DNA from: Frankia alni ACN14a
GTDB taxonomy: Bacteria > Actinomycetota > Actinomycetes > Frankiales > Frankiaceae
Direction of reading: 5' to 3'
Assembly: GCF_000058485.1 (NCBI RefSeq)
Contig: NC_008278.1
Location: forward strand, 5,140,962-5,204,961
Length of the DNA: 64,000 bases
Of this stretch, positions 1 through 64,000 are shown one piece after another. Numbering within the stretch: position 1 is the first letter of the stretch; the number at the start of each line of letters is the position of its first letter. A program made the translations under genes and the position numbers. The notes under the pieces were generated by a model. That model was not told the origin of the DNA and searched no databases. It saw nothing but the letters and a program-made list of their open reading frames with translations.

Positions 1-1
1 C

Positions 2-1876
<1,875 letters not shown>

Positions 1877-1885
1877 CGCGTCCGG

Positions 1886-3199
1886 TCAGGCGCTGCCGCT
1901 GCCCGCCGCCGCGCCGGAGACGGCGGCCGCGTCGGACTCGACCTCCTCGTCGGCGAACTCGTTGTCACGGAACTCGCCGTCCCGCCGCAGGCCCGCGTCC
2001 GTGGTGGCGCCGCGGGCGGGGGCGTCGCTCGTGGTGGTGTGGTGCGGGCGGGTGCCGGCGGCGGCCTCGGCCTGCTCGGCCTGGCGGGCCGCCATCGCCG
2101 CGCCCTGCGCGGCCAGCATCATCGACACCGGCTTGCCGCGCTCGGCCCGCAGCCGGTTGCGGCGGTTGAAGAACGGCCGACCGACCGCGGTGAGCACGAT
2201 GCCGACCGCCGCGTAGACGCCGATCACCGTCGCGCCGCGGCCGATCCCCGGCCCGGCGTCGTAGACGACACCGCGCAGCACGTCGAGCACACCGGTGCCG
2301 AACACGTACGGGTGCAGCCACTTGAAGGGCTCCGGCACGAACGCGGCCGGGAACGCCCCGCCCGACGACGGGATGTTGAGGAACACGAACAGGATGAGCG
2401 CCGCGCCGGTGACGAACCGGCCGATGAAGTAGGACAGGCCGTTGACGACCAGGCCGACCGCGATCGCCGTCGTCCAGCCGAGCAGCCACAGCGACAGGAA
2501 GTGGCCGTGCACGGCGCCCACCACCGGACCGGCGAACAGCGTGCCGAGCAGCGAGAACACGAACCCGGAGCCGACGATCAGGCCGAGGCGGACGTGGTGC
2601 TTGAGCGTCTGGCCCATCATCCCGATGAACATGCCGACCATGTAGCCGGCGATGGTCCAGACCAGCGCGAGGTAGAAGCCCGAGGTGCCGTAGGAGTCGT
2701 GCTTGGGCAGCGGGGCGAGGTCGTCGACGGCGAGGGTGGTGCCTTCGGCCGCCGCCACCGGGGCGAACGTCTGCTGGACGACCTCGGCGAGCTGGAACTG
2801 GGCGCCGCTGGCGATGAGCAGCCGGGCCGGCTGGTTCGCCGCGCCGGGGGTGAAGGCCGCCGCCAGGTCGCCGTCGCGCACGTCACCGCGGGCGGCGTCG
2901 ACCGAGCCCACCGTCGACACCGACAGCATGCCGTCGCTGGTGCCCGCCAGCCGCTCGGCGAGGGTCGCCGCCGCCGGGCCGGTCCCAACCACCGCGACCT
3001 TGACGTCCTTCGGCGCCGGCTGGTGGAAGGCGTTGATGTAGCACAGGCAGAAGGCGATGACGAAGACCAGCGGCAGCCACAGCTGCAGGCCGATCATCTG
3101 CACCGGCGGCGAGAGCCGGGAGTACTGGCGCCGGAAGCGCATCCACGGGCCGAGCCCGGTCGAGGGCGCCCCGCTGGACGCCGATGTCTCCGCTGTCAT
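1886..3199 (-). CDS. Multi-pass membrane protein, DUF3533/ABC-2-like (437 aa)
   Basis: Predicted integral membrane protein. A transmembrane helix at about residues 38-58 (LWLPLVFVIAFCLCYI) is followed by an extracytoplasmic region of about 110 residues, then five or so hydrophobic segments at about 170-340 and a charged, Ala/Glu-rich cytoplasmic tail. This single helix, outside domain, membrane block arrangement is that of DUF3533/YhgE-like and ABC-2-type permeases. No ATPase is adjacent. The ATG at 3199 has a weak GGGAAAG element upstream. It diverges from the TetR gene at 3390, which makes it the likely target of that repressor. Export of a toxic or amphipathic compound is a reasonable guess; the substrate is unknown. 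Confidence 0.7.
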   Translation of the reverse strand: MTAETSASSGAPSTGLGPWMRFRRQYSRLSPPVQMIGLQLWLPLVFVIAFCLCYINAFHQPAPKDVKVAVVGTGPAAATLAERLAGTSDGMLSVSTVGSVDAARGDVRDGDLAAAFTPGAANQPARLLIASGAQFQLAEVVQQTFAPVAAAEGTTLAVDDLAPLPKHDSYGTSGFYLALVWTIAGYMVGMFIGMMGQTLKHHVRLGLIVGSGFVFSLLGTLFAGPVVGAVHGHFLSLWLLGWTTAIAVGLVVNGLSYFIGRFVTGAALILFVFLNIPSSGGAFPAAFVPEPFKWLHPYVFGTGVLDVLRGVVYDAGPGIGRGATVIGVYAAVGIVLTAVGRPFFNRRNRLRAERGKPVSMMLAAQGAAMAARQAEQAEAAAGTRPHHTTTSDAPARGATTDAGLRRDGEFRDNEFADEEVESDAAAVSGAAAGSGSA

Positions 3200-3377
3200 T
3201 GGTCACTTTCCCGCGCGTGAAAGTCCGATGGGGGTGCAGGACCAGCAGGCCGGCCGCTGTGCCCGGGAGGACGCCGGGGGTCGGTTCGCTGGGGGGAGGT
3301 TCGACGGGTGGTCGCGGTGAAACTTTAGCCCAAATATGAGACTGAGTCCAACATCTGAGTCGAGATGCCAGATCTGG

Positions 3378-3390
3378 TATCCTCGACCCG
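3378..3390 (+). promoter_or_regulatory. Candidate -10 of a leaderless TetR transcript
   Basis: TATCCT at 3378-3383 fits the actinobacterial TANNNT -10 element and ends seven bases before the GTG at 3390, so transcription would begin at or next to the start codon. CTGAGTC occurs twice between 3340 and 3362, one copy inside GACTGAGTC; these may be repressor contacts. No good -35 is visible. Confidence 0.4.
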
Positions 3391-4022
3391 TGGTGAAGAA
3401 CCCCGCGGCAGTCCCCGCCGACGCCGCAACCCCCTCGCGGGGCACCGATCTGCGCAGCAGGACGAGGCGGGCGTTGCAGGCGGAGATCACGGCCGTCGCC
3501 TTCGACCTGTTCGACCGGCAGGGCTTCGAAGCGACGACGATCAACCAGATCGCCGCCGAGGCAGGCCTGTCGCGCAGCAGCTTCTTCCGCTACTTCGCCA
3601 CCAAGGAGGACGTCGTCCTGCTCGGGGTGGAGGAACGCGGCCTGGTCCTGCGCGACGCGCTCGCCGGCCGCCCCGCGGACGAGACGCCGTGGCAGGCGCT
3701 GCGCCAGGCGCTCAACGCGATCATCGGCGTCAACGCCGAGAACCCCGAACGGGCCCTGCGGCTGTCCCGGATGATGGTCGACACGCCGTCGCTCCAGGGC
3801 CGCCAGCTGCAGCGGCAGAACAGCTGGCAGCGGCTGCTGGCCCCCGAGCTCGCCCGGCGCCTCGCCATCGCGCCGACGGACACGGCCGACCCGCGCCCCC
3901 GCGCGCTGGCCTCGGCCGCGCTCGGCTGCTACGACGCCGCCCTGACGGTCTGGCGCGACTCCGACGGGACGGCCGATCTCGCCGCCCTGCTCGACCGGGC
4001 GATGTCCGTCCTGACCGGCTGA
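3390..4022 (+). CDS. TetR-family transcriptional regulator (210 aa)
   Basis: The N-terminal helix-turn-helix covers about residues 25-75, with FDRQGFEATTINQIAAEAGL and the recognition end RSSFFRYFATKEDVV; the rest is a helical ligand-binding domain of usual length. I chose GTG 3390 (GTG 3393 follows directly) rather than an ATG 54 bases upstream because the -10-like TATCCT falls inside the longer version. It is divergent from the membrane protein at 1886-3199, the classical arrangement for a TetR repressor controlling an exporter and itself. The ligand is unknown. Confidence 0.85.
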   Translation: MVKNPAAVPADAATPSRGTDLRSRTRRALQAEITAVAFDLFDRQGFEATTINQIAAEAGLSRSSFFRYFATKEDVVLLGVEERGLVLRDALAGRPADETPWQALRQALNAIIGVNAENPERALRLSRMMVDTPSLQGRQLQRQNSWQRLLAPELARRLAIAPTDTADPRPRALASAALGCYDAALTVWRDSDGTADLAALLDRAMSVLTG

Positions 4023-4033
4023 CCCCGCCCGCC

Positions 4034-4048
4034 GAGCCGACGGGGCTC
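4034..4048. terminator. Small hairpin between convergent genes
   Basis: GAGCC at 4034-4038 pairs with GGCTC at 4044-4048 around a five-base loop in the 24-bp gap between the TetR gene and the FAD monooxygenase. It slightly overlaps the latter's stop and has no U-tract. Confidence 0.3.
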
Positions 4049-5168
4049 AGGCAGGAAGCGCGCCGGGGTCGTAGTCGTGGAGCCAGGACGTCGCACTCTC
4101 GTAGACGCGGGGAAAGACGACGGGCATGATCACGTTACGCATCCGTCGGGCGATCGGTCCGGCGGTCTTGACGTCTCGGTTGCGGGTCGCCTCCTTCGCC
4201 ATCCTGTCGACCCTGGCCCGCCGCTGACGCTCGTAGCCGTCGAGCGCCCGTCCGCCGGCGCCCTCGGCGTGCAGGTGCTGGGCCAGGGCGACGGCGTCCT
4301 CGAGCGCCATCGACGCCCCCTGCCCGGCGCCGACCGGGTGAGCGGCGTCACCGACGAGCACGAGTCGGTCGCCATGGTGGCGCGGCACCCGCGCGAGCAC
4401 GTGGTGCAGCGTGGCGCCGTGGATCTGCCGGGTGGCGCGCAGGATCTCCACCGCCCGCGGCTCGGTGCGGTAGGTGTCGAGGAGGTCGCCGAGGCCGATG
4501 GCGTGCACGTCCGCCGGGCGCGGGCCGCTGACCTGCGCCGACCACCAGACCGACCCGTCCGGAGCGCCCAGATGGAGGAAGACGCCACGGCGAGCGAAGA
4601 TCATGTTGAAGGTGCCGGTGTCGACACGCAGGTCGTCCGCGCGGGAGACGCCGCTGACGCTGAACATCGCACCGTAGACCGGCCGCGGGGCGTGCGGGTC
4701 GAGCACTTCCCGCACGCCGGACCAGATCCCGTCCGCGCCGACGACCAGGTCGACGCCGCCGTCGAGGCAGGCCCGCACGCGGGCGGCGTCGAACGGGCTG
4801 CCGGTCACGATCCGGGCGCCGAGCCGCGCCGCCTCGGCCCGCAGCGCGGCGACCAGGTCGGCCCGCATCAGCGTGACGCTGACCAGGTCGTCCCCGCGGG
4901 CCCGGCCCCGCGCCACCTCGCCGAGCGACCTGCCGGCCGACGACCACATCCGCTGCCACGGCACCGCGAACCCGGCCGCGCGCACCTGGGGCAGGCAGCC
5001 CAGCACGGCCACGGCGCGCAGGCCGTTCGCCGCCAGGCTCACGAACGACCCGACCGGCCCGGCCGGCTCCTCGTGGGCCTCGTGGACCGTCACCTCAGCG
5101 CCGATCCGCCGCAGCGCGATCGCGCTCGCCGCCCCGGCCACTCCCCCGCCGACCACCACGACCCTCAT
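4047..5168 (-). CDS. FAD-dependent aromatic-type monooxygenase (373 aa)
   Basis: Class A flavoprotein monooxygenase of the UbiH/p-hydroxybenzoate hydroxylase type. MRVVVVGGGVAGAASAIAL forms the N-terminal dinucleotide-binding fold, DLVVGADGIWSGVR is the central DG motif, and LVLVGDAAHPVGAGQGASMA is the second FAD-binding GD motif. I start at ATG 5168, preceded by GGGAGGGGC; a start 87 bases upstream would cross the operator palindrome. It is divergent from the TetR gene at 5270, with that palindrome between them, so induction by its own substrate or a related compound is likely. The substrate is not predictable; detoxifying hydroxylation of an aromatic or antibiotic would fit the context. Confidence 0.88.
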   Translation of the reverse strand: MRVVVVGGGVAGAASAIALRRIGAEVTVHEAHEEPAGPVGSFVSLAANGLRAVAVLGCLPQVRAAGFAVPWQRMWSSAGRSLGEVARGRARGDDLVSVTLMRADLVAALRAEAARLGARIVTGSPFDAARVRACLDGGVDLVVGADGIWSGVREVLDPHAPRPVYGAMFSVSGVSRADDLRVDTGTFNMIFARRGVFLHLGAPDGSVWWSAQVSGPRPADVHAIGLGDLLDTYRTEPRAVEILRATRQIHGATLHHVLARVPRHHGDRLVLVGDAAHPVGAGQGASMALEDAVALAQHLHAEGAGGRALDGYERQRRARVDRMAKEATRNRDVKTAGPIARRMRNVIMPVVFPRVYESATSWLHDYDPGALPA

Positions 5169-5192
5169 GCCGCCCCTCCCACTGAATCGAGT

Positions 5193-5216
5193 TTCACCGA
5201 ATAGAAATTCGGTGAA
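5193..5216. promoter_or_regulatory. Perfect inverted repeat, TetR-type operator
   Basis: TTCACCGAAT (5193-5202) and its exact complement ATTCGGTGAA (5207-5216) flank a four-base spacer AGAA. The site lies between the divergent FAD monooxygenase and TetR genes, 25 bases from one start and 53 from the other. Length and symmetry fit a TetR dimer site controlling both. Confidence 0.8.
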
Positions 5217-5269
5217 CTGGCGCTCAGTATGATCAGGCGCGAACGGGAACGTCAAACGAGGAGGTCGCG

Positions 5270-5896
5270 GTGGGCGTGCGCAGGGCGAGGGCGGCCGAGA
5301 CCGAGCTCGCGCTCAAGGAGGCGGCGCGTCGGCTGTTCGTGGAGCGCGGCTACCTCAACACGAAGATCAGCGACATCACGGCCGCGGCCGGGCGCGCCAC
5401 CGGCTCGTTCTACGACCACTTCGCCGGCAAGGAAGAGCTGCTCGCGGCGCTGCTGGCGGACCTGCGCGGAGCGGCGTCCGCGGAGATGCGGCGCTCGGAA
5501 CACCCCCGCGACCATGACCTGACCGACCGGGACCAGCTCCACGACCATCTCGCCGTGGCCTGGCGGGTCATGCGGGAGAACCTGCCGGTCGTCGTCGCGC
5601 TGCACGAGGCGTCGTTGACCGGCGGGCACGCCCCGGACCAGGCCTGGCGCAGCCTCGTCACCGAGACGGACATGCTGCGCGACCATCTGGAGTACCTGCG
5701 CGAGAGCGGGCACGAGCTACCCGGCGATCCCATCCTGCTCGCCGCGGCGATGGGCGGCCTGCTGTCCACGCTGGCGCTCGCCCTGCTGCGCTCGCCGACC
5801 CCGGCTTACTCCGACGCCGAGGTGCTGGACACCCTGACGACCCTGCTGCTCAACGGCCTACGCGGCGCGCCGACCGATCCGCCGTCGGACGCCTGA
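5270..5896 (+). CDS. TetR-family transcriptional regulator (208 aa)
   Basis: The DNA-binding domain covers about residues 8-55: LFVERGYLNTKISDITAAAG followed by RATGSFYDHFAGKEELL. The C-terminal 140 residues are helical and ligand-binding in type. GTG 5270 is supported by GAGGAGG at 5259-5265. The gene points away from the FAD monooxygenase across the palindrome at 5193-5216, so it very probably represses the monooxygenase and itself. It is followed by a large inverted repeat at 5928-5979. Confidence 0.9.
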   Translation: MGVRRARAAETELALKEAARRLFVERGYLNTKISDITAAAGRATGSFYDHFAGKEELLAALLADLRGAASAEMRRSEHPRDHDLTDRDQLHDHLAVAWRVMRENLPVVVALHEASLTGGHAPDQAWRSLVTETDMLRDHLEYLRESGHELPGDPILLAAAMGGLLSTLALALLRSPTPAYSDAEVLDTLTTLLLNGLRGAPTDPPSDA

Positions 5897-5927
5897 CCGA
5901 CGCCGGCCCGCCTGCGCGGGAGGCGGT

Positions 5928-5979
5928 TGCGGTGCGTTGTGCACCGTCCGCAGGCTCAGACCGCGCACAACGCACCGCA
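5928..5979. terminator. 15-bp perfect inverted repeat between convergent genes
   Basis: TGCGGTGCGTTGTGC (5928-5942) is exactly complementary to 5965-5979, with a 22-base loop. It lies in the gap between the TetR gene ending at 5896 and the DUF427 gene ending at 6008. A bidirectional terminator is the simplest reading; there is no U-run. A mobile-element relic or protein-binding site is possible. Confidence 0.6.
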
Positions 5980-6007
5980 CGGCGCGGTCCGCCCCGCGCG
6001 GAGCTGG

Positions 6008-6745
6008 TCAGGGGTGCGTGGGCACGCCGTCGACGGACACCGTCACGCGCTCGTCGTAGAAGCAGACCAGGCCGGTGATCCGGGCGCTCTCCGGCAGCGG
6101 GGTGCGGTAGGTCCACACGACGTCGTCATGGCGCCGGCCGTCGACCTCCACCGAGAAGTACTCGGCGCTGCCCTTGTACGGGCAGTGCGTGCGGGTGTCC
6201 GAGGGACGCAGCAGCTCCTGGCGGACGTCGACCAGGGGCAGGTAGTAGCGCGGCACCAGGCCGGTCTCGAACAGGACGACCGGACGGTGGGACTCGGCGA
6301 CGACCACCCCGTCGATCTCGACCCGGACGTGCCGGGAGCTGGGCAGCGCGTCGATGCGGGTGTAGGGGCTGCGCGGATGGACGTAGACGGGCTCGTCCTC
6401 CTCCAACCAGCGGTCCATCGCCTCCCAGTCGAGGCGGACCAGGTCCCGCAGTCCCTCCAGTGGGGACTGCGGGTACGCCCAGGCCGCCGCCGGCGCGGTC
6501 CGCCCCTCGACGACCACGTCGTAGTAGACGGCCTCGCCGCGGCTCGGGGAGTGCTCCGTGCGGGCGGTGGGGACCAGCTCGGCGACGACGTCGGCCCGCG
6601 GCAGGTAGTAGGCGGGATAGTGCGGGTTCTCCCAGACCAGCGCCGGGCTGGTGGTGTCGACGACCAGCCGCCCGGCGAGGTAGGCCCGGACCCGCTTGCG
6701 CCCCTGCTCCAGCCGGACCCGGCCCCGCGCCTGCTGCGTCGTCAT
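6008..6745 (-). CDS. Double DUF427-domain protein (245 aa)
   Basis: Contains two copies of the DUF427 fold. The first half has VWENPHYPAYYLPRADV and the second LFETGLVPRYYLPLVDV followed by SDTRTHCPYKGSAEYFSVEV, the usual family signature. No enzyme activity is established for DUF427. ATG 6745 is preceded by GGGAGG, and its ATG overlaps the stop of the upstream SpoIIE phosphatase gene (ATGA at 6745-6742), so the two are translationally coupled. This coupling is the main clue to a shared role in signalling or stress. Confidence 0.88.
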   Translation of the reverse strand: MTTQQARGRVRLEQGRKRVRAYLAGRLVVDTTSPALVWENPHYPAYYLPRADVVAELVPTARTEHSPSRGEAVYYDVVVEGRTAPAAAWAYPQSPLEGLRDLVRLDWEAMDRWLEEDEPVYVHPRSPYTRIDALPSSRHVRVEIDGVVVAESHRPVVLFETGLVPRYYLPLVDVRQELLRPSDTRTHCPYKGSAEYFSVEVDGRRHDDVVWTYRTPLPESARITGLVCFYDERVTVSVDGVPTHP

Positions 6746-8169
6746 CGGACAGCCTCCCGTCTGTTCGGCGCTCCCGCGCCGGCCCCCGGCGAGCCCGTCG
6801 CCGCCGCGGCTCCGGGCGTCATCGGCGCCGTTGAGGAGCAACCGGCGACGGGTCGGGAGCCTTCCCGCGCCCCGGTCGGCGCCCGCCAGGGCGCGCCGGC
6901 GCCGTGAACGGCGGCCTCCCGGGCGGGCTGGTCCGCGGCCGGGGTCGTGGCCCGTGTGGGCGGGGCGAACTCGGCGGCCAGCAGGGCGACGTCGTCGCTC
7001 AGCGTCGCCTCGGTCCAGCGCCCCAGGGCCGCGACGAGGTCGGCCAGTCCCGCGTCGAGCCGGCGCGCCGGCCCGAGGGCGGCCTGGGCGGCGGGCAGCA
7101 CCGGGAAGAACTCCCGGGTGTGGGGACGGCGGGCCTCGGCCAGGCCGTCGGTGTAGAACAGGATCCGGTCGCCCGCGACGAGGTGGCTGCGCACGACGGT
7201 GGTGCCGGTCGCGCCGAGGCCGAGCGGGGTGCGTCGGCCGGTGGCGGCGAGCAGCCGGGGCGCGCCCCGGCGCAGCAGCACCGGGTCGGGATGGCCCGCG
7301 TTGACCAGCTCCAGGCGGACGCCGTCGATCTGCGCGAACACGGCGGTGACGAAGTCCTCCGGCCCGCCCGAGCGGACCACCTCGGCGTCGAGGGCGGCCA
7401 CGATCTCCTCCGGGTCGGCCAGGTGACGGGCGAGGACCCGGAAGGTGGCCGTCACCCGGCTGGCGAGCCGGACGGCGTCGAGGCCCTTGCCCCGGGCGTC
7501 ACCGACGAGGATCCGCACCCCCCAGCGGGTCTGCGTCACCTCGTAGAGGTCCCCGCCCACTCGGGCCTGCGCGGCGGCGCTGTCGTAGTTCACGGCCAGG
7601 CGCAGATCGCCCAGGCGGGCGGGGACGACGCCGAGGATGGCCCGCTGCGCCACGTCGGCGACCCGGGTGACGTCGCGCAGCCGCACCTCGCGCCGCTGCC
7701 GGTCCCGGCTGGCGGCGACCGCGATGGCGCCGCCCGTCGCGATCACCGCCAGCCGGATGATCTGGGCGACGAGGCTGTCGTGGCCGACCCCGGTGTAGTA
7801 GCCCAGCGGAATGGCCTGCAGCGCGCCGAACACCAGCGCCGCGCCGGCGTAGGCGGCGGTCACCCGCGGCCCGGTCAGCGCCGCGGCGAGCAGCGGGCTG
7901 ATCACCAGACTGGTGATGATCACATAGCGCCGGTCGCCGGTGAGGTCCATGACGACCACGGCGAGCAGGACGACCAGGGGGATGAGCGACCGCCCCCAGC
8001 TCGCCTCGGACGCGGGCAGCGGCCGCCGCACGGCGCCACGACGGTTCACTGACTTTCGGTCACGAATCACTACGACGAGTATGCGCGCCTGCGCCGCGGC
8101 GAGCACGCCCGAACAAGGGCGAGGTTGCGCCAAGTGACACGTCGACGGACGAAAATCCGCAATGGTCAT
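6742..8169 (-). CDS. Membrane PP2C/SpoIIE-type serine phosphatase (475 aa)
   Basis: Three or four hydrophobic segments at about residues 60-155 precede a SpoIIE/RsbU-like PP2C domain at about 185-400. Visible motifs are ARVGGDLYEV, VGDARGKGLDAV, NAGHPDPVLL, ILFYTDGLAEAR and LSDDVALLAAEF, which supply the metal-binding aspartates. The probable substrate is a phosphorylated anti-sigma-factor antagonist, acting from the inner membrane face. No sensor domain is seen beyond the membrane part. The C-terminal 70 residues are Ala/Pro/Gly-rich. The start is uncertain: ATG 8169 has only a weak ribosome site, and a GTG about 100 bases downstream is possible. A close paralogue lies at 38889. Confidence 0.85.
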   Translation of the reverse strand: MTIADFRPSTCHLAQPRPCSGVLAAAQARILVVVIRDRKSVNRRGAVRRPLPASEASWGRSLIPLVVLLAVVVMDLTGDRRYVIITSLVISPLLAAALTGPRVTAAYAGAALVFGALQAIPLGYYTGVGHDSLVAQIIRLAVIATGGAIAVAASRDRQRREVRLRDVTRVADVAQRAILGVVPARLGDLRLAVNYDSAAAQARVGGDLYEVTQTRWGVRILVGDARGKGLDAVRLASRVTATFRVLARHLADPEEIVAALDAEVVRSGGPEDFVTAVFAQIDGVRLELVNAGHPDPVLLRRGAPRLLAATGRRTPLGLGATGTTVVRSHLVAGDRILFYTDGLAEARRPHTREFFPVLPAAQAALGPARRLDAGLADLVAALGRWTEATLSDDVALLAAEFAPPTRATTPAADQPAREAAVHGAGAPWRAPTGAREGSRPVAGCSSTAPMTPGAAAATGSPGAGAGAPNRREAVR

Positions 8170-8302
8170 CGGCCCCCGGATGCGCGAGTCTGGCGGGACG
8201 GTAGCCGGCGTGGCGCCGGGCTGTCGGCGTCACCGCACGTCGGGGCCCAGCGACTTCCGCCCGAGCGATCAGCGCCTCGACCGTCCCCTGGAGGGCACCA
8301 CC

Positions 8303-9406
8303 ATGCAGATCACCGCCGCCGTCGCGCACGCCAGTGGTGGCCCGCTGGGGATCGAGACGCTGGAGCTGGACGACCCCCGCCCGGACGAGATCCTGGTCCG
8401 GCTGGACGCGACCGGGTTGTGCCACACCGACCTCGCGATCCTGGACCAGGTGCCGCTGCGCTGGCCGGCCGTGCTGGGCCATGAGGGGGCCGGCGTCGTG
8501 GTGCGGGTAGGCGCGTCCGTGCGGGCTCTGGCGCCCGGCGACCACGTCGTTCTGGTCGCCGCCTCCTGCGGGGACTGCGCGAGCTGCCGAGGCGGCCAGC
8601 CGTCCTACTGCCTGTGCTACCAGAGCCTCAACCTGGGCGGCGGGCGTCGACCGGACGGATCCTGGACCCATCGCCAGCACGGCAGGCCCGCCTTCGGCAG
8701 CTTCTTCGGCCAGTCCTCGTTCGCGACGTACGCGCTGGCCACCGAGCGCAACGCGGTCCGCGTCGACGCCGACCTTCCCCTTCAGCTGATGGCCACGCTC
8801 GGCTGCGGGGTCCTCACCGGAGCGGGCGCGGTCCTGAACACGCTGCGGGTCCGGCCGGCGTCGAGCGTGGCGGTGTTCGGGGCCGGGGCCGTGGGGCTGG
8901 CGGCCGTCATGGCGGCGCGCATCGCGGGCTGCGCGTCGATCACGGCCGTCGACACCCGGCCGCAGCGGCTGCGCCTGGCCGCCGAGCTCGGCGCGGACCG
9001 GACCATCGACGCCGGCGACACCGACGCCGTCGCCGTCCTCGAGAAGTCCGGCGGTGTGGACTACGCCGTCGAGGCCGCCGGCCACGTCGCCGTCATGCAG
9101 CAGGCCGTCGCCGCACTGGCCCCGGGCGGTGAGGCGGCGCTCGTCGGCGTGACCCTCGGCCAGTCGGTCCGCCTCGATCCGACCCTGCTGCAAAGCCGCG
9201 GGCTGACGGTCCGTGGCACGCTGGCGGCCGGTCGGGGGTCGCCCGCGGACCTCGTCGGGCGGCTCGCCGGCCACTGGCGCGAGGGCCGGCTGCCGATCGA
9301 ACGGCTCGTGACGGTCTTCGACTTCGCCGATATCGGCACCGTCGTCGAGCGGGCGCGGGCGGGCAGCGTCCTCAAGGCGGTGCTGCGCATGCCGCACCTC
9401 GAGTGA
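8303..9406 (+). CDS. Zinc-dependent alcohol dehydrogenase, MDR family (367 aa)
   Basis: NAD(P)-dependent oxidation of an alcohol, probably aryl or allylic. GLCHTDLAI and GHEGAGVV supply catalytic zinc ligands; CGDCASCRGGQPSYC carries the four structural zinc cysteines; GAGAVGLAAVMAARIAG is the Rossmann motif. Overall it resembles aryl-alcohol dehydrogenases such as XylB. ATG 8303 is preceded by GGAGGG. The aldehyde dehydrogenase begins 49 bases downstream on the same strand, giving a two-step alcohol to acid route. The substrate is not determinable. Confidence 0.9.
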   Translation: MQITAAVAHASGGPLGIETLELDDPRPDEILVRLDATGLCHTDLAILDQVPLRWPAVLGHEGAGVVVRVGASVRALAPGDHVVLVAASCGDCASCRGGQPSYCLCYQSLNLGGGRRPDGSWTHRQHGRPAFGSFFGQSSFATYALATERNAVRVDADLPLQLMATLGCGVLTGAGAVLNTLRVRPASSVAVFGAGAVGLAAVMAARIAGCASITAVDTRPQRLRLAAELGADRTIDAGDTDAVAVLEKSGGVDYAVEAAGHVAVMQQAVAALAPGGEAALVGVTLGQSVRLDPTLLQSRGLTVRGTLAAGRGSPADLVGRLAGHWREGRLPIERLVTVFDFADIGTVVERARAGSVLKAVLRMPHLE

Positions 9407-9455
9407 CGGTCCCTCGTACCGGTTCCGGAGCAGAGAGCCCCCGATGAGGAGAGCC

Positions 9456-10868
9456 ATGACCACTGAGACCGAGAAGACGCCTGACATCACCGACCGCACC
9501 GACCGCACCGACCTCAGCGACCTCAGCGACCTCAGCGGGATTTTCGAGGCGCAGCGCCGGCATCGCTGGGTCACGAAGACGTCGACCGTCGAGGAACGCA
9601 CCGGGCATCTCACCCGCCTGCGGGCGGCGATCACCGAACATCTCGACGAGATCCGGGCCGCGCTGCACGCCGACCTGCTGCGCCCCCCGCGCCCCCGGGT
9701 CCCGACCGAGGTGGCGGCGGTGCTCGCCGACATCGACGACGCCGTCGCCCACCTCGCCTCGTGGACGGCACCGACCCCGCTGACCCCACCGCCGTACCTC
9801 GGCGAAGGGGCCGCGGAGTTCGTGCAGTACGAGGCCCGCGGGGTCTGCCTGCTGTTCGCGCCGTGGAACTTTCCGTTCGGCCTGCTGTTCCAGCCCCTGG
9901 TGCCGATCATCGCCGCCGGCAACACCGCCATCGTCAAGCCGAACGAGCTCGCCCCGGCCACCTCCGCCATCAGCGCGCGGATCATCCGGGAGGTCTTCTC
10001 CCCCGAGCACGTCGCCGTGTTCACCGGCGGGGTCGAGCTGGCGAACGCACTGCTGGAGCTGCCCGTCGACCACATCTTCTTCACCGGCAGCCCCGCGGTC
10101 GGGCGGGTGGTGATGGCCGGCGCCGCCCGCCATCTCGCCTCGGTCACCCTCGAACTTGGCGGGAAGTGCCCGGCGATCGTCGACGGAACCACCGACGTCG
10201 CGACGGCCGCCGTCCAGATCGCCCAGGCCAAGCACAGCAACGCCGGGCAGATCTGCCTGTCGCCGGACCACCTGTGGGTGCGCCCGGAGGTCCGCGACGA
10301 GTTCCTGGAGCATTACCAGCGGTGGGTCGAGAAGAACCTCTACCGCGAGGGCGGCCTCGTGCCCGAGGCCCTGGGTCGGATCGTGAACCAGCGCAACGTG
10401 GACCGGCTGACCGGCTACCTCGACGACGCGGTCACCCGGGGCGCAACGCTGGTCGGCGGCGGGACGCCCGATCCCGCCGGGACCGTCCTGCCGCCCGCGG
10501 TCCTGCTCGACGTGACCCCCGACATGAAGATCATGGGCGAGGAGATCTTCGGGCCGATCCTGCCCGTGCTGACCTTCACCGACCCGGCCCAGGTCGTCGA
10601 GCACGTCCGCGCCGGCGGCAAGCCGCTGGCGATGTACGTCTACAGCAATGACCGAGCCCTGGTCGACGCGGTGCTCGCCGGCACGTCCTCCGGCGGGGTC
10701 ACCGTCAACGGCTGGGCGCTGCACTTCGTCGACAGCCAGCTCCCCTTCGGCGGCGTCGGCACCAGCGGGATGGGCCGCTACCACGGCGTACACGGCTTCC
10801 GGGAGCTGTCCCATGCCCGCTCGGTCTTCGTCGCCGTCGGCGAGCCCGCGCCGCCGCCGACGGCATGA
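9456..10868 (+). CDS. Aldehyde dehydrogenase, coniferyl-aldehyde type (470 aa)
   Basis: NAD(P)-dependent oxidation of aldehyde to acid, completing the step begun by the upstream alcohol dehydrogenase. Motifs are LLFAPWNFPFGLLFQP for substrate and cofactor entry, VTLELGGKCP with the general-base Glu, and NAGQICLSPD with the nucleophilic Cys. Length and absence of an N-terminal extension fit class-3/CalB-like enzymes. ATG 9456 has GAGGAG at 9446-9451; ATG 9444 is an in-frame alternative. The first 25 residues hold an acidic DRTDRTDLSDLSDLS run from a short DNA repeat. Confidence 0.9.
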   Translation: MTTETEKTPDITDRTDRTDLSDLSDLSGIFEAQRRHRWVTKTSTVEERTGHLTRLRAAITEHLDEIRAALHADLLRPPRPRVPTEVAAVLADIDDAVAHLASWTAPTPLTPPPYLGEGAAEFVQYEARGVCLLFAPWNFPFGLLFQPLVPIIAAGNTAIVKPNELAPATSAISARIIREVFSPEHVAVFTGGVELANALLELPVDHIFFTGSPAVGRVVMAGAARHLASVTLELGGKCPAIVDGTTDVATAAVQIAQAKHSNAGQICLSPDHLWVRPEVRDEFLEHYQRWVEKNLYREGGLVPEALGRIVNQRNVDRLTGYLDDAVTRGATLVGGGTPDPAGTVLPPAVLLDVTPDMKIMGEEIFGPILPVLTFTDPAQVVEHVRAGGKPLAMYVYSNDRALVDAVLAGTSSGGVTVNGWALHFVDSQLPFGGVGTSGMGRYHGVHGFRELSHARSVFVAVGEPAPPPTA

Positions 10869-10951
10869 GGGCATGGCGCGACCATTCGCCATCCCGTTCC
10901 GAATCGACGCGAAGTGACACTTACTGTGCAAGCAGGACGTCAGGAGCGGCC

Positions 10952-11821
10952 GTGCGAGTCCTGGTCACCGGATCCCGAGGCAAGATCGGCTCCCGCGTGG
11001 TGGCGCGGCTGGGGGCCGACGGCCACCAGGTCACCGGGACGGACATCGTCGCCGCCCACTACGGCCCGCCGTTCGACCCCTACCTGCGCGCCGACCTCAC
11101 CGACTACGGGCAGGCCGTCGCCGTCGTCCTGCGCACCCGCCCCGACGTCGTCATCCACACCGCCGGCATCCCCGAACCCTCGCACGACCCCGGGCACGTC
11201 ATCTTCGCCACCAACACGCAGTCGACGTACCACGTCGCCGAGGCGGTCGCCCGGACCCGCGTGCCCCGCCTGATCTACACCTCCAGCGAGACCGCGCCCG
11301 GTTTCGTCACCGCCGAACGGCCGTTCCTGCCCGACTACCTGCCCGTCGACGAGGACCACCCGCTGCGCCCCCAGGACGCCTACGGCCTGTCCAAGGCCCT
11401 CGGGGAGAACATCTGCGACGCGCTCGTGCGCCGCAGCGACGCCACCGCCGTCTCCGTGCGTCCCAGCCTCGTGCTCATCCCCGACGCCTACGAGACCGTC
11501 CACGCCGGCGTGGCCGCCGATCCGCGCCGGGGCGCGTTCAACCAGTGGTCCTACGTCGACGCCGACGACCTCGCCGACCTGATCGCCCTCGCCGCGACCG
11601 CCGACACCCCCGGCCACGAGGTCGTCTACGCCGCCCAGCCCGACAACATCGCCGGCCGCCCACTCGCCGAGCTCACCGCCGAGGTCTTCGGCGCGGACGC
11701 CCCACCGCTGCGGGAGCTCGACCGCCCCGACGCCGGCGGGATCTGCATCGCCAGGGCCCGCGCCCTGTTCGGCTGGAAGCCCGAGCGTTCCTGGCGCGAC
11801 CACGTCAGCGGCAACGGCTGA
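10952..11821 (+). CDS. NAD-dependent epimerase/dehydratase, extended SDR (289 aa)
   Basis: Rossmann protein of the extended short-chain dehydrogenase group. VLVTGSRGKIGSRVVARLG binds NAD; YTSSET and the YGLSKALGENI segment carry the catalytic Tyr and Lys. It resembles sugar-nucleotide epimerases and uronate dehydrogenases but the substrate is unassigned. The start is GTG 10952 with AGGAG at 10942; a reading 87 bases longer has no ribosome site. It follows the dehydrogenase pair by 83 bases and may share its transcript. Confidence 0.85.
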   Translation: MRVLVTGSRGKIGSRVVARLGADGHQVTGTDIVAAHYGPPFDPYLRADLTDYGQAVAVVLRTRPDVVIHTAGIPEPSHDPGHVIFATNTQSTYHVAEAVARTRVPRLIYTSSETAPGFVTAERPFLPDYLPVDEDHPLRPQDAYGLSKALGENICDALVRRSDATAVSVRPSLVLIPDAYETVHAGVAADPRRGAFNQWSYVDADDLADLIALAATADTPGHEVVYAAQPDNIAGRPLAELTAEVFGADAPPLRELDRPDAGGICIARARALFGWKPERSWRDHVSGNG

Positions 11822-11906
11822 GCCACCAGTCCTACCGCCGCGGCGACGCCGGCATCTGACCGCCGCCGCCCGACGCACCGGCGACGATCGCGGTGGGTGG
11901 TGGGCT

Positions 11907-11935
11907 TTGACAGTGGACGCCCGTCATGGTCAGTT
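11907..11935 (+). promoter_or_regulatory. Candidate promoter of the LysR gene
   Basis: A consensus -35 TTGACA at 11907-11912 is followed 17 bases later by a poor -10 (TCAGTT), upstream of the ATG at 11945. Confidence 0.3.
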
Positions 11936-11944
11936 GGACCTGAC

Positions 11945-12904
11945 ATGGAGATCGGACAGCTCAGGGCCTTCGTCGCCGTCGCCGAGGAGGGCCACGTCGG
12001 CCGCGCGGCGACGCGGCTGCACCTGACGCCGTCGCCGGTCAGCCGCAGCATCCGCGCGCTGGAGCACGAACTGGGCGTGGAGCTGTTCGCCCGCGGCCAT
12101 CACTCGCTGGAACTCACCGAGGCCGGCCGGGCCGCCCTGCCACCGATCGAGGCGGCGCTGCGCAGTCTGGAGGAGGCGCGCTTCGCCGCCCGCCAGGCCG
12201 CCGGCCAGCTCCCGCCCCTGCGCCTGGGATCCACCCACTTCGCGCCGCCGCACATCGTCGACCGCGTCGCCGCGACCCTCACCTCGTTCCTGACCGGCGC
12301 GCCGGGCCAGACCCCCACCCCGGGCTCGGACGTCCCGGACGGGGCGCGCAGCGGTCTGGCGGAGCTGGTCCACAGCCCGTCCAGCGAGCTGCTGGCGACC
12401 CTGGCCCTCGGCGAGCTGGACCTCGCCCTGGTGCACCTGCCCGTCGACGATCCGTCGCTGGCGGTGCTACCGCTGGTCACCTACCGGTTCCGGGTCGCGA
12501 TGCGCGCCGACGACGAGCTGGCGACCCGCACCTGCCTGTACCTGGCCGACCTGCGCGACCGGGAGATCCTGCTGACCCCCACCCGGCTACAGCCGACCGC
12601 CATGCGCCGGCTTCGGGACCGGTTGGAGCAGGACGGTCATGCCCACGTCGTCACGATGCGCGAGCAGGACCTGCTCGCGCTCGCGAACACCATCCGCCGC
12701 TCCCGCCAGCTCACCCTCACCGGCTCGGCGAACTCCGGGCCCGCCGGACGGGTGTTCACCGACCCGGCGTTCGCCCTGGTGCCGCTGGCCCCCGGCGAGA
12801 TCGACTTCCAGCTCGGCCTCGCCTGGTCGCGCGCCACGGCCTCCCGCGATTCTCGGATCTCCGCCGCGGTCGACCACCTGCGCGCCACGATCCCGCCTCG
12901 GTGA
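11945..12904 (+). CDS. LysR-family transcriptional regulator (319 aa)
   Basis: The N-terminal winged helix-turn-helix covers residues 1-60 (FVAVAEEGHVGRAATRLHLT, VSRSIRALEHELGVELF). The remainder is a periplasmic-binding-like effector domain, here of low similarity to well-known members. ATG 11945 begins at the usual LysR position, three residues before the conserved helix. It is not divergent from an enzyme gene; the nearest candidates are the dehydrogenases upstream on the same strand. Confidence 0.88.
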   Translation: MEIGQLRAFVAVAEEGHVGRAATRLHLTPSPVSRSIRALEHELGVELFARGHHSLELTEAGRAALPPIEAALRSLEEARFAARQAAGQLPPLRLGSTHFAPPHIVDRVAATLTSFLTGAPGQTPTPGSDVPDGARSGLAELVHSPSSELLATLALGELDLALVHLPVDDPSLAVLPLVTYRFRVAMRADDELATRTCLYLADLRDREILLTPTRLQPTAMRRLRDRLEQDGHAHVVTMREQDLLALANTIRRSRQLTLTGSANSGPAGRVFTDPAFALVPLAPGEIDFQLGLAWSRATASRDSRISAAVDHLRATIPPR

Positions 12905-13193
12905 GGTCGCGCACCGCGACGGTCCGCAGGGCGTGCGGTCCGACCCGCCGGGCGCATCGTGCGGGCGGGCCCCCGGGCGCGTGGTCGGACGTCACGGAAC
13001 GCCGTCGTCCTCGACGGTGATCGACGGAGACGACGTCGATCGAGGGACGAATCCCGACAGGGTGCCGCCCCCATCGCGCCACGTATACGGGGAATCCCGT
13101 CGACACCCCTCACGGTAAGCCAATAACCCATACGTGTTACTTTCCGCACTACGTCGGACCCTGCCCGCAGGGCCCCTCGAGGAAAGGCGGGAT
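12905..13193. promoter_or_regulatory. Intergenic region before the LCP gene
   Basis: This 289-base gap has no convincing gene. An AT-richer stretch at about 13110-13145 (TAAGCCAATAACCC, then TACGTGTTAC) is the likely promoter region of the LytR-CpsA-Psr gene. Confidence 0.35.
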
Positions 13194-14873
13194 GTGACCG
13201 CACCGCACCTGCAGTACGACGCCGTGGACAGCATGCGAGTCCTCCCCTCTCGGCTGGATCCGCGGGGTTCGGGACCCGGCCGGTCGGGACGCGGCTCGGG
13301 GCCCGGCGGCCCTCCCCCGCGGCGTCGGCGCGGGATGCTGGCCTTCCTCTCCTTCGTGTCCTGCTGCGTGCTGCTGGTCACGGTCGGCGGCTGGGCCGCC
13401 TACTCGTTCATCAACGGCAAGGTCAACCGCATCGACCTCGGGCTCTCCGACGGCAGCTCCAGCGGAGTGGGCGTGGCGAACTACCTGCTGGTCGGCACGG
13501 ACAGCCGGGCCGGCACCGGCGGGGAGTACGGCGACGTCGAGGGGCAGCGTTCCGACACGACGATCCTCGCCCACCTGAGCAAGGACGGGACCACGACGAT
13601 GATCTCGTTCCCCCGGGACATGTACGTGACGATCCCCGAGTACACCGACACGAACGGCAAGCGCCACGCGTCGACGAAGGACAAGTTCAACGCGGCCATC
13701 TCGTCGGGCGGCCCGTCACTGCTGGTCAAGACCATCGAGAGCCTCACCGGCATGCAGGTGGACCACTACATCTCGATGGACCTGCAGGGCTTCAAGAAGA
13801 TCACCGACGCCATCGGGGGCGTCGAGGTGTGCATCAAGCCCTCGAACGCGCCGCCCCAGCGCTTCCAGGACGACAACGGCCGGTGGCGGGTCAGCACGAA
13901 CACCAACGACCCGATGAGCGGCTTCCACGGCGGCCCGGGCACCATCCAGGTCGACGGGGACCAGGCGCTGGCCTTCGTCCGCCAACGCCACGGCCTGCCC
14001 GCCGGCGACACCGACCGGATCAGCCGCCAGCAGCAGTTCATCGGCGCCATGTTCCACAAGATCATGAATGGTGACACGCTGACGAACCCGATCAAGGCCG
14101 AGCGGCTGGTGTCCACCGCGGCGGGGGCGCTCACCCTCGACGAGCACACGACCATCGCCGACCTGCGCGGCCTGGCGACCCGCATCAAGGGCCTGACCAG
14201 CGGCGGGATCCGGATGCAGACCGTGCCCACCCACGCCCCGACCCGCGCCGAGGGCGCCGTCGACGACATGGGCGACATCCGCCTGCACGGCACCCGCGCG
14301 TCGGTGCAGTTCTACCGGCCCGACGACCTGCTGCGGATCGTCAATCCGCTCGGTGGCCGCGTCGAGGGCGCCACCACGTCGGGCGACGCGGGCGCGGGCG
14401 CTGGCCCGTCGCTCGCCCCGGGCGCCACCGCGGCCCCGTCGCAGGTCCGCGTCACCGTCTACAACGGCTCCTCCCGCTCCGGCCTCGCCTCCCAGGTCAC
14501 CGCCGCGCTGACCCGCAAGGGCTTCCACGCACGCAACGCCGGCAACGCCTCGGCACTCACCCATGTGACCTCCCGGGTCATCTACGGGCCGGGGCAGGAG
14601 GCCGAGGCGCGCACCGTCGCCGCGGCCGTGCCGGGATCGAGCGTGCTGGCCGACTCCAGCGTCACCGGCGTCCAGCTCGTCCTCGGTTCCGGATTCACCG
14701 AGGTCGTCACGCCGGCAGTCTCCTCGGGCACCGGGACGTCCAGCGCCAACCCGGCCCCGGCGGCCGGCGGCACGACGGCCGGCGACGCGACGGCCGGCGA
14801 CGCGACGGCCGGAGCCACCCCCGCCGTCCAGGGCCCGACCGCCCCTCCCGAGGCCCCCACCTGCACCTACTGA
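13194..14873 (+). CDS. LytR-CpsA-Psr cell-wall ligase with LytR_C domain (559 aa)
   Basis: Probably joins a polyprenyl-linked glycopolymer such as arabinogalactan or teichoic acid to peptidoglycan outside the membrane. A Pro/Arg-rich cytoplasmic N-terminus of about 45 residues is followed by one transmembrane helix (MLAFLSFVSCCVLLVTVGGW). The LCP catalytic domain, about residues 90-320, shows SDTTILAH, SFPRDMYVTI, DKFNAAIS and DQALAFVRQRHG. A LytR_C domain (VRVTVYNGSSRSGLASQV) covers about 420-510, then an Ala/Thr/Gly tail with repeated TAGDA. GTG 13194 is chosen for AGGAAAGG at 13180-13187; a start at 13134 would add 20 atypical residues. Confidence 0.9.
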   Translation: MTAPHLQYDAVDSMRVLPSRLDPRGSGPGRSGRGSGPGGPPPRRRRGMLAFLSFVSCCVLLVTVGGWAAYSFINGKVNRIDLGLSDGSSSGVGVANYLLVGTDSRAGTGGEYGDVEGQRSDTTILAHLSKDGTTTMISFPRDMYVTIPEYTDTNGKRHASTKDKFNAAISSGGPSLLVKTIESLTGMQVDHYISMDLQGFKKITDAIGGVEVCIKPSNAPPQRFQDDNGRWRVSTNTNDPMSGFHGGPGTIQVDGDQALAFVRQRHGLPAGDTDRISRQQQFIGAMFHKIMNGDTLTNPIKAERLVSTAAGALTLDEHTTIADLRGLATRIKGLTSGGIRMQTVPTHAPTRAEGAVDDMGDIRLHGTRASVQFYRPDDLLRIVNPLGGRVEGATTSGDAGAGAGPSLAPGATAAPSQVRVTVYNGSSRSGLASQVTAALTRKGFHARNAGNASALTHVTSRVIYGPGQEAEARTVAAAVPGSSVLADSSVTGVQLVLGSGFTEVVTPAVSSGTGTSSANPAPAAGGTTAGDATAGDATAGATPAVQGPTAPPEAPTCTY

Positions 14874-15254
14874 CCGATCCCTCCCCGGCAAGCCGATCGC
14901 CGGCTCGACACCGAGCCCCCGGTCGGCGGGATCATCGACCGAAGGAATTGCTGAACCGCTCCGGAACCTCAGGCGGGAAAGCCTCTCCCACACCCGCGGC
15001 AACTTAGCCGGGCCGGCCCGCCGACGGCGCATCGTCGTCGGCGGGTCGGCGCGCCGGGCATTCCTCGAACAATGGGAATGCCGCGTCCAGGCCACCTTGA
15101 CGATCGACCAAAAACAAACCAGGCACCACCCGACAAGGTAATGACGACCGCCTTACCGGTAGTTCTTCCGCGCCGGGAATCGCACGCTGCACGGAGCCCG
15201 GTAGCGGGAGTGCCCCGGCGGCGGGGGCACCCGGCGCGTCCCGCAGTGCCGGCG
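14874..15254. other. Intergenic region between convergent genes
   Basis: No supported gene. The notable content is the strong hairpin at 15017-15045. The stretch at 15100-15160 is less GC-rich than its surroundings. Confidence 0.5.
15017..15045. terminator. GC-rich hairpin terminator candidate
   Basis: Thirteen base pairs, one a G-U wobble, close a three-base loop; the outer arms are CCCGCCGAC (15017-15025) and GTCGGCGGG (15037-15045). It stands between the converging LCP and hypothetical genes and has no U-tract. Confidence 0.6.
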
Positions 15255-16169
15255 TCAGCAGCCGCCCACCGGGGACGGGTGGGGCACCTCGGAGGGCGTG
15301 AACACCCGGCCGCGCTCGGCGGCGGCGACGAGGGTGAGCACGCCGTCGCGCCAGACGGGCCGCACGTGGTTGCGGGTGCGCAGGAGGTCGGACCGGCGGG
15401 GCTCCGCCTGCCCGGTGGGCACGACGACCCGGCCCACCGCGGTCTGCCCGAGCACGGTCTCCACCAGCACGGTGCCGCGCAGCCGGCCGACCCCCGGGTA
15501 GACGACGGCTCGCCCGCCCTGCCGGCCGGCGTGGTCCGCGACGGCCTGCGCGGCGCCGTCCGCGAGCTCGGGCGGGCCGATCCGTTCAGCCCCGCAGGCC
15601 AGCCCCACCGGCCCCGTGACCAGCGCCCCGACAGCGAGAAACTCGACCATCGATCCGGTCGACGCACCGGGCGCTGCCGCGCCGTCAAGCCCTCCGGCCC
15701 GGTATCCCCCGACCAGGTATCCCCCGAGCAGGTGTCCCCCGACCGGGCTCGCCCCGACCAGGCCTGTCTCGGCCGGTCCCGCCCCGGCCGGTCCCGCCCC
15801 GACCGGTCCTGGCCCGACCGGTCCTGGCCCGACCGGTCCTGGCCCGGCCAGGCCTGCCCCGACCAGCTCTGCCCCGACTGGGCCTGCCCCGACCAACGTG
15901 GCCGCGGCGGCGCGCCGGGCCGCCGCCAGCTCCACGATCGCCAGCTCGCCGGCGAGATGCGCCACGCGCCGCCAGCTACCCGGATCGCGCCAGGTCGGCG
16001 GCAGCGCGAACGACAGGGCCACGTGTGCGTTGTCCGCGCCGACGAGGTGGGTGCAGGCGACGGTGTCCCCCGGCAGGTCCAGCGCCTCGACCAGCCGGTG
16101 GATCAGCAGGTCGGCGTCGCGCAGCGAGGTGCAGCCGGCGTCGACCCCGACGATGAGCGACCCGGTCAT
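15255..16169 (-). CDS. Hypothetical protein with Gly/Pro/Val repeat (304 aa)
   Basis: I do not recognise the family. The N-terminal 85 residues look folded (LIVGVDAGCTSLRDADLLIH). Residues about 90-165 are a low-complexity Gly/Pro/Val/Ala repeat with GPVGPGPVGP, encoded by perfect 15-bp DNA repeats. The C-terminal 135 residues look like ordinary protein again (AVVYPGVGRL, VGRVVVPTGQAEPRRSDLL). The repeat may be a linker between two domains. ATG 16169 overlaps the stop of a possible 60-residue upstream gene (ATGA). It converges on the LCP gene. Confidence 0.6.
   Translation of the reverse strand: MTGSLIVGVDAGCTSLRDADLLIHRLVEALDLPGDTVACTHLVGADNAHVALSFALPPTWRDPGSWRRVAHLAGELAIVELAAARRAAAATLVGAGPVGAELVGAGLAGPGPVGPGPVGPGPVGAGPAGAGPAETGLVGASPVGGHLLGGYLVGGYRAGGLDGAAAPGASTGSMVEFLAVGALVTGPVGLACGAERIGPPELADGAAQAVADHAGRQGGRAVVYPGVGRLRGTVLVETVLGQTAVGRVVVPTGQAEPRRSDLLRTRNHVRPVWRDGVLTLVAAAERGRVFTPSEVPHPSPVGGC
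15798..15842. repeat. 15-bp tandem repeat inside a coding region
   Basis: CCCGACCGGTCCTGG is repeated three times without error; degenerate copies extend on both sides (about 15695-15900). On the minus strand it encodes the Gly-Pro-Val repeat of the hypothetical protein. Confidence 0.85.
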
Positions 16170-16348
16170 CGCACGGGCGCCAGCACGGCGGGCCCCAGCA
16201 CGGCGGACGCCAGCACGGCCGGCACCGCGGTGTCGGGTCGCGTCAGCCCGTCGACCGCGACCGCCGAGCAGGACGGGCCGGCCGGGCAGACCGGGCCCGG
16301 ACGCCGACGCCCACCGCGACGATCCGCACGGTGCTCGTGATCCCCCAT
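16166..16348 (-). CDS. Possible small protein coupled to the hypothetical gene (60 aa)
   Basis: A short frame begins at ATG 16348 with GAAGGGA upstream and ends in an ATGA overlap with the 304-residue gene. The product is Arg-rich at the start and hydrophobic near the end (AVPAVLASAVLGPAVLAP), which could be one membrane helix. Composition alone could produce this. The overlap and ribosome site are the only support; a longer version could start at 16465. Confidence 0.3.
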   Translation of the reverse strand: MGDHEHRADRRGGRRRPGPVCPAGPSCSAVAVDGLTRPDTAVPAVLASAVLGPAVLAPVR

Positions 16349-16869
16349 GTCGATCCCTTCGATGACCGCCGCGCCGCACGTGAGCATCCGGCGCGCCGAG
16401 CAGAGGGTGGCAGCGCCGGATGAACGTCCGGCCAACAGGAGAGGGCCACATCGTTGTGACCACATCCTTTCTAGTCAGAAAACGGCAGTCCGACTCGCTC
16501 CGTAGCCCATCTCGGCTATGACAATGAGGCCGTTTCTAGTCACCTGACCTTTTGGTCAGTAGTTCCACCGGATTTCGCGGGCCGATGGGGGACCACGTTC
16601 GTGGGGTCCGGACCGGACACGCGCCACCGTGCGTCCGTTGGCACGTCCGATTGGCACGCAACGCAATGGCGTCGCCGCGACACCGGGTGTTCGCTGGAGC
16701 CGGTGGCGACGATCGAGCGGCGGCTCAGCCCGCACGGCAGGGCGCGATCCCGCCCAGCTCCCCTGCCCGGCCGGGCAGCCGCGCCGCGGCTCTCGCCGTC
16801 GCCGCGCGGGCAGACCCGTGGACGTCCTCCCGCACCTGCATCCATCCGATCGACGAGAGGGAAGAGCCG
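16349..16869. promoter_or_regulatory. Divergent promoter region before the CoA-transferase gene
   Basis: About 520 bases without a convincing gene. The stretch 16465-16565 is AT-richer and contains TTTCTAGTCA twice (near 16469 and 16533) and a palindrome at 16544-16559, so it probably holds the promoters of the divergent units. Confidence 0.4.
16544..16559. promoter_or_regulatory. Palindromic operator candidate
   Basis: CTGACC (16544-16549) and GGTCAG (16554-16559) flank TTTT, a TGACC-N4-GGTCA type dyad in the upstream region of the double CoA-transferase gene. A TetR- or GntR-type site is plausible. Confidence 0.5.
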
Positions 16870-19338
16870 ATGACCGGCCGAGCTGGGCCCCCCGGTGTGG
16901 ACCTACCGCTGGCGGGGGTGCGGGTGCTGGACCTGGCGGACGGCCGCTGCGAGTCGACCGGCCGCTACCTGGCCGACCTCGGCGCCGAGGTGCTGCGGAT
17001 CGAACCGCCGGGCGGCGCGGCGTCGCGGCGGGTGGGCCCCTTCACCGAGGACGGGACGAGCCTGTCGTTCGCGGTCCATGCGATCAACAAGCGTGCCGCG
17101 GTGGTGGACCTGACCACGGCGGCGGGCCGGGAGCTCCTGGGCGCGCTGGCGGCGACCGCGGACATCCTGCTGCACACCGCCCGTCCGGACCAGCAGGCGG
17201 CGCTCGGCCTCGACCCCGAGGGCCTGCTGGCCGCCCACCCGGGCCTCGTCGTCGTCTCCATCACCGACTTCGGACTGACGGGTCCGTACCGGGACTGGAC
17301 GGGCAGCAGTGACGTGCACGTGGCGATCGGCGGCCTGCTGTCCCGCTCGGGCCTGCCCGGCCTGCCGCCCCTGCTTCCGCCGGCGTTCCTGGCCGACGAG
17401 TGCGCCGCCGCGCAGGCCGCCTGGGCCACACTGGTCGCGTACGCCAACCGGCTGGACACGGGACGCGGCGACGCCGTCGACTTCTCGCTGCTCGAGGCCG
17501 TGGCCCAGGTCCTCGACCCGGGCTACGGCATCTCGGGCAGCGCCCGCGCGGGGGCGACGGTGCGCGACCTCCCGCGGGGGCGGCCCGACGCCCGCCACCT
17601 GTACCCGATCTTCCCCGCGGCCGACGGCTGGGTGCGGATCTGCCTGCTCGCGGCGCGGCAGTGGCGAGGGATGTTCCGCTGGCTCGGCGAACCGGCCCAG
17701 TTCGCCGAGCCGAAATACGACAACATCGGCGTCCGCTTCGCCGCCGCCGGCGAGCTCTACCCGCTGATCGGGAAGCTGTTCGCCGAGCGCACCATGGAGA
17801 CGATCGTCGCCGAGTCGATCGGGTTCGGCGTGCCCGCCGCCGCCCTGCTCGACGCCGCCGCGACGGTGGCCGGCGAGCATGTCCGCGCGCGGGGGACGTT
17901 CGTGCCCGTCGAGGTCGCCCCGGGCGTGACGGTGCCGGTGGCCGACGGGCTGGTGGAGATCGACGGTGTCCGGGCCGGCCGGCGGTTCGGCCCGCCGCCT
18001 CTCGGCGAGTGCGACCCCGCGGTCCTCGTGACCACCGCAGCCGCCTCGCGACCCGGTCCGGAGCGGGCAGGCGACCTGATCGGTGCGGCGGGGGCGCCGC
18101 GCCATCCGTTCGCCGGGCTGCGGGTACTCGACCTCGGGGTGATCGTCGTCGGGGCGGAGCTGGGCCGGCTGTTCGCCGATCACGGCGCCGAGGTCATCAA
18201 GGTCGAGAACAGGGCTTTCCCGGACGGCTCGCGGCAGAACCGCAGCGGCGGGCAGATGAGCGAGAGCTTCGCCTGGGGCCACCGCAACAAGTCCAGTCTC
18301 GGGCTGAACCTGCGCGACCCGCGCGGCCAGGCGATCTTCCTGCGGCTGGCCGCGTCCGCCGACGTCGTGCTGTCGAACTTCAAGCCGGGCGCCATGGAGT
18401 CGCTCGGACTCGGTTATGACGAGCTCGCCCGGGTGAACCCGGGGATCATCGTCGCCGACAGCAGCGCGTTCGGCTCGACCGGGCCGTGGAGCCGCCGCCT
18501 CGGCTACGGGCCGCTGGTGCGGGCCACCGCCGGCCTCAGCGAGCTGTGGCGCTACCCGGACCTGCCGGACGGGTTCTGCGACGCGATCACGATCTACCCC
18601 GATCACGTCGCCGCCCGGGTGAGCGCGGTGGCGGTGCTGGCGCTGCTGCTGCGCCGGCGGCGCACCGGCCGCGGCGGCACGGTGAGCGCCGCCCAGATCG
18701 AGACGATCTTCTACCAGATGGGGGCGGGTCTCGCCGAGGAGTACCTGCGCCCCGGGTCGGTCCGCGCCGAGGGCAACGACCGGCGCGGCGACGCCCCACG
18801 CGGGCTGTTCGCCTGCGCCGGGGACGACGAGTGGTGCGTCGTCGACGTGAACGCCGGCGGCGACGGCGACACGACGTTCGGCCGGCTCGCCGACGTCGTG
18901 GGCGAGCCGCGCTGGCGGGACGACCCCCGGTTCGCCACCGCGGCCGGCCGCGACGCCCACCGGGCGGAGATCAACGCCGCGGTGGGCCGCTGGACCGCGA
19001 CCCACACCCCGGCGCAGGCCGCCCGCCACCTGCAGGAACACGGCGTGCCCGCCGGGCAGATGCTGCGGGTGCACGAGCTGCCGGCCGATCCGCAGCTCGC
19101 CGCCCGGCGCCTGCTCGTCGAGCAGGACCAGCCCCAGCTGCCGCCGCCGCTGCTGACGCTGGGTGGTGAGGCCCACTACCGGGGCGTCGCCGACCCGCTC
19201 ACCGGCCCGGCGCCGCTGGTCGCCGAGCACACCCGCGAGCTGGCCGAACGCCTGCTCGGCCTGACCCCCGCCGAGGTGGACGCACTGGTCGCCGCGGGCG
19301 TGCTCGAAGCACCGTCCCCTGCCCTGCCCGTGCCGTGA
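16870..19338 (+). CDS. Tandem-fused CaiB/BaiF class III CoA-transferase (822 aa)
   Basis: Two CoA-transferase domains in one chain: residues about 10-390 and 405-815, each starting with the family opening (LAGVRVLDLADG and FAGLRVLDLGVIVVGAELG). Each is near the length of a whole single-domain enzyme. The first half keeps the nucleophile context VDFSLLEA (Asp about 204), the position of the catalytic Asp in formyl-CoA transferase; the second half reads VSAAQIET, with Ser about 606 there. A normally homodimeric enzyme thus appears covalently fused with one altered site. ATG 16870 is preceded by GAGGGAAGAG; an upstream reading of 106 residues is low complexity. It probably activates or exchanges CoA on an organic acid for the pathway downstream. 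Confidence 0.88.
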   Translation: MTGRAGPPGVDLPLAGVRVLDLADGRCESTGRYLADLGAEVLRIEPPGGAASRRVGPFTEDGTSLSFAVHAINKRAAVVDLTTAAGRELLGALAATADILLHTARPDQQAALGLDPEGLLAAHPGLVVVSITDFGLTGPYRDWTGSSDVHVAIGGLLSRSGLPGLPPLLPPAFLADECAAAQAAWATLVAYANRLDTGRGDAVDFSLLEAVAQVLDPGYGISGSARAGATVRDLPRGRPDARHLYPIFPAADGWVRICLLAARQWRGMFRWLGEPAQFAEPKYDNIGVRFAAAGELYPLIGKLFAERTMETIVAESIGFGVPAAALLDAAATVAGEHVRARGTFVPVEVAPGVTVPVADGLVEIDGVRAGRRFGPPPLGECDPAVLVTTAAASRPGPERAGDLIGAAGAPRHPFAGLRVLDLGVIVVGAELGRLFADHGAEVIKVENRAFPDGSRQNRSGGQMSESFAWGHRNKSSLGLNLRDPRGQAIFLRLAASADVVLSNFKPGAMESLGLGYDELARVNPGIIVADSSAFGSTGPWSRRLGYGPLVRATAGLSELWRYPDLPDGFCDAITIYPDHVAARVSAVAVLALLLRRRRTGRGGTVSAAQIETIFYQMGAGLAEEYLRPGSVRAEGNDRRGDAPRGLFACAGDDEWCVVDVNAGGDGDTTFGRLADVVGEPRWRDDPRFATAAGRDAHRAEINAAVGRWTATHTPAQAARHLQEHGVPAGQMLRVHELPADPQLAARRLLVEQDQPQLPPPLLTLGGEAHYRGVADPLTGPAPLVAEHTRELAERLLGLTPAEVDALVAAGVLEAPSPALPVP

Positions 19339-19426
19339 CCGGGACCGGTCCGCAGCCGTCCGTCTCCGCCGGCGGCCGTCGACCCAGGCAGAGTGACCAG
19401 TACGTTCGGCACGATCAGGAGATGTG

Positions 19427-21805
19427 ATGAGCACCCGCGACGACCTCGACCTGGACCTCGACCCCGCGACGCCGGTGCTGGTCGGGGTCGGCCAGCACGC
19501 CGAGCAGCCCGGCCGGCCCGGGTACGCGCGGCTGTCCGCGGTGGAGCTGGCGGCGGCGGCGGCCCGACGGGCGGTCGAGGACGCCGGCATCGATCCGGCC
19601 GCGATCGACACGGTGGCGGGGGTCCGCCAGTTCGAGATCTCCGGCGCCCGGGCGAAGGCCCCGCTGGGCCGGTCGGACAACTACCCACGCTCGGTCGCCG
19701 CCCGCCTCGGCGCCAACCCCGCGCGCGCCGTACTCGAAGTCGTCGGCGGCCAGTCGCCGCAGCACCTCGTCAACGAGTTCGCCGCGGCGATCGCGACCGG
19801 CGCAGGGCCCGAGGTCGTGCTGCTGTTCGGCTCGGAGGCGATCTCCACCACGCGGGCGCTCGCCGACGCCCCCGACCGGCCCGACTTCACCGAACACGTC
19901 GGCGGCCAACTCGACGACCGCGGCTACGGCCTGACCGGACTGTCGTCGCGCTATCACGCCACCCACGGCCTGCTCGGCGCACCCAGCCAGTACGCCCTGT
20001 TCGAAAACGCCCGCCGGGCGAGGCTGAAACTGTCCCGCGCCGAGTACGCCCAGGCCATGGGCGAACTGTTCGCCCCCTTCACCACGGTCGCCGCCGCCAA
20101 CCCCTACGCCGCAGCTCCCGTCGAACGCGACGCGACCGAGATCGCCACCGTCACCGAACGCAACCGGATGATCGCCGACCCCTACCCGCGGTTCGTCGTC
20201 GCCCGCGACCAGGTCAACCAGGGCGCCGCCGTCCTGCTCACCTCGGTCGCCGCCGCCCGCCGCCTCGGCGTGCCACCCGAAAAGTGGATCTTCCTGGCCG
20301 GCCACGCCGACCTACGCGAACGCGACCTGCTCGCCCGCGCCGACCTCTCGACCAGCCCCGCCGCGATCATGGCCGTCCGCCACGCCCTCGACGTCGCCGG
20401 CCGCACCCTCGACGAGATCAGCACCTTCGACCTGTACAGCTGCTTCCCCATCGCCGTGTTCAACGTCTGCGACGGCCTCGGCCTCGCCCCCGACGACCCC
20501 CGCGGGCTGACCCTCACCGGCGGCCTGCCGTTCTTCGGCGGCGCCGGCAACAACTACTCCATGCACGCCATCGCCGAAACCGTCGCCCGGCTGCGCGCCA
20601 CCCCCGGCTCCCACGGCCTCGTCGGCGCCAACGGCGGCTCCCTGTCCAAATACTCCGTCGGCATCTACACCACCACCCCCACACCGTGGCGGCCCGACCA
20701 CAGCGCCACCCTCCAGGCCGAGATCGACTCCTGGGAACCCGTCGCGGTCGCGACCCGCGCCGACGGCCCGGCGACGATCGAGACGTTCACCATCACCCAC
20801 GGCCGTGACGGCCAGCGCACCGGCATCATCGTCGGCCGCCTCGACCGCGACGGCCGGCGCTTCCTCGCCACCACCACCCGCGGCGACACCGACCTGCTCG
20901 ACCTGCTGGCCGGCGAATCCCCGTTCGGCGAACAGATCTTCGTGCGCGCCACCGCGGACGGCAACCGGGCCGCCGTCAGCCGCGCCGCCCTGACCGCCCT
21001 GCTCCCCACCCGCAGCCCTGGTTTCCGCGACGGCTACGAGCACATCCTCGTCCGCCGAGACGGCCACCTCCTCGAGGTCACCATCAACCGGCCCCAGGTC
21101 CGCAACGCGCTGCATCCGCCGGCGAACACCGAGCTGGCCGAGGTCTTCGACGCCTACTTCGCCGACCCCGACCTGTGGGTCGCGATCATCACCGGTGCCG
21201 GGGACACCGCGTTCAGCGCCGGCAACGACCTGACCTGGACAGCCAGCGGCAAACGCGGCTCGGTGCCGCTGACCGGCTTCGCCGGGCTCACCAGCCGCCG
21301 GGACCTGACCAAACCCGTCATCGCCGCCGTCAACGGCCACGCCCTCGGCGGCGGCTGCGAAATCGCCCTCGCCTGCCACCTCGTCGTCGCCGACACCACC
21401 GCCCGGTTCGCCCTCACCGAAGTCCGCGTCGGCCTCGCCGCCGGCGCCGGCGGCCTGGTCCGCCTCCCCCGCGCCCTGCCGCCGAAGCTCGCCACCGAGA
21501 TGATCCTCACCGGCCGCCGCCTCGACGCCACCGAAGCCCACGCGCACGGCCTTGTCAACCGGATCGTCCCCGCCGGCACCGCCCTCGACGGCGCCCGCGC
21601 GCTCGCCGCCGACATCCTCGCCGGCTCACCCACCTCGGTACGCGTCTCCCTGCAGATCATGAACGAGACCGCCGGGATCACCGACCCCCACGACGCCGTC
21701 ACCCACGACTCCCCTGCCCTCGACGACCTCCTCCTCAGCGAGGACATGCTCGAAGGCCTCACCGCCTTCGCCGAGAAACGCACCCCCCACTGGCGCAACC
21801 GCTGA
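19427..21805 (+). CDS. Thiolase-like protein fused to an enoyl-CoA hydratase (792 aa)
   Basis: Residues about 10-380 are a thiolase-like fold of the acetyl-CoA acetyltransferase/SCP2-thiolase-like type 1 group (STFDLYSCFPIAVFNVCDGL, GLPFFGGAGNNYSMHA); about 400-520 resemble that family's extra C-terminal domain. The usual nucleophilic Cys is not visible where VVGGQSPQHLVNE stands (residues 105-117), so a synthetic or degradative thiolase reaction is doubtful. Residues about 538-792 are a crotonase domain that keeps both catalytic glutamates (GGGCEIALAC, FALTEVRVGL). ATG 19427 has AGGAG at 19417-19421. It lies 88 bases behind the CoA-transferase on the same strand. The fusion may channel an enoyl-CoA. 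Confidence 0.85.
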   Translation: MSTRDDLDLDLDPATPVLVGVGQHAEQPGRPGYARLSAVELAAAAARRAVEDAGIDPAAIDTVAGVRQFEISGARAKAPLGRSDNYPRSVAARLGANPARAVLEVVGGQSPQHLVNEFAAAIATGAGPEVVLLFGSEAISTTRALADAPDRPDFTEHVGGQLDDRGYGLTGLSSRYHATHGLLGAPSQYALFENARRARLKLSRAEYAQAMGELFAPFTTVAAANPYAAAPVERDATEIATVTERNRMIADPYPRFVVARDQVNQGAAVLLTSVAAARRLGVPPEKWIFLAGHADLRERDLLARADLSTSPAAIMAVRHALDVAGRTLDEISTFDLYSCFPIAVFNVCDGLGLAPDDPRGLTLTGGLPFFGGAGNNYSMHAIAETVARLRATPGSHGLVGANGGSLSKYSVGIYTTTPTPWRPDHSATLQAEIDSWEPVAVATRADGPATIETFTITHGRDGQRTGIIVGRLDRDGRRFLATTTRGDTDLLDLLAGESPFGEQIFVRATADGNRAAVSRAALTALLPTRSPGFRDGYEHILVRRDGHLLEVTINRPQVRNALHPPANTELAEVFDAYFADPDLWVAIITGAGDTAFSAGNDLTWTASGKRGSVPLTGFAGLTSRRDLTKPVIAAVNGHALGGGCEIALACHLVVADTTARFALTEVRVGLAAGAGGLVRLPRALPPKLATEMILTGRRLDATEAHAHGLVNRIVPAGTALDGARALAADILAGSPTSVRVSLQIMNETAGITDPHDAVTHDSPALDDLLLSEDMLEGLTAFAEKRTPHWRNR

Positions 21806-21811
21806 CCGCAC

Positions 21812-22660
21812 TCAGCCGTTGGTGTAGGTCGGCGGGCGCTTCTCGCGAAACGCCGAGATCTGCTCGGTGTGGTCGCGGGTGAAGGCGGTCATGATCTGGG
21901 TGCGGTTCTCCAGGTCGATGCCCGCCTGCAGGCTGCCGACCTCGAGCTGGCTCCAGGCCACCTCCTTGGTCATCCACACGCCCATCGGGCTGTTCGCCGT
22001 GATCTGCGCGGCGATCTCCAGGGCGGCGTCGAGCGTCTCGCCGTCGGGGACGACCCGGCTGACCAGGCCGAGCCGCTCCGCCTCGGCGGCGTCGACGAGC
22101 CGGCCGGTGAGCAGCAGCTCGTGCGACCGCCCGGCGCCGATCAGCCGGGGCAGCAGCCAGCTCACCCCGATGTCGCAGCCGGACAGGCCGATGCGGACGA
22201 ACGCGGCGTTGAACCGGGCGGAGGTGGCGGCGACCCGGATGTCGGCGGCCAGCGCCAGGCCGAATCCGCCGCCCGCCGCCGGCCCGTTCACCGCGGCGAT
22301 CACCGGCTGTGCGAGGTTGCGCAGCCGGGGGACGAGGGCCGCGATCGCCTGTTGGGTGTGCAGGCGGGCCTGCGGGGAGGCATCGGCCTCGCCCGCCCGC
22401 TTGCCCGGCATGCTGAACAGGTCCAGCCCGGCGCAGAATCCGCGACCGGCGCCGGTCAGCACCACGACCCGGCACGCCTCGTCGGCGGTCACCTCGTCGA
22501 GGGCGTGGTGCAGGTCGCGGATCATTTCCGCGGACAGTGCGTTGAGCCGCTCCGGCCGGTTCATCGTCAGCACGCGCACGCCCGGCGCGGGCTGCGTCAC
22601 CAGCACCGTGCGGCCCTCGGCCGCAGTGTCCCGCAGATACAGATCGCCGTTGAGGTACAC
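21812..22660 (-). CDS. Enoyl-CoA hydratase/isomerase family protein (282 aa)
   Basis: Crotonase fold with the oxyanion-hole segments FCAGLDLFSMPG and NGPAAGGGFGLALAADIRV. The two catalytic glutamates of enoyl-CoA hydratase are not present: Gly replaces the first in GGGFGLAL, and SARFNAAFVRIGL lacks the second. It may therefore be an isomerase, thioester hydrolase or C-C lyase of the superfamily. GTG 22660 follows GGGCGGG; the preceding frame is repeat-derived. It is the last gene of the minus-strand catabolic run and ends only six bases from the oppositely oriented fusion gene. Confidence 0.8.
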   Translation of the reverse strand: MYLNGDLYLRDTAAEGRTVLVTQPAPGVRVLTMNRPERLNALSAEMIRDLHHALDEVTADEACRVVVLTGAGRGFCAGLDLFSMPGKRAGEADASPQARLHTQQAIAALVPRLRNLAQPVIAAVNGPAAGGGFGLALAADIRVAATSARFNAAFVRIGLSGCDIGVSWLLPRLIGAGRSHELLLTGRLVDAAEAERLGLVSRVVPDGETLDAALEIAAQITANSPMGVWMTKEVAWSQLEVGSLQAGIDLENRTQIMTAFTRDHTEQISAFREKRPPTYTNG

Positions 22661-22676
22661 GGGCCCGCCCTTCGCT

Positions 22677-22727
22677 CGGATCGGCCGTCTCGGACAGGCC
22701 GTCTCGGATCGGCCCTCTCGGATCGCC
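22677..22727. repeat. 14-bp tandem repeat between two operon genes
   Basis: The unit CGGATCGGCCGTCT occurs about 3.6 times with single-base changes, just upstream of the hydratase start. Confidence 0.8.
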
Positions 22728-22778
22728 GGCGCTGGCGTCGCGCCTTCGGGGGCCGTGGGCGACGCCGGCCCGGTCGGG

Positions 22779-23618
22779 TCAGCTCGTCGTCGGGGGCATC
22801 GGCCTCGGCCGGCTGGTATCACGGTGGACCCGGAAGAGCGCCTCCTGGCTCAGGCTCGCGCCGAGGATGCCGTCGGCGGTGTGGATCGTGCCGGAGTACA
22901 GCCCGCGTCCCCCCGCCGCCGAGTGCGGGACCAGGTCGAGCAGCACCCAGTCGTCCATCCGGATCGGCCGGTGGAACCAGACGGCGTGGTCGAGGCTCGC
23001 GCCCGAGAGGGCCGCGCCGCCGGGAAACGCCGCGAGGCCGGTGAAGGTGTCCGACAGGTAGGTCAGGACGCAGGCGTGCAGCAGCCGGTCGTCGGGCAGC
23101 GCGACGGTGCTGCGCGCCCACACGCGGGTGGGCCACCCGGAGTTCTCGTAGGGCTGTTTCGGCAGCCGGCCCTCGATCGAGAACAGCCGACCGAAGCGCA
23201 GCTGGTCGGCCGTGTCCGGGTCGCCGGCGTCGGGCATCGGGTCGACCTGGTGGTCGGCGCCGTCCTCCGGGACCTGGAACGACACCGACATGTTGAAGAT
23301 GACCTTGCCGCCCTGGACGGCGACGACCCGGCGGGCGGAGAACGACCGGCCGTCCCGGTCCCGCTCCACCCGGAAGATCGTCGGCCGGGAGGCGTCCCCG
23401 CTGCGCAGGTAGTAGCCGTGTAACGAGTGCGGGACGCGCCCGGTGGGCACCGTGCGTCCGGCGGCGAGCAACGCCTGGGCGGCGACCTGCCCGCCGTAGA
23501 GGGAGTACCGGTCCTCGAACACCGTCAGGGCCCGGTAGAGGTCCTGGTCCAGCTCCTCCAGCTCCAGCAGATCGAGAATCGAGGCCCCCGGCTCGGCCGG
23601 CGGCGGCACGCTGCTCAC
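22779..23618 (-). CDS. tesB: Acyl-CoA thioesterase II, TesB family (279 aa)
   Basis: Double hot-dog thioesterase releasing free acid and CoA from acyl-CoA. The first hot-dog has YGGQVAAQALLAA, HSLHGYYLRSGD and FSARRVVAVQGGKVIFNMSVSFQ; the second has SLDHAVWFHRPIRMDDWVLLD and GRGLYSGTIHT. Length is typical. GTG 23618 follows AAGGGGGC; an ATG two bases upstream is immediately stopped. It is 15 bases behind the racemase gene. In this operon it may recycle CoA from intermediates that cannot be degraded further. Confidence 0.92.
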   Translation of the reverse strand: MSSVPPPAEPGASILDLLELEELDQDLYRALTVFEDRYSLYGGQVAAQALLAAGRTVPTGRVPHSLHGYYLRSGDASRPTIFRVERDRDGRSFSARRVVAVQGGKVIFNMSVSFQVPEDGADHQVDPMPDAGDPDTADQLRFGRLFSIEGRLPKQPYENSGWPTRVWARSTVALPDDRLLHACVLTYLSDTFTGLAAFPGGAALSGASLDHAVWFHRPIRMDDWVLLDLVPHSAAGGRGLYSGTIHTADGILGASLSQEALFRVHRDTSRPRPMPPTTS

Positions 23619-23633
23619 ATTCGCCCCCTTGCG

Positions 23634-24761
23634 TCAGCTGGCGGTGGTCAGGCCCCAGGCCTGTCTCACCTGGGCGAGGGTGGAGCTGCCCACGGCCGGT
23701 CCCATCTCGGCGACCCGCCCCGGGGTGCGCGAGAAGCGCGGCGCCGGGGCCGGAGCCACCTCGTCGCCCAGGTCGACGAACACCTCCCGGGCGGCCAGAT
23801 GCGGGTGCGCGCGCGCCTCCGACCAGCTCAGCACCGGCGCCGCACAAGCGTCGGTGCCGTTGAACACCTGCTCCCACTCCGCCCGGGTGCGGCTGGCGAA
23901 CACGGTGGCGAACGCCGCGCGCATCTGCGGCCAGCGGCTGGCGTCGTTCTGGGCGTCCGCCCACTCCGGCAGGCCCAGCAGCTCGACGAGCCTGGCGTAG
24001 AACTGCGCCTCGATGGCGCCGACGGAGAACCAGCCGCCGTCGGCGGTCTCGTAGACGTCGTACCAGGGTCGGCCGGTGTCCAGCATGTTCGTGCCCCGCG
24101 GCTCGCCCCACTCCTTGCGGGAGATCATCGACCACATCATCGCCGACAGCGACGCCACCCCGTCGACGATGGCGCAGTCGACGACCTGCCCCCGGCCGGA
24201 GCCGCGGGCCTCGTGCAGCGCGGCGAGGATGCCGACGACGAGGTACAGCGCGCCGCCGCCGAAGTCGCCGACCAGGTTCAGCGGCACCTGCGGCGGCCCG
24301 CCCGCCCGGCCGATCGCGCCCAGCGCCCCGGTGATCGCGACGTAGTTGATGTCGTGGCCGGCGGAGCGCGACCAGGGACCCTCCTGGCCCCACCCGGTCA
24401 TCCGGCCGTAGACCAGTGCGGGGTTGCGGGCGAGCAGCGCGTCGGGCCCGAGGCCGAGCCGCTCGGTGACCCCCGGCCGGTAGCCCTCGATGAACACGTG
24501 GGCGGCGTCGATCAGGTCCAGCAGACCGGCGTGCTCGTCGGGGTTCTTCAGGTCGAGCGCGACGGACGGTCGACCACGGGTCAGCCAGTCGGGCTGCGTG
24601 CCCACGGTGGCCGGCTTGTCCACCCGGATGACGTCCGCGCCGAGCTCGGTGAGCAGCGTGGCCGCGAACGGCGCCGGCCCGATGCCGGCCAACTCGATGA
24701 CCCGCACGCCGTGCAACGGGCCGTACGCGGCCGCGGGAGAGGGGGTCGAGGGGTCGGGCAT
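23634..24761 (-). CDS. Alpha-methylacyl-CoA racemase (375 aa)
   Basis: Converts 2R-methylacyl-CoA to the 2S form, the form used by acyl-CoA dehydrogenases. It belongs to the CaiB/BaiF superfamily but shows the racemase residues: GHDINYVAITGAL (His126 equivalent of the mycobacterial enzyme), NLVGDFGGGALYLVVGILAAL (Asp156 equivalent) and VGAIEAQFY (Glu241 equivalent). ATG 24761 lies five bases after AGGAG; ATG 24764 is a close alternative. Its place next to an acyl-CoA dehydrogenase suggests that branched-chain, steroid-side-chain or isoprenoid acids enter this pathway. Confidence 0.88.
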   Translation of the reverse strand: MPDPSTPSPAAAYGPLHGVRVIELAGIGPAPFAATLLTELGADVIRVDKPATVGTQPDWLTRGRPSVALDLKNPDEHAGLLDLIDAAHVFIEGYRPGVTERLGLGPDALLARNPALVYGRMTGWGQEGPWSRSAGHDINYVAITGALGAIGRAGGPPQVPLNLVGDFGGGALYLVVGILAALHEARGSGRGQVVDCAIVDGVASLSAMMWSMISRKEWGEPRGTNMLDTGRPWYDVYETADGGWFSVGAIEAQFYARLVELLGLPEWADAQNDASRWPQMRAAFATVFASRTRAEWEQVFNGTDACAAPVLSWSEARAHPHLAAREVFVDLGDEVAPAPAPRFSRTPGRVAEMGPAVGSSTLAQVRQAWGLTTAS

Positions 24762-24769
24762 CATCGCTC

Positions 24770-24835
24770 CTTCGGGGTGGATCACGGCTTCCGGGCGGGT
24801 CAGTACTTCCGGGTGGATCGCGGCTTCGGGGTAAA
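24770..24835. repeat. Imperfect direct repeat upstream of the racemase start
   Basis: Two imperfect copies of a unit of about 33 bases, sharing GGGTGGATC and CGGCTTC, lie in the 122-base gap between the dehydrogenase stop and the racemase ATG. Confidence 0.6.
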
Positions 24836-24883
24836 ACAGGTCCCTGGCTCGGATCATGCCGTTCCCGGCCGCGTGGTGCCTGG

Positions 24884-26113
24884 TCAGCCGGGGGTGGGGA
24901 TGCCGGAGGCCGCCGGCGCCGGGACGGCCGGGGTGGTGGTCCGCGCCCGCAGCAGGCGCCGGGCGACGGCGTGCTTGTGCACCTCGGTCGGGCCGTCGTA
25001 GAGGCGGAACGCCCGAATGTCCCGGAAGATCATCTCGACGACGGTCTCGTCGGTCACCCCGATGCCGCCGAGGACCTGCACGCAGCGGTCGGCGACGCGG
25101 AACAGCTCCTCGGACACGTAGCACTTGACCTTCGACGCCTCGTGCCTGCCCTGTTCCCCCCGGTCGAGCAGCCAGCAGGCGTGCCAGATCGCCAGCCGGC
25201 AGTTGTCCAGTGCGATCTCGTTGTCGGCGAGCTGGAAGCCGACGCCCTGGTGCTCCCCGATCGGGCGACCGAACGCCGTGCGGGTGCGGGCGTGCTCGAC
25301 GGCGATGCTGTGCGCCCGGTCGGCCGCGCCCAGCCAGCGCATGCAGTGGGTCAGCCGGGCCGGGGTGAGCCGCAGCTGGGCGTAGCGGAAGGCGTCGCCG
25401 GGCGTGCCGAGCACCGCCGAGGCGGGCAGGCGCAGGTCGCGGAAGGTCACCACGCCGTGACCCTCGACGTAGTTGCGGTCCATGGTGTTCATGACCCGCT
25501 CCACCTCGATGCCGGGTGTGTCGCCCCGGGTGAGGAACAGCGTCGGGCCGCCCAGCCCGTCGGCGCCGGGGGCCAGCCGGGCCATGATGATCCAGGTCAG
25601 CGCGCCGTTCGCCCCGGTGATCAGCCACTTGCGCCCGTTGACCACGAAGTCGTCGCCGTCGCGGACGGCCTCGGTGAGCAGCTGGTTCGGGTCGGAGCCG
25701 GCGCCGCCCGGCTCGGTCATCGCGAACACCGAGCGCGCCCCGCCCTCAATGACCGGCCGCAGGAACTCCTCCTGCTGCTCCGGGTCGGCGATCTTCGCCA
25801 GCAGCCCCATGTTCGCCTCGTCCGGCGCGGCGCAGTTCATCGCCACCGGCCCGAGCGTCGACCAGCCGGCCGCCTCGTAGACCACCGCCTGCTCGATGTG
25901 GGTGAGCTCCCGGCCGCCGAACCTCCTCGGCGCCTGGATGGTCAGCAGGCCGGCCTTACGCGCCAGGCCGACGAGGTCCTGGCGCAGCTCGTCGGTGGGG
26001 CCGTGCGCGGTCAGCCGCGGGTCGCGCTCGAACGGGACGATCTCGTTCTCGACGAACGACCGCACCCGCTCCCGAAGATCCACCAGCTCCTGCGGAAGAC
26101 TGAAATCGATCAT
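24884..26113 (-). CDS. Acyl-CoA dehydrogenase, ACAD10/11 (LvaC)-like (409 aa)
   Basis: FAD-dependent acyl-CoA dehydrogenase of usual length. Motifs: FAMTEPGGAGSDP for flavin and substrate, KWLITGANGA, RTAFGRPIGEHQGVGFQLAD, QVLGGIGVTDE and RLYDGPTEVHKHAVAR. The last has Asp before Gly, as in ACAD10/11 proteins, where medium-chain enzymes have Glu. It sits 30 bases behind a phosphotransferase gene, reproducing as two genes the kinase-dehydrogenase fusion of vertebrate ACAD10/11 and the LvaA/LvaC pair of Pseudomonas putida. Those pairs turn 4-hydroxyacyl-CoA into 3-hydroxyacyl-CoA through a 4-phospho intermediate; the same role here is inferred. Confidence 0.87.
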   Translation of the reverse strand: MIDFSLPQELVDLRERVRSFVENEIVPFERDPRLTAHGPTDELRQDLVGLARKAGLLTIQAPRRFGGRELTHIEQAVVYEAAGWSTLGPVAMNCAAPDEANMGLLAKIADPEQQEEFLRPVIEGGARSVFAMTEPGGAGSDPNQLLTEAVRDGDDFVVNGRKWLITGANGALTWIIMARLAPGADGLGGPTLFLTRGDTPGIEVERVMNTMDRNYVEGHGVVTFRDLRLPASAVLGTPGDAFRYAQLRLTPARLTHCMRWLGAADRAHSIAVEHARTRTAFGRPIGEHQGVGFQLADNEIALDNCRLAIWHACWLLDRGEQGRHEASKVKCYVSEELFRVADRCVQVLGGIGVTDETVVEMIFRDIRAFRLYDGPTEVHKHAVARRLLRARTTTPAVPAPAASGIPTPG

Positions 26114-26143
26114 GATTTTCCCTGCAGTCTCGTCGGAATGCGG

Positions 26144-27229
26144 TCAGGGGCGGGCGGCGGTGAGGTCCGCCGTCCAGCCGAGCACGGCGTCGGCGATCCG
26201 CGCGAACCCGGCGTAGCGGGGGCCGGCCACCGGATCGCCGGCGAAGCGCCGGTACAGCTGCATCCAGGCGATCGCCAGCCGTAACCGGGCCAGCGCCAGA
26301 TGGAAGCCCAGCTCGGCCGGCGGGCGGCCCGCCGCGGCGAAGTAGCCCGCGGCGACCTGCTCGCGCCGCGGGAAGCCGGGTTCGAGCGAGGGCACCTGGC
26401 GCAGCTCGTGCAGCGCCGGCGGGTCGTCCGGCTCGATCCAGTAGGACAGCAGCACCGCCAGGTCGAACAGGGGGTCGCCGCGGGTCGTCATGTCCCAGTC
26501 GAGGACGGCGACCGGGGCGAGGGTCCCCGGGGCGACGAGCATGTTGTCGAACTTGAGGTCGCCGTGGATCAGGCGCGCCTCGCCCGCCGGCACGTCGACG
26601 ACGGCGGCGCGCAGCCAGCCGATCACCGCCCTGGCGGCGGCCGGCGGCCCGTCGGGGTACACCGCGGCGGCCCGGCGAGCCCAGCCCTCCACCTGCCGGC
26701 CGAGGAACCCCTCGGGCCGGCCGAGATCCCCGAGCCCGACCGACGCCGGGTCCAGGGCGTGCAGGGCTGCCATCGCCGCCAGCAGGGTCGCGGTCAGCCG
26801 CCCGGGAACCGAGTCGGCACCGGCGGGCTCGGCCGCGGCGAGCGCGGGCGGCACGGTGGCGCCGACGGTGACGCCGTCGCGGTACTCCAGCACCTGGAAC
26901 TGGGCGCCGAGAACGTCGGTGTCGGTGCAGAAGTGCACCCCGCGCGGGGCGAGCGGGTAGCCCGCGCCGAGCTGGCGCAGCACCCGCCACTCGCGCGCCA
27001 TGTCGTTGGCGCCCTCCGCCGACGGCCCGGGCGGCGGGCGGCGCAGCACGGCGGGGCTGCCGTTCACGGACACCAGATAGTTGAGGTTCGCCAGGCCACC
27101 GGCGAACTGGCGGGGAGCGACGTCGGTGTCCAGGTGCAGCCCGTGACGGGCCAGCTCGGCGGCGACCCGGTCCCAGGGCTGGGCGATCGTCGTCTCGGGC
27201 GGTCGGAACCGCGGGTCGACGCCGGTCAC
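26144..27229 (-). CDS. APH-family phosphotransferase, LvaA/ACAD10-type kinase (361 aa)
   Basis: Aminoglycoside-phosphotransferase fold. The N-lobe has FAGGLANLNYLVSV and AVLRRPPPGP; the C-lobe has LIHGDLKFDNMLV with the catalytic Asp and VLDWDMTTRGDPLFDLA with the metal-binding Asp. The order and wording match the kinase half of ACAD10/11 rather than antibiotic kinases. GTG or ATG ambiguity is absent: ATG 27229 overlaps the hydratase stop (27226) in an ATGA. The acyl-CoA dehydrogenase follows 30 bases later. Predicted to phosphorylate the 4-hydroxyl of an acyl-CoA. Confidence 0.87.
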   Translation of the reverse strand: MTGVDPRFRPPETTIAQPWDRVAAELARHGLHLDTDVAPRQFAGGLANLNYLVSVNGSPAVLRRPPPGPSAEGANDMAREWRVLRQLGAGYPLAPRGVHFCTDTDVLGAQFQVLEYRDGVTVGATVPPALAAAEPAGADSVPGRLTATLLAAMAALHALDPASVGLGDLGRPEGFLGRQVEGWARRAAAVYPDGPPAAARAVIGWLRAAVVDVPAGEARLIHGDLKFDNMLVAPGTLAPVAVLDWDMTTRGDPLFDLAVLLSYWIEPDDPPALHELRQVPSLEPGFPRREQVAAGYFAAAGRPPAELGFHLALARLRLAIAWMQLYRRFAGDPVAGPRYAGFARIADAVLGWTADLTAARP

Positions 27230-28089
27230 CCCGCGTCCCCCGAGCCGGAGGCGGCGGGCGCGGCGGGCGCGGCGGGCGCGGCGGTGAGCTGGCCTCGGTT
27301 CCCGGCGACGATGCCCGCGCGGCGGCCGGCGACGCCGCCGGCGTCGAAGCCGCGTTCCAGCCAGGCGGCGGCGGCGCGCGACTCGGCGGCCAGCGCGTCG
27401 GCGGTGCCCTGCGCCGCGATCGCCCGCGCGGAGGCGAGGAACGCCACCCGCGTCGCCGGGTCCGACGCGCGGATGCGCTGGGCGAGGCGGTGGGCGGCGG
27501 GCAGCAGGTCGTCGTGCGGGACGACCTCGCTGACCAGACCCGCGTCCCGGGCGGCCACCGGGTCGAGGAACTCACCGGACAGGCTCATCCGCAGCGCCCG
27601 GCGCTCGCCGACCGCCCGCGGAAGCAGGACACTCATTCCCCAGCTCGGCAGGACGCCGACCCGGGTGTGGGTGTCGGCGAACGCCGCCCGCTGCGAGGCG
27701 ATGAGGATGTCGCAGTGCAGCGCCAGCTCGAAGCCGCCGGTGATCGCCGGACCGTTGATCGCGCCGATCAGCGGCTTGCCGGTCGGCTCCCAGGGCAGAC
27801 CGGGCGGCGGGCCGGCGTCGCCCGGACGGGTCTGGGCCAGGCGCAGGTTCTCGCCGCTGCCGGCCACCTCGCCGAGGTCGAGGCCGGCGCAGAACGCCGG
27901 GTCGGCGCCGGTGAGGACGACGACGTCGACGGCGTCGTCGGCGTCCGCCGCGGCGAGCGCCGCCCGCAGGGTCCGGATCAGCCGGGCGGTCAGGGCGTTG
28001 CGTGCCTTCGGCCGGTGCAGGGTGAGGACGGCGACCCCGTCCACCCGCTCGACCAGGAGTTCACCGGTGCCGGGATCGGCGTCGACCAT
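27226..28089 (-). CDS. Enoyl-CoA hydratase/isomerase family protein (287 aa)
   Basis: Crotonase family: FCAGLDLGEVAG, NGPAITGGFELALHCDILIA and FADTHTRVGVLPSWGMSVLLP. The first catalytic Glu is kept (GGFEL) but the second is replaced by His (ADTHTRVG), as in many actinobacterial EchA proteins whose reaction is not settled. The Ala/Pro tail (AAPAAPAAPA) comes from a short GC-rich repeat. It overlaps the phosphotransferase gene by four bases and is third-to-last upstream in the operon order, after the dienoyl-CoA isomerase gene. Confidence 0.85.
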   Translation of the reverse strand: MVDADPGTGELLVERVDGVAVLTLHRPKARNALTARLIRTLRAALAAADADDAVDVVVLTGADPAFCAGLDLGEVAGSGENLRLAQTRPGDAGPPPGLPWEPTGKPLIGAINGPAITGGFELALHCDILIASQRAAFADTHTRVGVLPSWGMSVLLPRAVGERRALRMSLSGEFLDPVAARDAGLVSEVVPHDDLLPAAHRLAQRIRASDPATRVAFLASARAIAAQGTADALAAESRAAAAWLERGFDAGGVAGRRAGIVAGNRGQLTAAPAAPAAPAASGSGDAG

Positions 28090-28130
28090 GACGGCTCCTC
28101 GTTCGGAAGGGTTCGGCTGTCGGGCGGCGG

Positions 28131-28192
28131 GCGCCGGTCAGAGCGGTGGGCGCCGGTCGTCAGAGCGGTGGGGCGCCGGTCAGAGCGGTGGG
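28131..28192. repeat. 19-bp repeat spanning a stop codon
   Basis: GCGCCGGTCAGAGCGGTGG occurs at 28131-28149, at about 28150-28171 with two extra bases, and at about 28173-28192. The last copy contains the stop (28180-28182) of the dienoyl-CoA isomerase gene. Confidence 0.85.
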
Positions 28193-29010
28193 ACCGCCGG
28201 CAGGTCCGGGTAGTCGGGGGCGTGCCCGCCCGCGCGCCCGCGCATCGCCTCGGCGACCTCCTCGGCCTGGAAGGCTCCCGTCTGCCAGGTCGCGATCTGG
28301 TCGAGCCCGGCGGCGACGTCGTGGTCGCGGGCGTAGAGCAGGCTCTCCTTGCTGCCCCAGACCGCCAGCGGGCTGCGCGCGGCGATCTCGGCGGCGATCT
28401 CGCGGACCCCCGCGAGCAGCGCGTCGTGGTCGTCGAACACCTCGTTGACGAGGCCGAGCTCGCGGGCCCGCGCGGCCGGCAGGCGCCGTCCGGTGTAGGC
28501 CAGCTCCCGGGCCACCCCGGCCGGGATGAGCGTCGGCAGGCGCTGCAGGGTGCCCAGGTCCGCGGTGATCCCGATGTTGGTCTCCTGGACGACGAAGAAG
28601 GCGTCGGCGGTGGCGTACCGCAGGTCGCAGGCGGTGATCAGATCGAGGCCGCCGCCGAGGCAGCCGCCCTGCACGGCCGCGAGCACCGGCATCCGGGCCC
28701 GCTCCAGCGCGGTGAAGGCGTCCTGCATGCGGGCGATGAGCCGCTTGCGGCCGGCGTTGGCACGCGCCGGGTCGCCGCCGGACAGCAGGTCGCTGTGCTC
28801 GAACGCGGACAGGTCCATCCCGGCGCAGAAGTGTCGGCCGGTCGAGGAGATGATCAGCGCCCGCACGTCACCGGCGTCGCTGAGCCGGCCGACGGCGTCG
28901 GGAAACTCCCGCCAGAACTCCGGCAGCAGCGTGTTGAGCGCGGCCGGCCGGTTGAGCACCAGCTGCGCGACCCGGCCGATGACGTCGACCTCGAAGCAGC
29001 GGTGGCCCAC
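28180..29010 (-). CDS. Delta3,5-delta2,4-dienoyl-CoA isomerase-like protein (276 aa)
   Basis: Crotonase family with the acidic residues of the ECH1 isomerase. GGGLDLITACDLRYA gives the first Asp, FFVVQETNIGI the Glu, and TADLGTLQRLP the second Asp; rat ECH1 uses Asp176, Glu196 and Asp204 in nearly identical contexts. Predicted to shift 3,5-dienoyl-CoA to 2,4-dienoyl-CoA during breakdown of unsaturated chains with odd-numbered double bonds. GTG 29010 is preceded by GAGGAG at six bases; longer readings start in low-complexity sequence. It is the first gene of the operon running down to 21812 and has an operator-like element 86 bases upstream. Confidence 0.87.
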   Translation of the reverse strand: MGHRCFEVDVIGRVAQLVLNRPAALNTLLPEFWREFPDAVGRLSDAGDVRALIISSTGRHFCAGMDLSAFEHSDLLSGGDPARANAGRKRLIARMQDAFTALERARMPVLAAVQGGCLGGGLDLITACDLRYATADAFFVVQETNIGITADLGTLQRLPTLIPAGVARELAYTGRRLPAARARELGLVNEVFDDHDALLAGVREIAAEIAARSPLAVWGSKESLLYARDHDVAAGLDQIATWQTGAFQAEEVAEAMRGRAGGHAPDYPDLPAVPPL

Positions 29011-29334
29011 GGCGGACTCCTCATCTGTGCGGCACAGCTCTTCGGCGCTCCGACGACGGCCTGCCCTCGGGTCCCCGAACCCTGATCTCGATAAGAGTAA
29101 ACTAAGTATACTAACTTCGCGAGCAACACCGAGGGCCGCACGGCCCCATCGACCGTGGTGGCCGGCCCGAACGGGGCCACGGTCGACCGACTCCGGGGGC
29201 GCGGCGCGCGGGCACCACGACCGCCTGCCGTGAGGTGGCCGACGCCGGCGGCCGCGTCCCCGGGCCACCCGCCCCCGCGGCGCAGAGGTGCCGTGGGGGC
29301 GGATGGGGTCGAGGCCCGGTGGGGCCCCGGCGGG
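29011..29334. other. Intergenic region upstream of the minus-strand catabolic operon
   Basis: 324 bases between the isomerase start and the SDR stop. Apart from the AT-rich motif at 29096-29113 and the promoter it implies, nothing recognisable is present. Confidence 0.5.
29096..29113 (-). promoter_or_regulatory. AGT-N2-ACT operator-like site, copy a
   Basis: Plus-strand AGTAAACTAAGTATACTA: two AGTNNACT half-sites separated by one base, a near-palindrome of 17 bases. It sits in an AT-rich island 86 bases upstream of the GTG of the seven-gene catabolic operon, where a promoter is expected. The same layout recurs at 31293, 34956 and, more weakly, 31485 and 35061. Confidence 0.65.
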
Positions 29335-30201
29335 TCAGGACAGGACGTAGCCGCCGTCGACGACGATCTGCTCGCCGGTCTGGTACCGGGACGCCGCCGA
29401 GGCCAGGTAGACGGCGATGCCGCCCAGGTCCGCGGGGGTGCCCCAGCGCCGGCCCAGCAGCCGCGGCAGCGAGCGGGCGGCGAACTTCTCGTCGTCGAGC
29501 AGGTCGTCGGCCAGCGCGGTGCGGATGTAGCCGGGCAGGATCGCGTTGACCCGGATGCCGTCGCGGCTCAGCTCCACCGCGCAGCTGCGGACCAGGCCGG
29601 ACAGCGCCGCCTTCGCGGTGCCGTACGCCTGGGTCCGGGCGAAGCCACGGTTGGTCCCGATGATGCTCGACACCGCGACGAGGCTGCCTCCCGCGCCGGC
29701 GGCGACCATGTGCCGGGCCGCGGTGCGGAAGGTGAGGAACACCCCGTCCAGGTTGATCCGCAGCACCTGGTGCCACTGGTCGAGAGTCAGGTCGGTGAAG
29801 CGCATCGGCTCCCCGCCGATGCCGGCGTTCGCGAAGCAGGAGTCGATCCGCCCGAACACACCGACCGCCTGCTCGAACGCGTCGATGACCTGCGCCTCGT
29901 TCCCGACGTCGCAGCGCAGCGCGAGCACCTTGCCGCCGTGCGCGGCGAGGGTCTGCTCCGCGGCGGCGTTCTTACGCTCGTTCGTGCCGAGGATGACGAC
30001 GTCCGCCCCGGCGGCGGCCAGCGCCTCGGCGATGCCCAGGCCGATCCCGCCGTTGCCCCCGGTGACGAGCGAGACCTGGCCCCGCAGGTCGAACGAGGCG
30101 ACGTCCGCCGGCTCGGGGCTCGGGCCCGCCGCCGCGGGACGGTCCGTCGGAACGGGACCGGCGGTCGCGGTGGGACGAGCGGTCGCGGTGGGACGGGTCA
30201 T
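29335..30201 (-). CDS. Short-chain dehydrogenase/reductase (288 aa)
   Basis: Classical SDR of the glucose/3-oxoacyl reductase type. After a disordered Thr/Ala/Pro tail of about 35 residues comes VSLVTGGNGGIGLGIAEAL for the cofactor, CFANAGIGG, SSIIGTNRGF and the YGTAKAAL catalytic Tyr-Lys. The C-terminus GEQIVVDGGYVLS is typical. ATG 30201 overlaps the stop of the upstream F420 oxidoreductase by four bases. Probably oxidises or reduces a hydroxyacyl or steroid-like intermediate. Confidence 0.88.
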   Translation of the reverse strand: MTRPTATARPTATAGPVPTDRPAAAGPSPEPADVASFDLRGQVSLVTGGNGGIGLGIAEALAAAGADVVILGTNERKNAAAEQTLAAHGGKVLALRCDVGNEAQVIDAFEQAVGVFGRIDSCFANAGIGGEPMRFTDLTLDQWHQVLRINLDGVFLTFRTAARHMVAAGAGGSLVAVSSIIGTNRGFARTQAYGTAKAALSGLVRSCAVELSRDGIRVNAILPGYIRTALADDLLDDEKFAARSLPRLLGRRWGTPADLGGIAVYLASAASRYQTGEQIVVDGGYVLS

Positions 30202-31205
30202 CGCGTCGCGTCGAGCAGCAGGGGCCACACCGCCGGGTCGGCCTTCCAGGTGTCGTAGAAGGCCGTCCGGGTGTAGATGCCGCTGATCTTCGCGATGAGG
30301 CCCTTGCCGACCTCCTCCGGCGTCCCGACGACCGAGAACGTGTGCAGGATTTCGTCGCTGATGAGGTCGGCCATGCCGTCCCACTCGCCGCGCTTGGACA
30401 GGTTGGTGAGCTCCGGCTGCAGGTCGCCCCAGCCGTGCACGTCGAGGACGGCCTTGTAGGCCGGGGTGGAGGCGTAGAAGGCGATCTGCTTCTTGGTCCC
30501 GAAGACCGCCGCCGCCAACTCCTCCTCGGTGCGCCCGACCGTCACGAACGACGGCCCGGCGATCGCGAAGCCGTCCAGATCGGCCCTGCCGGCCTTCGCC
30601 CGCCCGCGCAGCAGCGCCGGGAGGGTGACCTCCTCGAGGTACTTCTTCGTGCTGAACGGGTGGACGAAGAAGCCGTCGGCCACCTCGCCGGCCACCTCGG
30701 TCATCCCCTCGCCGACGCCGGCGAGGTACACCGGCGGTGGGCCGTAGGAGTGCGGCGACGGCGCGAAGAACGGCGTCATGAGGGTGTGGGTGTAGAAGTC
30801 GCCGCGGAAGGCGAGCTTGGTGCCGTTCTGCCAGGAGTCCCAGATCGCCCGGGTGGCCAGGACCAGCTCGCGCATCCGGGCGGCCGGGTGCGACCAGGTC
30901 ATCGAGAACCGCTTCTCGATGTGCGGCTTGATCTGCGAGCCCAGGCCCAGGATGAACCGGCCCTCGCTGTACTGGGCCAGGTCGTAGCCGAGGTAGGCCA
31001 GCGTCATCGGGGTCCGCGCGAAGGCGATCGCGATCGACGTGCCGACGCTCGCGGTCGAGGTCGCGTTGGTCGCCTGCAGCGTCTGCAGGAACGGGTCGTG
31101 GCGGGTCTCCCCCACCCAGATGCCCGCGTAGCCCTCCTTCTCGATACGCGCCGCGCCCGCCGGCGTCGCCGCGAGGTCGTCCGACAGGTTTGCGTCGATC
31201 TTCAT
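30198..31205 (-). CDS. F420-dependent LLM-class oxidoreductase, MSMEG_2256-like (335 aa)
   Basis: Luciferase-like TIM-barrel protein. GYAGIWVGETRHDPFL, IAFARTPMTLAYLGYDLA, GRFILGLGSQIKPHIEKRF and VYLAGVGEGMTEVAGEVADG match the actinobacterial F420 group typified by MSMEG_2256 (TIGR03617), common next to acyl-CoA and steroid degradation genes. Probable hydride transfer between F420 and a carbonyl or enoyl substrate. ATG 31205; an operator-like site lies 88 bases upstream. It is translationally coupled to the SDR that follows. Confidence 0.85.
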   Translation of the reverse strand: MKIDANLSDDLAATPAGAARIEKEGYAGIWVGETRHDPFLQTLQATNATSTASVGTSIAIAFARTPMTLAYLGYDLAQYSEGRFILGLGSQIKPHIEKRFSMTWSHPAARMRELVLATRAIWDSWQNGTKLAFRGDFYTHTLMTPFFAPSPHSYGPPPVYLAGVGEGMTEVAGEVADGFFVHPFSTKKYLEEVTLPALLRGRAKAGRADLDGFAIAGPSFVTVGRTEEELAAAVFGTKKQIAFYASTPAYKAVLDVHGWGDLQPELTNLSKRGEWDGMADLISDEILHTFSVVGTPEEVGKGLIAKISGIYTRTAFYDTWKADPAVWPLLLDATR

Positions 31206-31292
31206 CCGCTCTCCTCCTGATGGCGGGGCCTGTCGACGACCGCCGCGCCCGTCTCATCATGCCGCCAGGGGCCGCCAGATGACCTGCCGACG

Positions 31293-31310
31293 TAGTTCAC
31301 CAAGTGCTCT
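31293..31310 (-). promoter_or_regulatory. AGT-N2-ACT operator-like site, copy e
   Basis: Minus-strand AGAGCACTTGGTGAACTA, identical at 15 of 18 positions to the site at 34956-34973. It lies 88 bases upstream of the F420 oxidoreductase start, almost the same spacing as copy a from its gene. Confidence 0.6.
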
Positions 31311-31484
31311 TTGACGACGCCGATCCGCCGTGCGACGCGCGCACCCACGGCCAACCACGCCGATCGATACCGACAGCACCCGGACGATTCCAGGCGGTGC
31401 CTCCAACCGGGAGCCGCGCGGCGCCACCGGTGGACCGGCCACAGCCGCCACACCCGGAGAACTCACACCCCTACCCCGCCGACA

Positions 31485-31502
31485 TAGTTTACTAGGTATT
31501 CG
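31485..31502 (+). promoter_or_regulatory. AGT-N2-ACT operator-like site, copy b (orphan)
   Basis: TAGTTTACTAGGTATTCG: the first half-site is perfect, the second degenerate; 12 of 18 positions match copy a. No gene starts within 280 bases. Confidence 0.4.
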
Positions 31503-31650
31503 ATGACGGCTGCCACCGCCTGGAGGCGGGTCGTCATCCCCGCCCGACGGCACGACTCCACCGAACGTCATGATCGCCAGAGTTGGAGCTCGGGCCGGGG
31601 CAGTCCGCACGCCCCCCTGGTCGGAGGTGGATACGCCCTCCGGCCAGGAC

Positions 31651-31696
31651 GGACCACCCGACCGGGGCAGGCCGGACCACCCGACCGGGGCAGGCC
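31651..31696. repeat. 23-bp tandem duplication
   Basis: Two identical adjacent copies begin GGACCACCCGACCGGGG and end CAGGCC (31651-31673 and 31674-31696), with decayed copies after them. Non-coding as far as can be seen. Confidence 0.85.
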
Positions 31697-32205
31697 ATAC
31701 CGCTCAGCCAGGGCAGGCCGGGCCGCCTCCCGGCGGGGGGCCGGCTGGCCCTCCGCGACGCCCGCGACCACACCGCTTTACCTGATTCGCGGGTAGGACG
31801 AAGGTGCCGTCGCGGGCGACCTTCGACACGCGCGGTGTCCATCTGGTTCTGTGTCGGCACGGCCGCGCGCCGCCCGCCGAACGCCGGCGCGCCGTCCGCG
31901 GATGGCGACATAACCGCCTGAGCAGGGTATATGCCAGGCTTGAAGAGCGGCCCTCGGTGAATCGACCGGCGAAGCGCGCCGATGCTAGCTCGCACCTGGA
32001 TTACCGCGGGTAGCTGCCCCCGGTCGGACTTTCGCCCCTATTACTGGCCGGCCCGCCACAAATGTAGGATGTTCATGTCGATCAGTCATCGACACTCGGG
32101 CCGGGGTGATTACCGGCCGCAATCCCCTCCGCAAAGTGGCCGCGAGACGTCTGCGCGGCCGCAGATCCCATGATTCCGCGTTTCCGACAATCGGAGGACG
32201 ACGGC

Positions 32206-32880
32206 GTGACCGACAACGCCGCGGCAGCTCAGCCGCTGCACGTGCAGGGTCGAGATGCGGTGATCGCCGCATCACAGGGCGTGACCTGGCGTGACGGAGA
32301 GCCCCCGGATTACCACCTGTCCCACCAGACCATGCCGGCGGAACGCTCCGTGCACCACGAGCCCGGTTCACTCGCCGACATCGTGGAGCGGGTCGTCCAG
32401 GTCTTCGAGATGGAGCTGTCCCACAAGAAGAACCCGTCCGAGTGGGTCAGCATGGTCGCCGACAAGGTCAGGGTCAGCGTCAACGGCGGACCCGGGGTGG
32501 GCAGCGCCGAGCTGGCCGAGCGGGGCAGCTACAACGTCCTGATCGGGGAGAACCCGTACTACTCGGCCACCGAGGAATCCTTCGAGTCGTCGCACGACGT
32601 GTTCCACGAGGCATTCCCCGGGGGCTTCTTCTGGGAGGTCCTGGAGGTCTACTCGCCGCCGCCCGTGATCACTTTCAAGTGGCGGCACTGGGGCACCTTC
32701 AGCGGTCCCTACAAGGGAGTCGAGCCCACCGGCGAGCGCATCGAGATGTACGGCGTGACGGTCGCCCACGTGACCGACGACCTGCGCCTCACCGATACCC
32801 AGCACTTCTACGACAACACTGAATTCCTGGGCCGGCTCGCCCGCGGTCAGCTCGCACCCAACCCGCACGCCCACCAGTAG
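32206..32880 (+). CDS. SnoaL-like polyketide-cyclase-fold protein (224 aa)
   Basis: The C-terminal part (FHEAFPGGFFWEVLEVYSPP, ITFKWRHWGTFSGPYKGVEPTGERIEMYGVTVAHV) has the pattern of NTF2/SnoaL proteins, including the conserved GPYKGVEPTG stretch. Such proteins act as small hydrolases, isomerases or aldol cyclases. The N-terminal 75 residues are charged and helical and are not typical of the family. GTG 32206 is chosen for GGAGGAC at 32193; ATG 32170 in frame is possible. It stands alone, ended by a strong hairpin. Confidence 0.78.
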   Translation: MTDNAAAAQPLHVQGRDAVIAASQGVTWRDGEPPDYHLSHQTMPAERSVHHEPGSLADIVERVVQVFEMELSHKKNPSEWVSMVADKVRVSVNGGPGVGSAELAERGSYNVLIGENPYYSATEESFESSHDVFHEAFPGGFFWEVLEVYSPPPVITFKWRHWGTFSGPYKGVEPTGERIEMYGVTVAHVTDDLRLTDTQHFYDNTEFLGRLARGQLAPNPHAHQ

Positions 32881-32887
32881 GAACCGC

Positions 32888-32917
32888 ACCGCGGCGCCCG
32901 GCCGGGGGCGCCGCGGT
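32888..32917. terminator. 12-bp perfect stem terminator candidate
   Basis: ACCGCGGCGCCC (32888-32899) pairs exactly with 32906-32917 around GGCCGG, eight bases after the SnoaL-like stop and before the convergent hydratase gene. No U-tract. Confidence 0.75.
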
Positions 32918-32952
32918 CCACCCTCGACGGTCCACGCTCAGACGGTCCGCCC

Positions 32953-33801
32953 TCAAGCGGGCGGGCGGGCGGTACCGGCAGGCCTGGCGGTGTCGATCAC
33001 GGCGGTGAACCGGTCCTGGGCCTCCTGCGGATCGACCCGCCAGTGCCGGGCCGTGCCCGCCTCGCGGGCCAGCGCGTCGGCCAGCGACCTGCCCTCGCCC
33101 TCGGCGTACAGCTCCCAGGCGGCGGCCAGCGCGCGCCGGCTCGTCCGCGCGGTTGCCGCCGCGAGCTCCACCGCCCGCGTCACCACCGCCTTGTGCGCCA
33201 CCACCTCGGTAACCAGGCCGATGCGCAGCGCCGTGGCGGCGTCGATCTGCTCGCCGGTCGCGGTGAGCCGGCGCGCCCAGCGCGTTCCGACCGCCCGCGG
33301 CAGCAGGGCGCTGAGCCCCCAGCCGGGCACCAGGCCGACCCGGGCATGCGTGTCGGCGAAACGGGCCCGCTCGGAGGCCACCGCGAACGAGCAGCTCAGC
33401 AGCACCTCCAAGCCGCCGGTAACGCACGTGCCGTTCACCGCGGCGACCACCGGCTTCGTCATCGCCCGCAGGGTCGCCGCCGGGTTGAGCGAACGCACCC
33501 CGCGCGGCTTCGGGCCGGGGCCGAGCGCCTCGGTCAGGTCGACCCCCCCGGTGAACGCGGGATCGGTGCCGGTCAGCACCACCGCGACCACCGCGTCGTC
33601 CCCCTCGGCCTCGGTCAGTGCCGCCATCAACGCCTGCCGGGTCGCGACGTTCAGCGCGTTGCGCACGGCCGGGCGGTGCAGCGTCAGCAGCAGCACCGGA
33701 CCACGCCGCTCCACCAGCAGCGGCCCGGACCGGTCCACCAGCAAAGGCTCGGGCCGGTCCACCAGCGGCGGCTCGGGCCGGTCCGCGGCCGGGCCACTCA
33801 C
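32953..33801 (-). CDS. Enoyl-CoA hydratase/isomerase family protein (282 aa)
   Basis: Crotonase fold with FTGGVDLTEAL, NGTCVTGGLEVLLSCSFAVA and FADTHARVGLVPGWGLSALLP. It keeps the first catalytic Glu and has His at the second, so it is a close paralogue of the 27226-28089 protein. The first 30 residues are a repeat of DRPEPLLV-like units produced by a 24-bp DNA repeat. GTG 33801 overlaps the stop of the aldo-keto reductase gene (GTGA), so the two are translationally coupled. Confidence 0.85.
   Translation of the reverse strand: MSGPAADRPEPPLVDRPEPLLVDRSGPLLVERRGPVLLLTLHRPAVRNALNVATRQALMAALTEAEGDDAVVAVVLTGTDPAFTGGVDLTEALGPGPKPRGVRSLNPAATLRAMTKPVVAAVNGTCVTGGLEVLLSCSFAVASERARFADTHARVGLVPGWGLSALLPRAVGTRWARRLTATGEQIDAATALRIGLVTEVVAHKAVVTRAVELAAATARTSRRALAAAWELYAEGEGRSLADALAREAGTARHWRVDPQEAQDRFTAVIDTARPAGTARPPA
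33724..33784. repeat. 24-bp repeat encoding the hydratase N-terminus
   Basis: Units built on CGGGCCGGTCCACCAGC follow one another about 2.5 times and give the hydratase a repeated Asp-Arg-Pro-Glu-Pro leader. Confidence 0.75.
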
Positions 33802-34724
33802 CGGCTCCCACCTACCACCGGGCCGCCGCCCCCGGCCCTGGCCTGGGCGGGGGCGGAGCTCGCGGCGCCGATCGCGGCCACCTCGTCGTCGGTGAGCGCG
33901 ACCCAGGCGGCGTCGACGTTGGCGTCGAGATGACGGACCTTCGACGTGCCGGGAATGGGCAGCAGCACCGGGGAGCGCCGCAGCAGCCAGGCGAGCGCGA
34001 CCTGCGCGGCGTCCGCCTCACGGGCGGCGGCGATGGCGTCGAGTACCGCGCCGAGGCGCTCGCCGACCAGCACCGGTGCCCACGGCAGGAAGGCGAGCCC
34101 GTCGCGCTCGCAGACGGCCAGCACCGCCTCCGCCGTCCGGTCTCCGGCGTTGTACCGGTTCTGCACGCTGACCACCTCGCCGAGCGAGCGGGCGAGCGCG
34201 AGCTGCTCGGGTGTCACGTTCGACACGCCGATGTGGCGGACCTTGCCCTCCCGCTGAAGGTCGAGGAAGGCACCGACGGTGTCCTCGTAGGGCACCTGGG
34301 GGTCGGGCACGTGCACCTGATAAAGATCGATGGCCTCGACCCGCAGCCGGCGCAGGCTCTTCTCGCACTCGGCCCGGATGTGCTCGGGGCGGCCCAGCGG
34401 CGGCAGGCTCGTCGCTCCCGGGGCGATCTTTCCCGGCCGGAAGCCCGCCTTCGTGGTGATGAGCAGGTCGTCGGGGTACGGGTACAGCGCCTCGGCGATG
34501 ATCTCCTCGGACTCGCCGTACCCGTAGATGTTCGCGGTGTCGATCAGGTTGACGCCGCGCTCGTACACCCGGCGGGTGAGCGCGACGGCCTGCGCGCGGT
34601 CGCGGACCCCCTCGGCGTTGCGGGCGCCGGAGATCCGCATGGCGCCGAAGCCGAGGCGGCGCACGGTGTGGCCGGCCAGGCGGAACGTGCCGGTCGTGGT
34701 GTCGTCGAGGGTGCGGTGGGCCAT
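33798..34724 (-). CDS. Aldo-keto reductase (308 aa)
   Basis: NADPH-dependent carbonyl reductase of the TIM-barrel AKR family. The catalytic set is visible: LIDTANIYGYGESEE (Asp, Tyr), LLITTKAGF (Lys) and IDLYQVHVPDP (His); IPGTSKVRHLDANVDA is the cofactor loop. ATG 34724 gives a normal length; a 74-residue upward extension is low complexity. It is the first gene of a two-gene unit with the hydratase, and an operator-like site lies about 230 bases upstream. Confidence 0.9.
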   Translation of the reverse strand: MAHRTLDDTTTGTFRLAGHTVRRLGFGAMRISGARNAEGVRDRAQAVALTRRVYERGVNLIDTANIYGYGESEEIIAEALYPYPDDLLITTKAGFRPGKIAPGATSLPPLGRPEHIRAECEKSLRRLRVEAIDLYQVHVPDPQVPYEDTVGAFLDLQREGKVRHIGVSNVTPEQLALARSLGEVVSVQNRYNAGDRTAEAVLAVCERDGLAFLPWAPVLVGERLGAVLDAIAAAREADAAQVALAWLLRRSPVLLPIPGTSKVRHLDANVDAAWVALTDDEVAAIGAASSAPAQARAGGGGPVVGGSR

Positions 34725-34955
34725 GTCTCGATCACGAGCCTCTCGCTGGCGGGATGGCTGCGGGTCCCGGGGCCGTTCGCCCGACAGCGGCACCAAACGG
34801 GGCGATGTGGGACCGTACGTCAGGTGGTCGACGGTTCGTTCGCCAGCCCGCGCGGCCCGTCCGGGACGGCGTGCCGGCGGGTGCCGCCGCGGCCGGGGGA
34901 CGATCCGTCGCGGCGCGCCGCGACGGATCGGCAACCAGGTGCACACCCCGCCATT

Positions 34956-34973
34956 AGAGCACTAAGTTAACTA
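34956..34973 (+). promoter_or_regulatory. AGT-N2-ACT operator-like site, copy c
   Basis: AGAGCACTAAGTTAACTA. It differs from copy a mainly in the first half-site, and from copy e at only three positions. Between the divergent aldo-keto reductase and SDR genes. Confidence 0.6.
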
Positions 34974-35060
34974 TCAGAACGCGGATTCCGGCCTGTCAAC
35001 CCGCACGACCCCGCACCGCTCCGCCCCGCCGTCCCGGGGCGACGACAGGCACGGCAATAC

Positions 35061-35078
35061 ATTTTACTGTTTACACTA
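35061..35078 (+). promoter_or_regulatory. AGT-N2-ACT operator-like site, copy d (degenerate)
   Basis: ATTTTACTGTTTACACTA keeps both ACT elements and the final A but not both AGT elements (11 of 18 against copy a). It lies about 100 bases before the SDR start in an AT-rich island that is a likely promoter. Confidence 0.35.
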
Positions 35079-35179
35079 TTAATCGGTCCCTTCGTCGCGG
35101 GCCCCGCCTGCCGACGGCCGGGCCGACGCACCCGTGGCCCGGCCGGCGCCGAGCCACCGTCCTTCCGAGAGGAACTCAC

Positions 35180-35941
35180 GTGCAGATCGCGGATTCAGTC
35201 GCAGTGGTGACCGGCGGGGCGTCCGGCCTCGGCCTCGCCACCGCCACCCGGCTCGTCGACGCCGGCGCGAGCGTCGTCCTGCTCGATCTCCCGAGCTCCA
35301 ACGGTGCCGCGGTCGCGGAGAAGCTCGGCAGCGCCGTGCGCTTCAGCCCCGGTGACGTCACCTCGCCCGAGGACGTCACCGCCGCGTTGGACGCGGCCGC
35401 CGAGCTCGGCCCGCTGCGGATCGCCGTCAACTGCGCGGGCATCGGCAACGCCGCGAAGACGCTGGGCAAGCAGGGGCCGTTCCCGCTCGACCTCTTCGAG
35501 CGGGTGGTGCGGGTCAACCTGATCGGCTCGTTCAACGTCATCCGGCTCGCGGCGGAGCGGATCAGCCAGGTCGAGGAGATCGAGGGCGAGCGCGGCGTCA
35601 TCATCAACACCGCGTCGGTGGCGGCGTTCGAGGGTCAGATCGGCCAGGCGGCCTACTCCGCCTCCAAGGGCGGCATCGTCGGCATGACCCTGCCGATCGC
35701 CCGCGACCTGGCCAACCTGAAGATCCGCGTGGTCACGATCGCCCCCGGCCTGTTCGACACCCCGCTGCTCGCCTCCCTGCCGGAGCCGGCCCGCATCTCC
35801 CTCGGCCAGCAGGTGCCGCACCCCTCCCGGCTGGGCTCCCCCGACGAGTACGGCCTGCTCGCCACCCAGATCATCGCCAACCCGATGCTCAACGGCGAGA
35901 CGATCCGCCTCGACGGCGCGATCCGGATGGCGCCGAAGTAG
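35180..35941 (+). CDS. SDR, 3-hydroxyacyl-CoA dehydrogenase type 2-like (253 aa)
   Basis: Short-chain dehydrogenase close in form to HSD17B10, the SDR-type NAD-dependent 3-hydroxyacyl-CoA dehydrogenase. [18 protein letters not shown] binds cofactor; [21 protein letters not shown] holds Ser, Tyr and Lys; [21 protein letters not shown] and a C-terminal [12 protein letters not shown] are characteristic. GTG 35180 has GAGAGGAA upstream. It would perform the third step of beta-oxidation for the island. Confidence 0.9.
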
Positions 35942-35950
35942 ATCGCCCTA

Positions 35951-35966
35951 CCGCCCGCCGGGGCGG
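35951..35966. terminator. Hairpin between convergent genes
   Basis: CCGCCC and GGGCGG around GCCG fill the 29-bp gap between the SDR stop and the acyltransferase stop. Confidence 0.45.
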
Positions 35967-35970
35967 GTGG

Positions 35971-37212
35971 CTAGGCCACCGGCCCGGCGGCGGGGACGGC
36001 CTGGTCGGGGCGACGCTGGGCGGGGACCACGGGGCTCGCCGCCCAGCGCGGCCGCCGCCGCTGCGCCGGCCGTTCGACCAGATAGTGGGAGCCGGCGGCG
36101 AGCGCGGTGCTCAGCGCGATGGCGATCAGCACCTGGGCCGGCGTGTCGACGCGGTCGCCGAGGCGGTCGCGGACGGTGCCGGCGACCGGGAAGTGCCAGA
36201 GGTAGAACCCGTAGGAGATGCGGCCGAACCAGGCCATCGGCGCACTGCCGAGCACGACCGCGAGCGGGGCCTGCCGGCACCGGTCGAGGGACACCACGAC
36301 CACCCCGGCGAGCAGCGCGACACCGGTGAAGCCGCCCAGGTCCAACGCGGTGATCCCGTGCCCCGGCTCGGGAGCGACGAAGGCGAGCCCCACCAGCGCC
36401 GCCAGCGCCACCGGCCCGGCGACCGGCAGAATCACCCCGGAGGCGCCGCGCAGGCGCGCCGCGAGATCGGCCAGCCGCACCGCGCCGGCGAAACCGTGCA
36501 GCCGGGCCCCGCCCGGGTCCGCCGGCCCCGGCAACCGCGGCCCGACCCACCCCCAGGCGGCGAGGGCGGCCCCGACGAGCAACGCGTCGGCGCGGGTGTC
36601 CAGGCCGAAGTAGATCCGGGCGTCGCTCACCCCGGCGGCGATGAGGATCTCCCGCCAGACGAACACGGCGACCGCCGCGGCGGTGAGGATCGCCGGCAGC
36701 CGCCGCCGGGCCGCCGGGCGCCGGCACAGCAGGACCAGCACCGCCGGCCAGATCAGGTAGAACTGCTCCTCCAGCGACAGCGACCAGGTGTGGCCGAACC
36801 AGGCGCCGCCGGAGTCCGGCCGGAACACCCGGTAGTAGTTGTTGACGTAGAGCAGCGAGCTGACCGCGTTGTCCAGGAAGTCCCACTGGTCGGCCCGGCT
36901 CTTCACCGCGACGACGAGCACCGCGCCGACCGCGACGAAGACGCCGAACGCCGGCAGCAGCCGGAAGGCACGCCGCACGTAGAACCGGGCCAGGGAGACG
37001 CTGCCCGTGCGGTCCCGCTCGGCCAGCAGCAGCCCCGTGATCAGGAAGCCGCTGAGCACGAGGAACACGTCGACGCCGAGAAACCCGCCGGACAGGACGC
37101 TCATGTGGAAGCCGAGCACCGCGAGGACGGCGAGCGCCCGCAGGCCGTCGAGGGCCGGGTTGTACCCCGCGGCCCGCGGAACTCCCGGTGAACCACCGGA
37201 TTCAGGCATCAT
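35971..37212 (-). CDS. Acyltransferase 3 (OafA/YrhL-type) membrane protein (413 aa)
   Basis: Polytopic membrane O-acyltransferase with about ten hydrophobic segments. The opening NPALDGLRALAVLAVLGFH contains the catalytic His; VDVFLVLSGFLITGLLLAER, FYVRRAFRLLPAFGVFVAVG and WSLSLEEQFYLIWPAVLVLL are family hallmarks. It would transfer acetyl or a similar group to an exported polysaccharide, glycolipid or cell-wall component. ATG 37212 or 37209 starts directly at the family's usual N-terminus; there is no SGNH domain. Divergent from the thioesterase genes. Confidence 0.88.
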   Translation of the reverse strand: MMPESGGSPGVPRAAGYNPALDGLRALAVLAVLGFHMSVLSGGFLGVDVFLVLSGFLITGLLLAERDRTGSVSLARFYVRRAFRLLPAFGVFVAVGAVLVVAVKSRADQWDFLDNAVSSLLYVNNYYRVFRPDSGGAWFGHTWSLSLEEQFYLIWPAVLVLLCRRPAARRRLPAILTAAAVAVFVWREILIAAGVSDARIYFGLDTRADALLVGAALAAWGWVGPRLPGPADPGGARLHGFAGAVRLADLAARLRGASGVILPVAGPVALAALVGLAFVAPEPGHGITALDLGGFTGVALLAGVVVVSLDRCRQAPLAVVLGSAPMAWFGRISYGFYLWHFPVAGTVRDRLGDRVDTPAQVLIAIALSTALAAGSHYLVERPAQRRRPRWAASPVVPAQRRPDQAVPAAGPVA

Positions 37213-37520
37213 TCCAGCCACCCCCAGGACAGAACGATCTGACGTGCGCGGATCCCGCCGACGCGGGCCGCGGCGCCCGCACCCCGCGGCCCGACGGCAC
37301 CGCCGGTCGTGTGCGACGCGACACAAGCGGCACTCTAACGTTCGTTCGCCCGAAACGGGCTCGACCCAGGCGGAATGCGCCCGAAGGGCCCGGCCGGTCT
37401 TCCGTGGCCGTGCTGTGCCGGACATCTCGCCCCGAGTGCGCGCATCGGGCGTCCTGGCAGGCAAAGGTGGAACAGACGGTCGTGCTGCGGGGTGCGCGGC
37501 CCGACGACGGGAGGAACACG
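37213..37520. promoter_or_regulatory. Divergent intergenic region
   Basis: 308 bases between the acyltransferase and the first thioesterase gene. GCCCG and CGGGC flank AAA at 37348-37360, directly after TAACGTTCGTTCG. No gene is supported; the palindrome may be an operator. Confidence 0.35.
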
Positions 37521-38126
37521 GTGGCGGACGGGAGAGATGCCGGCAGCGCGGTGAAGTCGGCCGCGGAGCACCGCGAGTTCGTCGACCTCGTCGAGGCGCT
37601 GCGCGCGGCCCAGGACACGATCACCGGCGCCAGCCCGCCCGAGGACGTCGCCCGCAAGGCCCGGGAGGGGCTGGAGGAGGTGACCCGGTTGCTCGCGCCG
37701 TTCACGGTGAGCGAGGCCGAGCAGCTCGCCGGCTACCTGATCACCGAGCCCGGCCACGCCCAGGCGCTCGCGCCGGTTCTCCACGTCGACGAGAGCAGCA
37801 CCGAGCACGTGCGGGGCCGGCTGGTACTCGGGCGTTACTACCTGGGCGGCAACGGCGCCGCGCACGGCGGCAGCATCCCGCTGTTCTTCGACGACGTGCT
37901 GGGCCGGCTGGCGAACGACGGCGGGCGAGGCACCTCCCGCACCGCCTACCTGCACGTCAACTACCGCAAGATCACCCCGGTCGGGCAGGAGCTGCGTGTC
38001 GAGGCCCACGTCGACCGGGTGGAGGGCCGCAAGCGCTTCGTGGTCGGGACGATCCACGACCCCGAGGGCGACCTCACCGTCGATGCCGAGGGACTGTTCG
38101 TCGCGTTGCGCCCCGGCCAGCCCTGA
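37521..38126 (+). CDS. PaaI-type hot-dog thioesterase, copy 1 (201 aa)
   Basis: The hot-dog domain covers about residues 75-200 and contains LGGNGAAHGGSIPLFFDDVLGRLA, YLHVNYRKITPVGQELRVEA and KRFVVGTIHDPEGDLTVDAEG, typical of acyl-CoA thioesterases of the PaaI/4HBT group. The N-terminal 70 residues are helical and charged. GTG 37521 follows GGGAGGA (37509-37515) and gives exactly the same length as the next gene. It is followed at 88 bases by that paralogue. Confidence 0.87.
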   Translation: MADGRDAGSAVKSAAEHREFVDLVEALRAAQDTITGASPPEDVARKAREGLEEVTRLLAPFTVSEAEQLAGYLITEPGHAQALAPVLHVDESSTEHVRGRLVLGRYYLGGNGAAHGGSIPLFFDDVLGRLANDGGRGTSRTAYLHVNYRKITPVGQELRVEAHVDRVEGRKRFVVGTIHDPEGDLTVDAEGLFVALRPGQP

Positions 38127-38213
38127 TCGCCCTCGCGGCCGGGCAGGCCGGACGGGACACCGACACCGACAGTGAGCGAGCCTTCGCGGGCGGCTCGAGG
38201 AGTGGAGGAAACG

Positions 38214-38819
38214 GTGGCAAGGGCGAGACACGCGTGGGGCCATGACGTGCCGCCCGCGGAGCACCCCGAGTTCGTCGGCCTGATCGAGGCACTGCGCGCG
38301 GCGCAGGAGACGATCACCGGCGCCCGGCCGCCGGAGGACGTCGCCCGCAAGGCCCGGGAGAACCTCGAGGAGATCACCCGGTTGCTCAGCCCGTTCACCG
38401 TGGGCGAGTCCGAGCAGCTCACCGGCCAGATGAGAGGCCTTCCGGGCCGGGCGCAGGCGCTGGCACCGGCCTTCCACGTCGACGTCGAGGGCAACGACCG
38501 GGTTTCGGGCCGGGTCGTGTTCGGACGCTTCTACCTGGGCGGCAACGGCGCAGCGCACGGCGGCAGCCTTCCGCTGCTGTTCGACGAGGTGCTGGGCCGG
38601 CTGGCGAACACCGGCGGCCGTAGCCCCTCCCGGACGGCCTACCTGCACGTGAACTACCGCAAGATCACCCCCGTCGGCCCGGAGTTGCGGGTGGAGGCCC
38701 ACTTCGACCGGGAGGAAGGCCGCAAGCGCTACCTCGTCGGGACGATCCGCGATCCCGAGGGCGAGATCACCGCGGACGCCGAGGGGCTGTTCGTGGCGCT
38801 GCGCCCCGGCCAGCCCTGA
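38214..38819 (+). CDS. PaaI-type hot-dog thioesterase, copy 2 (201 aa)
   Basis: Paralogue of the preceding gene with the same 201-residue length and matching segments throughout (VEALRAAQDTITGA versus IEALRAAQETITGA; FYLGGNGAAHGGSLPLLFDEVLGRLA). GTG 38214 follows GGAGGAA; an earlier in-frame GTG at 38172 would break the length match. Differences cluster in the N-terminal 20 residues and around residues 70-100, which may alter substrate choice. Confidence 0.87.
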   Translation: MARARHAWGHDVPPAEHPEFVGLIEALRAAQETITGARPPEDVARKARENLEEITRLLSPFTVGESEQLTGQMRGLPGRAQALAPAFHVDVEGNDRVSGRVVFGRFYLGGNGAAHGGSLPLLFDEVLGRLANTGGRSPSRTAYLHVNYRKITPVGPELRVEAHFDREEGRKRYLVGTIRDPEGEITADAEGLFVALRPGQP

Positions 38820-38888
38820 CCGCCCCCGCTCGCCGCGTTCACCCCGGCTGAGCTGGGATTCTGCTTCAGCCCCACGGCGAGGGGGTAG

Positions 38889-40115
38889 TTGAGGCAGCAT
38901 GAGGCTCGACCGCGGCACGTGGCCCCCTCACCGGCTCGGCCCAGGTTGGCTGCGGCCCGTCCCCCGGTCCGGCGGTGCCCCCCGTTGACGGCGCTGTCCT
39001 CCAGGGCGGGGCGCTGGTTCGCCGCGCTGCTGCCACTGCTCATGCTGGCCGGGGTCGCCGCGTTGGAACTGAGCAACCGGGAGTGGACAGTCCTGGAGCT
39101 GGCGGTGCTGAGCCCGATGCTTGCCGCCACGTTCGGTGGCCCTCGGCTGACCGCGCTGTACGGGGTGCTGGCCATCGGCGTGGGAGTCATGCTCGGCATT
39201 TACGATCATCTGTTCGGTCAGAACGATGGCGGCCCGACCGCCCAGATGGTGCGCCTCGGCGGGGTCGCCGTGGGCGGCGTGCTGGCGGTGCTGGTCAGCC
39301 GGTACAACACCCGACGGGAGACGAAGCTGCAGAACGTCACCCGGGTGGCGGAGGTGGCCCAGCAGTCGATCCTCGCCGCGGTGCCGCGCTCGTCGGGGGA
39401 CCTGCGCTTCGCGGTGCGCTACGAGAGCGCCGCGGCCGAGGCGCGCATCGGCGGGGATCTGTACGAGGTCGTCGACACCGCGTGGGGCACCCGGCTGCTC
39501 GTCGGCGACGTGCGCGGCAAGGGCCTCGACGCGGTGCGCATCGCCAGCCGGGTGCTGGGCTGCTTCCGGATCGTCAGCCGATCCGCGGACGACCTGCCCG
39601 CGGTGCTGGCCGGTCTGAACGACGAGGTCGCCGAGGTCTGCGGGCTCGACGACTTCGTCACCGCGGTGGTCGGGCAGATCGACGGCCAGCGGCTGTGGCT
39701 GGCCAACGCGGGCCATCCCGACCCGGTGCTGGTGCGTGCCGGGCGGGCGAGCCTGCTCTGCGTCCCGATCCGGCTGCCGCCGTTGGGCCTGCTCAGCGGC
39801 CCTACGGGCGCCGACGGGGGCGGCGGGGGCATCGCCGAGAACACGATCGAGGTCATGCTGCTGCCCGGGGATCGCCTGCTGCTCTACACCGACGGCGTCA
39901 CCGAGGCCCGCGACCCCACGACCGGCCGGTTCTTCCCGCTGCTGCCCGCGGTACAGGCCGCGCTGTCCCGCGGCACACTGGAGGAGTCCGTCGCCGACCT
40001 GGTCGACCATGTGCGGGCGTGGACCCGCTCGACCCTGAACGACGACGTGGCCCTGCTGGCCGCCGAGCTGCCCCGCCCGGCGGGCCGGCTGCGCCGAGGC
40101 CCACCGGGCGGCTGA
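38889..40115 (+). CDS. Membrane PP2C/SpoIIE-type serine phosphatase, second copy (408 aa)
   Basis: Same design as the protein at 6742-8169: hydrophobic segments at about residues 42-140, then a PP2C domain with ARIGGDLYEV, VGDVRGKGLDAV, NAGHPDPVLV, LLLYTDGVTEAR and LNDDVALLAAEL. It lacks the long Ala/Pro tail of the other copy. The start is uncertain: TTG 38889 gives the longest frame but no strong ribosome site is visible, and the first 35 residues are Arg/Pro-rich. No anti-sigma factor or antagonist lies next to it. Confidence 0.83.
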   Translation: MRQHEARPRHVAPSPARPRLAAARPPVRRCPPLTALSSRAGRWFAALLPLLMLAGVAALELSNREWTVLELAVLSPMLAATFGGPRLTALYGVLAIGVGVMLGIYDHLFGQNDGGPTAQMVRLGGVAVGGVLAVLVSRYNTRRETKLQNVTRVAEVAQQSILAAVPRSSGDLRFAVRYESAAAEARIGGDLYEVVDTAWGTRLLVGDVRGKGLDAVRIASRVLGCFRIVSRSADDLPAVLAGLNDEVAEVCGLDDFVTAVVGQIDGQRLWLANAGHPDPVLVRAGRASLLCVPIRLPPLGLLSGPTGADGGGGGIAENTIEVMLLPGDRLLLYTDGVTEARDPTTGRFFPLLPAVQAALSRGTLEESVADLVDHVRAWTRSTLNDDVALLAAELPRPAGRLRRGPPGG

Positions 40116-40183
40116 TCCCCCGTCGACGGCTGATCCCCCGTCGACGGCCGCCTCCCCGTCGACGGCCGCCTCCCCGTCGGGTG
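40112..40183. repeat. 18-bp tandem repeat spanning a stop codon
   Basis: CTGATCCCCCGTCGACGG (40112-40129) is repeated once exactly and then twice as CCGCCTCCCCGTCGACGG-like copies. The phosphatase TGA is in the first copy. Each copy contains the palindrome CCGTCGACGG or a remnant. Confidence 0.85.
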
Positions 40184-40210
40184 GCCCGTGACGGCGCGGC
40201 CAGGGCGCGG

Positions 40211-40747
40211 TCAGGACGAGCGGGCGACGGCGCCGTCGCGGAACCGGTTCATCCGTTCGAGCCGCTCGTCGATCTCGTCACGGAAGGCCGCCAGCCGGCT
40301 GATCTTCTCGTCGATCTCCGCGCGGAGCTTGACATACGCGGTCTCACCCTCGGACAACAGCCGCAGCCGGTCGCCGTCGTCGGAGGCGGCGTGGAACTCC
40401 ACCCGTACCTGGGCGAGCCGGTCCTCGTAGGCGAGGATGGTCCCGATCTCGTCCAGGTTGAAACCAAGCAGGGTCTGCAGCTCCCGGATCCGGCGGACGC
40501 GGGCCAGGTCGGAGTCGGCGTAGAGCCGGTTGCCGCCGGAGGTCCGCCCCGACGGGGTGAGCAGCCCCACCTCCTGGTAGTACCGCAGCGCCCGCACCGA
40601 GACTCCGAGCTCCTGCGCGGCCTGCCCGATGCCGCACAGCTCGCGCGCCGCCTTCTTCATCTGGTCCTTGTCACGCACCCCACGATTGTTTCTCACGTCC
40701 GCGCCGCGGCCGGGTGGCGCCTCCTCGCCGTCGACGGTGTCGCCCAT
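40211..40747 (-). CDS. MerR-family transcriptional regulator (178 aa)
   Basis: The winged helix domain has GIGQAAQELGVSVRALRYYQ followed by EVGLLTPSGRTSGGNRLY, then a coiled coil (LRAEIDEKISRLAAFRDEID) typical of MerR dimers. No metal-binding cysteines follow the coil, so a drug or small-molecule ligand is likelier than a metal. The start is uncertain: the first 30 residues before MKKAARELCG are atypical and an internal GTG or ATG may be used. The stop-to-start gap to the upstream exporter gene is 62 bases on the same strand. Confidence 0.87.
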   Translation of the reverse strand: MGDTVDGEEAPPGRGADVRNNRGVRDKDQMKKAARELCGIGQAAQELGVSVRALRYYQEVGLLTPSGRTSGGNRLYADSDLARVRRIRELQTLLGFNLDEIGTILAYEDRLAQVRVEFHAASDDGDRLRLLSEGETAYVKLRAEIDEKISRLAAFRDEIDERLERMNRFRDGAVARSS

Positions 40748-40809
40748 CGCCTGTCAGGACCTCTCTGGGCTGGGATGTGCCGAGTCAGGGCCGTCCTTGT
40801 TCCGCGGCC

Positions 40810-42648
40810 CTACCGTTCGGCGGCCAGCGTGCCGCCGTCCGCAGGCAGTGCGCTGCCCGCGCCGTCCTCCATCGCCGCGACGTCGCCGACGCCGGCCAGG
40901 CCCTCGCCGGCGTCCTCGATCAGCGAGTGGCGCACGTGCGGGGCGCCCTTGCCGCGCAGCCAGGACAGCACCGCGCCGAGCGCGCAGGCGATGGCGGCGA
41001 AGTAGAAGGCGAGGTGCAGGCCGTCGCCGAACGGACCGGCGATGAGGTTCGGGAAGAACGTGTGCCCGGTGAGGAAGTGGGCCTTGCTCGGGTCGAGGGA
41101 GTTCAACGTGTCCGGGCCGAGGAGCTGCTCGGTCGGGTTGATGCCGAGGAAGGCGGAGAACAGGCTGCCGATCGGTGGCAGGTTCGCCAGCTCGTGGGCC
41201 TTCGACGGGTCGACGCCCTGGGCGGTGAGGCCGGAGAACATCGCGTCCGGCAGGCTGGAGGCCAGGCCCAGGACGATGACGGTGAAGAACACGCCGATGG
41301 ACAGCACGCTCGCCGAGTTCTGGAACGTGTTGAGCATTCCGGCACCGGCGCCGCGCTGGTTCGGTGGCAACGTGTTCATCACGGCCGTGGTGTTCGGCGC
41401 GGCGAACAGGCCCATGGACAGGCCCATCAGCAACAGGATGGCCGCGAACGCCACGTAGTTGAAGTCGATCGGGATCACGTTGAACAGCAGGAACGCGACG
41501 GCCGTGGTCACCAGGCCGATGGTGGCGAACGGGCGCGCGCCGTAGCGGTCGGCGAGCCGACCGGCCACCGGCCCGGAGAGCAGGAAGCCGACGGTGAGCG
41601 GGATCATGTAGATGCCGGCCCACAGCGGCGTCCGCTCGAAGCTGTAGCCGTGCAGCGGCAGCCAGATCCCCTGCAGCCAGATGATGATCATGAACTGCAG
41701 GCCGCCGCGGGCGAGCGCGGCGAGCAGCGCGGCCAGGCTGCCCATGGTGAACGCCCGGTTGCTGAACAGCTCCAGCTTGAACATCGGGTCCGGCGAGCGC
41801 AGCTCGATCACGACGAACCCGATCAGCACGGCGAGCCCGCCGAACATGCAGATCAGCACGAACGGCTTGGTCCAGCCCATCGTGTGGCCGCCGTAGGGCT
41901 GCAGGCCGTAGATGATGCCGGTCAGGATCGCGATGAGTCCGATGGCGAAGGTGATGTTGCCGGCCCAGTCGATCCGGGCCCGGGTCCGCACGCCGTTGTC
42001 GCGCAGCTTCAGGTAGGCCCAGACCGTCCCGAAGATCCCGAACGGCACCGACACCAGGAACACCAGGTGCCACTCGACCGGGGCGAGCAGGCCGCCCACC
42101 AGTAGGCCGAGGAACGACCCGGCGATGGCGGCGACACCGTTGATGCCCAGCGCCAGTCCACGCTCGTTCTCCGGGAACGCGTCGGCGATGATCGCGCTGG
42201 AGTTGGCGAACAGGAACGCGCCGCCGATGCCCTGCCCGACCCGCATGATGATGATCCACAATGCGGCGGTCGTGCCGTGCATCCAGGTGACGGCCAGCAG
42301 GATCGAGAACACGGTGAAGACCGCGAAGCCGAGGTTGTACATCCGCACCCGGCCGAACATGTCGCCGACCCGGCCGAGGCTCACCACGAGCACCGACGTG
42401 ACCAGCATGAACCCCATCAGGGTCCACAGGAAGTACGACGTGTTCCCCGGGGCGAGCGGGTCGACCTTGATCCCCCGGAAGATGTCCGGGAGCGCGATGA
42501 TCAGGATCGAGCTGTTGATCGTCGCCATCAGGACACCGATGGTCGTGTTCGACAGGGCGATCCACTTGTAGTTGTCCGAACCGGACACGGTCGGGACGTC
42601 ATCGGCCCCGGGCGGCGAGGTGCCGGCGGTGGTGTCGGAAGTCGTCAC
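40810..42648 (-). CDS. MFS drug exporter, DHA2 (14-TM) family (612 aa)
   Basis: Proton-driven multidrug exporter with about fourteen membrane segments. Family motifs include LVVSLGRVGDMFGRVRMYNL in loop 2-3, WIIIMRVGQGIGGAFLFANS, and AGRLADRYGARPFATIGL. A large outside loop (residues about 445-510) and an Ala/Gly-rich tail end the protein. It is divergent from a TetR gene and followed by a MerR gene, so it may be under two ligand-responsive regulators. The substrate is unknown. Confidence 0.9.
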   Translation of the reverse strand: MTTSDTTAGTSPPGADDVPTVSGSDNYKWIALSNTTIGVLMATINSSILIIALPDIFRGIKVDPLAPGNTSYFLWTLMGFMLVTSVLVVSLGRVGDMFGRVRMYNLGFAVFTVFSILLAVTWMHGTTAALWIIIMRVGQGIGGAFLFANSSAIIADAFPENERGLALGINGVAAIAGSFLGLLVGGLLAPVEWHLVFLVSVPFGIFGTVWAYLKLRDNGVRTRARIDWAGNITFAIGLIAILTGIIYGLQPYGGHTMGWTKPFVLICMFGGLAVLIGFVVIELRSPDPMFKLELFSNRAFTMGSLAALLAALARGGLQFMIIIWLQGIWLPLHGYSFERTPLWAGIYMIPLTVGFLLSGPVAGRLADRYGARPFATIGLVTTAVAFLLFNVIPIDFNYVAFAAILLLMGLSMGLFAAPNTTAVMNTLPPNQRGAGAGMLNTFQNSASVLSIGVFFTVIVLGLASSLPDAMFSGLTAQGVDPSKAHELANLPPIGSLFSAFLGINPTEQLLGPDTLNSLDPSKAHFLTGHTFFPNLIAGPFGDGLHLAFYFAAIACALGAVLSWLRGKGAPHVRHSLIEDAGEGLAGVGDVAAMEDGAGSALPADGGTLAAER

Positions 42649-42798
42649 GGCAGGAAGGCTAGTGCCTCCATCTCACGTCAGCGGTAGATGTGATGCGGCT
42701 CATAGTGGCTGCACGCACAAACGGGAACCTTCCGCGCACCGCCACCTCCGTTCCACCACCTCTGACGTGCACACGACACTCATGGGCGGCAAATTTCG

Positions 42799-42816
42799 CG
42801 GTACGGTTCATACCGT
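42799..42816. promoter_or_regulatory. Inverted repeat at the TetR start
   Basis: CGGTA (42799-42803) and TACCG (42811-42815) form a dyad, overlapped by ACGGT-TCAT-ACCGT (42803-42816). It is next to the TetR start codon and close to TACGGT, a possible -10, which fits autorepression. Confidence 0.45.
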
Positions 42817-42820
42817 GAAC

Positions 42821-43453
42821 ATGGAGCCGAGCCGGGCGTACCGGCAGCGCAGCCGGGCCGAGACCACCGAGGCGAACACCGGTCGGATCCTGCGCGCGGC
42901 CACCGAACTCTTCGTCGAACGCCCGTTCGAGCACGTCACCCTGCCGGCGGTCGCCGAGCGGGCCGGCGTCGGCCTGCAGACCGTCATCCGCCGCGTCGGG
43001 ACCAAGGACGGTCTCGTACGGGCCGTCAACCGCTGGATCGTGCCGCAGATCGCCGCCACCCGCGGCGACCCAAACGACGCCCGCCCGGTCGGCGACGACC
43101 TGGCCGGGGTGAGCGACCGGCTGGCCCGGCACTACGAGCAGTGGGGGCGGATCACCGAACGCACCCTGCACCAGCAGGACGCCTCCCCGGCGCTGAAGGA
43201 GAGCGCCGACGCCGGCCGGCGGGCCCACCGGGAGTGGATCGAGGCGGTCTTCGCCGCCGACCTCGATCCCCTTCCCCCGGCTGCCCGGGACGACCTCGCC
43301 GGCCGCCTCGCCGCCGTCTGCGGCGTCGAGTTCTGGCTCGTCCTGCGCCGCGACCAGGACCTGTCGGTGGCCGCCGCGCGTGCGGCCGTCGCCGACCTCG
43401 CCGCAGCCTGCCGCCACCTCGCCCGCCGCCCTCCCGCCTATCCAGAGGGATAA
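42821..43453 (+). CDS. TetR-family transcriptional regulator (210 aa)
   Basis: The N-terminal DNA-binding domain has ATELFVERPFEHVTLPAVAE and then RAGVGLQTVIRRVGTKDGLV; the usual Tyr-Phe pair before the last helix is Ile-Arg here. The C-terminal domain is normal. ATG 42821 is used; GTG 42815 two codons earlier would suit a leaderless message from TACGGT. It is divergent from the DHA2 exporter and is its probable repressor. Confidence 0.87.
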   Translation: MEPSRAYRQRSRAETTEANTGRILRAATELFVERPFEHVTLPAVAERAGVGLQTVIRRVGTKDGLVRAVNRWIVPQIAATRGDPNDARPVGDDLAGVSDRLARHYEQWGRITERTLHQQDASPALKESADAGRRAHREWIEAVFAADLDPLPPAARDDLAGRLAAVCGVEFWLVLRRDQDLSVAAARAAVADLAAACRHLARRPPAYPEG

Positions 43454-43602
43454 ATCGGGCAACGAAGGCCTCCGGATAACCGGGGGCCCGCCCGCGGCCA
43501 CGGCGCAGGCCGGAGTCGGCGGCGCAGGCCGCGCGCCCTCATCCGCTCCCCACCCCGCCAGATCGCCGCCCCGCCACATCCTCGCCCCGTCAGGAGATCG
43601 CC

Positions 43603-44991
43603 ATGACGCGTTACCTCGTCCACTGTTCGACCGCCGCCGGACATCTGTTCCCGCTCATCCCCGGCCTGCTCGCCCTGCAGGAACGCGGCCACGACGTCCG
43701 GCTGCGCGTCGGCGCCGCGCTCGTCGACACCGCCCGGCGCGCCGGCCTGCGCGCCGAACCCTTCGATCCGCGCATCGACGAGATCGTCGTGCGTGACGAC
43801 GCCGCCGGGAGTGGCGCCGACCAGCTCCGGCTGGCGCTGGCCGGGCTGATGGCCCGCGGGCCGTTCGAACGGGCCGACCTGACCGCGGCGATCGACGCCG
43901 TCGACCCCGACGTCGTCCTCGTCGACACCAACGCCTACGGCGCCGCGGTGGCCGCGCAGGCGTCCGGCCGGCCGTGGGCGATCACGCTGCCGTCCCTGGT
44001 CGCACTGCCCGGACGCGGCATCCCGCCCTACGGGCTGGGCCTCGCCCCGGCCCGCGGGCCCCTTGGGTGGGCGCGGGACCGGGCGCTGTGGCCGCTGGTG
44101 ATCCGCCAGTACGGCAGGGCGATGCTGCCGCCGCTCAACGCGCTGCGCGCCGGGGCTGGCCTGCCCGCGCTGACGAACCCGCTGGAGCACTTCCTCAGCG
44201 CCGACCGGCTGCTGGTCCTCGCCGGCGACCCGCTGGAGTACCCGCGGGTGGATGCGCCGGCGAACGTCAGCTTCGTCGGCGCGCAGATCTGGGACCCGCC
44301 GGCCGCGGTGCCCGACTGGCTGACCGAGCCGGGCGACCCCTGGGTGCTCGTCACGATGTCCACCGATTACCAGGGCGACGAGCGGCTCGCCGAGGTGGCC
44401 GTCGAGGCGCTGCGCGACGAACCGATGCGAGTGCTCGTCACCCTCGCCGACGCCCACGGCCGCGTCGATCTGCCGGCGGCGGCCAACGTTCGGACCGAGC
44501 GGTTCGTCCCGCACGGCCCGGTGCTCGCGCGGGCCGCGGCGGTCGTCTGCCACGGGGGGATGGGCATCGTCCACAAGGCGCTGGCGGCGGGCGTGCCGAT
44601 CGTCGCGGTGCCCTTCGGCCGCGACCAGCCGGAGGTCGCCCGCCGGGTGGTCCAGGCCGGCGCCGGGATCAGCCTGTCGGCGAAGCGGCTGACCCCCGAC
44701 GGGCTGCGCACCGCCCTGCACGCGGCGATGGCCGGCCGGGCGGCCAGCGCCGAGGCGTCCCGGCGGCTGCGGGCCTTCGTCGAGGATCAGTCCGCCCCGA
44801 CCGGCGGACTCGACGGCGCCCACGCCGTCCCGACCGGCGCGTTCGCCGGCGACACCGAGGGTGCCGGTGAGTTCGATCCGGCCCGTGGACCGGCCGGGCT
44901 CGGCGGGGCGCGCTTCGCCGACGCCGCGCAGGAACTCGCCCCACCCACCGCGGCGGCCGACAACTCCCCGGTAATGATCACGTCGAGATAG
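43603..44991 (+). CDS. MGT-type family 1 glycosyltransferase (462 aa)
   Basis: GT-B fold enzyme transferring a sugar from a nucleotide donor to a small lipophilic acceptor. The N-domain has VHCSTAAGHLFPLIPGLLAL; the C-domain has TERFVPHGPVLARAAAVVCHGGMGIVHKALAAGVPIVAVPFGRDQPEVARRV split by the donor-binding HGG. The tail of about 60 residues after residue 400 is low complexity. ATG 43603 has CAGGAGATCGCC upstream. Macrolide, terpenoid or phenolic glycosylation is possible; drug inactivation would fit the neighbouring exporter. Confidence 0.88.
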   Translation: MTRYLVHCSTAAGHLFPLIPGLLALQERGHDVRLRVGAALVDTARRAGLRAEPFDPRIDEIVVRDDAAGSGADQLRLALAGLMARGPFERADLTAAIDAVDPDVVLVDTNAYGAAVAAQASGRPWAITLPSLVALPGRGIPPYGLGLAPARGPLGWARDRALWPLVIRQYGRAMLPPLNALRAGAGLPALTNPLEHFLSADRLLVLAGDPLEYPRVDAPANVSFVGAQIWDPPAAVPDWLTEPGDPWVLVTMSTDYQGDERLAEVAVEALRDEPMRVLVTLADAHGRVDLPAAANVRTERFVPHGPVLARAAAVVCHGGMGIVHKALAAGVPIVAVPFGRDQPEVARRVVQAGAGISLSAKRLTPDGLRTALHAAMAGRAASAEASRRLRAFVEDQSAPTGGLDGAHAVPTGAFAGDTEGAGEFDPARGPAGLGGARFADAAQELAPPTAAADNSPVMITSR

Positions 44992-45449
44992 TTGGTCGAC
45001 GCCCGGGGACCGACAGGCGGGCTCTCCCGCTGCTGGCCTCCAGCACGATCATCCGCCTGCGGAAGAGGCGGTCTGGAGAAAATCCACCCACTTTTCGTCG
45101 AGGTATCCCCGCGCCGGCTCGTCACGAGTGCGACGGGAGGTCCCAGGTGCAGAGTTGCCGACAGATGCCCAGTTTGTCGGGGAGGCCGAGAATCTCCGCG
45201 AGGTTCTGAACTGCTTCGACCTACCAGCTGGCACTTGCCAGGAAAACCATGCGCTCCGACACAGGTGGCACCGTTTCCCCGCCCCCGACCGAGATAGCAG
45301 GCGTTTCCGCTAACGTCGCCTTCCAATTTGCTATTCACGGGACCGGAAAGGCGTGTCGCCACGGTGATTTTGATCGCATGTGCGAGGCTGAGTTCTCCTA
45401 TGGAGCACCTTCTGCGCCATGGATAACCTTCATCGAAAGGTAGGAGGGT
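44992..45449. promoter_or_regulatory. AT-richer upstream region of the collagen-like gene
   Basis: 458 bases without a supported gene. The base composition falls visibly compared with both sides. A perfect dyad lies at 45228-45241, and the ribosome site AGGTAGGAGGG stands just before ATG 45450. Confidence 0.45.
45228..45241. promoter_or_regulatory. Perfect dyad, operator candidate
   Basis: CTGGCA and TGCCAG flank CT. Size and form resemble a LacI- or Crp-like half-site pair, about 210 bases upstream of the collagen-like gene. Confidence 0.35.
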
Positions 45450-48002
45450 ATGGCCTCAAAAAAACGCCTCGTGCTATTGCCGGCACTCGGCGCTTTTGGA
45501 ACGCTAATGCTCTGCGGAACCGCCAACGCCGAACCGCCGAATCTCATCAACGGGTGCGTCAACCAATTCACGCAGATCGCACGGATCGTAACCGATCCGA
45601 CCGTATGCCACGCGTACGAATACCGCGTGGTGTGGAACCGAGAAGGCGTCCCAGGCCCGGCAGGCACTGCCGGCGCCCCAGGACCAGCAGGACCAACAGG
45701 ACCGGCAGGACCCGCTGGCACCAATGGCGCACCAGGACCGACGGGACCAGCAGGACCAGCAGGCGCTAACGGAGCCAACGGCGCACAAGGACCGACGGGA
45801 CCCGCAGGACCGGCAGGCGCAAACGGAGCCAACGGCGCACAAGGGCCGGCAGGACCACAAGGCGCTAACGGCGTCGCGGGCCCGGCAGGTCCGGCAGGTC
45901 CGGCAGGCACTGACGGCGCCCCAGGACCAGCAGGCCCAACAGGACCGGCAGGACCGGCAGGACCCGCTGGCACCAACGGCGCACCAGGGCCAGCGGGACC
46001 AGCAGGCGCCAACGGAGCCAACGGAGCCAACGGAGCCAACGGCGCACCAGGGCCAGCAGGACCGGCAGGACCAGCAGGCGCCAACGGTGCGAACGGAGCC
46101 AACGGCGCACCAGGGCCGGCAGGACCAGCAGGACCAGCAGGCGCTAACGGAGCCAATGGCGCCAACGGCGCCAATGGCGCCAATGGCGCACCAGGGCCGG
46201 CAGGACCCGCAGGCGCTAGCGGCGCAGCAGGACCAGCAGGACCAGCAGGACCTAGCGGCGAGACTGGACCGACAGGACCGGCCGGCGCTGACGGCATCGC
46301 AGGCCCCGCAGGACCCGCAGGCCCCGAAGGTCCGGCAGGACCAGCCGGCACCGACGGCGCCACCGGCCCAGCAGGACCAGCCGGCGCTGACGGCATCGCA
46401 GGCCCCGCAGGACCCGCAGGCCCCGAAGGTCCGGCAGGACCAGCCGGCACCGACGGCGCCACCGGCCCAGCAGGACCAGCCGGCGCTGACGGCATCGCAG
46501 GCCCACCAGGACCAGCCGGCACTGACGGCGCCACCGGCCCCGCAGGCCCCGAAGGCCCCGAAGGCCCGGCAGGACCGGCAGGACCAGCAGGCGCTGACGG
46601 CATCACAGGACCGGCAGGACCAGCCGGCACCGACGGCGCCCCCGGCCCCGCAGGCCCAGCAGGACCAGCCGGCACCGACGGCGCCACCGGCCCAGCAGGA
46701 CCAGCCGGCGCTGACGGCATCGCAGGACCGGCAGGACCAGCCGGCACCGACGGCGCCCCCGGCCCCGCAGGCCCAGCAGGACCAGCCGGCACCGACGGCG
46801 CCCCCGGCCCCGCAGGACCAGCCGGCGCTGACGGCATCGCAGGCCCACCAGGACCAGCCGGCACTGACGGCGCCACCGGCCCCGCAGGCCCCGAAGGCCC
46901 AGCAGGACCAGCCGGCGCTGACGGCATCGCAGGACCGGCAGGACCAGCCGGCACCGACGGCGCCCCCGGCCCCGCAGGCCCAGCAGGACCAGCCGGCACC
47001 GACGGCGCCCCCGGCCCCGCAGGCCCAGCCGGCGCTGACGGCATCGCAGGCCCACCAGGACCAGCCGGCACTGACGGCGCCACCGGCCCAGCAGGCCCCG
47101 AAGGCCCAGCAGGACCGGCAGGACCGGCAGGACCAGCCGGCACTGACGGCGCCCCCGGCCCCGCAGGCCCCGAAGGCCCGGCAGGACCAGCCGGCACTGA
47201 CGGCGCCCCCGGCCCCGCAGGCCCCGAAGGCCCAGCAGGACCGGCAGGACCAGCAGGCGCTGACGGCATCACAGGACCGGCAGGACCAGCCGGCACTGAC
47301 GGCGCCCCCGGCCCCGCAGGCCCCGAAGGCCCGGCAGGACCAGCCGGCACTGACGGCGCCCCCGGCCCCGCAGGCCCCGAAGGCCCAGCAGGACCGGCAG
47401 GACCAGCAGGCGCTGACGGCATCACAGGACCGGCAGGACCAGCCGGCACTGACGGCGCCCCCGGCCCCGCAGGCCCCGAAGGCCCGGCAGGACCAGCAGG
47501 ACCGGTAGGCCCGGCAGGCGCTGACGGCATCACAGGACCGGCAGGACCAGCCGGCACTGACGGCGCCACCGGCCCCGCAGGCCCCGAAGGCCCGGCAGGA
47601 CCAGCAGGACCGGTAGGCCCGGCAGGACCAGCAGGACCGGTAGGCCCGGCAGGCGCTGACGGCATCGCAGGACCGGCAGGACCAGCCGGCACTGACGGCA
47701 TCGCAGGACCGGCAGGACCCGCAGGACCGCAAGGCCCGGCAGGACCGGTAGGACCGAGTGGCGTCACTGGGTATGAGCAGGTGAACGGGCCGGTAACGCC
47801 CATTGTTGCCGGAACCAACATCGTCTCGGTCGCGATCCCAGCGGGTAAGGTTCCGGTCGGCGGTGCAGAAATCACCGCGGGCAACGATTCGGCGCTCATC
47901 AACAGCTTCGGCCCCGATGGCGCGGGAAACTGGTCGGACCGCATTCTGGCGAGCTCCGGAGGCGGCACAGCTCAGGCGATCGTGTTTGTGATCGACGCTT
48001 AG
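45450..48002 (+). CDS. Secreted collagen-like surface protein (850 aa)
   Basis: A signal peptide ([18 protein letters not shown], probable cut after TANA) precedes a small N-domain, [17 protein letters not shown] through [11 protein letters not shown], a two-cysteine motif found before collagen regions in other bacterial proteins. Residues about 68-770 are nearly uninterrupted Gly-X-Y triplets dominated by [27 protein letters not shown] and GPEGPAG; a short part is GANGANGAN. The last 80 residues ([20 protein letters not shown]) look like a beta-rich globular head or trimerisation domain. No LPXTG or membrane anchor is seen. ATG 45450 has AGGAGGG. The DNA is highly repetitive, so length probably varies between strains. 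Likely a trimeric triple-helical fibre outside the cell; the role is unknown. Confidence 0.92.
45651..47757 (+). repeat. Nested collagen-coding repeats
   Basis: About 2.1 kb of 9-, 27-, 36- and longer near-identical units coding Gly-X-Y. Longer blocks, for example [13 protein letters not shown] followed by [10 protein letters not shown], recur many times with only synonymous or single changes. All other frames stay open across much of it because of the codon periodicity. Confidence 0.9.
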
Positions 48003-48323
48003 AAGATCTTCCTGAGAGTCTGTTGTACCGAAGAGGTTCCCTGACGGTTCGACTGGGATCCAGCGCAACCCCGACCAGACGGTCCTTCGGTGGTCGATAC
48101 AAGGCAGGGCCTCCCGCCCAGCTCGTCAGGTCAACTATGGACGAGCGGCAGGAGGCCCTGCTGTCGTACAGGCACCCATGCGATGCCAAGGCAAGCCGAT
48201 CTACCAGAAATCCGATCCCCGGGTCTTCACCCCGATCCGGTCACGAACGACACCTCATGTGCGGCGCAGCTCGACAAGCGCTGGAGGCACTGGTCGGCCG
48301 GACCGTGGATCAACGGCCTTGGT
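48003..48323. other. Gap between collagen-like and LLM genes
   Basis: 321 bases with no supported gene. It contains the long hairpin 48104-48161. The 3' half (48162-48320) is less GC-rich than usual and could be a remnant of a mobile element, though no recognisable transposase fragment can be named. Confidence 0.45.
48104..48161. terminator. Long imperfect hairpin, terminator or element end
   Basis: GCAGGGCCTCC (48104-48114) pairs exactly with 48151-48161; CTCGTC (48122-48127) pairs with GACGAG (48140-48145); a 12-base loop closes it. It stands between convergent genes, so a two-way terminator is likely. The size also resembles the end of an insertion sequence. Confidence 0.55.
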
Positions 48324-49406
48324 TCAGAGTCCGGCCAGTGCGGGCTGGGCGGGGGATGCGGGTTTCCAGCCCAGGGCGGGCGCGACCTCGGTGGCGATGA
48401 GCTCGAGCGCCCGGATCGCCACGTCGTGATCGACGACCGCCGGGTTGAACTGGGCGATCAGATCCGTGGCGACCGGCAGCACCTGCTCCTGGCGCAGCTG
48501 CGCGACGATCTCCTCCGGGTGACCGTAGAAGGAGTGGAACCGGCGGAGCGCCTCATCGGTGTCGATCCCCTTCGGGAAGGCACCGTGCCCGGAGAACCGT
48601 TGCGCGGCCGCGAGCACGTGCGGTCCGATCTGGGCCAGCGCGGTCCGCCGGTCGGCCGAGGGAAAGACGAACCGCGACAGTCCGATGCGCGGCGGGCGCG
48701 GCAGGTTCCACGCGGCGAGGTACGCATCGGCCCAGGGCCGCTGCACGGCGTCGGTGGGCTCGTCGTAGCCGTAGGCGGCACGGTTGAGCAGCAGGTTCGA
48801 ACCCGAGGCGGCGGCGTACTCGGCCCCCGGCGCGCTGAAGACGCCCTGCCAGATCCGGTCGGTGAAGTCGCGGGCCGGTGGCTGGATGGTGAAGCCCGGC
48901 GCGCCGACCTCCTCGTTCGCGAGCGCCTTGCGCAGCACCGCCAGCCCCTCGCTGGTCAGCTCACGACGGCGGCCCACGTCCCGGCCGAAGGCGGCGTACT
49001 CCAGCTCGCTGCCACCGCTGCCGACGCCGATCTCGACCCGGCCGCCGCTGAGCGTGTCGACGACCGACACGTCCTCGGCCAACCGGACCGGATCCTCCAG
49101 CGGCAGGATCGTGATCGCCGTGGCGAGCCGGATGCGCCGGGTGCGCGCGGCGGCGTAGGCCAGGAACGTCCAGGGTGAGGGCAGGCCACCGCCGCCGAGG
49201 GACACGTGGTGCTGGGCCACCCAGCCGACGTCGAAGCCGAGCTCGTCGGCGACGACGAACAGCTCCTGCGCGTGGTCGTAGGTGGATGCCAGCTCGCCCG
49301 GGCCCTGGACGTGGGTGAGGAAGCCGAGCCGGAAGCGCGGCGAAGCGGAACCGTCGGTGGCGGGGCCGTCGGTGGCGGGGCCGCCGAGGGCTGGGACGTC
49401 GGTCAT
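48324..49406 (-). CDS. LLM-class flavin-dependent oxidoreductase, CE1758-like (360 aa)
   Basis: Luciferase-like TIM barrel. GELASTYDHAQELFVVADELGFDVGWVAQHHV, split across residues 38-70, with TLSGGRVEIGVGSGGSELEYAAF and PVRLAEDVSVVD, fits FMN-dependent members close to the CE1758 family; that subfamily is from memory. ATG 49406 is used, with GAGAGG upstream; a TTG two codons earlier is possible. It is the last gene of the nine-gene cluster, 13 bases after the FAD hydroxylase. Confidence 0.85.
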   Translation of the reverse strand: MTDVPALGGPATDGPATDGSASPRFRLGFLTHVQGPGELASTYDHAQELFVVADELGFDVGWVAQHHVSLGGGGLPSPWTFLAYAAARTRRIRLATAITILPLEDPVRLAEDVSVVDTLSGGRVEIGVGSGGSELEYAAFGRDVGRRRELTSEGLAVLRKALANEEVGAPGFTIQPPARDFTDRIWQGVFSAPGAEYAAASGSNLLLNRAAYGYDEPTDAVQRPWADAYLAAWNLPRPPRIGLSRFVFPSADRRTALAQIGPHVLAAAQRFSGHGAFPKGIDTDEALRRFHSFYGHPEEIVAQLRQEQVLPVATDLIAQFNPAVVDHDVAIRALELIATEVAPALGWKPASPAQPALAGL

Positions 49407-49419
49407 GGTCAAACGCCTC

Positions 49420-51378
49420 TCAGGAACGGACGGACGCGCTCGTGCCGGCCAGGTCGACGCCGGTCGCCACGGCGACCTCCGGTGCCGCGCGACCCTGATT
49501 CACCGCGCGACCCTGGTCCACGGCGCGACCCTGGTCCACCGCGAGGTTCCCGTCCGCCGGGGGGACCTGATCCGGGATGGTGCCGAGAACCTGGCCGGCA
49601 CCGAGGACGAGGTCGAGGACGGCACCGGCGCCGGCGGCGGGAAGCTCGGCGCCGCGCCAGGCCACGTGCTGGTCGGGGCGGACGAGCACGTTGTCGGCGC
49701 CGTACAGCGCACGCACCGCCGGCTCGGCCAGGTGGACGACCGTGAACGGCAGCGATCGGGCGAGCGCCTCGGCGACGAGGGCCCGCTCCACCTCCCGGTC
49801 CGCGGACAGCACGAGCAGCGCGAAGCCGAGGCCGATGCGGTCGTAGAGGGTGTCGCCGTAGGGGTCGACCAGGCCGTTCGGTGCCCGGTGTCCCGGCCGC
49901 GGGTCGTCCTGGTAGACGTCGGCGCGCCACGGGGGTTCCGTGTCGAGCTGTCCGTCCTCGTACCAGATCGCCGACGACGCGTCGTAGCGCTCGTCGAAGG
50001 TCACGCCGGGCGCGCCGAGAGCGCCCTGGCTGATCCGGGCACGGATCTCGGCGCGGCGCGCCTCGGCCTGCGGGCTGTCGTCGGCGTCGTCGGGGATGCC
50101 GAGCCGGCGCAGTTCCGCCAGCAGCGCGTGCGAGCGCCGCGAACGCTCCAGCGCGTGGTCGGCGATCCGCCAGTTGTGCCGGCGGCGCTCCTGGTCGTAG
50201 GAGTCCAGCAGCTCCTCGGGGGCCTGGCCGGCGAGCACGGCGGCGAGCTTCCAGCCGAGGTTCGCCACGTCGCCGAAGCCCTCCCCGAGGTTGCCGCCGG
50301 GGGTGCGCACATGCGCGGCGTCGCCGGCCAGCAGCACACGTCCGCGCCGGAACGTCCGCGCGATCCGGGTGGCGTCGTAGAAGGTCGTCGACGAGACCAG
50401 TTCCAGGTCCAGCTCGAACCCGAAGGCCGCCTGGGCGGTGGCGAGCAGCTCCGCCTCGGTGGGGGTGTGGTCCAGCGGGTACGGCCCGGCGTACACGCGC
50501 CACTCGCGGGTGCTCACCGCGGCGAGGAAGCCGGCGGCCCGCTGGTTGAACACGATGTTGGTGCCGCTGGGCGCGGGGCCGACCCGGTCGGAGATGTCCT
50601 GGGTGCGCACGATGAGCCGCAGCCGCTTCTCGGTGGCGTGGGCGCCGTCGCGTTCGATGCCGGCGAGCCGGCGGACGGTGCTGCTGCCGCCGTCCGCGCC
50701 GAGCAGGTAGCGGGCCCGGATGGTGCGAGGCGCGCCAGAGGCATCGGAGACGGCGGAGGCAACAGAGACGGCGGAGACGTCGGAGGCGTCGGGCTCGTGG
50801 AGCACGTCGGCCTCGATCCAGTCGACGCTCTCCCGCAGCGCCACCAGCCGCCAGCCACCGGCCACCCCGACGCCTCGCCGGTCGAGATGGTCGAGGAAGA
50901 CCCGCTGCAGTGCGCTCTGCGGACGGCGCAGCGCCTCCTCGGCGGAGGGGCCACCGCCAGACGAGCCCGCGAAGGACGGGCGGCGGGGTGCCAGCAGCTC
51001 ATGACCGACCAGCGAGGTGACCAGCCGGATGCCCTGGTTCCACTCCGGCGGGAACGTCCACTCGTCGCGGATGTGCTGCAGCAGCCCCCAGCGGCGGAAG
51101 TGTTCCACCGTGCGCGGGCTGTGGCCCATCGCGCCGGCCCGGACCAGCGTCGCAGCGCGGGCGCGGTCGACGACGGCGACCCGCACCCCCCGGGCGGTGA
51201 GCTCCACGGCCGCCGACAGGCCCACCGGGCCGGCGCCGACGATCAGCACGTCGACCTCGGTCGGCGGCGTGGCGGTGGGGAAGCGCACGGTGTGGACGTC
51301 GCGCCCGCCCGTGGGCGAATAGGCCTGGCCCGCGTCCTCCAGGCTCACCGCGGCCTGGTTCGCCGAATGGTCCGTCAT
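49420..51378 (-). CDS. FAD-dependent hydroxylase, MhpA/phenol-hydroxylase type (652 aa)
   Basis: Class A FAD monooxygenase with a C-terminal thioredoxin-like domain. VDVLIVGAGPVGLSAAVEL at about residue 43 binds FAD, RYLLGADGGSSTVRRLAGI is the DG motif, and VLLAGDAAHVRTPGGNLGEGFGDVANLGWKLA is the GD motif region. FALLVLSADREVERALV and VLVRPDQHVAW mark the C-terminal domain. The end repeats DQGRAV three times from an 18-bp DNA repeat. ATG 51378 follows AGGAGG at six bases. It probably hydroxylates an aromatic released or imported by the cluster. Confidence 0.88.
   Translation of the reverse strand: MTDHSANQAAVSLEDAGQAYSPTGGRDVHTVRFPTATPPTEVDVLIVGAGPVGLSAAVELTARGVRVAVVDRARAATLVRAGAMGHSPRTVEHFRRWGLLQHIRDEWTFPPEWNQGIRLVTSLVGHELLAPRRPSFAGSSGGGPSAEEALRRPQSALQRVFLDHLDRRGVGVAGGWRLVALRESVDWIEADVLHEPDASDVSAVSVASAVSDASGAPRTIRARYLLGADGGSSTVRRLAGIERDGAHATEKRLRLIVRTQDISDRVGPAPSGTNIVFNQRAAGFLAAVSTREWRVYAGPYPLDHTPTEAELLATAQAAFGFELDLELVSSTTFYDATRIARTFRRGRVLLAGDAAHVRTPGGNLGEGFGDVANLGWKLAAVLAGQAPEELLDSYDQERRRHNWRIADHALERSRRSHALLAELRRLGIPDDADDSPQAEARRAEIRARISQGALGAPGVTFDERYDASSAIWYEDGQLDTEPPWRADVYQDDPRPGHRAPNGLVDPYGDTLYDRIGLGFALLVLSADREVERALVAEALARSLPFTVVHLAEPAVRALYGADNVLVRPDQHVAWRGAELPAAGAGAVLDLVLGAGQVLGTIPDQVPPADGNLAVDQGRAVDQGRAVNQGRAAPEVAVATGVDLAGTSASVRS
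49486..49545. repeat. 18-bp repeat at the 3' end of the hydroxylase gene
   Basis: Three copies of a unit containing GCGCGACCCTGGTCCAC encode DQGRAV, DQGRAV and NQGRAA on the minus strand. Confidence 0.8.
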
Positions 51379-51389
51379 GGTGGTCCTCC

Positions 51390-52736
51390 TCAGGCCTGGG
51401 CGGCCGCGGGCTCGCGCTCGCGCGTGTAGCGGTTGACCGGGATCGGCAGGCCGAGGTTGGCCCGCAGCGTGTCGCCGGTGTACTCGGTGCGGAACAGCCC
51501 ACGCTTCTGCAGCGACGGGACGACGTCGGCGACGAAGCGCTCGAGGTCGTCGTGGGTGCGGAAGCGGAGGTTCAGCCCGTCGGCCGCGCCGGTGGTGAAC
51601 CACTGCTCGATCGCGTCGACGACGGTGTCCGGCGCGCCGGTGAACGGCGACGGCTCGTACTCGGTCACCGTCTCGACGACCTGCCGCAGGGTGAGTCCCT
51701 CCTCGCGGGCATGGCGGACGATCTCCAGGCCGCGGGTGCGCCCGCCCTTCTCGGCCAGGTGCGCGAGATCGGGGAACGGCGCGTCGAGGTCGTGCCCGCT
51801 GAAGTCGTAGGCGCCGAAGCTGCGGCCGAGGAAGCCGAGCTTGCGGTCGAAGTCGTTGTCGGCCTCGAAGATGTCGCGCGAGAGCCGGTGCGCGTCGGCG
51901 TCGGTGGCGGCGAGGACGGGGCTGGCGCCGACGAGGATGACGACGTGGTCGGGATCGCGCCCGAGCGCCGCGGCCCGCCGCTTGATGTCGGCGTAGTAGT
52001 CCTGCGACTGCGCCAACGACCCCCCGGGGGCGTAGATGCCCTCCGCGACGTGGGCGGCCAGGGTGCGCCCCTCCTCGGACACGCCGGCCTGGAAGATCAC
52101 CGGCTGGCCCTGCGGCGACCGGTCGAGGTTGAGCGGCCCGGCGACCCTGAAGTGCTCGCCGACGTGGTCGAGGGCGTGCAGCTTGGTCGGGTCGAGGAAG
52201 AGGTTGCGTTCGACGTCGGCGGGGAAGGCGCCTTCCTCGTAGGAGTCCCACAGCCCGCGCACGACCTCGACCGCCTCGAGCGCCCGGCCGTAGCGGGTGG
52301 CGTAGTCGAGGTGCTCGTCGAGCCCGTAGTTGCGTGAGGTGCCGGTGTCGAAGCTGGTGACGACGTTCCAGCCGGCGCGCCCGCCGCTGATGTGATCCAG
52401 CGAGGCGAACCGGCGGGCGAGGTTGAACGGCGAGTTGTACGTCGAGCTCGCCGTGCCGATCAGGCCGATGTGGCGGGTGTGGGTCGCGACCGCCGACAGC
52501 AGCGTCAGCGGTTCGAGCCGGCTGAGGTAGTGCGCCGGGTAGCCGGCGTTGATGAACTGGCTGTCGACGATGAAGTACGCGTCGAACAGTGCCTGCTCGG
52601 CGGTCTGCGCCTGGCGGATGTAGTAGTTGATGTCGACGCTGGCGTTGCTCGGGACGCGCGGATCCTTCCACAGGCCGTGCTGGCCGGGACCGCCGACGCC
52701 GTAGGCGCTCAGGGCGAGGTGGAGCGTGCGGGACAT
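51390..52736 (-). CDS. NtaA/SnaA/DszA-family flavin monooxygenase (448 aa)
   Basis: FMNH2-dependent monooxygenase of the nitrilotriacetate, pristinamycin, desulfurisation family. YGVGGPGQHGLWKDP, FDAYFIVDSQFINAGYP, LEPLTLLSAVATHTRHIGLIGT, SFDTGTSRNYGLDEHLDYATRYGRA in part, and QPVIFQAGVSEEGRTLAAHVA are family segments. It needs a separate flavin reductase, none of which is visible nearby. The upstream member at 58266 is clearly related. Cleaves a C-S or C-N bond or hydroxylates a small ligand; which one cannot be read here. The gap to the FAD hydroxylase is 11 bases. Confidence 0.88.
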   Translation of the reverse strand: MSRTLHLALSAYGVGGPGQHGLWKDPRVPSNASVDINYYIRQAQTAEQALFDAYFIVDSQFINAGYPAHYLSRLEPLTLLSAVATHTRHIGLIGTASSTYNSPFNLARRFASLDHISGGRAGWNVVTSFDTGTSRNYGLDEHLDYATRYGRALEAVEVVRGLWDSYEEGAFPADVERNLFLDPTKLHALDHVGEHFRVAGPLNLDRSPQGQPVIFQAGVSEEGRTLAAHVAEGIYAPGGSLAQSQDYYADIKRRAAALGRDPDHVVILVGASPVLAATDADAHRLSRDIFEADNDFDRKLGFLGRSFGAYDFSGHDLDAPFPDLAHLAEKGGRTRGLEIVRHAREEGLTLRQVVETVTEYEPSPFTGAPDTVVDAIEQWFTTGAADGLNLRFRTHDDLERFVADVVPSLQKRGLFRTEYTGDTLRANLGLPIPVNRYTREREPAAAQA

Positions 52737-52795
52737 GTCGGGTTCCCTTCCAACGGATGACGTCCGGCCTGGTCAGGGGTCGGGCCGGACCGGGT

Positions 52796-52816
52796 TCAGG
52801 CGTTCAGGCGTTCAGC
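52796..52816. repeat. 8-bp triplication across a stop codon
   Basis: GTTCAGGC, GTTCAGGC, GTTCAG: the ABC ATPase stop (52804-52806) lies in the middle copy. Confidence 0.8.
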
Positions 52817-53637
52817 AGGGCGCGCAGCGCGTCGCGTTCGGCCCGGCTGGCGGCGACCGAGCGCAGCGTCGGCGCCGAACCGACGAGCAGCCGGGCGTAG
52901 GGATGGCGGGGGGCGCTGATGACCGCGCGGGCGTCCCCCACCTCGACGAACTCGCCCTGGTAGAGCACGGCGACGCGGTCGGCGACGCCGGCGACGGAGC
53001 CGAGGTCGTGCGAGATGAAGATCAGTGCGACGCCGGCGCCGCGTAGCTCCTTGAGGATCTCCAGGATTCCGACCCGGTTGGCGGAGTCCAGGGCGCTCAC
53101 CGGCTCGTCCAGGATGATCAGCGCGGGCTCGGTGACCAGGGCGCGCGCCACCGCGACGCGCTGGCGCTGGCCGCCGGAGAGCTCGCCGGGCAGGCGGCCG
53201 AACAGCTCGCTGTCCAGGCGGACGCGGGCGAGGTAGGCGCGTCCGCGCTCGATCGCCTCCTTGCGGCCCACGCCCTGGACGAGCAGCGGCTCGATGAGGG
53301 ACTCCTCGATGGGCAGGTCGGGGTCGAGGCTGCGCAGCGGGTCCTGGAAGACGTACTGGACGACGCCGCGGCGACGCAGCGCGCGCCACTGTCGGGGGGA
53401 GTACCGGGACACGTCCTCGCCGTCGATGAGGATCCGCCCACCGGAGGCGCGCACCAGGCCGAGCACCGCCCGGGCGAAGGTCGACTTGCCCGAGCCGGTC
53501 TCGCCGATCACGCCCACGGTCTCGCCGCGGGTCACCGACAGCGAGACGCCGTGCAGCACCCGGCGCCGACGCCGCCGCGGCCCGTAGTGAACCTCGAGAT
53601 CGGCGACCTCCAGGACCGGCCGGCCGTCAGTGGACAC
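52804..53637 (-). CDS. Oligopeptide-type ABC transporter ATPase, OppF/DppF-like (277 aa)
   Basis: Nucleotide-binding subunit: Walker A VIGETGSGKSTFARAVL, Q-loop YVFQDPLRSLDPDLPIEE, signature LSGGQRQRVAVARAL, Walker B LIILDEPVSALD and switch ISHDLGSV. The tail GDARAVISAPRHPYARLLVGSAPTL, split as HPY and following residues, is typical of peptide/nickel ATPases. GTG 53637 overlaps the preceding ATPase gene by 11 bases. Confidence 0.92.
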   Translation of the reverse strand: MSTDGRPVLEVADLEVHYGPRRRRRRVLHGVSLSVTRGETVGVIGETGSGKSTFARAVLGLVRASGGRILIDGEDVSRYSPRQWRALRRRGVVQYVFQDPLRSLDPDLPIEESLIEPLLVQGVGRKEAIERGRAYLARVRLDSELFGRLPGELSGGQRQRVAVARALVTEPALIILDEPVSALDSANRVGILEILKELRGAGVALIFISHDLGSVAGVADRVAVLYQGEFVEVGDARAVISAPRHPYARLLVGSAPTLRSVAASRAERDALRALLNA

Positions 53638-54565
53638 CGTCCAGCTCCTTCCGCTGCGCGCCGGCGCCGACCTTGACGCTGGACTCGGGGTCGGTGGTCG
53701 AGTCCGCGTCCGAGTCGGTGTCGGCGTCCGAGTCGGTGTACGAGTCGGCGTCGGTGTCGGCCAGGTAGCGGTCCAGGCCGTACTGCTCGTGTTCGGCGAT
53801 CAGCAGGCGGGTGTACTCGTGGCGCGGGTGGTAGAGCACGTCCGCGGTCGGCCCGTGCTCGACGACCTCGCCCTCGCGCATGACCAGCACCTCGTCGCAG
53901 ACCTGCGCGACGACGGCGAGGTCGTGGGACACGACGACGAGCGCGAGGCCGCGGCGCTCCCGCAGGTCGGCGAGCAGGTCGAGGATCTCGGCCTGCACCG
54001 TCACGTCCAGGGCGGTGGTCGCCTCGTCGGCGATGAGCACCTGCGGGTCGGCGGCGATCGCGGTGGCGATGAGGACGCGCTGGAGCATCCCGCCGGACAG
54101 CTCGAAGGTGTACTGGTCGTAGACGAGCTCCGGGTCGCGCAGGTGCACGGCGGTCAGCAGTTCGAGCGCGCGCCGGCGCGCGGCCCGCCGCCGCAGCCCG
54201 GACTTGACCTGGATGACCTCGGCGATCTGCGACCCCACCTTGATGGACGGGTTGAGGTAGGAGGCGGGGTCCTGGAACACCGCGCTGATCGTCGACCCGC
54301 GCAGGTCGGTCCACTGCGGGGTCGTCAGCCCGGCGATGTCCCGGCCGGCGATCTCGATCGAGCCGGCGGACACGGCGAAGTGCGCCGGCAGGATGCCGAG
54401 GATCGCGCGGCAGGTCAGCGTCTTGCCGCTGCCCGACTCCCCCACGATGCCGACGGCCCGGCCGGGTCTGAGCTCGAACGAGACGCCGTGCACGATCTCG
54501 CGGTCGTTGACGTCGTCGCGGATCCGCACGTCGCGGACCGCCAGCGTGGGACTGGTTGTCGTCAT
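53627..54565 (-). CDS. Oligopeptide-type ABC transporter ATPase, OppD/DppD-like (312 aa)
   Basis: Second nucleotide-binding subunit: VGIVGESGSGKTLTCRAILG, VFQDPASYLNPSIKVGSQIA, signature ELSGGMLQRVLIATAIA, VLIADEATTALD and VVSHDLAVVAQVCD. The C-terminus carries an unusual run of about 30 Asp, Ser and Thr residues (DTDADSYTDSDADTDSDAD), absent from standard members and encoded by a short repeat. ATG 54565 overlaps the upstream permease gene in an ATGA. Confidence 0.92.
   Translation of the reverse strand: MTTTSPTLAVRDVRIRDDVNDREIVHGVSFELRPGRAVGIVGESGSGKTLTCRAILGILPAHFAVSAGSIEIAGRDIAGLTTPQWTDLRGSTISAVFQDPASYLNPSIKVGSQIAEVIQVKSGLRRRAARRRALELLTAVHLRDPELVYDQYTFELSGGMLQRVLIATAIAADPQVLIADEATTALDVTVQAEILDLLADLRERRGLALVVVSHDLAVVAQVCDEVLVMREGEVVEHGPTADVLYHPRHEYTRLLIAEHEQYGLDRYLADTDADSYTDSDADTDSDADSTTDPESSVKVGAGAQRKELDGVH
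53690..53760. repeat. Degenerate 12-bp repeat
   Basis: CGAGTCGGCGTC-like units follow each other five to six times and encode the Asp/Ser-rich tail of the OppD-like ATPase. Confidence 0.7.
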
Positions 54566-55455
54566 CGGGCGGCGCCTCCGGCGGGGATCGGTTCGGCTGG
54601 GTCGAGGCGGCGGGCGCGGGCCCGGCGGCTGTTCAGCAGCGCGCGCCCCGCCTCCCCGGACACGTCACGGATGGCGTCGGCCAGCAGGTTGCTGCCCCAC
54701 ACCGTCGCCATGATCAGCAGGGCGGGGACGGCCGGGGCCCACGGCTGGTAGGACAGGTAGCCGAGGTCGGAGGCGAGCAGGCCGCCCCAGGTCGGTGCCG
54801 GCGGCTGCACCCCGATGCCGAGGAAGCTCAGGCTGGAGACGACGACGAAGCCGACGCCGATGGTCTGGGCCAGCGCCACCGCGACGGGCGGCAGCACCTT
54901 CCCCCACACGTGCCGGCGCGCGATCCAGCCGATCGACGCGCCGGAGATCAGCGCCGCCTCGACGTACTGCGAGCGGGCGACCGCCAGCGTCGCCGCCCGC
55001 GCGACCCGGTAGAACAGCGGCGAGACGAGCACGCCGACGGTGAACATCGCCTGCGGGATCCCGTTGCCGAGCAGCGCGGTGACGGCCACGGCGTAGATGA
55101 GGAACGGCAGGGCGATGAGCGTGTCGGCGATCCGCAGCGTGAACCACTCGAACACGCGGCCGAAGTACACCGACAGGATGCCCGGGACGACGCCGACGGC
55201 CAGCGCGATCAGTGCCACCTCGACCGAGCCGAGCACGCTGGTGCGCGAGCCGGCGAGCAGCCGGCTGAACACGTCCCGGCCGAGGTAGTCCGTCCCGAGC
55301 CAGTGCTCCCAGGAGGGGCCGGCCAGGGTCAGCGCACTCGTCCCCAGCGGGTTGTGCGGGGCCAGGGTCGGGCCGAGGATCGCCAGCAGGGCGATCAGGG
55401 ACAGGACGCCGACGGCGAGCCGGCCGGTCGGCAGCGCCAGGACGCGACGGACCAT
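54562..55455 (-). CDS. Oligopeptide-type ABC transporter permease, DppC-like (297 aa)
   Basis: Permease with an N-terminal helix (LAVGVLSLIALLAILGPTLA), the NPLGTS and HWLGTDYLGRDVFSRLLAGSR signature of the second permease, and five more helices in the BPD_transp_1 domain; the EAA-like loop includes EAALISGASIGWIARRHVWG. It starts at GTG or ATG 55455, one base after the DppB-like stop, and overlaps the ATPase gene by four bases. Confidence 0.92.
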   Translation of the reverse strand: MVRRVLALPTGRLAVGVLSLIALLAILGPTLAPHNPLGTSALTLAGPSWEHWLGTDYLGRDVFSRLLAGSRTSVLGSVEVALIALAVGVVPGILSVYFGRVFEWFTLRIADTLIALPFLIYAVAVTALLGNGIPQAMFTVGVLVSPLFYRVARAATLAVARSQYVEAALISGASIGWIARRHVWGKVLPPVAVALAQTIGVGFVVVSSLSFLGIGVQPPAPTWGGLLASDLGYLSYQPWAPAVPALLIMATVWGSNLLADAIRDVSGEAGRALLNSRRARARRLDPAEPIPAGGAAR

Positions 55456-55456
55456 G

Positions 55457-56491
55457 TCACACCCCCCGCTGCGAGGCCGGGGTGACCCGGCCCAGGACGA
55501 CGTTGACGATCAGGTTGAAGGTGACGACCAGCACGATCGAGACGACGAGCACGCCCTGGACCGCCGGCACATCGCCGGCCTGCGCGGAGTCGTTGGCGAA
55601 CCGGCCGAAACCCTGCAACCCGAAGATCCACTCGGTGACCACGGAGCCGCCGATGAGCGTGGGGAACCGCCAGCCCAGCACGCTCAGGGCGGGTCCCACG
55701 CCGTTGCGCAGCACGTGCCGGAAGAAGATCCGCCGCGGGCTGAGCCCGCGCACGATCGCGCCGGTCACGTAGTTCTCCTGGTAGGAGGCGATGAGGCCGG
55801 AGCGAAGCTGGCGGGCGACGTCGGCCATCGGATCGAGGCTGAGTGCCAGCGCGGGCAGCAGGATGTGGGTGAACCACGGCCACGTCCCCACGCTCGCCGG
55901 CACGTAGCCCGCGGCCGGCAGCCAGCCGAGCCCGACGGCGAAGACGGTCACCAGGACGATGCCGACCACGAAGGGCGGCATCACCGAGAAGACCGTCAGG
56001 AAGCCCGTGATCGCCCGGTCGATCCAGGTGGTGCGGCGCACCGCCGCCAGGGTGCCGAGCCCGAAGCCGAAGACCACGCCGATGATCAGCGCCAGCGTCA
56101 CCACCGACAGGCTGATGGCCAGGCCGTTGCTGATCAGCTCGGCGATGTTCGCGCCGTTGGACCAGCTCGCGCCGAGCTGGCCGTGCAGGATGTTGGTGAA
56201 CCAGGTCCAGTACTGCGCGAGGAACGGGCGGTCCAGGCCCCACTGCTGCTCGATGCGGGCGACCGCGTCCGGGGTGGCGCTCTCCCCGAGCTGGATGTGG
56301 GCGGGGCTCAGGCCGCTGATCGCCCGAAGGGCGAAGGTCAGGAAGGTCGCCACCAGGAAGACCGGGACGAAGATCGCGACCGAGCGGGCCAGGGTGACCA
56401 GGACGCGGCCGGCGGCCCGCCGCGCCCTGGCGGCGGCGAGCACTGCGCCCGGGTCGGCAACGACCGCGTGGTCAGCCGTGCTCACCGCCAT
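55457..56491 (-). CDS. Oligopeptide-type ABC transporter permease, DppB-like (344 aa)
   Basis: First permease: a helix (SVAIFVPVFLVATFLTFAL), the substrate-facing region LGESATPDAVARIEQQWGLD, and the BPD_transp_1 domain with six helices and the EAA loop NYVTGAIVRGLSPRRIFFRHVLRN in part. Gene order and sizes are those of Dpp/Opp systems. 142 bases separate it from the binding-protein gene upstream; that gap is filled by repeats. Confidence 0.92.
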   Translation of the reverse strand: MAVSTADHAVVADPGAVLAAARARRAAGRVLVTLARSVAIFVPVFLVATFLTFALRAISGLSPAHIQLGESATPDAVARIEQQWGLDRPFLAQYWTWFTNILHGQLGASWSNGANIAELISNGLAISLSVVTLALIIGVVFGFGLGTLAAVRRTTWIDRAITGFLTVFSVMPPFVVGIVLVTVFAVGLGWLPAAGYVPASVGTWPWFTHILLPALALSLDPMADVARQLRSGLIASYQENYVTGAIVRGLSPRRIFFRHVLRNGVGPALSVLGWRFPTLIGGSVVTEWIFGLQGFGRFANDSAQAGDVPAVQGVLVVSIVLVVTFNLIVNVVLGRVTPASQRGV

Positions 56492-56520
56492 GGGTTGCCT
56501 CCTCTCTTCAGGCCGGAAGG

Positions 56521-56597
56521 GGCGTGGATGGACGTCGGGTGGGCGCTGATGGCCATGGGTGGGCGTGGATGGCCATGCGGTGGACGTCGGTGGGCGC
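56521..56597. repeat. Tandem repeats between binding-protein and permease genes
   Basis: Units based on GGTGGGCGTGGATGGCCATG and GTGGACGTCGG alternate about three times. Non-coding. Confidence 0.7.
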
Positions 56598-56633
56598 CGC
56601 GGGTCGGCGCAGACGTGGCCGGGGTGAGCCGGA

Positions 56634-58202
56634 TTAGTCGCCGATGGTCACGCCGGTCCAGTCGACGTGGGCCGGGTTGGCGGGCAGCGCGGAGATCGCC
56701 TTGTTCTTGGCGAACACGTTCGGGCTGGAGTAGGTGAAGACGAGCGCCTTGCTCTGCAGGCCCACGCGGGTGGCCGCCTGCAGGACCTGCGGGTAGGCCG
56801 GCGCGTCCAGCGGCGTCTGGCGGACCTTGGCGATCGCGGCCTCGAAGCCGTCCGGCTCGTACGGCGAGCTGAGGTTCAGCGGGCCGTTCGGGCCGAAGTG
56901 CGCCGTGAGCGTCTGGACGGCCGAGTCACGACCGGTCGTGCCGTACAGCGAGAGCGTCAGGTCCTTGGCGAAGAAGGGCGTCGCCCAGTTCTTGTTGATC
57001 TTGATGGTGACGGTGATCCCGATTGCCGCGAGCTGCGACTGCACGATCTCCGCCGCCGGGTCCTCCTTCGGGATGACCAGGTCCAGCTTGATCTGGCCCG
57101 GCTTGAAGCCGGCCTGCTCGAGCAGCTGCTTCGCCTTCGCCGGGTCGTACGGGTACAGGTTCGCCGACTTCTCGTCGTAGGCGATGTACCCGGGCGGGAA
57201 GGGCTGGTTGGTCGGCTTGCCGTACCCGAAGGTGAGCTTGTCGACGAACTCCTGCCGGTTGGTGGCATAGCGGACCGCGTCGACGACCTTGGGGTTGTCG
57301 AACGGCGCCTTGTTGATGTTCAGGCTGATGTTCGAGGCGTTGAAGCCCGGCTGCACGAAGACGTCGAGGCCGGCCGCCTTGGCGGCCTTCGCCTGGCTCG
57401 GCGCGAGGTCGGCGAAGTTGTAGACGCCCGTCTGCAGACCTGAGACGACCGTCGACGCGTCGGGCGCCGAGACCAGCTCCACGTTGTCGATGTGAATGTT
57501 CTTGGCGTCCCAGTAGTTCGGGTTCTTCTTCAGCAGGACCTTCGTGCCCGGAATCAGCTGCGTGACGACGAACGGTCCGGCGCCGACCGGGTTCTGGTCG
57601 AGCTTCGCCGGGTCCGCCGCGGCCTTGGGACTGGCGATCTGCAGCACGCGCTCACCGAGCAGCAGGGGGATCTGGTGGTCGACCTGGGTGAGGTGGACGA
57701 CCACGTCGAGGTCGCCGCTGGTGGTGACCGACTTGATCGAGGTGAGATCGCCGAACAGCGCCGAGTTCTTCTGCGACTTGGCCCGGTCGATGGCGTTCTT
57801 GACCGCCGCGGCGTCGACCGGGGTGCCGTCGCTGAACGTCAGCTTCGGGCGCAGGTGGAACGTGATCTCGTCGCCGGCGCCGTTGTAGGCCCAGCTCTCG
57901 GCCAGATCCGGGACCGCGTTGCCCTTCGCGTCCGTCTTCGTCAGCGCGGCATACGGCAGGGCGAGGATGCGGAACTGGGCCCCGCTGCCCCCGACCACCG
58001 GGTCCCAGTGCGTCGGGAAGAAGGACGACGCCCACTTCAGGGTGGCGGTCCTGCCGCTTCCGCCCCCGCCGCCGGCGGCGGCACCGGCGCCGGAACCGGA
58101 ACCGCAGGCACTGAGAACGAGGGCCGCGAGGGCCAGCAGGGCCCCGAGGACGGCGCCGCGTCTCGTGCGGCGGGCGGATGGCAGGTGTCGCTCGGAGGTC
58201 AT
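56634..58202 (-). CDS. ABC transporter substrate-binding lipoprotein, SBP_bac_5 family (522 aa)
   Basis: Family 5 extracellular binding protein: a lipoprotein signal with lipobox LVLSAC (Cys33), a Gly-rich linker, then FRILALPYAALTKTDAKGN and PDLAESWAYNGAGDEITFHL early and IQSQL-like segments later (LKFSDGTPVDAAAVKNAIDR reads with LTFSDGTPVDA). Members bind peptides, nickel, opines, sugars or glutathione-type thiols, so the ligand is open. It leads the transporter genes and directly follows the upstream NtaA-family gene. Confidence 0.92.
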   Translation of the reverse strand: MTSERHLPSARRTRRGAVLGALLALAALVLSACGSGSGAGAAAGGGGGSGRTATLKWASSFFPTHWDPVVGGSGAQFRILALPYAALTKTDAKGNAVPDLAESWAYNGAGDEITFHLRPKLTFSDGTPVDAAAVKNAIDRAKSQKNSALFGDLTSIKSVTTSGDLDVVVHLTQVDHQIPLLLGERVLQIASPKAAADPAKLDQNPVGAGPFVVTQLIPGTKVLLKKNPNYWDAKNIHIDNVELVSAPDASTVVSGLQTGVYNFADLAPSQAKAAKAAGLDVFVQPGFNASNISLNINKAPFDNPKVVDAVRYATNRQEFVDKLTFGYGKPTNQPFPPGYIAYDEKSANLYPYDPAKAKQLLEQAGFKPGQIKLDLVIPKEDPAAEIVQSQLAAIGITVTIKINKNWATPFFAKDLTLSLYGTTGRDSAVQTLTAHFGPNGPLNLSSPYEPDGFEAAIAKVRQTPLDAPAYPQVLQAATRVGLQSKALVFTYSSPNVFAKNKAISALPANPAHVDWTGVTIGD

Positions 58203-58265
58203 CTTCTTCTTTCCCTGTTCGGACGTCGATGAATGTGCGGCGGTTCAGGAATGACGTGCGATGGT

Positions 58266-59726
58266 TCAGGAGACGAGCGCCGAGGCCGCGCTGTCGGCGG
58301 ACACCGCCTCCTCGGCGGACACCGCCTCACCGGCGGCGGCTGTCTCGTCGGCGGCGGCTGTCTCGTCGGCGGCGGCTGTCTCGTCGGCGGAACGCTCCTG
58401 GCGGCGGGCCGCCGTGTACCTGTTCTCCGGGATCGGCAGGCCGAGGTTGCCGCGCAGGGTGGTCGACTCGTATTCGCTGCGCACGACGCCCCGCTCGCGC
58501 AGGATCGGCAGCACCTGATCGGTGAAGCGTGCGAACTCGCTCGGCGCGTTCACGGTGATGTTCACACCGTCGAAGCCGCCGGCCTCGAACCAACGCTGAA
58601 TTTCGTTCGCGACGGTCAGGGGCGAGCCCACGAACGGGGAGCGGCGGGCCCGCAGCTGGTGCTCGACCACCTGGCGCAGCGTCAGGTTGTTGTCCCGCGC
58701 CAGCTTCGTGATCCCCTCCGCGTGGGTGCGGAAGCTGCGCTCGGCGACCTCTCCGACCTCGGGGAACGGCGCATCCAGGTCGTACTGCGAGAAGTCGTGC
58801 CAGCCGAAGGGCCGGCCGAGCTCGGCGAGGGCCCGCTCGAAGCTTCCCTCGCCGAGGATCGCGTCCTCCTTGGCGCGGGCCTGCTCGTCGGTGTCGGCGA
58901 TGATCGGGGAGATCCCCGGAACGATGAGCAGGTTCTCCGGGTCGCGGCCCTTGGCGGCCGCCCGCGACCGCAGCTCGGTGCGGAACGCCTGCGCCTGCTC
59001 GAGCGTCTGCGAGTGCGTGAAGATGGCGTCGGCGATGCTCGCGCCGAGATCGCGACCCTCCTCCGAGTCGCCCGCCTGGAAGATGACCGGCTGACCCTGG
59101 GGAGTGCGCTCCAGATTCAACGGTCCGACCACGGAGAAGTATTCGCCGACGTGATTGAGTGCATGCTGACGGCTGCGATCGAAGAACACGCCACGCTCTT
59201 TGTCGCGAGGGAAGGCGTCCGCCTCGTAGGAATCCCACAGACCCTGCGCGACTCGCACGTGTTCGATCGCCCGTCCGTACCGGGTCGGATAGTCGAAGTG
59301 CTCGTCGCGGCTGTAGTTGCCCGCCGTTCCGGAGTCGCCGCTGGTGACGACGTTCCAGCCGGCCCGGCCGCCGCTGATGTGGTCGAGCGAGGCGAGCCGG
59401 CGGGCGACGTTGAAGGGCTCGTTGTAGGACGTCGTGATCGTTCCCACCAGACCGATGTGGCGGGTGTGGACGGCGATCGCGGACAGCAGCGTCAACGGTT
59501 CGAGCCGGCTGAGGTAGTGGTTCGGGGAGTCCGCGGTGATGAACTGGCTGTCGACGATGAAGACGTGATCGAACCGCGCGGCCTCCGCCTCCTGGGCACG
59601 GGCGATGTACCAGTGGACGTCCACGCTGGCGTCGCCCGGGATCTCGGGGTCCAGCCACGTGTTGTGCTGCCCCGGACCGCCGACGCCGATGAGGACGGCG
59701 CCCAGTTTGAGCGTGCGAACAGGCAT
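58266..59726 (-). CDS. NtaA/SnaA/DszA-family flavin monooxygenase, first gene of cluster (486 aa)
   Basis: Paralogue of the 51390-52736 protein, sharing IGVGGPGQHNTWLDPEIPGD, FDHVFIVDSQFIT, TRHIGLVGTITTSYNEPFN, SLDHISGGRAGWNVVTS and QPVIFQAGDSEEGRDLGASI. ATG 59726 (preceded by GGAAGG) is used because the earlier frame is atypical. The C-terminal 40 residues repeat DETAAA and are encoded by tandem DNA repeats. It is divergent from the LysR gene and is probably the first gene of the nine-gene unit. Confidence 0.88.
   Translation of the reverse strand: MPVRTLKLGAVLIGVGGPGQHNTWLDPEIPGDASVDVHWYIARAQEAEAARFDHVFIVDSQFITADSPNHYLSRLEPLTLLSAIAVHTRHIGLVGTITTSYNEPFNVARRLASLDHISGGRAGWNVVTSGDSGTAGNYSRDEHFDYPTRYGRAIEHVRVAQGLWDSYEADAFPRDKERGVFFDRSRQHALNHVGEYFSVVGPLNLERTPQGQPVIFQAGDSEEGRDLGASIADAIFTHSQTLEQAQAFRTELRSRAAAKGRDPENLLIVPGISPIIADTDEQARAKEDAILGEGSFERALAELGRPFGWHDFSQYDLDAPFPEVGEVAERSFRTHAEGITKLARDNNLTLRQVVEHQLRARRSPFVGSPLTVANEIQRWFEAGGFDGVNITVNAPSEFARFTDQVLPILRERGVVRSEYESTTLRGNLGLPIPENRYTAARRQERSADETAAADETAAADETAAAGEAVSAEEAVSADSAASALVS
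58304..58390. repeat. 18-bp repeats encoding the monooxygenase tail
   Basis: CTCGTCGGCGGCGGCTGT at 58344-58361 and 58362-58379 plus a partial copy, preceded by two 15-bp units GGCGGACACCGCCTC. They encode the Asp-Glu-Thr-Ala tail. Confidence 0.8.
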
Positions 59727-59850
59727 GGTGGAACCTTCCCGGTCTGGGGGCGAAACGCGCACGACGACGACGTCGTCCGTCGGCCGAATCCGGTTGCGGA
59801 CACGGCACAATGACGCGCTGGGCTACAGAGCGCCCCGGGTTACGGAGCGC

Positions 59851-59940
59851 GGTGAACTACGGGGGCGCGGTGAACTACGGGGGCGCGGTGAACTACGGGG
59901 GCGCGGTGAACTACGGGGGCGCGGTGAACTACAGCGCGCG
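59851..59940. repeat. Five-copy 18-bp tandem array
   Basis: GGTGAACTACGGGGGCGC is repeated four times perfectly (59851-59922) and once degenerately. No spacers, hence not CRISPR. It lies in the divergent promoter region, about 125 bases upstream of the monooxygenase ATG. Confidence 0.92.
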
Positions 59941-60181
59941 CCCACGTACGCGGAAAAGGACGGCGACAGCTAAGGGAGCGGAGACAGCTACATCGCGTCG
60001 CCGGAGCGGGCGACGGCTTTGGCTGCGGCGGCGCAGCGACCGATCAGGTCAGCGACAGAGCGCTGCCTGGCCACGGGCGAGATCCAGCCAACGACAACAC
60101 GTGAGCATCACGGCGGTCGACTGGGTCATGGGGATGAGCATGCTGGTCCGGGGCCCGGATGTCCAACGACGCTTCGTTATG

Positions 60182-60219
60182 GCGATCAATCGCGTTCGGT
60201 TATGAATGTCCAGTACCCT
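60182..60219 (+). promoter_or_regulatory. LysR-type dyad and candidate -10
   Basis: GCGAT and ATCGC flank CA at 60182-60193, and TACCCT at 60214-60219 fits TANNNT seven bases before ATG 60227. A LysR autoregulatory site would normally lie here. Confidence 0.35.
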
Positions 60220-60226
60220 GACCGAC

Positions 60227-61126
60227 ATGCGACGGATACTGGACATCGCCCCGCTGCGCAGCTACGTCGCTGTCGCGGAGTGTGGCGGTTTCCAGCGGGC
60301 CGCGACGTCGCTGCATCTGAGCCAGGCGGCGGTGAGCCAGCACGTGCGCCGGCTCGAGTCCGCCACCGGGCGCGTGCTCGTCGAACGCCAGGGACGCGGC
60401 TCCCGGCTGACTCCCGACGGCGAGCACCTGCTCCGCCAGGCCCGCCGGATCCTCGCCATCCACGACGAGACGCTGCACGGCTTCGGCATGGAGACCGAGG
60501 AGACCGTCGTGATCGGCTCGACGGAGCATGCCGCGGCCCAGCTGCTGCCCTTCCTCGCCGCGGCGCTGGAGCAGTCGCTGCCCCGCTACCGCATCCGCTT
60601 CCGCATCGACCGCGGCACCAACCTGCGCGAGGGGCTCGAGGCGGGGCGGATCGACCTGGCGTTGCTGCTCGGCCCGGCCACGGACCCGCGCGCGACGTCG
60701 GTCGGCGACCTGGAGCTGACCTGGTACTCCTCTCCCCTGTGGCGGCGGCCCGCGGCGACGCAGCCGATGCCCGTCGTCGCCTTCGACCATCCCTGCGCGC
60801 TGCGCACCTGCGCGTTGGAGGCCCTGTCGTCGCAGGCGATCCCCGCGGTGATCGGCGCCGAGGCGATCCAGCTCGCCGGCGTCCAGGCGGCCGTGGGGGC
60901 CGGCCTGGGCGTCGCCCTGATGGCCACCCTGGGGCAGACGCCCGAGGGGCTCGTCGCCCGCGACGACCTGCCGAAGCCCGCGCCCCTGCCGCTCGCCGTC
61001 TGGTCCCGGCACGGCCTGGCCGCGATCATCTCGGAGCGGGTCGCGGCGGCGTTGGGGGGGCTGCTCGCCGAGCCGGCGACGGCCGAGGCGGCCATCGAGA
61101 GCCGCCAGCTCGCCAGGAGAGGCTGA
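60227..61126 (+). CDS. LysR-family transcriptional regulator (299 aa)
   Basis: Winged helix at residues 1-65 (SYVAVAECGGFQRAATSLHL, QAAVSQHVRRLESATGRVLV), then an effector domain with VIGSTEHAAAQLLPFLAA and a clear second lobe. I start at ATG 60227, which places the helix at the usual position and just behind a -10-like element; ATG 60206 adds seven residues. It is divergent from the LLM/ABC cluster and is its probable activator, with an inducer related to the imported substrate. Confidence 0.9.
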   Translation: MRRILDIAPLRSYVAVAECGGFQRAATSLHLSQAAVSQHVRRLESATGRVLVERQGRGSRLTPDGEHLLRQARRILAIHDETLHGFGMETEETVVIGSTEHAAAQLLPFLAAALEQSLPRYRIRFRIDRGTNLREGLEAGRIDLALLLGPATDPRATSVGDLELTWYSSPLWRRPAATQPMPVVAFDHPCALRTCALEALSSQAIPAVIGAEAIQLAGVQAAVGAGLGVALMATLGQTPEGLVARDDLPKPAPLPLAVWSRHGLAAIISERVAAALGGLLAEPATAEAAIESRQLARRG

Positions 61127-61153
61127 GGCTCGCCAGGAGAGGCTGAGGCTCGC
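61111..61153. repeat. 20-bp duplication across the LysR stop codon
   Basis: CGCCAGGAGAGGCTGAGGCT occurs at 61111-61130 and 61131-61150; the LysR TGA (61124-61126) is in the first copy. Confidence 0.88.
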
Positions 61154-61160
61154 TGTTCCA

Positions 61161-61175
61161 GGCCGGGATCCGGCC
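61161..61175. terminator. Hairpin between convergent genes
   Basis: GGCCGG and CCGGCC flank GAT. It separates the LysR stop from the F420 oxidoreductase stop. Confidence 0.5.
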
Positions 61176-61195
61176 GCCGCGGCCCGCCCGCCTAC

Positions 61196-62131
61196 TCAGA
61201 CGTGCGGGAGCACCTCGGCGGCGATCAGGTCGAGGTGGTCGAGGTCCGCCAGATCGAGCACCTGCAGGTAGATGCGGCTCGCCCCGGCACCGTCAGGACC
61301 GAAGGTCGCGAGCTTGGCCAGGATCTCCTCGGGGGTGCCGACGAAACCGTTGGTGCGCAGCTCGTCGACCTCTCGGCCGATGCGCTCGGCCCGCCGGGCG
61401 AGCTCCGCGTCCGACTTCGCGCAGACGACGACGTTGGAGGTGGAGTAGACGAGGTCCGCCGGATCGCGTCCGGCCGCCGCGGCCACCTCCCGGACCCGGG
61501 CGAACCGCTGCCCGACCACCTCGGCGGGGGCGAAGGCGGCGTTGAACTCGGCCGCGTAGGCGGCGGCGAGCTGCGGGGTGCGCCGCGGCCCGGCCCCGCC
61601 GATGATGATCGGCGGTCGGGGCCGCTGCACCGGCTTCGGCAGCGCCGGGCTGTCGGCGAGCTGGTAGTACCGGCCGTCGTGGGAGAACGACTCGCCGGGC
61701 GGGGTTCCCCACAGCCCGGTGATGATCGCAAGCTGCTCCGTCAGCCGGTCGAACCGCTCCTCGACCGACGGGAACGGGATGCCGTAGGCGGTGTGTTCCG
61801 CCTCGAACCAGCCGGCGCCGAGGCCGAGCTCCACGCGGCCGCCGCTCATCGCGTCCACCTGCGCGACGGCGATGGCCAGCGGCCCGGGCAGCCGGAAGGT
61901 CGCGGAGGTGACGAGGGTGCCCAGCCGGATCCGCGAGGTCTCGCGGGCCAGGGCCGCCAGCGTCACCCAGGAGTCCGAGGGCCCCGGCGACGGATCACCC
62001 GGCCCCATCCGCAGGTAGTGGTCGGAACGGAAGAATCCGTCGAAGCCGGCGTCCTCGGCCGCCCTCGCCACGGCGAGCTGTCGCTCGTAGGAGGCGCCCT
62101 GCTGAGGCTCGATGAAGATGCGCAGATCCAT
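61196..62131 (-). CDS. F420-dependent LLM-class oxidoreductase, Rv1855c-like (311 aa)
   Basis: Matches the TIGR03560/Rv1855c type: LRIFIEPQQGASYERQLAVA, EDAGFDGFFRSDHYLRMG, MSGGRVELGLGAGWFEAEHT, PPIIIGGAGPRRTPQLAAAY and NGFVGTPEEILAKL. The family uses F420, though the substrate is unknown. ATG 62131 is preceded by AGGGTGGACGG; a much longer frame upstream is not coding in character. It is divergent from the TetR gene at 62330. Confidence 0.9.
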   Translation of the reverse strand: MDLRIFIEPQQGASYERQLAVARAAEDAGFDGFFRSDHYLRMGPGDPSPGPSDSWVTLAALARETSRIRLGTLVTSATFRLPGPLAIAVAQVDAMSGGRVELGLGAGWFEAEHTAYGIPFPSVEERFDRLTEQLAIITGLWGTPPGESFSHDGRYYQLADSPALPKPVQRPRPPIIIGGAGPRRTPQLAAAYAAEFNAAFAPAEVVGQRFARVREVAAAAGRDPADLVYSTSNVVVCAKSDAELARRAERIGREVDELRTNGFVGTPEEILAKLATFGPDGAGASRIYLQVLDLADLDHLDLIAAEVLPHV

Positions 62132-62329
62132 CCGTCCACCCTGGCAAACGGCCGCCGGATCCGCGCGGCGGCCCCCGGCCGGGAGGTGGGGTCGGACCCG
62201 GGCGGGCGGCCCGCAGGTCGGTAGGGTGATCGTCCAGGTCTGCCGGGAGGCGAGGGGGCCGGGCTGGGCCTGGCCCACGGCTGGGTGACCAGGGCGAGGG
62301 CGGCGCGAGGGCGGGGTGGAGGTGGCGCG

Positions 62330-62953
62330 GTGACGGTCCCGGACGACCAGGACGACGAGCGGGAACTGATCATGGACGCCGCGTACCGGTGCCTGCTCGC
62401 GAGCGCGGGCGTCTCCGTGTCGATCACCGACATCCTGCACGCCGCAGGCCTGTCGACGCGCGCCTTCTATCGCCACTTCGCGTCCAAGGACAGCCTGCTG
62501 CTGGCACTGTTCCGCCGCGACTGCGAGCGCGTCACCGCCGAGCTGACCGCCTCGATCGCCGCGGCCCCGACCGCCCGCGAGGCACTGCGCCGCTGGATCG
62601 ACGGCGTGCTGCACCTGATGTCGGCCGAGCCCCGCCGGCGCCGCGCGCTGATCCTGAGTTCCGAGGAGACCCGCCGGGCCCGCGGTTTCGCCGCCGAACG
62701 GGAACGGTTCCAGACCGACCAGGAGGCGGCCCTCGCGGCGATCCTGCGCCGGGGTGTCGACGATGGCTCCTTTCCCCGGGCGGATGCGCGGGCCGACGCC
62801 GAGCAGATCCAGGCGGTGCTCGGCCGGGCCCTGGATCGCCAGCTCCTGTGCCCGCCGGCCGAGCGCCCCGCCGAGACGGCGGACCGGATCGCCGACTTCG
62901 TCTTCCGCGCCCTCGGCGCGTCCCCCGGCCGGCCCGCCCCCGGCGTGGGCTGA
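62330..62953 (+). CDS. TetR-family transcriptional regulator (207 aa)
   Basis: The helix-turn-helix covers about residues 12-60 (LLASAGVSVSITDILHAAGL, STRAFYRHFASKDSLLLALF), followed by a normal ligand domain. GTG 62330 follows GGAGGTG; an in-frame GTG at 62285 adds Gly/Arg-rich residues. Either the divergent F420 oxidoreductase or the downstream DUF2889-like gene, which has a palindrome in its promoter, may be its target. Confidence 0.88.
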   Translation: MTVPDDQDDERELIMDAAYRCLLASAGVSVSITDILHAAGLSTRAFYRHFASKDSLLLALFRRDCERVTAELTASIAAAPTAREALRRWIDGVLHLMSAEPRRRRALILSSEETRRARGFAAERERFQTDQEAALAAILRRGVDDGSFPRADARADAEQIQAVLGRALDRQLLCPPAERPAETADRIADFVFRALGASPGRPAPGVG

Positions 62954-63012
62954 ACCCGCCAGCACTGCGCGGCTCCCGTGCGACGACCGCCGTCTCGGGC
63001 GCGGCGCCGGCG

Positions 63013-63059
63013 TTGACAGCCGGGCCCACGGGAACAATTCTCTGAAAAAGACGTTTTCA
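63013..63059 (+). promoter_or_regulatory. Promoter with palindromic operator
   Basis: TTGACA at 63013-63018 and AATTCT at 63036-63041 are spaced 17 bases. Immediately downstream, TGAAAA (63043-63048) and TTTTCA (63054-63059) form a perfect dyad around AGACG. A repressor bound there would block this promoter. Confidence 0.6.
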
Positions 63060-63175
63060 TTTACGTAGCCCCGAGCATGGCCACCAGCCGAGACGCGGCG
63101 GGCCCACCGGATCATCCGACGGGTGGGTCTCGTCGAGGTTCGGGAACGCACACCGAAAGGGAGGTGCATGCGCCG

Positions 63176-64000
63176 ATGACGACGGTTCCCCTGCGGACCC
63201 TGCATCCGCGGCACGGCATCCACGAACCGACCAGCGGCACGCTCGCCCGCGCGGCCGGCTCGGTCCGCCGCACCACCACGATCGACATGCTGCGCCCCGA
63301 GGGGTTCGGCGGCCCGCTGCACCTCGTCGGCCGGGGCCGCGACCTGCGTACCGCCGACGACCGGCCGGGCGGCGCCGGGAGGACCGGCGAGTGGCCGGGC
63401 GAACGGCCGGACGGCGACAGGGTGGACGGCGACAGGGTGGACGGCGCTGCAGCGGGCGCCGAGGTGCTGGGCGAGGCGGCGGTGCACGCCGTGGTGGACT
63501 TCACCGCCGGGCGGGAGCTGCGCCAGATCACCAGCGACCCGGCGCGGCCGGCGCTGACCGGGCTGGTCGGACGCTCGGTCGCCGCGGGCTTCCGATCGCG
63601 CCTCGACGAGGTCGACCCGGCGCTGGCCACCGAGGAGAACCTGCTCTACCTGCTGCTCGACGACCTGCCCGGCGCGGCGCTCGTCTCCGGCCACGCCTAC
63701 GGCGCCGCCGCGCAGGAGGCGCGGGAGACCGGCAGTCCGGCGATCCCGCCCCTGCGCCAGGGCGACTACCGCCACGTCGCGGACCTGTGCGCGGGCTTCG
63801 CCACGGGTGGGACGATCATGAACGAGGTCGAGGCGTTCGGCCACTCCCCCGTGGTGACCGGTCCGATCGCCCCGTCGCTCGATCGCCCCGGCGACCCGCT
63901 GGCCTGGCACGACACCCCGCCGCTGCCTGCGCGCGGCATGCGCCGGGCGCGCCGGGTCGACGTCCGCCTCGACGGCTCCGCCGCCCGGGCCCACGTCGAC
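63176..64000 (+). CDS. DUF2889-like protein, C-terminus cut by window edge (275 aa visible)
   Basis: The frame is open from ATG 63176 to the window end. LHPRHGIHEPTSGTLARAAG, VRRTTTIDMLRPEGFGGPL, LLYLLLDDLPGAALVSGHAY and HVADLCAGFATGGTIM resemble actinobacterial DUF2889 proteins, whose function is not known; the assignment is from memory. A short DGDRVDG repeat at about residues 80-92 interrupts the first domain. AAGGGAGGTG lies ten bases upstream; a three-codon frame (63168-63179) overlaps the start. It is probably controlled by the promoter/operator at 63013-63059. Confidence 0.7.
   Translation, partial: MTTVPLRTLHPRHGIHEPTSGTLARAAGSVRRTTTIDMLRPEGFGGPLHLVGRGRDLRTADDRPGGAGRTGEWPGERPDGDRVDGDRVDGAAAGAEVLGEAAVHAVVDFTAGRELRQITSDPARPALTGLVGRSVAAGFRSRLDEVDPALATEENLLYLLLDDLPGAALVSGHAYGAAAQEARETGSPAIPPLRQGDYRHVADLCAGFATGGTIMNEVEAFGHSPVVTGPIAPSLDRPGDPLAWHDTPPLPARGMRRARRVDVRLDGSAARAHVD

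Follow-up and report, generated by a model that had tools for sequence, protein, structure and literature searches.

Putative double-palindrome operators ahead of acyl-CoA catabolic genes of Frankia alni and a candidate GntR/FadR-type regulator

Gene units and sites in the window

The window, a stretch of 64,000 nucleotides from the genome of Frankia alni ACN14a, contains units of seven, two, two, and one genes, an arrangement that the original prediction had proposed and that gene calls and a domain search bear out. The genes (domain assignments from Pfam, with NCBIfam where stated) and the five putative operator sites, which carry no strand, are the following:

21812..29010, minus strand: co-directional seven-gene unit, start of the first gene approximate
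28180, 27226, and 21812, minus strand: enoyl-CoA hydratase (ECH) genes of this unit
26144, minus strand: APH-like gene of this unit
24884, minus strand: acyl-CoA dehydrogenase gene of this unit
23634, minus strand: CoA-transferase III gene of this unit
22779, minus strand: acyl-CoA thioesterase gene of this unit
29335..31205, minus strand: two-gene unit, LLM oxidoreductase (TIGR03617) and SDR (Pfam and NCBIfam)
32953..34724, minus strand: two-gene unit, aldo/keto reductase and enoyl-CoA hydratase
35180..35941, plus strand: SDR gene
29095..29113: putative site 1, GAGTAAACTAAGTATACTA, preceding the seven-gene acyl-CoA unit; 33.1 bits
31293..31311: putative site 2, 88 bases 5' of the F420-type LLM oxidoreductase gene; 25.1 bits
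31485..31503: putative site 3, a weaker copy, second site ahead of the LLM-SDR unit; 29.0 bits
34955..34973: putative site 4, TAGAGCACTAAGTTAACTA, between the divergent aldo/keto reductase-ECH unit and SDR gene; 31.7 bits
35060..35078: putative site 5, a weaker copy closer to the SDR gene; 19.7 bits

All five sites represent a single 19-bp motif, TAGTNNACTNAGTNNACTA, made of two AGTNNACT palindromes 9 bp apart. Three of them had been described as sharing an 18-bp pattern with weaker copies at 31485 and 35061, and a pattern search of the window agrees: AGNNNACTNNGTNNACTA occurs with 0 mismatches at 29096-29113 (+), 31293-31310 (-), and 34956-34973 (+), and with 2 mismatches at 31485/31486 and 35061, while direct comparison of the sites at 31293 and 34956 gives the predicted identity at 15 of 18 positions. 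At up to 2 mismatches the window holds 10 matches to AGNNNACTNNGTNNACTA against 1.6 expected and a maximum of 6 in 100 shuffles, a count made with a pattern derived from the same sites and with both strands of each palindrome included. The half-site is indeed itself palindromic, AGTNNACT having the FadR-subfamily form TNGT-NN-ACNA. With regard to the near-equal spacings of 86 and 88 bases that had been proposed, the 88 bases before the LLM start at 31205 stand, whereas the 86 are only approximate, as the echA start at about 29010 is ambiguous. A third 9-bp unit next to the sites gives a weak signal at +9, namely 2.06 of 6 matches for 45 Frankia sites and 2.48 of 6 for 84 non-Frankia sites, with the other outward offsets printed scoring 0.8-1.9 and a bias from the matrix flanks being possible.

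Distribution and conservation of the motif

The sites occupy AT-rich intergenic spots, as had been claimed (G+C 0.38-0.57 within 20 bases on either side, vs 0.73 for the window), and such repeats could in principle be promoter elements or chance palindromes. Consistent with this reading, a loose pattern at 3 mismatches shows no enrichment over the whole genome (318 matches vs 370 for a reversed control), nor is there an excess with another loose pattern (20 vs 46 for its control), and for sites 2 and 5 conservation does not clearly exceed that of the flanks. We nevertheless give it very little credence, since sites 1, 3, and 4 are kept clearly above their flanks, and strong matches are limited to one island and an aldehyde dehydrogenase locus and recur ahead of homologous regulators in other genera.

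With a matrix trained on 32 sites from five other genomes, the 264 kb around the window yield 12 distinct sites of at least 16 bits, and 700 kb of background yield 0 (maximum 15.3). The 16-bit cut-off was chosen once the scores were known; at the pre-set thresholds of 8 and 12 bits there are 37 and 22 matches, respectively, against 7.5 and 2.3 expected. Four of these 12 sites (5253617, 5266220, 5276905, and 5281884) are without an orthologue in the training set; for the other 8, and for all six sites found by a profile search, the training sets do contain orthologues. At E<=10 this search, which covered the entire 7.5-Mb genome, gives 7 matches, corresponding to six sites, and all 7 fall in one 96-kb stretch (5170055 to 5266424). 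The strong matrix matches are clustered, whereas a random spread across the genome had been named as the outcome that would speak against the idea, and the regulon is larger than the original prediction supposed. Four of 16 island matches sit inside genes according to a crude gene caller. An exact 19-bp pattern, which is too strict, recovers a single site in 35 genomes, and exact-type sites are no more frequent than the control in 11 further genomes of the family.

Conservation in orthologous promoters had been suggested as a check, and the sites do recur there. With invariance taken from a gapped alignment, as an ungapped flank comparison flatters the sites, and with the G009 LLM promoter excluded because a contig end interrupts it, site 1 has an orthologous site in three Frankia genomes (G004, G010, and G011; 84% of 19 positions invariant, flanks 32-45%), site 2 has one at the same position in four (G003, G004, G010, and G011; 74%, flanks 50-62%), site 3 has a counterpart in G004 and G011 (53%, flanks 12-35%), site 4 is 95% invariant across 6 genomes (flanks 38-60%), and site 5 has a counterpart in 6 of 6 genomes (53% vs flanks of 42-60%). 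Sites 1, 3, and 4 are clearly better kept than their flanks even by this measure.

The candidate regulator and its rivals

The original prediction had placed the regulator outside the island and suggested a search for a co-occurring TetR or GntR protein. None is assigned within the window, and the best candidate lies about 47 kb past its end:

G000:C1:5251724-5252518, minus strand: candidate GntR/FadR-type regulator gene, 46.8 kb past the window end; PF00392 and PF07729

In the G011 orthologue, the N-terminal GntR HTH domain matches PF00392 at E 8.7e-19 and the C-terminal FCD domain PF07729 at E 5.8e-14. Judging from sequence comparisons, the sites are probably operators of this one GntR-family, FadR-subfamily regulator, which would bind TNGTNNACTNAGTNNACNA, the motif that is assigned in Frankia, is also recovered de novo in homologue promoters, and fits the GT/AC palindrome TNGT-N2/3-ACNA. 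The regulator gene is preceded by its own site in 6 of 6 orthologues, an arrangement that is frequent but not required in the FadR subfamily, and further sites surround it. Orthologues (96-100% to the G011 query) are present in exactly 6 of 13 genomes of the genus, and these are the six with at least 2 sites at <=1 mismatch, against 0 or 1 in each of the remaining 7 (Fisher p 0.0006), although shared descent may account for this co-occurrence because the six genomes are close relatives. G001 has no site at <=1 mismatch genome-wide, and G002, with no regulator match above 44% identity, has a 92% orthologue of the SDR gene at 35180..35941 without a site at that place. Two close homologues with nearly the same HTH, that of F. 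canadensis (62%, L227) and the second copy of QA3 (64%, L226), lack a site across the stretch examined.

Further support comes from 79 homologous loci, 7 from Frankia and 72 from others, mostly Mycobacterium/Mycolicibacterium at 48-57% identity. Of these 79, 58 (5 of the 7 from Frankia and 53 of the other 72) have a match of at least 15 bits in the 350 bp that precede the regulator, and 77 have at least one match anywhere, with 176 matches in all vs 7.2 in local shuffles. When 63 non-redundant non-Frankia promoters are searched de novo by EM, the motif that emerges is TGGTTnACTnAGTnAACCA; with the mycobacterial matrix, one background match (22.7) outscores all island matches. In G027, from another genus, the gene of a 47% homologue is flanked by a site on either side, in Actinomadura (L229) a site is followed by an LLM gene and then the regulator gene, and in a Mycobacterium (L296) a site is followed by an LLM gene and a second GntR gene that has its own site. 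A match of at least 15 lies upstream of 5 of 24 GntR homologues of the family that are more distantly related, and some of the palindromes look different.

A TetR-family protein (G000:C1:3134236-3134874) could instead regulate all sites, or share them, and a 19-bp palindrome would fit such a protein. Its gene and that of the aldehyde dehydrogenase are divergent, the region between them carries a conserved three-unit site, and the protein (84-92%) occurs in the same six genomes with the site in 6 of 6; the site lies, however, 34-43 bases ahead of the dehydrogenase start and 129 ahead of the TetR start. In G034, from another genus, a 60% TetR homologue adjoins an LLM-like gene (TIGR03617 below cut-off) with a 16.6-bit match at that gene's start, but this match is moderate, escapes the pattern search at 3 mismatches, and could also be a GntR target, and of the 24 loci with TetR homologues in genomes other than the six, no other has a match of at least 15 within 350 bp upstream. 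As the TetR reading also leaves unexplained why the motif precedes GntR genes in other genera, we regard it as unlikely. Regulator genes of the window itself were considered and rejected, with no upstream matrix match above 9.1 bits for TetR (3336, 5270, and 42572), LysR (11897 and 60206), or MerR (40211) genes.

It is more improbable still that a paralogous GntR/FadR-type protein binds the sites, alone or alongside the named regulator. Counting the regulator itself, the genome holds 16 matches to it, and the recognition helices of the 15 others are similar (in an HTH comparison where the ends of some homologues were fixed by default length), and the promoter of a G003 paralogue (L311) scores 20.2, but the 8 of 15 paralogue promoters scanned reach at most 9.9 bits.

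Known systems, proposed mechanism, and meaning

KstR and KstR2 are TetR-family regulators of the cholesterol regulons of mycobacteria; like them, the Frankia candidate would combine one regulator and its own operator with several acyl-CoA catabolic units, but it belongs to the GntR family, whereas theirs are TetR proteins with other operators. NanR of E. coli controls sialic-acid genes. It is the nearest solved relative by sequence (PDB 6on4, E 4e-15), the similarity being weak, and it binds direct repeats TGGTATAW according to the available part of PMC4494728, whereas the Frankia motif is a different repeat. The available parts of PMC2230225 and PMC4494728 give the GT/AC palindrome TNGT-N2/3-ACNA as the FadR-subfamily consensus, and the latter lists 2-nt spacing for the groups GntR, HpxS, HypR, MdcY, PrpR, and UxuR, which fits the 2-nt spacing of TNGT-NN-ACNA in Frankia; the Frankia candidate also shares the GntR HTH and FCD domains of the subfamily. 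Unlike the subfamily's extra half-sites, which in that part of PMC4494728 are weaker, at 7-12 nt, and not of double form, the Frankia sites consist of two units of similar strength that overlap at 9 bp, with ACTNAGT best conserved. M. smegmatis GntR proteins belong to the same regulator family and likewise have sites predicted from promoters; the full motif is absent from the 19 predicted operators listed in the available part of PMC2018728, where that of MSMEG_3822, TTGTTACTCAA, shares TTACTNA with half of the Frankia motif. Among the papers listed from an open-licence library, titles and abstract openings mention neither the operator nor such a Frankia regulator. The putative operator and predicted regulon appear to be new; the regulator family is known.

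In the proposed mechanism, one dimer would bind each AGTNNACT palindrome (TNGT-NN-ACNA), so that two units 9 bp apart would hold two dimers side by side; alternatively, a single dimer could occupy the ACTNAGT core and make further contacts on its outer sides. The regulator would keep both its own gene and the units for acyl-CoA catabolism shut down until an effector, perhaps a pathway intermediate (acyl-CoA or carboxylate), is bound by the FCD domain and releases it, where repression rather than activation and the effector type are taken by analogy from the regulator family.

A large Frankia catabolic island now has a putative operator, a likely regulator, and a gene list, and the same operator flags related regulators in environmental mycobacteria and, next to an LLM gene, in Actinomadura. 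The enzymes of the proposed common pathway are an F420-type LLM enzyme, acyl-CoA dehydrogenases, a thiolase, and a CoA ligase. We suggest, tentatively, that a group of regulators across Frankia, Actinomadura, and many Mycobacterium may govern an undescribed common catabolic pathway through a double operator, with two dimers on overlapping palindromes 9 bp apart; because the operator is common to several genera, one pathway could be delimited by its sites and its substrate then sought.

Operator sites and their conservation

All five sites of the original prediction were present in the window in a pattern search (the window covers positions 5140962-5204961 of a single contig of 7,497,934 bases, G000:C1) and, written out, they share a 19-bp palindrome, TAGTNNACTNAGTNNACTA, that can equally be read as two direct copies, 9 bp apart, of the palindromic unit AGTNNACT. 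Downstream of the sites lie a seven-gene acyl-CoA unit, a pair made up of an F420-type LLM oxidoreductase (LLM) and an SDR-family gene, an aldo/keto reductase-enoyl-CoA hydratase pair, and an SDR gene. Three further proteins of the window were noted:

16552-19338 (+), protein of 928 residues carrying two CoA-transferase III stretches, convergent with the seven-gene unit
19424-21805 (+), 793-residue protein with thiolase-like and enoyl-CoA hydratase parts joined, also convergent with that unit
3336-4022 (+), TetR protein whose C-terminal domain is of the MftR type; it scores below the NCBIfam MftR cut-off

The sites were found again before orthologous genes in five other genomes, as the original prediction had led us to look for, but not each site in each genome; sites 1, 3, and 4 stand out from their flanks, and no clear contrast is seen for sites 2 and 5. 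In another compared genome, G002, the SDR gene is kept (92%) with a promoter that lacks the site, and no regulator match above 44% identity was found.

Conservation of the sites (invariant share of 19 positions against 40-base flanks, gapped alignments)
Site 1, 29095..29113: 84% invariant, 4 genomes; flanks 32-45%
Site 2, 31293..31311: 74% invariant, 5 genomes; flanks 50-62%
Site 3, 31485..31503: 53% invariant, 3 genomes; flanks 12-35%
Site 4, 34955..34973: 95% invariant, 6 genomes; flanks 38-60%
Site 5, 35060..35078: 53% invariant, 6 genomes; flanks 42-60%

Distribution of the sites in the genome

A 23-bp matrix trained on 32 sites of five other genomes was scanned over the window with its surroundings (264 kb) and over a 700-kb background, with thresholds of 8 and 12 bits fixed beforehand and a 16-bit line chosen after the scores were known. 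At 16 bits or more there were 13 matches (12 distinct sites) in the 264 kb and none in the background, where the maximum was 15.3; the counts were 22 against 2.3 expected at 12 bits and 37 against 7.5 at 8 bits. Four of the 12 distinct sites are without an orthologue among those used for training, but one of them, at 5266220, has its promoter in common with a trained site. A weaker site (14.5 bits; G000:C1:5208290) lies between divergent genes, the second of which has an ABC-ATPase-like start. A profile built from 25 sites in these five genomes, searched across the whole genome at E<=10, gave seven matches to six sites (best E-value 0.066); orthologues of all six are among the 25, so the result is not a discovery of sites, and its meaning is that no other place in the genome scores equally well. 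The strong matches are not spread over the genome, all those of the profile search falling between 5170055 and 5266424.

The information is carried by the strong sites only. With up to two mismatches the window holds 10 matches against 1.6 expected (maximum 6 in 100 shuffles), for a pattern derived from these same sites, and TAGNNNACTNNGTNNNCTA with up to one mismatch occurs at 17 distinct places in the genome, seven of which fall in the interval 5.17-5.34 Mb; two looser forms of the pattern showed no enrichment genome-wide (318 matches against 370 for the reversed control, and 20 against 46 for the control).

The probable GntR-type regulator and the TetR alternative

Conserved sites in other genomes (loci L044-L046) were the route to a GntR-type gene, the probable regulator, whose orthologue in G011 has domains PF00392 and PF07729 (FCD). 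The regulator, placed outside the island in the original prediction, does lie outside the window, but it is inside a larger island, where the following were found:

5251724-5252518 of G000, GntR-type regulator orthologue
Site about 100-120 bases upstream of the regulator gene, in its own promoter (L119:7658)
Site before an enoyl-CoA hydratase gene
Site before a periplasmic binding protein gene
Site before a FAS1-dehydratase-type gene
Site before a unit with acyl-CoA dehydrogenases
Site with an amidohydrolase gene on one side and a divergent gene on the other

Among 13 genomes of the genus, a 96-100% regulator orthologue occurs in exactly the six that bear the sites; with up to one mismatch these six have 2 to 5 sites and the other seven 0 or 1, a control pattern giving 0 to 3 matches, and in a further 11 genomes from the family the count was not above control. 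The central proposal, a shared operator tying the units into one regulon, was right in substance.

A strong site outside the scanned island (24.0 bits) precedes an aldehyde dehydrogenase gene at 3134087, and the TetR protein encoded beside that gene could be the regulator of the sites, alone or shared. We consider this improbable: the TetR gene is present in the same six genomes as the GntR-type regulator, and its homologue in G034 has a 16.6-bit match at the start of a neighboring LLM-like gene, but outside the six genomes such a match was found at only 1 of 24 TetR homologue loci.

Homologous loci and the proposed mechanism

For the GntR-type regulator, 79 homologue loci were compared, 7 from Frankia and 72 from elsewhere (mostly Mycobacterium/Mycolicibacterium, two Actinomadura; 48-57% identity). 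In 58 of the 79 the Frankia matrix has a match no more than 350 bp upstream of the regulator gene, namely in 53 of 72 outside Frankia and 5 of 7 within it, the latter sites being orthologous to training sites; 77 loci have a match somewhere, and 13 of the 158 matches in the 72 non-Frankia loci fall within called genes. A motif search in 63 non-redundant promoters, made without the Frankia matrix, converged on TGGTTnACTnAGTnAACCA. Neither Actinomadura locus has a match that close to the regulator gene, the sites lying about 1.2 kb upstream instead; in one (L229) they precede an LLM gene and then the regulator gene, and in a Mycobacterium locus (L296) a site is followed by an LLM gene and a second GntR gene with a site of its own. 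TIGR03617 is the best match of both LLM proteins, but they fall short of its cut-off, which the LLM protein of the window reaches. In another genus of the family (G027), a 47% homologue is flanked by a site on either side. Against this, 62-64% identical homologues with nearly the same HTH (L226, L227) have no site in the fetched stretch, and a mycobacterial matrix recovered several island sites in G000, yet its best background match scores higher than them.

Three other loci were noted. In L311 (G003:C77) a paralogous GntR gene has a different palindrome, AAGTTCAATATGAACACTT, about 88 bases upstream, which may serve as its operator; in L064/L141 (G017:C91) a 45% GntR homologue has the repeat AGCTTAACAAGCTAACTA (18.2 bits) about 145 bases upstream, a possible variant of the 19-bp operator; and in L134 (G034:C401) a 19.1-bit site at 1498 separates a divergent gene from an enoyl-CoA hydratase-like gene that adjoins a GntR-like gene.

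No description of this operator was found in the open-licence literature searched. Two papers give the FadR-subfamily operator consensus as TNGTNNNACNA (PMC2230225) and variants with 2-nt spacing (PMC4494728), and the predicted unit TNGT-NN-ACNA agrees with them; the operator is of a known kind. Its double unit suggests binding by two dimers or by one dimer on the ACTNAGT core. We assume that the GntR-type protein would repress the catabolic units together with its own gene, and that an intermediate of the pathway would release it.
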